NCBI GenBank assembly: GCA_020343875.1
Contig: CP070811.1
Span: forward strand, 4,426,420-4,459,931
Length of the DNA stretch: 33,512 nucleotides
Direction of reading: 5' to 3'
From: Anaerolineales bacterium
Lineage (GTDB): Bacteria; Chloroflexota; Anaerolineae; 4572-78; NAK82
Shown: positions 1-33,512 of the stretch, piece after piece
Layout of the letters: every line of letters starts with the position of its first letter
Position numbering within the stretch: position 1 is the stretch's first letter
Program-made: the position numbers and the translations under genes
Notes under the pieces: model-generated
Told to the model about the DNA's origin: nothing
What the model saw: the letters and a program-made list of their open reading frames with translations, nothing else
Database searches by the model: none

Positions 1-1869
1 ATGCGGGCCATCAGCGAGACGGGCAGTTACCCGTGGCGCATGGAAATCGTCCCCGATGCCATCCGCGGCAAGTTTTCGGCCATTACCGGTATCACCACCA
101 CCGTGGCCAGCATTATCGTGGCGCTGGGTGCCGGCTATGTCATTGATGCCGGCCAGAGTCTGCGGCGTTTTATGCTACTCATCACCGTTGGCGTGGCCTG
201 TGGGTTGGTTTCAGTCCTGTTATTTGCGCGCGTGCCAGGCGAAGACCGGGCCAGGCTGCAGCTGGCCAACACCAGGCATTGGGCAGGCATGCGTCAGGCG
301 CTTGAGGACCGGGCCTTTCTCTTGTTTCTGCTCATTCTGGCATTGGCTACCATCGGTGGACAGTCCATCATCAGCTCCTTCTTACCCCTTTTCATGAAGG
401 AGCAGGTTGGCCTCACCGAAGGGGTCATCGTGCTGCTGAGTATTGGCACCCACATCGGCGCGTTGTTCAGCTCGTATTTTTGGGGATGGGCAGCCGACCG
501 CTACAGCAGCAGGCCAGTCATGCAGGTCAGCCTGGTGCTGATGCTGCTGCTCCCGCCTTTTTGGCTGCTGTTACCCAGGCACGACCCGTCCAGCACAGCC
601 CTGGCCATGGCCATTTCTTTTGTGGCGGGTATTGCTTCACTAGCCTGGCAGGTTAGCTGGACCCGCTACTTGTATGTGAACGCTATTCCTACCCACAACC
701 ATCCTGCTTATCTGTCGTTGTACTTTGCTTGGATCAGCCTGGTGACGGGAATAGGACCCCTGCTGGCGGGCCAGTTACTGATGGGTTCGGCTGGCATCCG
801 GGCTCGTCAACTGGGTGTCGTCCACATAGATGCCTATACACCCCTGTTCGTGCTCAGCTTAGCCCTACTGGCCGCCAGCATGGTGTTGATTCCCAAACTC
901 AGAACAGAGAGTAACATCACCTTCAGGCGTTTTGCGGGCATGTTCCTGCGGGGCAACCCCGTGCGGGCCATGCGCTTGCTGATCCAGTACAATCAGGCGG
1001 GGGACGAAATGACGCGGGTGATGGCAACCGAGCAGATGGGTGATACGCATACCTTGCTGACCAGCGATGAACTCATCCAGGCCTTAAGTGATCCAAGTTA
1101 CAGTGTACGTCACGAGGCTATTCACTCCATCGGCCGCATGCCGGCTGCGCCGGAGCTGGTCAAGGCTCTGGTGAAGGTGCTGCAGGGGCCAGAATCAGAG
1201 TTGGGTATGGCCACGGCGAGGGCCCTGGGGCGTCTGGGCGACCGCAGCGCCTTGCCTGCCTTGCGCCGCTCGTTGCACTCACAGTATGACCTGATCGCGG
1301 CAGAAAGTGCCAGGGCACTCGGGCAACTGGATGATGCCCACAGTATCCCGGATTTAAAAGAGAAGATGCACGCCGAACCCAACATGCAGCTAAAAGTGGC
1401 CTACGCAGCGGCGTTGGGTAAACTTCGGGCCGCGGAAGTCATTCCGGACCTGTTTCAGTTGCTGGCTGAGGCCAAGACTGAAGCGGTCCGGGTAGAGCTT
1501 GGCCTGGCCATTGCACGCATAGCGGGGGATGAGAGATACTACTTGCAGCGGTGGCGGGCTTTCCGCAGTGATTTCGACACGGCCGCCGCTCAGGCGGTGC
1601 TGGCCATGCAGAAACCGGCTCGAAGAGCGGGGTTCAGTGAACTGGACCCAGTTTTGGAAGCCGGTGCCAAGAGCTTTGGAGAACACGACCTAGCGGCGGG
1701 TGTTGCCTTCTTGCGACAGGTGCTGGAGGCCATGGCGGCTGTCGAAGAGGACGGGACACTCAAGGAAACCATGGGGCGCTGTAACCAGGCTCTGGCGCAT
1801 GGGGGCCATACGCGGTTGGATCTGATATTGCTCTCTTTGCACGTGCTGGATGTGGCCTGGAATAGCTAA
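1..1869 (+). CDS. MFS transporter fused to C-terminal HEAT repeats (5' truncated by window edge)
   Basis: Integral-membrane major facilitator protein of unknown substrate with a soluble C-terminal repeat domain. The reading frame is open to the first base, and the sequence begins inside the MFS fold near a VPDAIRGKFSAITG loop of the kind that follows TM4, so the ATG at base 1 is probably internal. About eight membrane segments are visible between residues 20 and 300 instead of twelve. Residues about 335-530 hold roughly five helical HEAT/PBS-lyase-type repeats, for example VRHEAIHSIGRM, MATARALGRLGDRSALPALR and AAESARALGQLDDAHSIPDL. HEAT domains usually bind proteins, so the tail may dock a regulator or enzyme at the membrane (inference). 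It converges with the transposase gene, with a palindrome between them. The MFS and repeat assignments are firm; substrate and true start are not knowable here. Confidence 0.85.
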   Translation: MRAISETGSYPWRMEIVPDAIRGKFSAITGITTTVASIIVALGAGYVIDAGQSLRRFMLLITVGVACGLVSVLLFARVPGEDRARLQLANTRHWAGMRQALEDRAFLLFLLILALATIGGQSIISSFLPLFMKEQVGLTEGVIVLLSIGTHIGALFSSYFWGWAADRYSSRPVMQVSLVLMLLLPPFWLLLPRHDPSSTALAMAISFVAGIASLAWQVSWTRYLYVNAIPTHNHPAYLSLYFAWISLVTGIGPLLAGQLLMGSAGIRARQLGVVHIDAYTPLFVLSLALLAASMVLIPKLRTESNITFRRFAGMFLRGNPVRAMRLLIQYNQAGDEMTRVMATEQMGDTHTLLTSDELIQALSDPSYSVRHEAIHSIGRMPAAPELVKALVKVLQGPESELGMATARALGRLGDRSALPALRRSLHSQYDLIAAESARALGQLDDAHSIPDLKEKMHAEPNMQLKVAYAAALGKLRAAEVIPDLFQLLAEAKTEAVRVELGLAIARIAGDERYYLQRWRAFRSDFDTAAAQAVLAMQKPARRAGFSELDPVLEAGAKSFGEHDLAAGVAFLRQVLEAMAAVEEDGTLKETMGRCNQALAHGGHTRLDLILLSLHVLDVAWNS

Positions 1870-1880
1870 GACCGAACCTA

Positions 1881-1913
1881 AGACTTCAAAAGTCTCCAAG
1901 ACTTTTGAAGTCT
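1881..1913. repeat. 33-bp palindrome, copy 1 (REP-like, RAYT-associated)
   Basis: A perfect 15-bp stem around a 3-nt loop. Each arm (AGACTTCAAAAGTCT and its complement) is itself a 6-bp mini-hairpin. It lies between the convergent MFS and transposase genes and contains the transposase stop codon at 1886-1888. An exact reverse-complement copy lies at 8367-8399. Weaker pairing extends outward to about 1868-1926. It could also act as a terminator for both convergent genes, although no T-run follows on either side. Confidence 0.85.
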
Positions 1914-2476
1914 AGGTCTGGGTCTTGGTCTCTGGCGAACTGTTGATGCAGGTGAGCGAAGTTTTCCCGACCACCAAACCACTCAAGTACCGAATTGCGT
2001 TCGAGTTCGGTCGAGCTGGACCCGGCTAGAGCATTGTAAGAGCTGAATCTCCAGTCTCCGAAACAGGTACACAAGCCGGCAGCAACCGGATTAGCGTGGA
2101 TATAGCAAACCAGCCGGATGAGATAGTCCTCTTTCCCAATTTCCTTGCGCTTGAATTTGTACTGAAACAGACTGCCGGTGCGGTTATATCGCTTGTTGAA
2201 ACTCTTCGCATAGGAAATGAAGAAATCCTTAAAGGCTTTTGACACAGGAGATAGCGCACCGGTAGCCGGTTCAACAATCTCTTGAGAGGATTTCACCCTG
2301 ATCAGGAAATGAAAATGACCGGGCATTAGACAATAGGCATAGGTTTCAACGTGCGGGTGCACATAGCGCCGGTATTTTTGCAGAAAGTAGTGGTAGTTTT
2401 CCTCCGAACGGAAGATGATTTCGCGGTTATTGCCCCGGTTGAAGATGTGGTAGTACTTGCCCGGTTGCAATGACAT
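1886..2476 (-). CDS. REP-associated tyrosine transposase (RAYT, Y1/HUH family)
   Basis: Single-strand DNA endonuclease/transposase of the IS200/IS605-related TnpA-REP family; relatives cut and join DNA at palindromic REP sequences. The 196-residue length is normal. The N-terminal YYHIFNRGNNR strand, the HUH motif H54-F55-H56 in MPGHFHFLIR, the helix with SYAKSFNKRYNRTGSLFQ (candidate nucleophile Tyr89) and the YIHANPVAAGL motif are all typical. The ATG at 2476 directly abuts a GGAGG, so the TTG two codons later (2470), six bases from that GGAGG, is a likely true start. The last residues, LDFKSLGDF, are encoded by the palindrome itself. The gene sits just after the hoxU-like stop codon. It appears intact. 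Confidence 0.9.
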   Translation of the reverse strand: MSLQPGKYYHIFNRGNNREIIFRSEENYHYFLQKYRRYVHPHVETYAYCLMPGHFHFLIRVKSSQEIVEPATGALSPVSKAFKDFFISYAKSFNKRYNRTGSLFQYKFKRKEIGKEDYLIRLVCYIHANPVAAGLCTCFGDWRFSSYNALAGSSSTELERNSVLEWFGGRENFAHLHQQFARDQDPDLDFKSLGDF

Positions 2477-2488
2477 CCTCCAAAGAGC

Positions 2489-2503
2489 GGACTTTTGAAG
2501 CCT
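2489..2503. repeat. Degenerate half-copy of the RAYT palindrome
   Basis: GGACTTTTGAAGCCT differs at two positions from the AGACTTTTGAAGTCT arm of the 33-bp palindrome. It lies immediately upstream of the transposase gene and overlaps the last codon of the hoxU-like gene, so the transposase is bracketed by one full and one half palindrome. Confidence 0.6.
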
Positions 2504-3275
2504 AACGCAAGGCGTGAAAGGTCGCCTCGCGGATCACCTCCAATTGAGCGGCTGCTGCCTTGCGGCGACAGGCGGGGCACAGGCCCCACAGGTGCTGGCT
2601 GGCCTCCACATGCTCGCGCAAAAAGGCCATCGGTTCTGGAGCATAAGGCTGGCCGCAGCTCGGGCAGGGCTCCAGCGGCACGCGCGTATTCCAGGTGTGC
2701 AATATCCGCTGGCCATCCACGTCCTCGATCTTCACGGCGTCGGTGGGACACACCGCCGCACACGCGCCACAGCCGATGCAAGCCTCAGCCTGCAGGTGGA
2801 AGGGGGGCCCCACCTGGCGCTCCGGCCCGCGCCCGATGAAGCCGATGGCCGCCGCACCTACCGCGTCTCGACAGATGCGCACGCACAAACCGCATAGGAC
2901 ACACAATTCATCGGCTTTCGTACTGGCGGGGAAACGCGTTTCGGTCACGCCTGCCTCCGCGGCCATGGCCCGGATCACATTCCAGGTCGGACAGCGGGCC
3001 AGCAAGAACTCAAGCACGATCTTGCGCACGGCGGTCGCGCGTGGCCCCTGCGTCTCGATCACCATACCTTCAGCGGCTGGGTACGCGCAAGCAGCGATCG
3101 TGTCCGGCTTGGGCGAAACGACATCCACCAGGCACAGGCGACAAGCACCGTATGGCGGCAAACCCTCCCAGTAACACAGGGTAGGCAGATGCACCCCGGC
3201 CTGGCGAATAGCTTGCAGGACCGTCGCCCCCTCCGGCACGGTAAGCGTCTGACCGTCAACCACAATCGTCGGCAT
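2502..3275 (-). CDS. HoxU-like iron-sulfur subunit of an NAD(P) diaphorase
   Basis: Electron-wiring subunit homologous to HoxU and the NuoG N-terminus; cytoplasmic. Numbered from the upstream ATG at 3287, the first 80 residues form a plant-type [2Fe-2S] domain (C38, C49, C52, C67). A bacterial-ferredoxin domain with two [4Fe-4S] clusters follows (C129/132/135/139 and C170/173/176/180). The usual His/Cys-ligated NuoG cluster motif between them is absent. A C-terminal tail adds two CxxC pairs (C208/211 and C237/240) that look like an extra metal knuckle. The chosen start is the ATG at 3275, preceded by GGAGG at five bases. It is the last gene of the CODH operon, 25 bp after the NuoF-like gene. 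HoxU normally serves a NiFe hydrogenase; none is present here. Confidence 0.85.
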   Translation of the reverse strand: MPTIVVDGQTLTVPEGATVLQAIRQAGVHLPTLCYWEGLPPYGACRLCLVDVVSPKPDTIAACAYPAAEGMVIETQGPRATAVRKIVLEFLLARCPTWNVIRAMAAEAGVTETRFPASTKADELCVLCGLCVRICRDAVGAAAIGFIGRGPERQVGPPFHLQAEACIGCGACAAVCPTDAVKIEDVDGQRILHTWNTRVPLEPCPSCGQPYAPEPMAFLREHVEASQHLWGLCPACRRKAAAAQLEVIREATFHALR

Positions 3276-3300
3276 CTGAACCTCCATTGCGTTTCACATT

Positions 3301-5034
3301 TCACGCCCCCACCGGACACTTCCCAGCCGGGCAGCGGTGCTCAATCACATGAGCCTCGTACTCGTCACGGAAGTAGCGCAACGTGGAGAGAGCTGGGTTG
3401 GGCGCGGTCTGCCCCAGTCCGCACAGCGACCCGGCTTTGACCGCCTGGCCCACTTCTTCCATCAGGGCCAGATCATCCGGGGTGCCCTGGCCCTGCGTAA
3501 TGCGGGTCAGGATCGCCCGCAGGTGGCCTGTTCCTTCCCGGCAGGCGGTGCACTTGCCGCAGGACTCTACGGTGGTAAAGTCGAGAAAGTAGCGCGCCAC
3601 ATCTACCATGCAGGCGCTTTCGTCCAACACGACCATCCCCCCTGAGCCCATTATCGAACCGGCGGACGTCATTTCTTCGTACGTGATCCGCATATCAAAC
3701 AGCCGGGCTGGCAAACAGCCACCGGATGGGCCGCCGGTCTGCACCGCTTTAATCGCTCTACCGTTGCCACTCCCACCCCCAATTCCTTCCAGCAGATCAT
3801 TTAAGGTCATGCCCAGGGGAACTTCGACCAGGCCCGTGTTGGCAATCTGGCCCACCAGGGAAAAGACGACGGTGCCGGTGTTGCCTGGAGCACCTACAGC
3901 GGCATACCAGTCTCCACCGCGGGCCATGATGACCGGTACCGTGGAGAAGGTCTTGACGTTATTGATGACGGTCGGGCGGCCCCAAAGGCCGGCCACCGCC
4001 GGGTACGGCGGTTTAGGGCGCGGCTCGCCCGACCCCCCTTCGATGGAAGAGATCATGGCCGTCTCTTCGCCGCACACAAACGCGCCTGCACCCCGCACCA
4101 GGTCCAGCCTGAAGTTGAACCCGGAGCCCAGGATGTTCTCGCCCAGCAGCCCGTGTGCCTCAGCCTGGGCCAGTGCGTTTGTCAGGCGCTCGACAGCCAG
4201 CGGATACTCATCGCGGACGTAGGCATAGCCTTGATGGGCGCCGATGGCATATGCGCCGATAATCACTCCCTCAATCACGCTGTGTGGATCGCTTTCGAGC
4301 ACGGTACGATCCATGTACGCACCCGGGTCACCTTCGTCGCCATTACAGATGACATATTTCGTCTCGCCTGGCACGTCGCGAGCCACCTGCCACTTGCGCC
4401 CGGCAGAAAAGCCTCCCCCACCCCGTCCACGCAGTCCCGAACGGGTCACCTCATCAATCACCTGTTGTGGCGTCATCTCTGAGAGCACGCCAGCCAGGGC
4501 CCTATAGCCGCCGCGCGCGACGTATTCCTCGCAGCTGGCAGGGTCAACAAAACCGCAGTTTCGCAACACGATCTTGCGCTGGCTGGCGAAGAAGGGTTGC
4601 TGGCTGTAGGCCGGCACCCCGCTTAGCTCGGGCAAGCGGGAGAAGCGCTCCACCCGGTCTTCTACCAGGGACTCTTCCTGGTCGATAACGGCCCAGGCCC
4701 GGTCAACCGGAAGTGTGCCCGTTTGTGCCAGGTGGTCCACCAGGGCACGAGCCCGCGGGCGCGTCATCTGGGTATAGATGACCCGGCCCTGACCGGGGAG
4801 GCGCACATCCACCAGCGGCTCTTGCTGGCAGAAACCGATGCAGCCGGTACCGACCAGGACCGCGTCCAACTCGCGTTGCTTGATCCGCTGTGACAGTGCC
4901 TCATAGACCGCGTCGGCGCCAGCCGCCAGGCCGCAGGTGGCCATACCTACCGTGATCTTGATGCGATCAGGGTACAGGCTGGCCCGGCCCGCAGCATGCA
5001 GGGGCTCCAAATCGGCAGGCATTTTGCTCCTCAT
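3301..5034 (-). CDS. NuoF/HoxF/HndC-like NAD(P)H-binding flavoprotein subunit
   Basis: The flavin- and nucleotide-binding subunit that exchanges electrons with NAD(P)H. Residues 25-110 are a thioredoxin-like domain (C34, C65, C69). The NADH/FMN core has the glycine-rich GLRGRGGGGFSAGRKW at about 200-215, CNGDEGDPGAYMDR at 230-243 and GAGAFVCGEETA at 315-326. The [4Fe-4S] ligands are C492, C495, C498 and C538. The protein stops after RCPAGKCPVGA, exactly where many relatives continue into a further 2[4Fe-4S] ferredoxin domain, so that tail is missing. The ATG at 5034 is used; an ATG at 5022 with GAGGAG four bases upstream is an alternative. It lies between the NuoE-like and HoxU-like genes, which supports a three-subunit diaphorase. 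Confidence 0.92.
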   Translation of the reverse strand: MRSKMPADLEPLHAAGRASLYPDRIKITVGMATCGLAAGADAVYEALSQRIKQRELDAVLVGTGCIGFCQQEPLVDVRLPGQGRVIYTQMTRPRARALVDHLAQTGTLPVDRAWAVIDQEESLVEDRVERFSRLPELSGVPAYSQQPFFASQRKIVLRNCGFVDPASCEEYVARGGYRALAGVLSEMTPQQVIDEVTRSGLRGRGGGGFSAGRKWQVARDVPGETKYVICNGDEGDPGAYMDRTVLESDPHSVIEGVIIGAYAIGAHQGYAYVRDEYPLAVERLTNALAQAEAHGLLGENILGSGFNFRLDLVRGAGAFVCGEETAMISSIEGGSGEPRPKPPYPAVAGLWGRPTVINNVKTFSTVPVIMARGGDWYAAVGAPGNTGTVVFSLVGQIANTGLVEVPLGMTLNDLLEGIGGGSGNGRAIKAVQTGGPSGGCLPARLFDMRITYEEMTSAGSIMGSGGMVVLDESACMVDVARYFLDFTTVESCGKCTACREGTGHLRAILTRITQGQGTPDDLALMEEVGQAVKAGSLCGLGQTAPNPALSTLRYFRDEYEAHVIEHRCPAGKCPVGA

Positions 5035-5054
5035 CGATTTTCACCTGCTTCCCA

Positions 5055-5492
5055 TTACCGATACTTGTCCAGGATGATGCCCAGGTCACTGTGCGTGAGG
5101 CGACCAAACGTCTCATTATCAACGCGCACTACCGGCGCCAAGCCACATGAGCCGACGCAGCGCACCCGCTTGAGGGTGAAGGTCATGTCTTCAGTGGTCT
5201 GGTCGGGGGCGACGCCCAGCTCGGCTTGCAGGTGACCCATCAGCGCGGGCGCACCTTTGACATAGCAGGCGGTACCTTCGCATACCTGCAGCTTGTGCCG
5301 TCCAACTGGGGTGAAGCTGAACGAGGCGTAGAAGGTAGCCGCGCTGAACACCTGGCTCAGCGGCACGCCGAGTTCGATGGCGACCTGGCGCACTTCATCT
5401 TGCGGAAGATATCCGTAGCGCATGTTGACTTGGTGCAGCGCGGCCAACACACCCCCGGCATCAGGTTGACGATATTGTTGGGATGGAAGCAT
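5055..5492 (-). CDS. NuoE/HoxE-like [2Fe-2S] subunit
   Basis: Thioredoxin-fold subunit that carries one [2Fe-2S] cluster next to NuoF. In the longer 152-residue reading the ligands are C78 and C83 (VCEGTACYVKG) and C119 and C123 (RCVGSCGLAP), the family pattern C-x4-C and C-x3-C. The N-terminal helical part has the usual LPQDEVRQVAIELGVPLSQV. The start at 5492 is chosen because GGAGG lies five bases before it; in-frame ATGs at 5504 and 5513 are less well placed. It is followed after 20 bp by the NuoF-like gene and preceded by cooS, with a 122-bp gap that shows no feature. It is expected to form a heterotrimer with the next two products. Confidence 0.9.
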   Translation of the reverse strand: MLPSQQYRQPDAGGVLAALHQVNMRYGYLPQDEVRQVAIELGVPLSQVFSAATFYASFSFTPVGRHKLQVCEGTACYVKGAPALMGHLQAELGVAPDQTTEDMTFTLKRVRCVGSCGLAPVVRVDNETFGRLTHSDLGIILDKYR

Positions 5493-5614
5493 AGCGACCT
5501 CCATTCTGCTCACCCGTGCAGGAACTCATCACATACCCGGAGTGATGTTAAGAGCGACTTCCTTCAATTCGGCCCGCATCCTTGCGTGTGCCGGTTATGG
5601 GTACGAATTGTTGT

Positions 5615-7513
5615 CTAAATCCCCAGGCCCTTTCTGCGCTCCTTGAGGGCAGCCACCATCTTGGCCACAGCGGCCTGTGGATCGGGCTCGACGATGAAGT
5701 AGCCGCCCAGCAAGTCTTTGGCAGCCTTGGTCAGCACCTCGACCACCACAGGACTGCCCGTGACGGGCGGGACCACGCCCACGTGAGTAGGCAGGCCCAT
5801 AGCCACAGCCCAGGTACCGATGGAGACCGCCTTCTCCATGGCCGCCTCGGGAGCGGTGGCTACCACCGGCAACTGGCTGATGTCCACTCCTAACTTGTTG
5901 GCCAGCGCCACCGCGATGCCGGCGGCCCGGGTGTTATCCACGCACGAGCCGGTGTGCAGCGCCAACGGTAGTGGACCGTCCAGCCCAGCCGCCTGCCCCA
6001 ACGCTGTGAGCACCGCTTTTAAGCCATCCCCGGCGTACTTCTGGGTGGCAGCTGGGGTCAGCAGACCGTGCCGGGCGAAGCTGCCCGCGGCACAGCCGGT
6101 GCACAGAATCAATACGTTCTCAGCCGCCAAGGCCTTGACCAGCTCCACAAAGGTCTTGTCCTGAGTAACCTTGACATCGTTGCAGCCTGCGAACAGGCAC
6201 ACGCCCAGGATATTGCCGTTGACGATGTTGTCAATCAATGGTTTGAGCGGATCATCGGGGTTGACCAAGGCCAACACGTTGACAATGGCCTCCGCCGACA
6301 GGCCAGCCAGGGCATCATTGGTTACGGGGGGGATGTTGACCCGAGTCGGGTCTCGTTTTTTGAAAGCTTCGATTGCCAACCGCAAGATCTCACGCGCCTT
6401 TTCGCCCGCGTTGTGCTCTTCGAATTGGACGTGGGTAGCCCCCGTGATCTTGGCAATCGGCATGGTGGTAATGATGGCGGTGTGATACCGGGCCGCAACG
6501 TCAGGCAGGCTGGGCATAATACACTGATAGTCCACCACCGCTGCGTCCAGGGCACCCGTGACGATGGCCAGTTCTTGCGAAAGCGAGTTGGTCGCGGTCG
6601 GGATGCCATGCCGCATCATCACTTCGTGGCCGGTGCAGCAGATGCCCACCAAGTTGATGCCTTCTGAGGCACCTGCAGCCTGGGCTTCCTGCTCCATTCC
6701 CATCGCCTCGGCGACAATGATTTCACTCAGCACCGGGTTGTGACCGTGAACGGCGATGTTCACCGCGTTTTCCTTGAGTGTACCCAGGTTAGCGCTTGCC
6801 ATCACCGGTGTCGGCGTACCGAATAAGATGTCTGAGAGATCGGTCGCCAGGTACATGCCCGTGTAGTCGCCAATGGCACACTTGATGGCGCCCAGTAGGA
6901 TATTGACCGCATCGGCGTCGACGCCGTTCGTGGTGCGGTGCATCACTTCGGCGACTGCAGAATCGAGGCCGGGTGGGATGAGGCCCAGCTCCTCAAACTT
7001 GGTCATGCGGCCGGGGGTGACGGTCGTCTTGAGCCAAACCGGCGTCTCTTCCCGCTCCGAGAATTCATCCAGCGCCAATTGGGCCAGTTCGCCTGCCAGT
7101 TCCTGATCGCTCTTGCCATTGCGGGCGATACCCACCCGATCCAGCACAGCATAGAACTTAGCCTGGTCCTTGATGCCATAATCGGTTGCTTCGCCCCGGC
7201 TGAACTTGAGCAGGGTGTGGGCCAGGTGCTTGGCGTGAGCGGAGTGAGAGGCAGTGCCCCCGGCCACACTCCGGGCCAAGCCACGAGCTACCATCACATC
7301 GGCGGAGGCGCCGCAGATACCATTCTTCGGGCCAGTCACCTCGAAGGGATCAATCCGGCACGGCCCCTGCAAACAGTGGCGGCAGCACAGGCCAGTCTCG
7401 CCAAAGCCGCACTGCGGTAGTTGGGTCTCGTAGCGATCCCAGGCTGTGGTCACACCGGCAGCCTGAGCGGTCTTGAGCAGCATTACAGAATCGGGGCTGA
7501 TTGAGCGTTCCAT
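5615..7513 (-). CDS. cooS: Anaerobic Ni-Fe carbon monoxide dehydrogenase catalytic subunit
   Basis: Oxidises CO with water to CO2, or the reverse, passing electrons to a CooF-type ferredoxin; homodimeric cytoplasmic enzyme. The length of 632 residues is typical. D-cluster ligands C35 and C43, B-cluster ligands C44, C47, C52 and C67, and the histidine ladder H90/H93/H96/H99 are present. The Ni-containing C-cluster ligands are all present: H256, C293 (GICCTG), C331, C444, C474 and C524, with the catalytic lysine K561. It is therefore predicted to be fully functional rather than a hybrid-cluster protein. It follows cooF by 3 bp and leads into the diaphorase genes. No cooC, cooJ, cooT or acetyl-CoA synthase gene is visible, so nickel loading and any link to acetyl-CoA synthesis must come from elsewhere. 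Confidence 0.97.
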   Translation of the reverse strand: MERSISPDSVMLLKTAQAAGVTTAWDRYETQLPQCGFGETGLCCRHCLQGPCRIDPFEVTGPKNGICGASADVMVARGLARSVAGGTASHSAHAKHLAHTLLKFSRGEATDYGIKDQAKFYAVLDRVGIARNGKSDQELAGELAQLALDEFSEREETPVWLKTTVTPGRMTKFEELGLIPPGLDSAVAEVMHRTTNGVDADAVNILLGAIKCAIGDYTGMYLATDLSDILFGTPTPVMASANLGTLKENAVNIAVHGHNPVLSEIIVAEAMGMEQEAQAAGASEGINLVGICCTGHEVMMRHGIPTATNSLSQELAIVTGALDAAVVDYQCIMPSLPDVAARYHTAIITTMPIAKITGATHVQFEEHNAGEKAREILRLAIEAFKKRDPTRVNIPPVTNDALAGLSAEAIVNVLALVNPDDPLKPLIDNIVNGNILGVCLFAGCNDVKVTQDKTFVELVKALAAENVLILCTGCAAGSFARHGLLTPAATQKYAGDGLKAVLTALGQAAGLDGPLPLALHTGSCVDNTRAAGIAVALANKLGVDISQLPVVATAPEAAMEKAVSIGTWAVAMGLPTHVGVVPPVTGSPVVVEVLTKAAKDLLGGYFIVEPDPQAAVAKMVAALKERRKGLGI

Positions 7514-7516
7514 GGC

Positions 7517-8128
7517 TTATTCCTCCTGTGCTTGAACCATTGTCGCCTCGCGCACGGCCCGGGCCTGAGACAAGACGAAACTGGCACGTACTCTGGACTG
7601 GTGAGCGAACTGGTCGCCTTCCGCGAAGACAATCGCCCCGGTCGGGCAAGCTGCAACGCAGGCAGGCACATCCCGGTCGGGGCACAGGTCACATTTGAGC
7701 GCCATCACCCGGCTGCCTGTGGCCTTCAGGCTACCTGTGGCCTTCAGGCCACCTGTGGCCTTCAGGCCATCGACGGCTGGCGCTCGGGCGATCATGCCAA
7801 AGGGGCACATCATCACGCACATGCCGCAGGCAATGCACTCGTGCTTTCCGCCCACATTGGTCACCACGTCATCCGGCGTGCGATGCATGGCCTGGGGAAT
7901 ACAGGCGGCAATGCACGGGGCCGGATCGCAGTGGCGACAGGTCATTGGCATTTTGAGGATCTCGAATGGGGAAGTTATGGCTGCCTCGACGTATAGCCGG
8001 GAATGAGGCGGAGGTAATTCCAGCATGGCCCCCAGCAAGTTCTTGCTCTGGGAGTGCTCGACGGCGCAGGCCAGCTCGCACGTCTTGCAGCCGGTGCATA
8101 GCTCCGGACGGACAAACAACCGTTTCAT
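7517..8128 (-). CDS. cooF: CooF-like 4x[4Fe-4S] ferredoxin, CODH electron acceptor
   Basis: Polyferredoxin expected to take electrons from the CO dehydrogenase and hand them to the downstream diaphorase. Sixteen cysteines form four clusters: 11/14/17/21, 64/67/72/76, 98/101/104/108 and 146/149/157/161. Between the third and fourth cluster motifs, residues 121-139 consist of three near-identical six-residue units (GLKATG/SLKATG) encoded by an 18-bp tandem repeat, which lengthens this loop. A strong GAGGAGGTG ribosome-binding site lies five bases before the ATG. First gene of the operon. It resembles HycB/DmsB-type subunits as well, but adjacency to cooS fixes the role. Confidence 0.92.
   Translation of the reverse strand: MKRLFVRPELCTGCKTCELACAVEHSQSKNLLGAMLELPPPHSRLYVEAAITSPFEILKMPMTCRHCDPAPCIAACIPQAMHRTPDDVVTNVGGKHECIACGMCVMMCPFGMIARAPAVDGLKATGGLKATGSLKATGSRVMALKCDLCPDRDVPACVAACPTGAIVFAEGDQFAHQSRVRASFVLSQARAVREATMVQAQEE
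7715..7768. repeat. 18-bp tandem repeat, three units, inside cooF
   Basis: Three consecutive units containing CCTGTGGCCTTCAGG with an 18-bp period. The unit length is a multiple of three, so it adds six residues per copy without breaking the frame. Copy number could vary between strains by slippage. Confidence 0.9.
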
Positions 8129-8234
8129 AGGCCACCTCCTCGTGAACTATATGGAACTATATAGATGACAGTTATTTATGCACGCGCCGGTCTATCGGAC
8201 TGGGGATAGAATACTTGAGGCAAAGTTGCCATCT

Positions 8235-8254
8235 AGCCTCAACAGGTTGAGGCT
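8235..8254. promoter_or_regulatory. Hairpin in the leader of the cooF-cooS operon
   Basis: Perfect 8-bp inverted repeat AGCCTCAA / TTGAGGCT around a 4-nt loop, between the predicted start site and the cooF ribosome-binding site. It may shape the leader RNA or bind a regulator. No ligand class is recognisable. Confidence 0.4.
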
Positions 8255-8283
8255 GGGGGTCAGGCATGACAACTCATACCCGT

Positions 8284-8330
8284 GTAGGAACTACATCCTA
8301 CAGTTTATCACGCCCATGGCGACAAGTCAA
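8284..8330 (-). promoter_or_regulatory. Sigma-70-type promoter of the cooF-cooS operon with a dyad at the start site
   Basis: On the minus strand TTGACT (8330-8325) and TAAACT (8307-8302) are separated by 17 bp. Directly after the -10 box lies the dyad GTAGGA-N6-TCCTAC (8284-8301), which would cover the transcription start and is a plausible operator. The leader to cooF is about 165 bases. A CooA/RcoM-type CO-sensor gene is not in the window. Confidence 0.6.
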
Positions 8331-8361
8331 GAGGGAATTTTTTGCATGCACCAAACAAAAG

Positions 8362-8399
8362 AAAAAAGACTTCAAAAGTCTTGGAGACTTTTGAAGTCT
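8362..8399 (-). terminator. Rho-independent terminator of the sugar-acid operon, made of palindrome copy 2
   Basis: The 33-bp palindrome (8367-8399, 15-bp stem, 3-nt loop) is the exact reverse complement of the copy at 1881-1913. On the minus strand it starts 16 bp after the KDPG aldolase stop codon and is followed by five Ts (8366-8362), the classic layout of an intrinsic terminator. It separates this operon from the CODH promoter that begins 32 bp further on. Confidence 0.75.
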
Positions 8400-8415
8400 A
8401 GTAGGCTGACCGCCG

Positions 8416-9054
8416 CTATCCTCGCACCTGGCGCACGACAGACACGGCTTCCTGGGCTAACTGGGTGATCTCATCAAACTTGCCGGCGCTGATCAGGCTG
8501 GCCTCGGCCAGCCAGCTGCCCCCGCAGCAATGGACGCTGGGGTGGGCCAGGTAATTCGCCAGGTTAGCCAGGCTGATGCCTCCGGTGGGAATGAACTTCA
8601 CGCCGCCATAAGGAGCCGCGATGGCCTTGAGAGTCTTGAGGCCACCCATCGCCTCAGCCGGGAAGAACTTGAGTACCGTCAATCCCTTGTCCAAGGCCAT
8701 CTCAATCTCGGTGGGCGTGGCCACCCCCGGGGTGACCGGTATCTGCCTGGCCAGACACCAATCCACCACCTTGGGATTGAAGCCGGGGGAAACGATAAAC
8801 CCGGCCCCTGCCGAGGCTGCCCGCTCAGCCTGGTCCACCGAGAGGACCGTCCCCGCACCCAGCACGATGTCTGGCAGATTGGAGGAGATCCGACGGATGG
8901 CCTCCTCGGCTGCCGCGGTGCGGAAGGTGATCTCAGCACACGGCAGCCCGCCGGCCAACAATGCACTGCCCAGGCTGACCGCATCCTCGGCCCGCTCAAT
9001 CTTGACCACTGGCACCACGCCTAAGCCCTTAAGAGTATCAAGAATTTCTTGCAT
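8416..9054 (-). CDS. eda: 2-keto-3-deoxy-6-phosphogluconate aldolase
   Basis: Class I aldolase that splits KDPG into pyruvate and glyceraldehyde 3-phosphate, the last step of hexuronate and Entner-Doudoroff breakdown. At 212 residues it has the family length. The Schiff-base lysine is K129 in VLKFFPAE, with E41 in EITFRT as the general acid/base. GAGTVLS, the SPGFNP and TPGVATP loops and the phosphate-binding PTGGI motif are all present. Last gene of the operon, 132 bp after the KDG kinase whose product it uses. Some family members also cleave KHG (4-hydroxy-2-oxoglutarate) or 6-phospho-galactonate analogues, so substrate specificity could be broader. Confidence 0.95.
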   Translation of the reverse strand: MQEILDTLKGLGVVPVVKIERAEDAVSLGSALLAGGLPCAEITFRTAAAEEAIRRISSNLPDIVLGAGTVLSVDQAERAASAGAGFIVSPGFNPKVVDWCLARQIPVTPGVATPTEIEMALDKGLTVLKFFPAEAMGGLKTLKAIAAPYGGVKFIPTGGISLANLANYLAHPSVHCCGGSWLAEASLISAGKFDEITQLAQEAVSVVRQVRG

Positions 9055-9186
9055 AGCGTACCTCCCTGGTTACGGTATTGGTTGTGGAGGCACAGCAGCT
9101 CCCGGCCCGGAGCATCAGGTTGGCAATGCCCGGCCGGAAGCGCGGGCCCCGTCTCAACCGCACTGGTCTCTTGAAAAGCAGTTCCC

Positions 9187-10224
9187 TCAACGTGACACCC
9201 GGCCTGACACATCGCCGCCCATCAGCTTCTCGACCTCGGCCACGCTGACCATGTTGAAATCGCCGAAGATCGAGTGTTTGAGGCACGACGCAGCCACAGC
9301 AAAGTTGAGTGCCTGCTGCCGATTCTGGCCGTAAGTGCGCAGGCCATAGATCAGGCCAGCCATAAAGGAGTCTCCACCGCCGACTCGGTCCACAATGTGC
9401 GTGATGTCGTAAGTGGGCCCCGTGTAGAAGTCTCCTTGATCCCATAACACGCCAGACCAGGTGTTGTGGCTGGCCGAGATTGAGCCGCGCAGGGTAATGG
9501 CGATCGTCTTCAAGTTAGGAAAACGTTGGGCCAGCTCGGCGCATACAAAGCGGTACTTGTCGGCATCTACCTTGCCAGCGGTCACGTCGGTCTGGGGAGC
9601 TCTGATGCCGAAGACCTTGTCGGCGTCTTCCTCGTTGCCGATGGCCACATCGCAATAGCCTACCAGCTCGGGCATCACCTGGGCTGGTGTCTTGCCCCAC
9701 TTCCAGAGCTTCTTACGATAATTCAGGTCGCACGACACGCTCAAGCCCATGCGCCGGGCCTCCTGGATGGCTTCCAGGCACACCTCCGCCGTCCCGGCCG
9801 AGATAGCAGGGGTGATGCCTGTCCAGTGGAACCAGTCGGCGTCGGCGAAGACCTGCTGCCAGTCAATCATGCCCGGCTGGATGGTGGCGATGGCTGAGTT
9901 GGCCCGGTCGTAGATCACCTTGCTGCCACGCTGCACAGCGCCCATCTCCAGGAAGTAGATGCCCAGCCGGTCGCCGCCGCGCACGATTTTGTCCACGCCC
10001 ACCCCATACTGGCGCAGGAACTGGATGCAGGCGTCGCCCAGGTCATTTTGGGGCAGGCGGGTGACGTAGTCCACCGGCAGGCCGAAAACCGCCAGCGCCA
10101 CGGCTACGTTGGCCTCCCCGCCGCCGTAGATGACGTCAAATGAGCGGGCTTGCCCAAAGCGCAAAAAGCCCGGCGGCGACAGGCGCATCATGATCTCACC
10201 AAAGGCTATTATCTTCTTGGACAT
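9187..10224 (-). CDS. kdgK: 2-keto-3-deoxygluconate kinase (PfkB family)
   Basis: Ribokinase-fold sugar kinase that phosphorylates 2-keto-3-deoxygluconate to KDPG. The N-terminal GEIMMRLSPPG and GGGEANVAVAL strands and the PfkB signature with catalytic D285 (VDRVGGGDSFMAG) are clear. The 345-residue length and the ...LNYRKKLWKW motif resemble KdgK-type enzymes rather than fructokinases. Pairing with eda supports the call. It is preceded by a 196-bp intergenic region with repeated sequence motifs, which may give it a secondary promoter within the long cluster. Confidence 0.88.
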   Translation of the reverse strand: MSKKIIAFGEIMMRLSPPGFLRFGQARSFDVIYGGGEANVAVALAVFGLPVDYVTRLPQNDLGDACIQFLRQYGVGVDKIVRGGDRLGIYFLEMGAVQRGSKVIYDRANSAIATIQPGMIDWQQVFADADWFHWTGITPAISAGTAEVCLEAIQEARRMGLSVSCDLNYRKKLWKWGKTPAQVMPELVGYCDVAIGNEEDADKVFGIRAPQTDVTAGKVDADKYRFVCAELAQRFPNLKTIAITLRGSISASHNTWSGVLWDQGDFYTGPTYDITHIVDRVGGGDSFMAGLIYGLRTYGQNRQQALNFAVAASCLKHSIFGDFNMVSVAEVEKLMGGDVSGRVSR

Positions 10225-10239
10225 TCGGGTTGCCTCCTT

Positions 10240-10336
10240 AAGTGCTTACCAAGAAATAACTTGGCATTCTTATAGACATGTCAGGCCCGACCGCTGTCTC
10301 AAAGCGGGAAGTTGTTTATTGACAAGTGCTTACTTG
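10240..10336. promoter_or_regulatory. Repeated AAGTGCTTAC motifs upstream of kdgK
   Basis: AAGTGCTTAC occurs twice in the same orientation, at 10240-10249 and 10324-10333. The second lies in the dyad CAAGT-N4-ACTTG (10323-10336), and the first is followed by CCAAG-N6-CTTGG (10249-10264). This is the only sizeable gap inside the downstream half of the operon, so these are candidate operator sites for kdgK-eda. I could not place a convincing -35/-10 pair. Confidence 0.35.
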
Positions 10337-10420
10337 CCTCCGCTTCAATGTGGTTGAGGCTCAGGTTCGATCCTTGTGCGGAGCAAGCGGTGGGCTGTTC
10401 TCCACCGCGAGGGGCCAGGT

Positions 10421-11458
10421 CTAACGGTCAGCCTCTGGCTCCGCCCGCTGATACGTATAGGAAGTGATATTCTCGACTTCGGGGTTGACCACCCACGGCG
10501 GCCAACGGCCATTGTACACATGAATGGCGATCTGGCAACCAGAGCGGTACAGATCGGCCACGCTGTCCTCCGAATTGGCCCCCACGTGAGGGGTAAAGGT
10601 CACGTTGTCAAACTCACGCAGCGGCGAGTCGAGGGGCAGTGGCTCCTGCTCCAACACGTCCAAGCCGGCTCCCCACACTTTGCCGGACCGCAATGCCTGG
10701 ATCAGGGCCGTCTCATCAATGACCGGCCCCCGGCTGGTGTTGACGATGAACACGCCGTCTTTCATGAGGTCGAATTCCCTGCTGCCCAGCAGGTGATGCG
10801 TTTCCGCGGTCAGCGGGCAGTGCACGGAGATAAAATCGGAGCGCTGGAGTAGCTCATCCAGGCTGACCTGCTGTACTCCATAGGGGGATATGGTCTCGGA
10901 GTTGACATAAGGATCATGCGTTAGCAGGGTCATGCCGAAGCCGCGAACCCGCTCGGCCAGAGCGCGGCCGATGCGCCCAAAAGCCAGAATGCCCAAAGTG
11001 CAACCTTTCATACGCCGGGCCGGGCGTGCGCCTGTGCGGTCCCAGCGCCCGGCTCGGATCCAGCGATCCTGGCGTGCGATGTGTCTGACACCGCTCATCA
11101 GCAAGGCCAGGGCGTGGTCGGCCACGTCGTCTACGCAGTACGTGGGCGTATTGCAGACCAGAATGCCTTGCCGGGTAGCGGCCTCTACGTCCACATTGTC
11201 ATAGCCGGTGCCCAGTCGCACGATACACTGGCATCCTTCCAGTTTTTGAATGACGTCTTGAGTGAGCAAGGGTCGAACGGACTGTTGCATTACTACAGGG
11301 GCGGTCCGTGCTGCGTCCAAAGCGGCTTCGGGTGTGCGATGTTGTCCTACCGTCCACGTGATGCCCTGACGAACCAGCTCCTGGCCTACCCAGTCTGGCG
11401 GGGTGAAGAGATCCTCATCGTAGTCTACCAATACAGCTTCAAAGGATTGATTTGTCAT
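10421..11458 (-). CDS. D-isomer-specific 2-hydroxyacid dehydrogenase (CtBP/SerA-like)
   Basis: NAD(P)-dependent reductase or dehydrogenase acting on a 2-keto/2-hydroxy acid. The Rossmann motif GILAFGRIGRALAERVRGFG (about 156-175) and the catalytic triad R243 (NTSRGPVIDE), E272 (EQEPLP) and H291 (TPHVGA) are all present. At 345 residues it lacks the ACT domain of long SerA proteins, so serine biosynthesis is unlikely. In this context it may interconvert a sugar-acid or a C3-C4 hydroxyacid (inference). It lies 12 bp after the uxuB-like SDR and so is co-transcribed. Exact substrate unknown. Confidence 0.85.
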   Translation of the reverse strand: MTNQSFEAVLVDYDEDLFTPPDWVGQELVRQGITWTVGQHRTPEAALDAARTAPVVMQQSVRPLLTQDVIQKLEGCQCIVRLGTGYDNVDVEAATRQGILVCNTPTYCVDDVADHALALLMSGVRHIARQDRWIRAGRWDRTGARPARRMKGCTLGILAFGRIGRALAERVRGFGMTLLTHDPYVNSETISPYGVQQVSLDELLQRSDFISVHCPLTAETHHLLGSREFDLMKDGVFIVNTSRGPVIDETALIQALRSGKVWGAGLDVLEQEPLPLDSPLREFDNVTFTPHVGANSEDSVADLYRSGCQIAIHVYNGRWPPWVVNPEVENITSYTYQRAEPEADR

Positions 11459-11470
11459 GAATAACCTCTA

Positions 11471-12295
11471 TTACACACCACTGAAGACGGAGAAACCACC
11501 ATCGATTGCGATGGTTGCTCCGTGCACGAAGGTGGCAACCTCTGAGAGAACCAAAAAAGCCGGGCCGATCAAGTCTTCAGGCAATCCGAAGCGGCCCATG
11601 GGCGTGTGGGCGATGATGCTTTGCCCCCGCTGGGTGGGTTGACCGCTCTCCTCGTCAAGCAGTAGAAACCTGTTCTGCTCGGTCAGAAAGAAGCCTGGCA
11701 TCAGTGCATTGACACGGATACGAGGCGAATACTCCTGGCACAAATGTACGGCGAGCCATTGGGTGAAGTTGACGACAGCCGCTTTGGCCGCTGAATAGGC
11801 GACACTTCTGGTCAGGGGGCGGTCGGCCGCCATGGAGGCAATGTTCAGGATACACCCGTGATCCCGTTCCACCATGTGGCGGCCGAAAACCTGGCAGGCA
11901 AAGAAAGTCCCCAGGAAATTCAGGTCGAAAACCCAGCGGACTGCGTCTTCAGGCAGGTCAAAGAAGGGTAAATCTGGGCTGGTTGTGGCTTCCTTCTTGG
12001 CGCCACCTGCGCCGTTTATCAGAATATCGACTTTGCCAAAGGTTTCAACGATTGTTTGAGCCGAGGTGATCAGGCTTTTCTTATCAAGCACATCTGCCTG
12101 GAGTGCCGTAGCCTGGCCTGCCCTGGCCCGGATTTCGGCAACCACTTTCTCAGCAGCCGGCAGACTGATGTCCAAGACGGCCACGCTGGCTCCCTGCAGC
12201 GCCAGTGCCCTGGCCATCGCACCACACAGCACTCCGCCTCCGCCGGTGATAACTGCCACTTGCCCGCTAAAATCAAAAGGTCGATCAAGGTCCAT
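11471..12295 (-). CDS. SDR dehydrogenase, D-mannonate oxidoreductase (UxuB)-like
   Basis: Classical short-chain dehydrogenase of 274 residues with the nucleotide-binding loop ITGGGGVLCGAMA (about 16-28), NGAGG at 94-98 and catalytic S154, Y167 and K171 (AYSAAK). The long NGAGGAKKEATTSPD insertion and the C-terminal loop LTEQNRFLLLDEESG resemble the SDR-type fructuronate reductases (D-mannonate oxidoreductases) found in hexuronate operons of Gram-positive and Thermotoga-type bacteria, which are unrelated to E. coli UxuB. That would link fructuronate to mannonate upstream of KDG. The mannonate dehydratase required next is not in the window, so the exact sugar acid stays open. Confidence 0.75.
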   Translation of the reverse strand: MDLDRPFDFSGQVAVITGGGGVLCGAMARALALQGASVAVLDISLPAAEKVVAEIRARAGQATALQADVLDKKSLITSAQTIVETFGKVDILINGAGGAKKEATTSPDLPFFDLPEDAVRWVFDLNFLGTFFACQVFGRHMVERDHGCILNIASMAADRPLTRSVAYSAAKAAVVNFTQWLAVHLCQEYSPRIRVNALMPGFFLTEQNRFLLLDEESGQPTQRGQSIIAHTPMGRFGLPEDLIGPAFLVLSEVATFVHGATIAIDGGFSVFSGV

Positions 12296-12379
12296 TACCT
12301 AACTCCGTTTAACTCCCGAATTGGGGTCCGGCCAATCTTTCTGGGGACACAGAGTCAGACACACCGGCGGGTGCGGGTG

Positions 12380-13126
12380 TCAGTCCATCAAGTAGCCGCC
12401 ATTAACGTCCAGGATTTCGCCCGTGATGAAGTTTGCGGCGTCAGAAGCGAGAAAAGCCACCGCTTCGGCCACGTCCTGGGGTTTTCCCAATCTCTTCAGG
12501 GGAATCGACTCGATAATCTGGCGGCGTTTTTCTTCCGGCCACTCCTGGCTCATCTCCGTCTCGATGGCGTGCGGGGCCACGGCGTTCACGTTGATATTAT
12601 AAGGCGCCAGCTCGCGCGCCAAAGACATGGTGAAGGTGTTGATGGCTCCCTTGGAGGTACCATAGGACGGGGCAGAAGCCAGGTCCCCCACTTTGCCGGC
12701 TATGGAGGAGATATTGATGATTTTGCCTCCTCCCTGGGCAATCATGAGGGGGATCACCTCCCGGGCACAGTTGAACGTCCCTCCCAGGTTTACATCCAGC
12801 ACCCTTTCCCAGTCTTCGAGCCTGTGCTCGAGGAAAGTGCCCCGCCGAATGATCCCGGCGTTGTTGACCAGAATGTCAACCTTCCCCAAGAAGGAGACTG
12901 TTTGGCTGACCAACTGTTTTACGGCTTCGGGTTGGGAGACATCGACCTGGATAGCTGTGGCCTTCCGGCCCAATCTTTCAATCTCCTGGGCCACCCGTTG
13001 GGCACGTTCCAGATCTACATCGGCAACCACGACGTCCGCCCCCTCCCGGGCCAGCGTCAGGGCGATGGCTTCCCCTATACCCCGGGCGGCACCGGTAATC
13101 AGAGCTACCTTGCCCTCGAATCTCAT
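12380..13126 (-). CDS. SDR dehydrogenase, FabG/KduD-like
   Basis: Short-chain dehydrogenase of 248 residues. Motifs are TGAARGIG (11-18), NNAG (88-91), S141, Y155 and K159 (SYGTSKG), and the C-terminal VNGGYLMD. The general form matches FabG, glucose dehydrogenase and 2-deoxy-D-gluconate/KduD enzymes, which cannot be told apart by eye. Its place between the permease genes and the uxuB-like SDR argues for sugar or sugar-acid oxidation rather than fatty-acid synthesis. It starts 19 bp after the permease stop codon and is therefore translated from the same message. Confidence 0.82.
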   Translation of the reverse strand: MRFEGKVALITGAARGIGEAIALTLAREGADVVVADVDLERAQRVAQEIERLGRKATAIQVDVSQPEAVKQLVSQTVSFLGKVDILVNNAGIIRRGTFLEHRLEDWERVLDVNLGGTFNCAREVIPLMIAQGGGKIINISSIAGKVGDLASAPSYGTSKGAINTFTMSLARELAPYNINVNAVAPHAIETEMSQEWPEEKRRQIIESIPLKRLGKPQDVAEAVAFLASDAANFITGEILDVNGGYLMD

Positions 13127-13145
13127 GCTTTCCCAAGCCTCCTTT

Positions 13146-13979
13146 TCACTCCTTGACAGCTCCAGCCGTCAGACCCTCGACCAGATAATTTTGCAACAGC
13201 AAGTAGAGAATCAAGGGCGGTAATGCCCCAATCATGGAACCAGCCATCAATTGAGGCCAGATGATGCGGAACTGGGTTACCAGGCGGGTGAGCCCCAGGG
13301 TGACGGTGGTCATTTTTTCGCCGCTGGTCAGAACCAACACCCACAACAGATCTCCCCAGGCCAGCAAGAAGGCGAATATGATTGTGGCTACCATGCCCGG
13401 CGCAATAAGCGGCAGAATCACTTTCAAATAGGCGCCCAAGGGGGTGCACCCGTCGATCAAGGCTGCGTCGTCCAGTTCTTCGGGGACAGAATCAATGAAT
13501 CCTTTGAGCATCCAGGTGCTGAACGGCAGCGTGATGGCAGTGAAAGCCAGAATCAGCCCCGGGTAGGTGTTGTACAGTTCGACGGTGGAGAGCATTTTGA
13601 AGTAGGGTCCCACCAGAAGCACGCCCGGCAGCATCTGGCTGGATAGGATGATCCCAATTAACGTGGCTCGGCCTCGAAAACTGAAGCGGGAGAAGCCATA
13701 ACCGGCAAATGATCCGATCGCTGTTGAAAGCAACGCAGTGCCCAAAGAGATGATGGTGCTGTTCAGGAACCAAATGGGGAAGTTACCCCATAGCAGAATC
13801 TGAATGTAGGCCTCCAGCGTCGGCTCTTTGGGCCAAAGGGTAGGTGGGATGGTCACCGCTTCCTTGTCACTCTTCAGAGAGGTAAAGATCATCCACAGAA
13901 AGGGGGTGATCGTGTACAAGAGGACCAGGCCCAGGACCAGGTAGGCGAGAATCAGACCGGGTCGCAGTCTTCTCTTCAT
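13146..13979 (-). CDS. Carbohydrate ABC transporter permease, CUT1 MalG-like
   Basis: Inner-membrane permease of 277 residues with about six transmembrane helices. The binding-protein-dependent transport signature EELDDAALIDGCTPLGAYLK-type EAA loop (about residues 185-205) docks an ATPase. Its start overlaps the stop of the preceding MalF-like gene by four bases (ATGA), showing translational coupling. It works with that permease and the LysM-tagged binding protein. No CUT1 ATPase gene is found in the cluster. Confidence 0.93.
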   Translation of the reverse strand: MKRRLRPGLILAYLVLGLVLLYTITPFLWMIFTSLKSDKEAVTIPPTLWPKEPTLEAYIQILLWGNFPIWFLNSTIISLGTALLSTAIGSFAGYGFSRFSFRGRATLIGIILSSQMLPGVLLVGPYFKMLSTVELYNTYPGLILAFTAITLPFSTWMLKGFIDSVPEELDDAALIDGCTPLGAYLKVILPLIAPGMVATIIFAFLLAWGDLLWVLVLTSGEKMTTVTLGLTRLVTQFRIIWPQLMAGSMIGALPPLILYLLLQNYLVEGLTAGAVKE

Positions 13980-14863
13980 GACAGTCTCCGGACCATAGCC
14001 CGCACATACGGCAGGCTGAGAAGAAGCATGATGATGGCCAGAACCACGGCCACGGCGGCCGCGTATTCAAAATTAAAGTATCTGAAGTACTGCTTGTAGA
14101 CGTAAAGAGAGAGGATCTCGGTCACATTGCCAGGCCCACCGGCCGTCATATTGAAAACCAGCCCAAAACGTCGAAACTGCCAGATAGTATCCAGGGCAAC
14201 GGAAATCAGGATCATGCCTCTCATGCTAGGAACGGTGATGAAGCGAAACTCTTGCACGGTTGAGGCGCCATCTACCTTGGCGGCTTCATATAGTTCGCGG
14301 GGGATGGCCTGCAATCCTGCTAACAGAATGAGCATGACAAAGGGATAGCCACGCCACACGTCGGCGAAGATGACACTGGGCAGGGCCAGATCGGAGTCCC
14401 CCAGCCACTCGATATGCTTATGAATGAGTCCCCAGTCAAAAAGCAACCGGTTGATGATACCTGCGGTAGGGTTGTACATGAAGCGCCAGATCAGGCCGGA
14501 AATTACGTCGGGCACCGTCCACGGAAGAATAGCTATCACCCTGAAGAGACGTTTGCCCCGGACCTGCGTGTTCAAGGCCAAGGCAATGATGAAGCCCACA
14601 ACGAGATGCAGCAGTACCGTACCAGCCACGAAGGTAAAGGTAACCACCAAAGAATTGCGGAAGCGCCCATCCCTGGGCAGCTTGGCGTAATTCTCAAGCG
14701 TCCAGCCCCCATCGGGCAGGCTGAAGCTGTTGATGATGGCCACGGCGATAGGAAAGCCCAGAACCACCAGTAGCACCAGGAGAGTGGGCAAGACGAACAG
14801 GAAGCCCTGGGCCAGGCGGAACGGGATATGGATTGACGGAGAGCGGGCACGAAGTGTGTTCAT
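13976..14863 (-). CDS. Carbohydrate ABC transporter permease, CUT1 MalF/UgpA-like
   Basis: Inner-membrane permease with about six transmembrane helices and the EAA loop PRELYEAAKVDGASTVQEF. The frame is open back to a GTG at 14920, but that start lies within the intercistronic hairpin. The ATG at 14863, which gives MNTLRARSPSIHIPFRL, is preferred and yields 295 residues, the usual size. No strong ribosome-binding site precedes it. The gene follows the binding-protein gene and overlaps the second permease by four bases. Confidence 0.9.
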   Translation of the reverse strand: MNTLRARSPSIHIPFRLAQGFLFVLPTLLVLLVVLGFPIAVAIINSFSLPDGGWTLENYAKLPRDGRFRNSLVVTFTFVAGTVLLHLVVGFIIALALNTQVRGKRLFRVIAILPWTVPDVISGLIWRFMYNPTAGIINRLLFDWGLIHKHIEWLGDSDLALPSVIFADVWRGYPFVMLILLAGLQAIPRELYEAAKVDGASTVQEFRFITVPSMRGMILISVALDTIWQFRRFGLVFNMTAGGPGNVTEILSLYVYKQYFRYFNFEYAAAVAVVLAIIMLLLSLPYVRAMVRRLS

Positions 14864-14889
14864 GGTCGAAGAATTGGGTTTGAGTTGTG

Positions 14890-14922
14890 AGGTGGAGGGC
14901 CGTTGGGCACAGCCCTCCACCT
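14890..14922 (-). promoter_or_regulatory. Intercistronic hairpin between binding-protein and permease genes
   Basis: An 11-bp perfect stem (AGGTGGAGGGC and its complement) with an 11-nt loop starts 17 bp after the binding-protein stop codon. No T-run follows on the minus strand. Such structures commonly protect the upstream binding-protein transcript and reduce expression of the permeases, as known for malE-malF. Confidence 0.6.
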
Positions 14923-14938
14923 TTCTAGGTTGGCGGTT

Positions 14939-16522
14939 CTAGAATCCTGGACAGCCTGTGCCACCCAAGATTTCGTTGATCTGATTGTGTGCGTCCTCAA
15001 GTGCCTCTTCGGGGGTCTTATCCCCGGTGAAAGCGAGCTGAGCCGCGGTGTTTACCGCCTCAATGACCTGCGGCCATTCCTTGATCTGGGGCACGAACTT
15101 GGCCTTGGGCAACTGGCCAGCGATGGCTTTGGCGAACTTGTCGGTGACCAGCGGTTGGTACTCTTCGGAGACATCGCTGCGGGCCGAGGTGACGCGAGCG
15201 TCCTCGAACCACTTTTGCTCCTGTTCCTTGGCCGTAATGAACTTGATCAGTTCCCAGGCCTCTTGGGGATGCTCCGTGTTGGGATTGATGGCCCAGGCGC
15301 TCAGCCAGGCGGTTGTGGTGAAGTCGGGGTCTGTGCCTGCCTTGATGGGCACGTCGGCCACCTCCAGGACTTCGAAGGCGTTCAGATCGGGATTGACCGA
15401 GGCGACGATGGGCGCTGTCCAGCCGGAGCCTAACAACATGGCGATCTGCTCATTGGCCATTTGCTCCCGGACGGTGCCCGGGTTCTGGGCGGTGACACCA
15501 GGCGGGATAACCTCGTGCTCGGTGAACAGCCCGGTGAAGTAGGCAAAGGCTTCCTTGGCTTGGGGGGTGTTGAGCGCCGAGCAGGTATAGTCTTCGTTCA
15601 GGTAGTCGCCGCCGTGGCTGAAGAGAATGGGGCTGACTCGCAGCTCAAAACCAGGATCGACAGCCCCAATGGTTCCGAATCCCCAGGTATCGACTTGCCC
15701 GTCGCCATCTTTATCCCGCGTCAGTGCCTGCGCATTTGCCAGGAACTCATCCCAGGTAGCAGGGGGCTTGGTCGGATCCAGGCCCGCCTCCTGGTACAGG
15801 TTTGTGTTGTAGAAGAGGGCCATGGACATGAAGTCCCCTGGAATCGCGAAATAGGAGCCTTCGTACTGCATCATAGCCAGGGTTTGAGGGTACCAGGGGG
15901 CCAGGAAGGCATCTCCCCCCTCTGCTTCAATGAAGGGGGTCAGATCCAAGAGAAAGCCTCGCTCGATGAAGGAGCGCAGCGAGTAGGCATGCAGGTGGAT
16001 CACGTCTGGCCCGGCGCCTGCCTGGATCTCAGTGGCATACTTGGTGTCTTTGTCACCATACGAGACATAGTCCAGTTCGAGTGTGATGTTGGGGTGCAGG
16101 GCTCCGTAAGTCTCGAAGGCTTCCTTGAGGGATTTTTCCCAGTGAGGTTCGGTCAGATGCCAGTCGGAGAAGACCAGAGTTACTTCTTCTCCTGGTTCGG
16201 CCCCAGGCACAGGGACGGCCAGATAGGCCTCGGCCTCAGCAGCACTGGGGATATAGATCTTCCAACCCACCTCGATCAGATCTGGGTTGGTGATGGTGGC
16301 GTAGCTGCTGTCCTGGGCCGCTTTCTGGTTGGTCAGTTCCATGATGGCCGGATACGCGAGCAGGTTGCCCAGGTACTTCTCGGCCAGCTTGCTCAGCCAG
16401 TCGTCGTTCACGACCACGTAGTCCTGGCCGCCGTCTTGCACCGGTGGGGCAGCGATCACGACGGGTGCCGTAATTGCCAGCATGCTGACAATCACCAGCA
16501 AGTTGAGAAATTTCTTGGTCAT
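14939..16522 (-). CDS. Sugar ABC transporter substrate-binding protein with N-terminal LysM domain
   Basis: Secreted solute receptor of the CUT1 importer encoded downstream. The ATG at 16522 is chosen because AAAGGAGG stands just before it; an upstream in-frame ATG at 16576 has none. The signal peptide covers residues 1-25 (ends VVIAAPP, no lipobox cysteine). Residues about 34-93 are a LysM-like module (DYVVVNDDWLSKLAEKYLG ... GWKIYIPS), which in other proteins binds peptidoglycan or chitin-like N-acetylglucosamine chains. The remainder is a MalE-like family-1 extracellular solute-binding domain. LysM may hold the receptor to the cell wall in place of a lipid anchor, or pre-bind a glycan (inference). 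A LysM module on such a receptor is unusual. Confidence 0.88.
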   Translation of the reverse strand: MTKKFLNLLVIVSMLAITAPVVIAAPPVQDGGQDYVVVNDDWLSKLAEKYLGNLLAYPAIMELTNQKAAQDSSYATITNPDLIEVGWKIYIPSAAEAEAYLAVPVPGAEPGEEVTLVFSDWHLTEPHWEKSLKEAFETYGALHPNITLELDYVSYGDKDTKYATEIQAGAGPDVIHLHAYSLRSFIERGFLLDLTPFIEAEGGDAFLAPWYPQTLAMMQYEGSYFAIPGDFMSMALFYNTNLYQEAGLDPTKPPATWDEFLANAQALTRDKDGDGQVDTWGFGTIGAVDPGFELRVSPILFSHGGDYLNEDYTCSALNTPQAKEAFAYFTGLFTEHEVIPPGVTAQNPGTVREQMANEQIAMLLGSGWTAPIVASVNPDLNAFEVLEVADVPIKAGTDPDFTTTAWLSAWAINPNTEHPQEAWELIKFITAKEQEQKWFEDARVTSARSDVSEEYQPLVTDKFAKAIAGQLPKAKFVPQIKEWPQVIEAVNTAAQLAFTGDKTPEEALEDAHNQINEILGGTGCPGF

Positions 16523-16802
16523 TTGGGTATCCTCCTTTGGATTTAAACCGTCAATGATCCGGTCCACAAACATCACACACTGTGTAGACGGGAAACGCTA
16601 TGTTTCGGTTGGTGCCCTCCTTTCTTTTTGAGCTCTCTCAAAAGACTCGCGGGACAGGTTTTTGGGGGAGGAAGGCCATTGGGGTGCTTCCCAGCACCGA
16701 GCCAGATCCTCGTGGACCCGCTGGGCGAGAAGTCCTGCTGCGGGACCCACTTTTTGGCCAACACTCAGCAGGCCGTCCCCCGATCTCGCCTCCAGGGGCT
16801 GG
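16523..16802. other. 280-bp intergenic region before the LysM binding protein
   Basis: No convincing gene. It contains the AAAGGAGG ribosome-binding site for the LysM protein and a small hairpin TTTTGAG-CTCT-CTCAAAA (16626-16643), without a following T-run on the minus strand. The size suggests a separate promoter or RNA-processing region between the two transporter sets, but I see no clear -35/-10 pair. Confidence 0.4.
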
Positions 16803-17777
16803 CTAGAAAACGCTGTCCGGGTCGTAGTGCCTTTGCACGTTGTCGATGGTGATGAGTGGGGAGGGCAGAACCGTATCGTGGGGCGCGCTCGCCCCCGCGA
16901 AGATGGCCATGAGCCGGTGGAAGGCTGCCCGTCCGATCTGGTCGGAGTTGTTCCGGCCGGTGCACGCGTAGTTGGAGCCATCCGACATTATGGCCTCCAG
17001 GGCGGCCTTTTCGCCGTCTACCCCACACAGGAACATCTCGTTGCTCCGACCGGCATCCGCGATGGCGTTCTGAGCGCCCAGGCACATCGAGTCGTTCTCA
17101 CAGAAGACGGCGTCGATCTTGTCGTAGCGCGCCAGCATATCCTCCATCAAGGTGAACCCACCATCGGAGCTCCAGCCGCCGAAGTCGGGGGCCATCTCCA
17201 GCTTGATGTTGGATGCTTCTACTACGGAGAGCATACCGTTGGTACGATCTAGGCCAATTGAGTTGTCCGCAGGCCCGCCACGCAGCACGACGATGAAACC
17301 TTCGCCGCCCAGCCTATCCACAATGTACCCCCCATCTTGCACGCCGATGAGGTAGTTATCGGGGCCAACCCAACTGGTGTACTCGCCACCCTTCAGCAGC
17401 CGGTCCACCAGCACCACCGGGACGCCGGCTTTCTGGATGGCATCGAGGGCAGCCGGCGCTGCCTCTAGCCACGCGCCGCTGACAATCAGCCCATCCACAT
17501 TCTGGGCCAATACGTCTTCCACGTCCGACGTGAGCTTCTCGGCATCGCCGTCAGCATCGGTAATGAGCAACTGCACGTTCTCGTAGTAGGCCGCCTCTTC
17601 CTCCACGGCCTGAGACATGCCTATGAAGTAGGGACAGCAAAGGGAGAAATTGACCATCCCAATTTTGATGTCACGTACCTCGCCGGCACCCTCTTCAGCC
17701 GGGGCTGCCTGACGGCAACTGACGATGGTCAGGGCCAGCACCAGCAGCAGAGTCCCTAAAGTGAGAAACCGCTTCAT
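16803..17777 (-). CDS. Sugar ABC transporter substrate-binding lipoprotein, RbsB-like (CUT2)
   Basis: Solute receptor of the ribose/xylose/galactose type. The N-terminus MKRFLTLGTLLLVLALTIVSC is a lipoprotein signal with the modified cysteine at C21. The body has the two-lobed periplasmic-binding-protein-4 pattern: FSLCCPYFIGMSQAVEEEA, LAQNVDGLIVSG, AGVPVVLVDR, VFCENDSMCLGAQNAI and GVDGEKAALEAI. Length 324 residues. It follows the rbsC-like permease by 137 bp and the rbsA-like ATPase, completing a three-component importer. The sugar bound cannot be deduced. Confidence 0.9.
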   Translation of the reverse strand: MKRFLTLGTLLLVLALTIVSCRQAAPAEEGAGEVRDIKIGMVNFSLCCPYFIGMSQAVEEEAAYYENVQLLITDADGDAEKLTSDVEDVLAQNVDGLIVSGAWLEAAPAALDAIQKAGVPVVLVDRLLKGGEYTSWVGPDNYLIGVQDGGYIVDRLGGEGFIVVLRGGPADNSIGLDRTNGMLSVVEASNIKLEMAPDFGGWSSDGGFTLMEDMLARYDKIDAVFCENDSMCLGAQNAIADAGRSNEMFLCGVDGEKAALEAIMSDGSNYACTGRNNSDQIGRAAFHRLMAIFAGASAPHDTVLPSPLITIDNVQRHYDPDSVF

Positions 17778-17914
17778 TGTCTCTATCCTCCTTAGTTAAG
17801 GTGATATGGTCCAGTTTTCAGCCTCATCTTGAATTCGATTCTGTTCGCCTGCTCCCTCCTTTCCACGCCTCCTTCCTGAACGCGGCGATGAATGCGCACA
17901 GCACAGCGTCCGGC

Positions 17915-18934
17915 CTATTGGTCTCTGCGCCGGGCCAGGACGGCAAATATGATAATCAGTCCCTTCAGAATCTGTTGGTAGTAGGACTGCACGTTGAACA
18001 GATTCAAGAGGTTGTCAATCAGTCCCAAGGTGAGCACACCGCCGAACGTGCCGATCACGCCGCCGCCGCCGCCGCCCAGGATACCTCCACCGATGACTAC
18101 CGCCGCGATGGCGTCCAGTTCGTAACCGACCCCTACATTGGGCTGGGCGATCCCCAGCCGGGAGGCCAGCAGCACCCCGGCGATGGCGGAGAAGAATCCC
18201 GAGATGATGTAGGCCAGCAAGATGTGCCTGCCGACATTGATACCTGCCAACCTGACCGCTTCCTCATTCCCGCCAATGGCCACAATAGCCCGCCCAACCG
18301 TGGTTCGGTTAAGGAAGACCCACACCAAGGGGAAACAAGCCAGCATAATGATGACGGCGACGGGCACTGGGCCGATGAAACCGCCGCCCAAGAGCCTGCG
18401 GAAGGCCGGGTTGGATGGCGTTTGCGGGGTTTCTGAGTAGACGTAGATCATGCCCCGGAAGGCGCTCAAGGTGGCCAGGGTGACGATGAAGGGGGGCAGT
18501 TTGAAACGGGCAACCAGGAAGCCATTTGCCGCACCCGCCAGCAAGCCAATTCCCAAACCAATCAGAACGGCCAGGGGAAGACCTATCTGGTCTGTCAGGC
18601 CGGCAGCCAGGATTCCGGTCAGGGCCACAATCGGCCCAACTGAAAGATCGATGCCTCCGGTCAGGATGACCACCAGCATGCCAAGGCTAGCCAGGCCATT
18701 GGTCACGATCTGGCGGAACAGGTTGCTGAGATTCCGCTGGGTGAAGAACACGTCCGAGGCTGAGGCGGCGATCAGGATCAGGATCACAAACGCTGCCATG
18801 AAGCTGTAGTCTGCCCACTGGCGGCGTGTCTCCTCTCCAAACCGTTGGCCGATCAGGGCAAGCAGACGGGCGACAGCAGGTCGCTGCTGGCCATCAGGCG
18901 TATTGGATGATATGTTGTGCATACCCGTTTCCAT
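17915..18934 (-). CDS. Sugar ABC transporter permease, RbsC-like (CUT2)
   Basis: Membrane permease of the BPD_transp_2 family, 339 residues with about eight to ten hydrophobic segments. Family motifs include LVVILTGGIDLSVGPIVALTG, the AGAANGFLVARFKLPPFIVTLAT stretch and VVIGGGILGGGGGGVIGT. The start at 18934 lies 8 bp after the ATPase stop codon; an ATG at 18922 is an alternative start. It pairs with the ATPase upstream and the lipoprotein downstream. Confidence 0.93.
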   Translation of the reverse strand: METGMHNISSNTPDGQQRPAVARLLALIGQRFGEETRRQWADYSFMAAFVILILIAASASDVFFTQRNLSNLFRQIVTNGLASLGMLVVILTGGIDLSVGPIVALTGILAAGLTDQIGLPLAVLIGLGIGLLAGAANGFLVARFKLPPFIVTLATLSAFRGMIYVYSETPQTPSNPAFRRLLGGGFIGPVPVAVIIMLACFPLVWVFLNRTTVGRAIVAIGGNEEAVRLAGINVGRHILLAYIISGFFSAIAGVLLASRLGIAQPNVGVGYELDAIAAVVIGGGILGGGGGGVIGTFGGVLTLGLIDNLLNLFNVQSYYQQILKGLIIIFAVLARRRDQ

Positions 18935-18942
18935 TCATTTGA

Positions 18943-20445
18943 CTAATGGACCACCCCGGCAGCACTGGCCAGCAGGCTTTCCTCGCTGGCCAGCGATCTA
19001 GAAAACTCTCCGACCAGGCGGCCTTCCCTGAACACCAAAGCCCGGTCGCTCATGCCCAGAATCTCCGGCAATTCTGAGGAGATAAGCAGGATACCCACTC
19101 CTTTGTCGGCCAGATCGCCTATGATGTGGTAAATCTCGACTTTGGTGGCTACGTCCACCCCTCGGGTGGGTTCATCCAGGATGAGTACTTTGGCCTCAGC
19201 CAGCAGCCACTTGGCCAAGACTACCTTCTGTTGATTACCCCCGCTCAGCGTCCGCACCAAACGCTCGATCTTAGCAGGGCGGATATCCAGCTCTTGGACC
19301 TTAGACTGCACCAGCGCATGCTGTTTCTGCCGGTCCAGGAAAATGCCGCGGCCCATGCGCTGCATGGTGACCAGGCTTGAGTTGTCTCGAACCGAGCAGC
19401 TGAGTACCAGACCGTCCCGTTTGCGATCCTCGGTCAGCAAGGCGATGCCTGCCAGCACCGCATAGTGGGGTGATCTCGGCCTGATCACCTCTCCGTCCAG
19501 GTAGATTGTGCCGGAGGTGGGCAGTTCGGCGCCGAAGATGCATCTGGCCAACTGGGTGCGGCCACTGCCCACCAGTCCAAACAGGCCCAGGATTTCACCC
19601 CGAGCGAGGGAGAAGGAGACATCCGTAAAGGCCCCCTCTCTACTCAGGTTCTTGACCGCCAGAATCTCCTCTCCAGGCGGCATATCTCGAGTGGGATAGA
19701 TCTGGTCCAGCGTTCGACCTACCATCATGCCAATCAAATCGCTCTCATTGGTTGCCTGAGAATCCACGGTGCCCACCACCTCTCCATCCCTGAGCACGGT
19801 GATTCGATCCGCCACTTCGAAGACTTCATCCAGCCGGTGCGAGATGTACAGAATCAGGGTGGATTCCTGCTTGAGCTTGCGGATGAGGGCAAACAGAAGT
19901 CTCAACTCCTCCTGGGAGAGCACCGCTGAAGGTTCGTCCAGAATCAGGATGGTTGGCCTTTCTGCCACCGCCTTGGCGATCTCCACCATCTGCTGAAGAG
20001 AGACGCTCATGCGCGAGATGGGCGTCCGTACGTGGATGCCGGTGAAGCCGATGCCTTGCAGGATTTCGTCCGCGCGGCGGTGAGCCCTGGCCCAATCGAC
20101 CCACCATGACAGCCTGCCTCTGGGCATCTGGCCTAGCAGGATGTTCTCGGTCACGGTCAGGTGAGGGATTAGGCTGAATTCCTGGTACACGGTTCGGATG
20201 CCCAGGTTGAACGCGTCGTGCGGGGTGCTCAGGTCAACCGGCTGCCCGGCCAACAGGATTCTCCCAGCATCTGGGCGTAGAGCCCCAGCCAGGATCTTAA
20301 TCAGTGTGGTTTTGCCGGCGCCGTTTTCGCCCACGATGGCATGCACTTCGCCAATGGTGGCAGAGAAGTCGACCTCGCGCAGGGCCTGAGTCCCATCATA
20401 GCTCTTGCTGATGGCCCGCATTTGCAGGAAATCCGGGTTGGCCAT
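18943..20445 (-). CDS. Sugar ABC transporter ATP-binding protein, RbsA-like (double ATPase)
   Basis: Fused pair of ABC ATPase domains powering the ribose-type importer. Domain 1 has Walker A GENGAGKTT (39-47) and Walker B LILDEPSAVLS. Domain 2 has the degenerate Walker A GLVGSGRTQ typical of this family, signature LSGGNQQKVVLAKWL and Walker B LILDEPTRGVD. At 500 residues it is full length. Its ribosome-binding site AAGGAGG overlaps the stop codon of the aldehyde dehydrogenase gene 8 bp upstream, so the two are tightly coupled. Confidence 0.95.
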   Translation of the reverse strand: MANPDFLQMRAISKSYDGTQALREVDFSATIGEVHAIVGENGAGKTTLIKILAGALRPDAGRILLAGQPVDLSTPHDAFNLGIRTVYQEFSLIPHLTVTENILLGQMPRGRLSWWVDWARAHRRADEILQGIGFTGIHVRTPISRMSVSLQQMVEIAKAVAERPTILILDEPSAVLSQEELRLLFALIRKLKQESTLILYISHRLDEVFEVADRITVLRDGEVVGTVDSQATNESDLIGMMVGRTLDQIYPTRDMPPGEEILAVKNLSREGAFTDVSFSLARGEILGLFGLVGSGRTQLARCIFGAELPTSGTIYLDGEVIRPRSPHYAVLAGIALLTEDRKRDGLVLSCSVRDNSSLVTMQRMGRGIFLDRQKQHALVQSKVQELDIRPAKIERLVRTLSGGNQQKVVLAKWLLAEAKVLILDEPTRGVDVATKVEIYHIIGDLADKGVGILLISSELPEILGMSDRALVFREGRLVGEFSRSLASEESLLASAAGVVH

Positions 20446-20453
20446 GGGCCTCC

Positions 20454-21905
20454 TTACTCCTGAGAAAATACCGACAGAGCGTCGTGCACCAAGATCACTT
20501 TCTGCTCCGTCATTTCGTCAAGGGTGTCGTGTAGACCTTCACGTCCGTGACCGCTCATCTTGATGCCGCCAAAGGGCAGGCTTTCCACCCGCAGGGCCGA
20601 AGACCAGTTGATGATGACACCTCCCGCCTCAAGTTGATAGGCAATGTCGAAGGCGCGGGAGATATCCTGGGTGAATATGGCTGCCTGCAGGCCGAATGGG
20701 CTATCATTCGCCATGCTAATCGCCTGGTCTACCGTCTCAAACGCCACCAGGGGAGCGACCGGCCCGAAAGTCTCCTCGCGGAATAACTCGACATGGGGTG
20801 GTACGTTGGTCAAGACGGTAGGCTCGATGAATGCGCGGCGGCGACCACCGCCGGCTTTCAGCGTCGCGCCGGCCTTGACCGCATCCTGAATGACCGTCTC
20901 AACCTGGACTGCGGCATGCTCGCTGATGAGCGGTCCGACATCGGTATCCTCTTCCAGTTGGTCTCCTACCTTGAGGGCCTGGGCCTTGTCTGTCAGAAGG
21001 TCGGCGAATTCGTCGTAGATGGGAGATTCGACGAATATACGCTTGACCGCACAACAAATCTGGCCATTCCCGCGCGCCAGCCGACCCAAGACGATGGCCT
21101 CGGCTGCCTTTTCCAGGTCGGAGTCAGCGCAAACAATAGTGGCATCGTTGCCGCCCAGTTCCATATGCACCTTCTTGAGATGCTTCGAGGCCAGTTCTGA
21201 GATCCTGATGCCTACCGGTGTGCTGCCGGTTACGGTGACCATCTGGACGCCCGGGCTCCTGGCCAGGAAGTCTCCAATCAACTCGCCTGGCCCGGTGAGC
21301 ACCTGGTGGGCCCCCCTGGGCAGGCCCGCTTCCTCCATCAATTCAGCGATCTTGAGCAAGGCCAGAGGGCAGGCGCTGGGCGGCTTGGTGATGACAGCGT
21401 TGCCGGCTGCCAGTGCCGGGGCAGCCTTGTGTGAATATAGCTCTACGGGGTAGTTGAAGGGCACGATAGCTGCTACCACCCCCAGGGGCTGGCGGATCGT
21501 GACCGCGAAGTGGCGCTCCTGGCCCGGCACCGCATCCATGGGCACGCTGCGTCCAAGAATACGTTTGGCCTCCTCGGCAAAACCTCGGAAAATGCGTACC
21601 GAGGCCGCCAGTTCCTCGCGGGTTTGCTGGATGGGCTTACCGTTTTCTTGGGCCAGCAGATGGCTCAGCTCTTCCTGATGAGCCAACATCGCGTCGGCGA
21701 TGCGTTGTAAGATGGCCGATCGCTGGTGGGCCGGGCATTTGCGCATGGCCTGCTTGCCCCGCTGGGCCGCTTCCAGGGCTCTCTCGGCGTCTGCCAACGT
21801 AGCCACTGGGACGCTGTCGATAACCTGACCAGTGCCTGGATTGTGAATGTCACGCGTGCCACTGTCTGAGGCTGATACCCACTGGCTGTCAATTAGCATC
21901 TGCAT
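20454..21905 (-). CDS. NAD(P)-dependent aldehyde dehydrogenase
   Basis: Oxidises an aldehyde to an acid. The start at 21905 is chosen because GGGGAGG lies seven bases upstream; a longer frame from 21938 has no site. In the 483-residue form the catalytic residues are C284 (GNGQICCAVKR), E249 (HMELGGN) and the oxyanion asparagine in PFNYP (N151). The family covers lactaldehyde, glycolaldehyde, succinate-semialdehyde and 2-oxoglutarate-semialdehyde dehydrogenases. In a sugar-acid cluster any of these would be sensible; the last is the final step of oxidative pentose/uronate pathways. No single substrate can be fixed from the sequence. Confidence 0.9.
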   Translation of the reverse strand: MQMLIDSQWVSASDSGTRDIHNPGTGQVIDSVPVATLADAERALEAAQRGKQAMRKCPAHQRSAILQRIADAMLAHQEELSHLLAQENGKPIQQTREELAASVRIFRGFAEEAKRILGRSVPMDAVPGQERHFAVTIRQPLGVVAAIVPFNYPVELYSHKAAPALAAGNAVITKPPSACPLALLKIAELMEEAGLPRGAHQVLTGPGELIGDFLARSPGVQMVTVTGSTPVGIRISELASKHLKKVHMELGGNDATIVCADSDLEKAAEAIVLGRLARGNGQICCAVKRIFVESPIYDEFADLLTDKAQALKVGDQLEEDTDVGPLISEHAAVQVETVIQDAVKAGATLKAGGGRRRAFIEPTVLTNVPPHVELFREETFGPVAPLVAFETVDQAISMANDSPFGLQAAIFTQDISRAFDIAYQLEAGGVIINWSSALRVESLPFGGIKMSGHGREGLHDTLDEMTEQKVILVHDALSVFSQE

Positions 21906-22057
21906 GGTATTTCCTCCCCTGATCATGTCTGGAGCCAATGCAACCGCCTGCGGTGGACGATGGTCCGCCGCCCAGTCCGCACTTGTACTGAAGGTGAGCC
22001 GGATCTTCTTGTCGCGTCATCCTAATGGCTCCTGGTGCGGCAAGGTCTGGAGGCCGC

Positions 22058-23584
22058 TTATATCTCGGCTAGCATATCATAAATGGGCGCCAGGGCTTGA
22101 TAGGCGGCCTCGAAGATGGGATAAATGCGTTCATAAGCTGCCTGGGCGCCAAGCTCAGGCGCGATGGTCTCCCGCACCCGGTTCATGGTCTCAATCATCG
22201 CAAAATCGGGGTACAGGCCCACCCCCACCCCGCCGGTCAGCGCGGCTCCCATGGAGGTTGCCTCTTCGAGGATGGCCAGACGGTGTACCGGCATGCCATA
22301 CACGTCGGCCAAAATCTGGTTCCAGAAGCGGCCACTGGCGCCTCCGCCGATCAGGCGCATGGCTTCAATCCCGGCCCCCTGTGCCTGGAACGCATCCAGG
22401 ATCACCCGCAAGTTCAGGCTGATCCCTTCCAGCACGGCGCGTATCATGTCCGCCCGTGTGTGGCGGATGGTCAAGCCCAGGAAGGCGCCCCTGGCGCGCG
22501 GGTTCCAGCGTGGGCTGCGCTCACCCAGCAGATAGGGCAAGAAGATGAGTCCATTGGCCCCCACGGGAGAGTTGCCTGCTTCCAGGTTCATCAATTCATA
22601 GGAGCTGATGCCCAGCCCTTCAGCCGCCTGTATCTCGACCGGGCATAACCGGTCGCGCGTCCATTGGTAGGAAGCCCCGGCGGCCTGCATGGTGCCGGTG
22701 GGCATGAACATGTGGGGTACCACGTGCCCGAAGGTGAAGGTCTTCTGATCGGGGTCATAGATGGGCTTCTCCGTGGCCAGGGCGATCCAGGAAGATGCGC
22801 CAATGTAGTTGTATGCGGCGCCTTCACTGACCACCCCCGCCCCGGCCGCAGCGCAGGCGCCGTCACCCCCCCCGATGACAACTGGGGTGCCGGCCGCCAC
22901 GCCCACCTCGTCGGCCACCTCAGATTGAACTTCCCCCACCACGTCTGTGGACGCCCGCACCTGGGGCAACTGGGCCGGGTCCAATCCGACCGCCTGGATG
23001 ATCCGCTCGGACCAGCCACCGCCTTCCAGATCATACAGGTTCATGCCGGAGGCGTCCGAAGGGTCGGTGACAAAGGCGCCCGTCAGGCGGGCCACCATGG
23101 CATCCTTGGCGTGCACGAACTTGTAGGCTGCCCGGTAGATGTCGGGTTGGTGGTCGCGTAGCCAGAGGATCTTGCCCAGCGAGTAGGAGGCGCTCAGACG
23201 GTGTCCGGTGATGCGATACACCTCTGGAGGGGAAACCCGCTCAGCCACCCAACGTTCCTGGGCCACCGAACGTTGGTCGGCCCAGATGATCGCTTGGCGC
23301 AGCGGCCGGGCCTGCCTGTCCAACGGGACGCAGCCCATCATCTGTCCGCTGAAGACAATGCAGGCCACCTGGTCGGATCGAACCCGGGTTTGCCCCAGCA
23401 GCTGGCGGGTGGAAGCGCAGACAGCATGCCACCAATCCTGCGGGTCCTGTTCGGCCCAACTGGTTTGGGCGTACTCGGTCTGGTAGGCATAGAAGGCGCT
23501 GCTCACCAGGCTGCCCTCCTGATCGTACAGGGTGGCTTTGTTGCCGGTCGTGCCCAGGTCGTGGGCCAGGATGTAGTTTTTCAT
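22058..23584 (-). CDS. FGGY-family carbohydrate kinase (xylulokinase-like)
   Basis: Phosphorylates a sugar or polyol with ATP; 508 residues, two actin-fold domains. Visible are the phosphate-1 loop HDLGTTGNKATLYD (8-21), catalytic D241 in GGGDGACAAAG, the adenosine-binding region and MRLIGGGASGRFWNQILADV. The substrate-loop motif, usually SGQMHG in xylulokinases, reads SGQMMG (about 79-84), so the histidine is replaced by methionine and the xylulose assignment is doubtful. Possible products include a phosphorylated ketose, polyol or tetronate. It is followed by the aldehyde dehydrogenase gene after about 150 bp and preceded by the aldo/keto reductase gene after 72 bp. Confidence 0.85.
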   Translation of the reverse strand: MKNYILAHDLGTTGNKATLYDQEGSLVSSAFYAYQTEYAQTSWAEQDPQDWWHAVCASTRQLLGQTRVRSDQVACIVFSGQMMGCVPLDRQARPLRQAIIWADQRSVAQERWVAERVSPPEVYRITGHRLSASYSLGKILWLRDHQPDIYRAAYKFVHAKDAMVARLTGAFVTDPSDASGMNLYDLEGGGWSERIIQAVGLDPAQLPQVRASTDVVGEVQSEVADEVGVAAGTPVVIGGGDGACAAAGAGVVSEGAAYNYIGASSWIALATEKPIYDPDQKTFTFGHVVPHMFMPTGTMQAAGASYQWTRDRLCPVEIQAAEGLGISSYELMNLEAGNSPVGANGLIFLPYLLGERSPRWNPRARGAFLGLTIRHTRADMIRAVLEGISLNLRVILDAFQAQGAGIEAMRLIGGGASGRFWNQILADVYGMPVHRLAILEEATSMGAALTGGVGVGLYPDFAMIETMNRVRETIAPELGAQAAYERIYPIFEAAYQALAPIYDMLAEI

Positions 23585-23656
23585 ATCAGGTCCTCGTTGG
23601 TCTGGGCGCCTTCGGTCTGCACCGCTACCGAGGGCTGCACCTCAATCGACGGTAGG

Positions 23657-24667
23657 TCAACCTCCATCTCGCTGGCGGGTGTATCGGGCAATGAAGTTAT
23701 AGGGAGAGGGAAGCGGGATGCGGCTGGCGGCGTCGAGTCTGGTCAGCTCATCTGCGGAGAGCGCCCAGCCCACACTACCCAGGTTGTCCTCCAATTGGGC
23801 CAGCGTGCGGGCGCCCATAATGGGCGCGGTAACCCCGGGTTGCTGTAGCAGCCAGTTCAGGGCCACCTGGGCCGGCGTCTTGCCCAGCGACTGGCTGATT
23901 TCGAGCAGGGCATCCACGATCTGCCAGGTTTGCTCGCTCTCACGCTGTTCTGGCAGATCATCCCAACGATCTGCTCTGCCCACCCGGCTTTCGGGGGGAG
24001 GCGGCTGGTCGCGGCGGTACTTGCCGGTCAGCCAGCCACCTGCCAGGGGGGACCAGGCGATCAGGCCGATTCCCTGGGCGCGACACATGGGCAGCAATTC
24101 CCACTCTGTGCTGCGGACCAACAGGCTGTACTCCGGCTGCAGGCAGTCGAAGCGCACCCAGCCCTGCATCTGGCTGAGCATAATGGCCTGCATGAGTTGG
24201 CCCGGCGTGTAGTTGGATGCCCCGATGTAGCGTACCTTGCCCGCCCGCACCAGGTCATCCAATGTGCGCAGCGTTTCTTCCAGGGGGGTGGAGGCGTCCC
24301 AGCAATGCATCTGGTAGAGATCGAGGTAGTCGGTCTGCAGGCGGCGCAGGCTGGCATGGATCTGCTCGTAGATGTGCTTGCGGGTCAGGCCAGTGTCGTT
24401 AGGCCCCGGGCCAGCCGGGAAAAAGACCTTGCTGGCGATGACCAGCTGGGAGCGGTTGGCCCGACTTTTGAGCCAGCTGCCCAGCATTGTCTCCGAGCGA
24501 CCTTCATTGTAAATGTTGGAGGTGTCGAAGAAGTTGCCTCCGGCCTCCACAAAATGATCGGCCAGGCTATGCGCCGTGGCCTGGTCGGCTCCCCAGCCGA
24601 AGGTCTGGGCGCCCATGCAGAGTTGGGAGACCTTTAGCCCGGTCCTGCCCATAAAGCGATATTCCAT
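23657..24667 (-). CDS. Aldo/keto reductase
   Basis: NADPH-dependent carbonyl reductase with the TIM-barrel AKR fold, 336 residues. The catalytic tetrad is D48, Y53, K80 and H121 (FFDTSNIYNEG, VIASKVF, LDLYQMHCWD). It belongs to the YajO/Tas-like group that reduces sugar-derived and other aldehydes. It may produce the alcohol substrate of the adjacent FGGY kinase, or reduce the aldehyde that the aldehyde dehydrogenase would otherwise oxidise (inference). Gap to the IclR gene 104 bp, containing a probable operator. Confidence 0.88.
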   Translation of the reverse strand: MEYRFMGRTGLKVSQLCMGAQTFGWGADQATAHSLADHFVEAGGNFFDTSNIYNEGRSETMLGSWLKSRANRSQLVIASKVFFPAGPGPNDTGLTRKHIYEQIHASLRRLQTDYLDLYQMHCWDASTPLEETLRTLDDLVRAGKVRYIGASNYTPGQLMQAIMLSQMQGWVRFDCLQPEYSLLVRSTEWELLPMCRAQGIGLIAWSPLAGGWLTGKYRRDQPPPPESRVGRADRWDDLPEQRESEQTWQIVDALLEISQSLGKTPAQVALNWLLQQPGVTAPIMGARTLAQLEDNLGSVGWALSADELTRLDAASRIPLPSPYNFIARYTRQRDGG

Positions 24668-24738
24668 ACTGTGCCTCCTTTGGCTTATGGATTTGATGTC
24701 AGAGCATCCTCGCCCCTATGCTTCAGTATCCGGTATAG

Positions 24739-24751
24739 AAACTAGGGTTTT
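24739..24751. promoter_or_regulatory. Candidate IclR operator before the aldo/keto reductase gene
   Basis: AAACTAGGGTTTT is a near-perfect dyad (AAAC/GTTT) that differs at one position from AAACTAAGGTTTT in the iclR leader. It sits between iclR and the first structural gene, where a regulator of the catabolic operon would be expected to act. Confidence 0.5.
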
Positions 24752-24771
24752 GTAACCAGCGTTGTGTCACC

Positions 24772-25563
24772 TTAAGAGTAGCCGAGGGCTTGTGAGATAC
24801 GTTGTGCTGCTTCTACAACCTGCATGGCCATGGCGCTGCCGGTTAAGGGGTTAGGCATGCGGGTGGCCGGCCCGGAAACGCTGACGGCGGCGATGACGCC
24901 GGCGGTCCTATCTCGAATTGGCGCCGCCACACATCGCACACTGGCTTCGAATTCGCCGTTGTCAACCGCGTAACCTAGCGAGCGGACTCGGCGCAGTTCT
25001 CGCAGGAAAGTCTCTTCGTCAACGATGGTGGCTTCTGTCAGGGCGATCAGGCCGTTGTGGTGAATCCATTCACGAATCTCGCCCTCAGGCCGGAAGGCGG
25101 CCATGGCCTTGCCCAGCGCGGTGCAATGCATGGGCGCCGTACTCCCGATGCGGGATGCCATCAGGCCCACTACGTGTTGGGTGGAGAGTTTGTCGATATA
25201 CACCACGCGCAGGTCATCGTCAAGCACGCCCAAATGGGCAGTCTCATTGACTTGATCCCGCAATTGAATCAGCAAGGGGCGCGCCTGCTGGGTCAATTCC
25301 AGCCTCTCTTCGACCAGAGTGCCCAGGCGCAGCAATTTCAGACCCAGCCAGTAACCCTGGTCGGTTTGGGTCAGATACTGGCCCTGGAGCAGGTTGACAA
25401 TCACCCGGAAAGCGGTGGATTTGGGGAGGCCCGTATGGGCGGAGATTTGCTCCATGCTGAGGGGGGTGCCGACGTCAAGCAAGACATCCAGCACCTGCAA
25501 GCCACGTTGCAGGGCCTGGATTGAGTAGTCAAGCTGGGGGCCTCGCCTGGCTTTACGTTTCAT
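24772..25563 (-). CDS. IclR-family transcriptional regulator
   Basis: One-component regulator, 263 residues. Residues about 12-75 form the winged-helix domain (IQALQRGLQVLDVLLD ... MEQISAHTGLPKSTAFRVIVNLL). The rest is the IclR ligand-binding domain with DDLRVVYIDKL, TALGKAMAAF, LGYAVDNGEFEASVRCVAAPI and VSVSGPATRM. Regulators of this family often control uronate, KDG (KdgR) and aromatic acid catabolism, which matches the genes downstream. First gene of the cluster, with its own consensus promoter and a probable autoregulatory operator. Confidence 0.93.
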   Translation of the reverse strand: MKRKARRGPQLDYSIQALQRGLQVLDVLLDVGTPLSMEQISAHTGLPKSTAFRVIVNLLQGQYLTQTDQGYWLGLKLLRLGTLVEERLELTQQARPLLIQLRDQVNETAHLGVLDDDLRVVYIDKLSTQHVVGLMASRIGSTAPMHCTALGKAMAAFRPEGEIREWIHHNGLIALTEATIVDEETFLRELRRVRSLGYAVDNGEFEASVRCVAAPIRDRTAGVIAAVSVSGPATRMPNPLTGSAMAMQVVEAAQRISQALGYS

Positions 25564-25568
25564 TTAAT

Positions 25569-25624
25569 AAAACCTTAGTTTTAGCTTCTGGATTTATTAT
25601 ATCATGGGCTGGGCCGGGAGTCAA
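25569..25624 (-). promoter_or_regulatory. Consensus promoter and operator of the iclR operon
   Basis: On the minus strand TTGACT (25624-25619) and TATAAT (25601-25596) are separated by 17 bp. Downstream, near the expected start site and before the ATG at 25563, lies AAACTAAGGTTTT (25581-25569), matching the site at 24739-24751 at 12 of 13 positions. This suggests autoregulation by IclR. Confidence 0.7.
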
Positions 25625-26081
25625 TTGAATTTGTGCTGGATTCGCGGAGGAGCAGCCCTGGAGGTCGAGGGTGGCACACCCTCTCGGAGCATAGACAGTG
25701 GTTAATGGGTGATGGGTAATGAGTGACGAGTGAAACGTGGGGTGAGGCATTCCTGGCCGGACCTGGGCCGGGTGGGCCACCTTTATCGGGCAATGGCGGT
25801 AGCTTGATAGACTCGATGTCGGGAATGCCTCACCCCTACTGACATAGGCTTGCCAGAATGGGGGGAGCGTGTTAGGATATGCTTATTCTGGCAAATGATA
25901 AGTAGGTGTCAATGAGCAGTCACCGCAAAAGGGATAGAGAATCCATTTGAGGCATATATCTATCGCTACTTGCAGGCGGATGAGGCGATAGGGAAACAGG
26001 TCAATGGCTGATGAGATATCCAAGACCACGGCAGCCAGAGGCAACCGAATTCACGCTCACCATGACCAGAAAGGATCGACC
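25625..26081. other. Gene-poor intergenic region with two long inverted repeats
   Basis: No complete gene. It holds a 15-bp perfect inverted repeat GGGGTGAGGCATTCC (25739-25753) / GGAATGCCTCACCCC (25822-25836) with a 68-nt spacer, and a 10-bp inverted repeat TTGCCAGAAT (25850-25859) / ATTCTGGCAA (25885-25894). A short open stretch ending at 26011 reads NPFEAYIYRYLQADEAIGK without a good start and may be a gene remnant. Confidence 0.6.
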
Positions 26082-26591
26082 GTGAGACAAGGAACGCCGT
26101 CCATTGATGTTGATGCCCTGGCTGCGTACTTGACCCAACAAGGGGACGTGGCTGCTGCCTATTTGTTCGGTTCAGTAGCTCGCGGTCAGGCCGGCCATCT
26201 CAGCGACGTGGACATCGGCGTACTCCTGGACCCGGAGCTGGGGTTAGAAGAATCCGTGGAACGGCAGTTGGAGCTGATGGTCGCGCTGGACGACTTTGCC
26301 GACCGCGAGGTGCAGGTCACTCTTCTGAACAACGCCCCGCCCATGCTCGCCTACCAGGTTGTTCGAGACGGGCTGCTCCTGTACGAACGAAATCGGCTGG
26401 AGCGCATCGCCTTTGAGGTACATAGCATGAAGGTCTATTTTGACACCAAGCCGTTGCTGGATTTCCACAGCCGGGCTCTGCTTGAACAGATCCGTGAGGT
26501 AGGCCTCTATGGACGAGCAAGACGTCATTCAAGAACGCTTGAAGCTGCTCAGCGACTACACGAACGACTTGCTGGAACTGCAAAACGTTGA
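26082..26591 (+). CDS. MntA-like nucleotidyltransferase antitoxin
   Basis: Minimal nucleotidyltransferase that, in characterised MntA/HepT pairs, adds AMP to the HepT toxin and so silences it. The nucleotidyl-transfer motif GS-x10-D-x-D is present in YLFGSVARGQAGHLSDVDIGVLLD, and a third acidic residue lies in DREVQVTLLN. The GTG at 26082 is chosen because AAAGGA precedes it at a suitable distance and the conserved domain follows at once; an ATG at 26004 would add 26 residues of low character. The last 83 bp overlap the hepT gene in another frame, an overlap longer than expected; the basic tail after LLEQIREVGLYGRA may be extra. Confidence 0.85.
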   Translation: MRQGTPSIDVDALAAYLTQQGDVAAAYLFGSVARGQAGHLSDVDIGVLLDPELGLEESVERQLELMVALDDFADREVQVTLLNNAPPMLAYQVVRDGLLLYERNRLERIAFEVHSMKVYFDTKPLLDFHSRALLEQIREVGLYGRARRHSRTLEAAQRLHERLAGTAKR

Positions 26592-26934
26592 CTTGACGAC
26601 GTATACAGAGAACAAGCTAATCCGCCGCACGGTAGAGCGGACGCTGGATCTGGCGGTAGAGGCCTGCCTCGATATCGGCCAGCATATCATCGTCCGGGAA
26701 GGGTTTCGGACTCCTGGTGATAACAAAGACGTCTTCTTGGTGCTCAGCGAAGAAGGTATTATCCCATCCGAATTCCTGCCCAACCTTGTCAGTATGGCCA
26801 GGTTCAGGAACCTGATTGTTCATGACTACGCACACATCGACAACAGCGTGGTGTTCAGTATCCTAAAGCGGCGACTGGGCGATTTTGACGCCTGTGCACA
26901 GGCCGTGACTGGCTATCTAGAAGCCGAGCACTAG
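26509..26934 (+). CDS. HepT-like toxin (DUF86 RNase)
   Basis: HEPN-fold toxin partner of the preceding gene, 141 residues. The active-site motif Rx4HxY is R100, H105 and Y107 in RNLIVHDYAHI; in characterised HepT proteins the tyrosine is the AMP acceptor. The N-terminal MDEQDVIQERLKLLSDY is a normal HepT start. Family members act as tRNA/mRNA endonucleases that arrest growth when freed. The pair appears intact and translationally coupled through its overlap. Confidence 0.9.
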   Translation: MDEQDVIQERLKLLSDYTNDLLELQNVDLTTYTENKLIRRTVERTLDLAVEACLDIGQHIIVREGFRTPGDNKDVFLVLSEEGIIPSEFLPNLVSMARFRNLIVHDYAHIDNSVVFSILKRRLGDFDACAQAVTGYLEAEH

Positions 26935-26938
26935 ATGA

Positions 26939-27292
26939 GGCAACTATGGATACGGCTGGACTTACCACCAATACCAGCAGGCTCTGGCAGAGGCCATAGA
27001 GACGATCGTGGCTGCCCTGGCCCGCAATCCGGAAGTGGAGCGGGCGATCCTGTTTGGATCCTACCCCGAGGGCCGGCGTGACCTATTCACTGACCTGGAC
27101 ATCCTGATCGTGATGGACTCGGGGTTGGACTTCGTGACCCGAACCGCCGAAATGTACCGGTACCTTTGTGTTCCGGTGGACGTGGACCTGCTGGTCTATA
27201 CTCCGGAGGAACTAGAACGCCCTGGTGATCGAGGCTTCATCCGGCGCGCCCTGGAGCAAGGGGTGGTCATCTATGAGAAACGAGCCGCTTGA
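26939..27292 (+). CDS. Second small nucleotidyltransferase (MNT domain), start uncertain
   Basis: Short nucleotidyltransferase with LFGSYPEGRRDLFTDLDILIVMD (GS-x10-D-x-D) and a C-terminal FIRRALEQGVVIYEK. The only clear in-frame start is GTG at 27008, giving 94 residues and cutting off a helix. The frame is open upstream to 26939 and encodes WTYHQYQQALAEAIETIVAAL, which looks like the normal N-terminus. An ATG at 26946 sits in another frame, so a 1- or 2-base indel near 26949 may have separated the start from the gene. The feature is drawn over the open frame. No HepT or HEPN partner follows it. Confidence 0.65.
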   Translation, partial: GNYGYGWTYHQYQQALAEAIETIVAALARNPEVERAILFGSYPEGRRDLFTDLDILIVMDSGLDFVTRTAEMYRYLCVPVDVDLLVYTPEELERPGDRGFIRRALEQGVVIYEKRAA

Positions 27293-27334
27293 AGAAGGTC
27301 AGCGACCGTTATGCACCTCGCTCAAGCCAGGCCC

Positions 27335-27432
27335 GCCCGGAAATTAATTTCCGGGCTACGCAGCAACGCCGGACCCGCACCCGGCGGTGGGGCAGGTGTC
27401 AATCCGGCTAGGGATAGCCCCGTTCACGGGGC
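27335..27432. repeat. Dispersed-type intergenic palindromes
   Basis: A perfect 22-bp palindrome at 27335-27356 (arm GCCCGGAAATT) is followed by GCCCCG-TTCA-CGGGGC near 27417-27432 and a CCAGGCGA/TCGCCGGGC-type hairpin beyond it. Sequences of this GTAGCCCGG...CCGGGCTAC style are typical multi-copy intergenic repeats. Confidence 0.6.
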
Positions 27433-27464
27433 GTCGTTTTGTAGCCAGGCGAGTTTATCGCCGG

Positions 27465-27720
27465 GCGGACTCCCCACTTTTGGCATATACTCCCCCTCAC
27501 TCAGCTGGATCGCCTCGGCCGCGACCACAAAGACTGCGGCGAAAAGGTAACCGGTGGCTGGTATTTGTCCCAGGACGTGGCCACCAGCGAGTTTCAGGAG
27601 TCTCTCAAGCCACCAAACCGATGAGCGTGAGAATGACTGCGGCTATGATGAAGCTTCGCTCCCACACGAAATAGGCACTGTTGTGGGTGATATGCCCCTG
27701 GGAGCCACTCCGATTCACAA
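27465..27720 (-). pseudogene. Remnant of a small membrane protein (DUF4386-like), frameshifted
   Basis: One frame reads NSAYFVWERSFIIAAVILTLIGLVA and then stops at a TGA. Moved by one base, the sequence continues as LERLLKLAGGHVLGQ, IPATGYLFAAVFVVAAEAI and QLSEGEYMPKVGSPPG. Together they look like the N-terminal membrane segments of one hydrophobic protein, interrupted by a frameshift near 27612 and with no clear start. The DUF4386 likeness is by eye only. Confidence 0.5.
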
Positions 27721-28707
27721 GACAATGAGTGATCTCCAAATCCCCTTTAGATTGAATGGTAACTTCTGCCAAGTGTCGCCATAATTGGCCGAGAACCAAA
27801 CATCGCCATTGGTTAGACCAGCGTAGAGATGGCCGGGCGCAGTCCGGTCAGTGATGAGAGCGATAGGCATGTGCTGCATGGGGTGCGGTTCCCAGCCAAT
27901 GGGCTGCCAGCCCTCCCCACCAGCAGCGCGATAGAGATAGGCTTCAGCTAGCTCGCCATAAGCCTTCCCTGGACCCGGAGCCACGGAAACGTACCAGACC
28001 TCCGGTCGTTCCGGATCGGCGGCACAGGCCACGCCGTAATGTTTGGCCAGTCCGGCCTTGACTTTGTGCCAGGTCCGGCCCCCGTCCCGGCTGCGGGAGG
28101 CCCCGCCTCCTGTGCCACCGGCTTCATAAACCCAATTTCCGTTCGTCGCGTGGAATATCAGGGTATGGCAATCGCGCAACGCTCCCCGGCGATGCCCGGA
28201 CCAGGTCTGGCCGCCGTCCGTGCTGCGCACCACCGCTCCAAACTCAATGCCGGCCAGGATCAAGTTTGGATCGGTGGGGGAGAGAGCAATGGCCTGAACG
28301 TAGGCGGAACCGGGTTTCTCTGCCGGAGAGAACCACCACCAGCGAAAGGGAATACGGCGAAAGCCGGCTAACTCGGTCCACGTTTGGCCGTCGTCGCGTG
28401 AGACGAACAGGTAAGCCGGTTTGGTTCCGGCGTAGACTGTGCCCGGCTCATGGGGGCTGACGGCCAGGGATTTGACGACCTGACCTGGCATGCCAGTCGG
28501 TTGCCAGGATTTTCCTTTGTCATGGGAGCGCAGCACGCCATTTCCTTGGGTTCCGGCGTAGAGCACGGCCGGGTTGAGCGGATCGTTGGCCAGACAGCGT
28601 ACGTCCTGGTCGGCCAACGAGAATTCCACGGCCCATTCGTCGTTGGCGTCTTGCCCGGCGCGAGCCAGGCCATTGCTGGTGGTGGCGATAAACGTAGTGG
28701 CGTTCAT
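27715..28707 (-). CDS. BNR/Asp-box repeat beta-propeller protein
   Basis: A 330-residue protein built from sialidase/VPS10-type repeats. Five Asp-boxes are visible: SHDKGKSW (61-68), SRDDGQTW (103-110), STDGGQTW (162-169), SRDGGRTW (206-213) and ANYGDTW (about 307-313). Each closes a propeller blade that starts with a VLYAGT/LYAGL strand. No signal peptide is present (start MNATTFIATTSNGLARAG), so it should be cytoplasmic, and the catalytic residues of true sialidases are not evident. Such proteins in Chloroflexota are mostly uncharacterised. A dyad ACACC-N4-GGTGT lies at 28751-28764 ahead of the gene. Start supported by AGGTG before the ATG. Confidence 0.85.
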   Translation of the reverse strand: MNATTFIATTSNGLARAGQDANDEWAVEFSLADQDVRCLANDPLNPAVLYAGTQGNGVLRSHDKGKSWQPTGMPGQVVKSLAVSPHEPGTVYAGTKPAYLFVSRDDGQTWTELAGFRRIPFRWWWFSPAEKPGSAYVQAIALSPTDPNLILAGIEFGAVVRSTDGGQTWSGHRRGALRDCHTLIFHATNGNWVYEAGGTGGGASRSRDGGRTWHKVKAGLAKHYGVACAADPERPEVWYVSVAPGPGKAYGELAEAYLYRAAGGEGWQPIGWEPHPMQHMPIALITDRTAPGHLYAGLTNGDVWFSANYGDTWQKLPFNLKGIWRSLIVL

Positions 28708-28750
28708 AGTTGGGCACCTTGAGCACGAATTTCATTGCCAGCTTTATGTT

Positions 28751-28764
28751 ACACCAACAGGTGT
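28751..28764. promoter_or_regulatory. Dyad upstream of the BNR-repeat gene
   Basis: ACACC-AACA-GGTGT is a perfect 5-bp inverted repeat 44 bp before the start codon, a possible operator. Supported only by symmetry and position. Confidence 0.3.
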
Positions 28765-28986
28765 CCAGCTGTCATGAGGCTGGCGTTACGATTCGGTTGG
28801 GACAATAGGTCCTAAGCGTCAATTGGGTCTGCTCCGTCCTGGTTGCGCTCTAAGAATAAGTTCGGAGACTTCTTTAAAACGGATGCGTTTGGGAATTGTG
28901 CAGTTTGGATTTGAGTGAAGGACGCTATCCTATGCCTCGATTTGGAAAGTGCCTATTCTGTGGGGAGCTTTTATTGCCTATCCGAA
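28765..28986. other. Intergenic region with no recognised feature
   Basis: Upstream of the BNR gene's dyad and before the response-regulator remnant. Open frames on the plus strand here have no recognisable protein content and no ribosome-binding site. Nothing else seen. Confidence 0.5.
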
Positions 28987-29168
28987 TTAACCCTGTAGCT
29001 GGCGCATCCCTATGCGTCGGCGGGCGGCATGGAGCTGGCGCAGGCCGCTCTCTCCGTCGGGGCGGTGAAAACCTGAGCACCCTCCTGGCGGAAGAAGTGT
29101 TTCAGCAAGTTCAGGAAGTCGGGCTGGTCGTCGATCAGAAGGACCCTGGTACCCCGCAAATCTTGCAT
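28987..29168 (-). pseudogene. Remnant of a response-regulator receiver domain
   Basis: From an ATG at 29168 the frame gives MQDLRGTRVLLIDDQPDF, LNLLKHFFRQEGAQVFTAP, which is the start of a CheY-like domain with the acidic pair DD. The frame then runs to an early stop at 29010. The homologous continuation, DGESGLRQLHAARR, is in the adjacent frame and ends at 28987. The phosphorylation-site aspartate and everything after it are missing. Confidence 0.65.
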
Positions 29169-29340
29169 CTTCACACCTCAGTATTATGCCTGGCGGCACC
29201 CCGCTCTGCCCCGCTGGTTCTGGAAACAAGGTCGATTTTTCGCCAGTTGGCCTGGCTCTCATTGCAGGTATCGTTCTATCATACAGATTATCACCCAGGG
29301 GTCAAATCGGACCCGTCAAAATCACCTTGCGAGGGTACCG

Positions 29341-29578
29341 CTGGCAGAAGCGCCGGAGGGGATTGCTTCGTCAGTGCGTTCCCCCCGCACCGCCGGCGGG
29401 GCAGGTGTCGCAATGACATGCCCGATGCCCATGTCATTGCGAGCCCCAAAGGGGCGAAGCAATCTCACCCCATTGCTATCGATGATGCACGGCTGGCAAA
29501 AGCGCCGGAGGGGATTGCTTCGTCGCTGTGCTCCCCCCGCACCGCACCGCCGGCGGGGCAGGTGTCGCAATGACATGC
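29341..29578. repeat. Two direct copies of an 80-bp intergenic repeat plus an inverted copy
   Basis: Copy A (29341-29421) and copy B (29493-29578) share CGCCGGAGGGGATTGCTTCG, the GC-rich middle and GGCAGGTGTCGCAATGACAT. Between them lies a related inverted segment (about 29430-29472, CATGTCATTGCGAGCCCCAA to GAAGCAATCTCACCCC). Copy A and the inverted segment form a perfect 12-bp hairpin, CGCAATGACATG (29409-29420) with CATGTCATTGCG (29430-29441). It has the look of a dispersed, non-coding multi-copy repeat. Confidence 0.8.
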
Positions 29579-29657
29579 TTGGTGTCCGTGTCTTCGCAGG
29601 CGGCGGGCGGTGCCGCGCAGGATGCACCTGGCCTGGCTGCGCGGGGATTGCTTAGCA

Positions 29658-29736
29658 GTAGCTTGGGTTGAGCCAACGGCGAAACCTAATGGAACTGAAG
29701 AAACCGTTGGGTTTCGCTCTGCTCAACCCAACCTAC
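29658..29736. repeat. Imperfect inverted repeat of GTAGGTTGGGTTGAGC type
   Basis: The left arm begins GTAGCTTGGGTTGAGCCAAC and the right arm is close to its complement, ending CTGCTCAACCCAACCTAC. Elements of this wording occur as dispersed intergenic repeats in unrelated bacteria. It has no coding content. Confidence 0.65.
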
Positions 29737-29792
29737 AGGGGCCCATGACACTCATTTACGGAATACTGCCTAAAATGCTTAGGAAAAATGCA

Positions 29793-29863
29793 TTGACAAA
29801 CGCGAAAATAATGCTATACTTTTGACTGTATACAGTGTATACACTGTATACACTGTATACACT
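29793..29863 (+). promoter_or_regulatory. Promoter of the GntR regulator with four tandem palindromic operator units
   Basis: TTGACA (29793-29798) and TATACT (29815-29820) with a 16-bp spacer form a near-consensus promoter. From 29826 to 29863 follow four 9-bp units, each containing the self-complementary 8-mer TGTATACA or its one-base variant context (second unit GTGTATACA). The GTATAC core resembles operators of FCD-type GntR regulators. The array would cover the transcription start, so the regulator probably represses its own gene. Confidence 0.7.
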
Positions 29864-29957
29864 ATGGGCCGGACTTTGGGCGATCTGGCTGGGCCTGGTG
29901 ATGACTCGGGCATTACCTGGCCCTGAGCGTAGAAGATTCTTTTCAACCTCCCCAACT

Positions 29958-30623
29958 ATGAAACGAGCCACTGAGTTAGACAAGGTAGATAAGTCCCACT
30001 CCCTGGATGAGCAGGCCTACGCTCACATCAAGCAGGCCATCATTAGTGGGGTGTTCCAGCCTGGCGAGTTTTTGGCTGAGGTGCGCCTGGCCGAAGAGCT
30101 GGGTATCAGCAAGACGCCCATCCGCACCGCCATGGCGCGACTCCAAGAGGAAGACTTCCTGGTCTATGTGCCATACCGGGGGTACTTCGTAGCCGATATT
30201 TCTCTCGAAGACAGCCGGGAGATATACCAGCTGCGCCAGATTCTTGAATGCCACCTGATTCAAGAAACGGCGCATCAGTTCTCAAAGATCGAGCTGGACG
30301 AAATGGAAGCCAGTATCGGGGCAGCTGAGGAGGCTTTCAATCGGCAGGACTATGTGGCCTACGTGGCGCGCAATAGAGAATTTCATCACGCCTTTCCCCG
30401 CAAATATGCCAACCGGCGCATCTTGAAATTGCTGACCAATCTGGATGAACACGTCCAGCGCATCTTGCTGTACAATCTCAAGAATGAACAAAGCGAGATG
30501 CTGTCGCCGCGCGAGCATCGTATGATTCTTGAAGCCATCCGAACCGGGGATGTTGATTCGGCAGTAAGCCTGATGCAGGATCATCTGGTCGGATTCCATA
30601 GGTCGCACGATGCTCAGGGCTAA
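29958..30623 (+). CDS. GntR-family regulator, FCD subfamily
   Basis: One-component regulator of 221 residues from the ATG at 29958. The winged-helix domain (about 18-75) shows AYAHIKQAIISGVFQPGEFL, LAEELGISKTPIRTAMARL and VYVPYRGYFVADI. The FCD effector domain (about 85-215) has the likely metal/ligand histidines H143, H187 and H209. A longer frame from 29835 would begin inside the operator array and add a meaningless LYTLYTLYTL stretch, so it is rejected. FCD regulators sense small organic acids. The ABC importer genes downstream on the same strand are the obvious targets. Confidence 0.9.
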   Translation: MKRATELDKVDKSHSLDEQAYAHIKQAIISGVFQPGEFLAEVRLAEELGISKTPIRTAMARLQEEDFLVYVPYRGYFVADISLEDSREIYQLRQILECHLIQETAHQFSKIELDEMEASIGAAEEAFNRQDYVAYVARNREFHHAFPRKYANRRILKLLTNLDEHVQRILLYNLKNEQSEMLSPREHRMILEAIRTGDVDSAVSLMQDHLVGFHRSHDAQG

Positions 30624-30828
30624 GCAGCTGGACAGACAAGGAGGGGGGCCAATGTTCTGACGTGGTATAGATTGTATTCTGAGGAGACCATTGTCTTTGC
30701 CTGCAATACACCCTTCTGTGGACCGCCTGTTGGCCGACATTTGCCATCCACACCCCCCCCAAAGGCCAACAAGCACAAGTAACTCAAAATCTTTCTATAT
30801 TAGTTTCCGAATTGGAGGAGAGTAAAGC

Positions 30829-32475
30829 ATGTACCGGCGGATACTTAATCGTACGTTGACTTCAAGTTTGATACTGATCATGGTGGCTGTGCTGTTGGCT
30901 GCGTGCGGCCAGGCAGCCACGCCGGCGCCAGCGCCGGCCACCGAGGCCCCGGCCCCTGCTGTTGAACCAACCGCCGTGCCGGTGGCCGAAGAAACCGAGG
31001 CGCCTGAGGAGCCGCCCACGCCTGTGCCGGTTGAAGAGCCCTTCGAGGTGGTGATGGGCATTGCCGCCAACACAGGCCAGCTACACCCCAATCTTACTTC
31101 CCTGACCACCGACTGGATCGTGCTGGAGCAAATTATGGACCCGCTGATCATCTTGGGGCCGGACGGCACCTTCCAACCCTGGCTGGCGACCGGATGGGAG
31201 GTCTCGGGGGATGGCCTGACCTGGACGTTCAAGCTGCGGGAAGGCGTGACATTCCATAATGGCGAGCCATTTAACGCCGAGGCAGTCAAGTTCACCTTTG
31301 ACGACGCGTTAAGCGTGGAGGGGTCCAGCCAGACCACAGTCATCAATGAGCTGGCGGCGGTTAACGTCATCGATGATTACACGGTTGAGACGGTGACGGC
31401 CCGCACCAACCCGATCTGGCTGTCGCAGATCGCCCACCTGTTCATGATGCCCCCCGCGTATACGCAGGAGGTCGGGCCAGAGGGCTTCAACGAGGCGCCC
31501 GTAGGCACCGGCGCCTTCAAGTTCGTGGAATGGGTGAAGGATGACCACGTCACCGTGGAGAAGAATCCAGACTGGTGGAACGGTGAGCCGCAGGTAGATC
31601 TTATCACCTTCCGCACGATACCCGAGGCATCCGGCCGGGTGGCCTCGCTGCTGGCTGGAGAGGCCGACATTATCGAGGTGGTGCCCTTCGACTCCATCCA
31701 ACAGATCGAGGACAGGGAGGACCTGACGGTGCTTGATCGAGGCGGCGCCATCGCCTACATCGGGCTGGACACGCTGAAGGACGTTCCCACCCAGGACAGG
31801 CGAGTACGCCAGGCCATGAACTACGCGGTGGATGCCGAGTCCATTGCCGAGTTCGTGCTGAGTGGCCGCGCCCAGGCCGTACCGGGTGGCCTGTGGCCGG
31901 TCTCCCCAGGTTGGGATCCGGATCTACCCATATACAACGACAAGGATAAGGCTCGGGAGCTGCTGGCCGAGGCCGGCTACCCGGATGGCTTCGAGATCGA
32001 GTTCAGCATTGGACAGGTCCAGGGCATGCTCCAGGTCAAGGAGGTGGCCCAGGCCGTCCAGGCCCAGCTAGCCGAGGTGGGCATCACGGCCAACATCGTA
32101 GAACTCGAGACGGCCGCTATGTTCGAGGCATACGCCAACAAGGAGTTCGAGATGTACTTCTTCCCCTGGCGCTCCAATCCTGAGGCGGCCCGTCACTTCA
32201 ACACGCTGCTGCATTCCACCACCCGCGGCTACTACTACGCCAACCCCGAGGAGATGGACCCGCTGATCGATGATTTTATGACCGAGATGGATACCGAGCA
32301 GCGGTATGAGGCTGGCCGGGTGTTGAACGAGTTTGTCCACGAGGATGCGCCCTGGATCTTCATGTACGTCGAGCAGGAGGCCTTCGGTGTCAACACCGGC
32401 CGGGTGAAGTGGGACATCAACCCAGCCGCCGTGGACATGTTCTTTGGTACGGAGCTATCACCAGCCAGTAACTAA
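30829..32475 (+). CDS. ABC transporter substrate-binding lipoprotein, family 5 (DppA/OppA-like)
   Basis: Extracellular receptor for peptides, nickel or oligosaccharides; 548 residues. Lipoprotein signal ends LILIMVAVLLAAC with lipid-attached C26, followed by an Ala/Pro/Glu-rich linker to about residue 70. The SBP_bac_5 core shows QIMDPLIILGPDGTFQPWLA, WTFKLREGVTFHNGEPFNAE, GTGAFKFVEWVKDDHVTVEK and VRQAMNYAVDAESIAEFVL. GGAGGAGAG lies about seven bases before the ATG. Substrate cannot be decided; in Chloroflexota clusters near sugar-acid genes such receptors often bind oligosaccharides (inference). It is followed by an intercistronic hairpin and a permease gene. Confidence 0.93.
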   Translation: MYRRILNRTLTSSLILIMVAVLLAACGQAATPAPAPATEAPAPAVEPTAVPVAEETEAPEEPPTPVPVEEPFEVVMGIAANTGQLHPNLTSLTTDWIVLEQIMDPLIILGPDGTFQPWLATGWEVSGDGLTWTFKLREGVTFHNGEPFNAEAVKFTFDDALSVEGSSQTTVINELAAVNVIDDYTVETVTARTNPIWLSQIAHLFMMPPAYTQEVGPEGFNEAPVGTGAFKFVEWVKDDHVTVEKNPDWWNGEPQVDLITFRTIPEASGRVASLLAGEADIIEVVPFDSIQQIEDREDLTVLDRGGAIAYIGLDTLKDVPTQDRRVRQAMNYAVDAESIAEFVLSGRAQAVPGGLWPVSPGWDPDLPIYNDKDKARELLAEAGYPDGFEIEFSIGQVQGMLQVKEVAQAVQAQLAEVGITANIVELETAAMFEAYANKEFEMYFFPWRSNPEAARHFNTLLHSTTRGYYYANPEEMDPLIDDFMTEMDTEQRYEAGRVLNEFVHEDAPWIFMYVEQEAFGVNTGRVKWDINPAAVDMFFGTELSPASN

Positions 32476-32492
32476 TGACCGCCATGGCTGTG

Positions 32493-32529
32493 GCTAGCGG
32501 GGGCGCGCAGCCCGCGCGTCCCTGCTAGC
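32493..32529 (+). promoter_or_regulatory. Strong intercistronic hairpin between receptor and permease genes
   Basis: A 16-bp stem (two G-T pairs) with the 5-nt loop AGCCC, starting 17 bp after the receptor stop codon (left arm GCTAGCGGGGGCGCGC). No T-run follows and the permease lies 53 bp further, so it most likely stabilises the receptor transcript or attenuates, rather than ends, transcription. Confidence 0.7.
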
Positions 32530-32582
32530 TTATCGGTGTCTTGTCACGTACGCGCGTCATAGATTTCCAAGGAGGAGTTCCT

Positions 32583-33503
32583 ATGAATGCCAGAATGGCC
32601 CTCATACGACTGGTGCAGGGTGTCATCACGGCGTTCCTGGTGTTCACGGTGGTCTTTTTCATCATGCGGCTGAGCGGTGATCCGACCATGCTTTTCCTCC
32701 CGCCCGAGGCCACCCAGGAGGACATGGATCGCTTCCGGCACGAAATGGGATGGGATCGGCCACTGGTGGTACAGTATGTGCGTTACCTGGGGGATGTGGT
32801 GCGGGGCGACTTCGGGGATTCCTTGACCTATGGAGGCTCAGCGCTGGAGATCGTGCTGGAGCGCCTGCCGGCCACCCTGGAGCTGACAGCTCTCGCCTTT
32901 ATCCTGACGATGATCATCGCCATCCCTGCCGGCCTGATCGCTGCCGTCAAACCCAATGCGATCCTTTCCCAGATGGTGATGATACTGGCGCTGGTGGGCC
33001 AAGCCATGCCCGGTTTCTGGTTGGGGGTGATGATGATCCTGCTGTTCTCGGTCGCCTTGGGCGTGTTGCCCACCGGCGGCCGTGGGGGTGTCGCCAACCT
33101 GGTCATGCCGGCGGTGGTGCTGGGCTCATGGGGGGCGGCCAAGATCACCCGCCTGACACGGGCGGGTATGTTCGAAGTGCTGGGGGATGACTATATCCGT
33201 ACCGCCCGCGGCAAGGGGGTGCCGGAACGGGTGGTGCTCTTCGGCCATGCGCTCAAGAATGCCCTGCTGCCGGTTCTTTCCGCCCTGGGCCTGACGGTAG
33301 GGGCCATGCTGGGCGGGGCGATCATCACCGAGACGGTCTTTGCCTGGCCGGGTGTTGGCCGGCTGATTGTCCAGAGCGTCCTCAAACGAGACTTTCCGGT
33401 GGTGCAGGTGGCAACCATATTACTGTCTGCCATCTTTGTCGTGAGCAACCTGACCGTTGACGTCCTGTATACGGTGGTAGATCCGCGCATCCGCTACGAT
33501 TGA
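32583..33503 (+). CDS. ABC transporter permease, DppB-like
   Basis: First membrane subunit of the family-5 importer, 306 residues, complete. The start at 32583 is chosen for the AAGGAGG ten bases upstream over an in-frame ATG at 32541. It has about six membrane segments, the N-terminal domain motif FFIMRLSGDPTMLFLPPEAT, GDFGDSLTYGGSALEIVLERLPATLEL split across residues 75-100, and the ATPase-docking loop DYIRTARGKGVPERVV. The C-terminus TVDVLYTVVDPRIRYD is canonical. The second permease and ATPases should follow outside the window. Confidence 0.93.
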   Translation: MNARMALIRLVQGVITAFLVFTVVFFIMRLSGDPTMLFLPPEATQEDMDRFRHEMGWDRPLVVQYVRYLGDVVRGDFGDSLTYGGSALEIVLERLPATLELTALAFILTMIIAIPAGLIAAVKPNAILSQMVMILALVGQAMPGFWLGVMMILLFSVALGVLPTGGRGGVANLVMPAVVLGSWGAAKITRLTRAGMFEVLGDDYIRTARGKGVPERVVLFGHALKNALLPVLSALGLTVGAMLGGAIITETVFAWPGVGRLIVQSVLKRDFPVVQVATILLSAIFVVSNLTVDVLYTVVDPRIRYD

Positions 33504-33512
33504 CGGCGAAAC

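Follow-up and report, generated by a model that had tools for sequence, protein, structure and literature searches.

The hairpin directly behind eda in this stretch of Anaerolineales DNA (the window, 33,512 nucleotides) is best explained as a solitary copy of a tnpA-linked palindrome that was captured behind the gene and now acts there as an intrinsic terminator, an explanation that we regard, as a whole and on the evidence of the sequence, as distinctly probable. The identity of the feature as a dispersed, TnpA-linked hairpin has good support, and it is likely, given the form of the site, that the eda copy ends transcription. In the mechanism we propose, this non-autonomous copy would belong to the RAYT-type gene at 1886-2476; TnpA would have moved a single-stranded copy to its present position 16 nt behind eda, where the stem, flush with a T-rich tail, would form an intrinsic terminator for minus-strand transcripts passing eda, with a predicted termination point ahead of the promoter-like site of the CODH cluster. 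The locus offers one clear example of a palindrome linked to a transposase and apparently recruited as an operon terminator and, as the genome holds only four copies of the palindrome, both the insertion and its effect are cleanly testable.

The hairpin occupies 33 nt at 8367-8399 on the minus strand and consists of a perfect 15-bp stem, with only five G-C pairs among the 15, and a 3-nt loop that reads CCA on the minus strand. A spacer of 16 nt (8400-8415) separates the stem from the stop codon of eda (KDPG/KHG aldolase, 8416-9054, minus strand; PF01081 and TIGR01182), and on its other side the stem runs flush into the T-rich tail TTTTTCTTTTGTTT (8353-8366, minus strand), which reads TTTTT-C-TTTT-G-TTT from 8366 to 8353 and to which the final T of the stem adds a sixth T. 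Both this palindrome and a second copy at 1881-1913 (minus strand, loop TGG) read AGACTTCAAAAGTCT-NNN-AGACTTTTGAAGTCT, and the copy at 8367-8399 is the reverse complement of that at 1881-1913 over 33 of 33 nucleotides, loop included, the two stretches being 100% complementary. As both copies are self-complementary, 'reverse complement' here describes the loop only, which reads TGG at one site and CCA at its counterpart. The preliminary description of this DNA had reported an exact 33-base copy of the palindrome 16 nt after eda, followed by a T-run, and the letters confirm it.

Folded as RNA, a 71-nt strip around the hairpin reaches −24.6 kcal/mol (z = −4.3), with none of 200 shuffles as good, and the bare hairpin reaches −19.3 kcal/mol. 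Among the terminator-like sites in 7600-26200 the eda hairpin ranks first, with 15 pairs versus 6 for the runner-up; the 13 sites in total compare with 14.0 in shuffles, so that the remaining 12 do not rise above noise. The site at 8367-8399 has the form of an intrinsic terminator throughout: a stable hairpin, a flush T-run, a position 3′ of a stop codon and the transcribed direction. A search of the window against Rfam at the gathering score gave 0 matches to known RNA families.

The gene for eda is the last in a run of 15 co-directional minus-strand genes that begins with an IclR-type regulator (8416-25563) and is preceded by a promoter-like site at 25624-25596 (minus strand, 11/12 consensus match). 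The preliminary description had treated this run as a 15-gene operon; the 15 co-directional genes are indeed present, but the intergenic gaps within the run extend to 226 nt, so that a single operon, while plausible, is only a candidate. On the far side of the hairpin, between the two hairpin copies, lies a CODH cluster recognized by profile matches (2502-8128), in which a 4Fe-4S protein gene (7517-8128), the CODH catalytic subunit (5615-7513), a 2Fe-2S thioredoxin-like gene (5055-5513), a Nuo51-like gene (3301-5034) and a Fer2_4/4Fe-4S gene (2502-3287) are all read from the minus strand. At the place where a promoter of this cluster had been named there is a promoter-like site, TTGACT-17-TAAACT with TG (8330-8302, minus strand), which matches the consensus at 9/12 positions with an extended −10. 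Promoter-like matches are frequent in the region (4 versus 1.9 expected in 1500-9500, and 11 versus 5.8 expected in 7600-26200), so this consensus match marks only a candidate promoter. Insulation of the CODH promoter by the hairpin, also part of the earlier reading, is plausible, and the shielding would operate only if the terminator and the promoter-like site both work. The 4Fe-4S protein gene at 7517-8128 itself contains three tandem copies of an 18-base unit (window 7711-7767).

The transposase gene, tnpA (1886-2476, minus strand), encodes a Y1_Tnp / RAYT-type protein of 196 aa that scores 25.0 bits against Y1_Tnp (PF01797), above the Pfam cut-off of 23, and 67.7 bits against NCBIfam NF047646 (REP_Tyr_transpos), below the curated cut-off of 80. 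H54, H56 and Y125, which make up the HuH motif and the catalytic tyrosine, are invariant in alignment A1, and the protein carries the motifs GHFH, FQ and YIHANP. The hairpin at 1881-1913 overlaps the end of the gene and holds its stop codon, so that it encodes the last eight residues, DFKSLGDF, together with the stop. Within this tnpA no internal hairpin was found. Upstream of it a half-site, GGACTTTTGAAGCC (2489-2503), touches the stop codon of the 2502-3287 gene; by analogy with relatives, which carry a hairpin upstream at that position, this is probably a worn upstream hairpin of tnpA.

Elsewhere in the genome (5.35 Mb, one contig) the palindrome is rare: allowing at most three mismatches outside the loop, there are four copies in all, and a reversed-pattern control gave 0. 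The CCA/TGG loop is common to the four. The copy at 92148 has one changed base beside the loop and lies close to a stretch reading N, and the copy at 3188094 is flanked by two ORFs that are read divergently. Only one of the four, the eda copy, is followed by a T-run, and the lack of a T-tail at the other three implies that the tail is not part of the element. A reading of the half-palindromes as DNA-uptake-type single sites was rejected, the seven half-site matches in the genome all falling within the four paired copies. Several further observations were made in the same genome. Roughly 4 kb separate the copy at 92148 from another Y1 gene (96259), whose locus is without this hairpin. A second palindrome family, of the AGACTTTTGGGGTTT.. 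type and 33-34 nt long, has three copies (1098961, 2065708 and 2520698; L150, L151 and L152), which are without a T-run and none of which adjoins any of the three Y1 genes listed in the genome. At 2977463 (L149) a degenerate relative of the AGACTTCGGAAGTCT hairpin is the remnant of a further stem variant.

The hairpin is also found with tnpA in other lineages. Four named genomes have exact arms, in seven stretches: Saprospiraceae HLSAbin9, Chlorobi bacterium OLB5 (four contigs), Bacterium UASB270 and Ignavibacteria WB-IL-15; in OLB5 the hairpin flanks on both sides a tnpA that is 47% identical to that of the window, and on the Saprospiraceae contig it stands directly before a tnpA. Within the phylum, 5/400 genomes match within three mismatches, the genome studied here being one of the five. 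Within the class, a search with the two central bases free and at most one mismatch matched the hairpin in 44/298 genomes (up to 56 copies; controls 0), relatives of tnpA (E up to 1e-15) were present in 89/298, and 28 genomes had both, a co-occurrence across the 298 genomes with a Fisher p of 5e-7 when genomes are counted regardless of kinship.

A closer association emerges from 34 tnpA rows, which stand for 33 different genes (one partial) and include the 30 loci returned by the class tnpA search: 31 rows have a 15-bp hairpin with at most two mismatches inside the gene or within 250 nt of it. The hairpin lies upstream in 24 rows, inside in 19 and downstream in 20, and a few of these row hairpins look unrelated to the family, such as those at L014 (inside, and spurious in appearance) and L239. 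The hairpins of the relatives are found within about 180 nt of tnpA. Their stems vary by tnpA lineage (AGACTTCCGAAGTCT, AGACCTGACAGGTTT and AGCGCCTAACGCGCT are examples), and the nearest relatives of the window tnpA, L218 and L220, have the stems AGACTACAAAAGTCT and AGAGTACAAAAGTCT, which differ from the window stem by one base and two bases respectively. For two labelled stem groups the tree requires one change each, versus a shuffled mean of 2.7 (9 labelled rows), and shuffles gave values as low in 19/500 and 7/500 cases. Judged from these sequences, the stem follows the tnpA lineage across the 34 rows, and because it does so we take the palindrome for the cognate element of this tnpA rather than for a host motif. 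Its earlier identification as the cognate hairpin of the RAYT-type gene is thus supported, the same hairpin being present at the end of tnpA and in other lineages. Among the class tnpA loci L216-L245, matching hairpins were seen on both the upstream and the downstream side and, often, in frame within the gene, with a stem that shifts with the lineage.

Behind eda itself, the two nearest orthologues, which are distant (83% and 80% identity, from other families of the class), are followed directly by the next gene, and neither a hairpin nor a T-run was found behind eda in those two. As far as sequence comparison can tell, these loci show the hairpin to be no ancient component of eda. No empty site beside eda was found, both nearest orthologues having different genes behind it.

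The behavior of the family at large was assessed with 148 distinct copies among the matches listed in the class genomes and the genome studied here, seven copy-rich genomes having been searched again; with places taken from the matches listed and with those seven genomes re-searched, the 148 copies are not independent. The set comprises copies flanked on each side by at least 20 nt and leaves out the other-lineage loci L013-L019 and L028-L042. Gene contexts were assigned with a home-made caller (codon log-odds, greedy) and the context counts are approximate; T-tails were ranked with a weighted score. The copies listed comprise 59 in tandem, 19 in convergent and 16 in divergent contexts, 31 inside called ORFs and 23 at edges, and the palindrome-free gaps of the same loci comprise 49 tandem, 8 convergent and 7 divergent.

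The T-tail of the eda copy is the strongest of the 296 flanks of the 148 copies listed. At least five T in eight on either side were found at 15/148 copies listed and, among the tandem copies, on the sense side of 5/59 and the antisense side of 3/59. Flanks that lie at most 30 nt after a stop codon have such tails at a rate of 3/39, versus 12/257 for the other flanks (p = 0.43), and all sense flanks at 9/105 versus 6/191 for the others (p = 0.053). A smaller earlier set (94 copies, other lineages included) had at least five T in eight in 17/186 flanks versus 5.7 expected, the expectation being drawn from the same flanks 30-120 nt out. The excess of T-tails is weak at most, whether genuine or caused by AT-rich spacers. 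Of the flanking stop codons, 36/105 are no more than 20 nt from the hairpin, versus 15/106 of the start codons (p = 0.0007, copies listed), a clustering that, by analogy, fits ordinary REP-like placement. The proposal that copies of the palindrome lie preferentially after stop codons with a T-run consequently divides: the first 20 nt after a stop are preferred, but the T-run is the property of a minority, in the genome studied here as among the copies listed, and is not significantly tied to stops. A family-wide terminator role is unsupported by these counts. The earlier claim that a REP-like element has become an intrinsic terminator is well supported, as a prediction, for the site behind eda, where every sequence feature, the place and the direction are right, but not as a rule of the family; the probable terminator capture behind eda is one local case, most copies do not look like stop signals and, in the wider survey, recruitment as a terminator is the exception.

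The same counts lend some weight to a different account of the site, in which a selfish REP-like insertion landed by chance beside a T-rich stretch and protects or blunts the 3′ end of the eda mRNA with no useful termination. T-tails are rare in the family and have no significant link to stop codons, copies cluster behind stops without T-tails, as REPs do, and passages of one study describe E. coli REP hairpins as stabilizing and not terminating, able to mark RNA 3′ ends that they merely stabilize (PMC13289151). Chance could yield one good T-tail among 148 copies, and the eda copy was flagged for its T-tail. Against this, that tail is the best of all the flanks listed, and the orientation, distance and stem are also right; we consider the selfish insertion possible, at perhaps a minority's share of the probability, and prefer capture as a terminator.

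Much less probable is a 6.5-kb module of tnpA and CODH whose ends would be the hairpins at 1881-1913 and 8367-8399, the eda-side copy serving primarily as a boundary and secondarily as a terminator. In a genome of 5.35 Mb with only four copies, two do sit 6.5 kb apart, tnpA lies inside one end, and the tnpA of relatives usually has a hairpin on each side. However, the half-site at 2489-2503 lies where relatives have their upstream hairpin, which suggests that tnpA probably had its own; the short distance between hairpin and tnpA in relatives speaks against a module of this length; and neither a second copy of the module nor an empty site was seen. A host terminator of ordinary origin, similar to the palindrome through chance or convergence, would account for the terminator form but is rejected as extremely improbable, given the full 33/33 identity with the tnpA copy, loop included, and the four genomic copies versus 0 in reversed-pattern controls.

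Capture of a tnpA-linked hairpin as a terminator has precedents in kind. A dispersed inverted repeat joined to a T-run forms a terminator in the E. coli palindromic units and in inverted pairs of DNA uptake sequences; Gilson in 1986 reportedly described the palindromic units as terminators, and Kingsford in 2007 is said to have linked terminators to DNA uptake sequences. That a REP-like palindrome may serve as a terminator is therefore a known idea, of which the eda hairpin is probably one more case. Unlike the palindromic units and paired uptake sequences, the present case involves one tnpA-linked copy and no family-wide function.

Among transposase-linked systems, the REP/RAYT REPtrons, as they are described in parts of two reports (PMC3733652; PMC6006769), are alike in that a short dispersed palindrome (33 nt here) is linked to and flanks a Y1 HuH transposase gene, and in that copies are mostly intergenic, often just behind stops, with some in genes; for REPs of other species, passages of the former report give placement behind stops as the ordinary pattern (PMC3733652). 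With GTAG-type REPs the element shares a palindrome within 20-40 bp (33 nt, 15-bp stem) and the link to a RAYT gene. It differs in abundance, REPs usually being highly abundant in a genome (PMC2817692), versus four copies here and up to 56 in relatives. Assignment to the GTAG type was rejected: a GT[AG]G foot is present in 8/292 of the 5′ flanks (8 nt each), versus a background rate of 3.6%.

Nor do the published TnpA_REP subclasses fit, as far as they are set out in passages of one classification (PMC6006769). Subclass 2.4, which equals RAYT group 4 and is scattered over phyla, is described there as having in-frame hairpins inside tnpA (PMC6006769). In the present rows a hairpin lies inside tnpA in 19 of 34, the spurious-looking L014 among them, but not in the window tnpA. 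The motifs of that subclass, NH[IFV]H, WQ and YIxNNP, differ from the GHFH, FQ and YIHANP of the window protein (PMC6006769), and the hairpins here are without the GT[AG]G foot. Subclass 2.1, or TIRYT, is alike in its FQ, Y[IV]H.NP-like and SS motifs; in the sections concerned it is said to have no nearby REP-like hairpins and an extra C-terminal domain resembling HTH motifs, unlike the present family, in which hairpins near tnpA are the rule and the window protein has 196 aa (PMC6006769). The misfit to published classes thus consists in a missing GT[AG]G foot combined with motifs nearer to subclass 2.1, which is described there as lacking REPs (PMC6006769).

A search of the literature, mostly outside subscription journals, for the hairpin arms as letters found no related paper. 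We tentatively suggest, as a proposition more doubtful than the terminator capture itself, that the hairpin belongs to a RAYT system which the literature has yet to distinguish: it would be marked by hairpins that lack a GTAG foot, have a stem of 15 bp and a loop of 3 to 4 nt and lie before, inside and behind tnpA, by a stem rewritten in each tnpA lineage (many stems in one class) and by a passage across phyla together with tnpA, while its solo copies would be portable hairpins that hosts have occasionally made into terminators, as at eda. The tie between stem and tnpA lineage supplies natural pairs of hairpin and enzyme that are ready for studies of recognition. Apart from these elements, the window contains, at 29337-29597, two blocks (D2 and D4) about 150 bases apart that are 88-89% alike.
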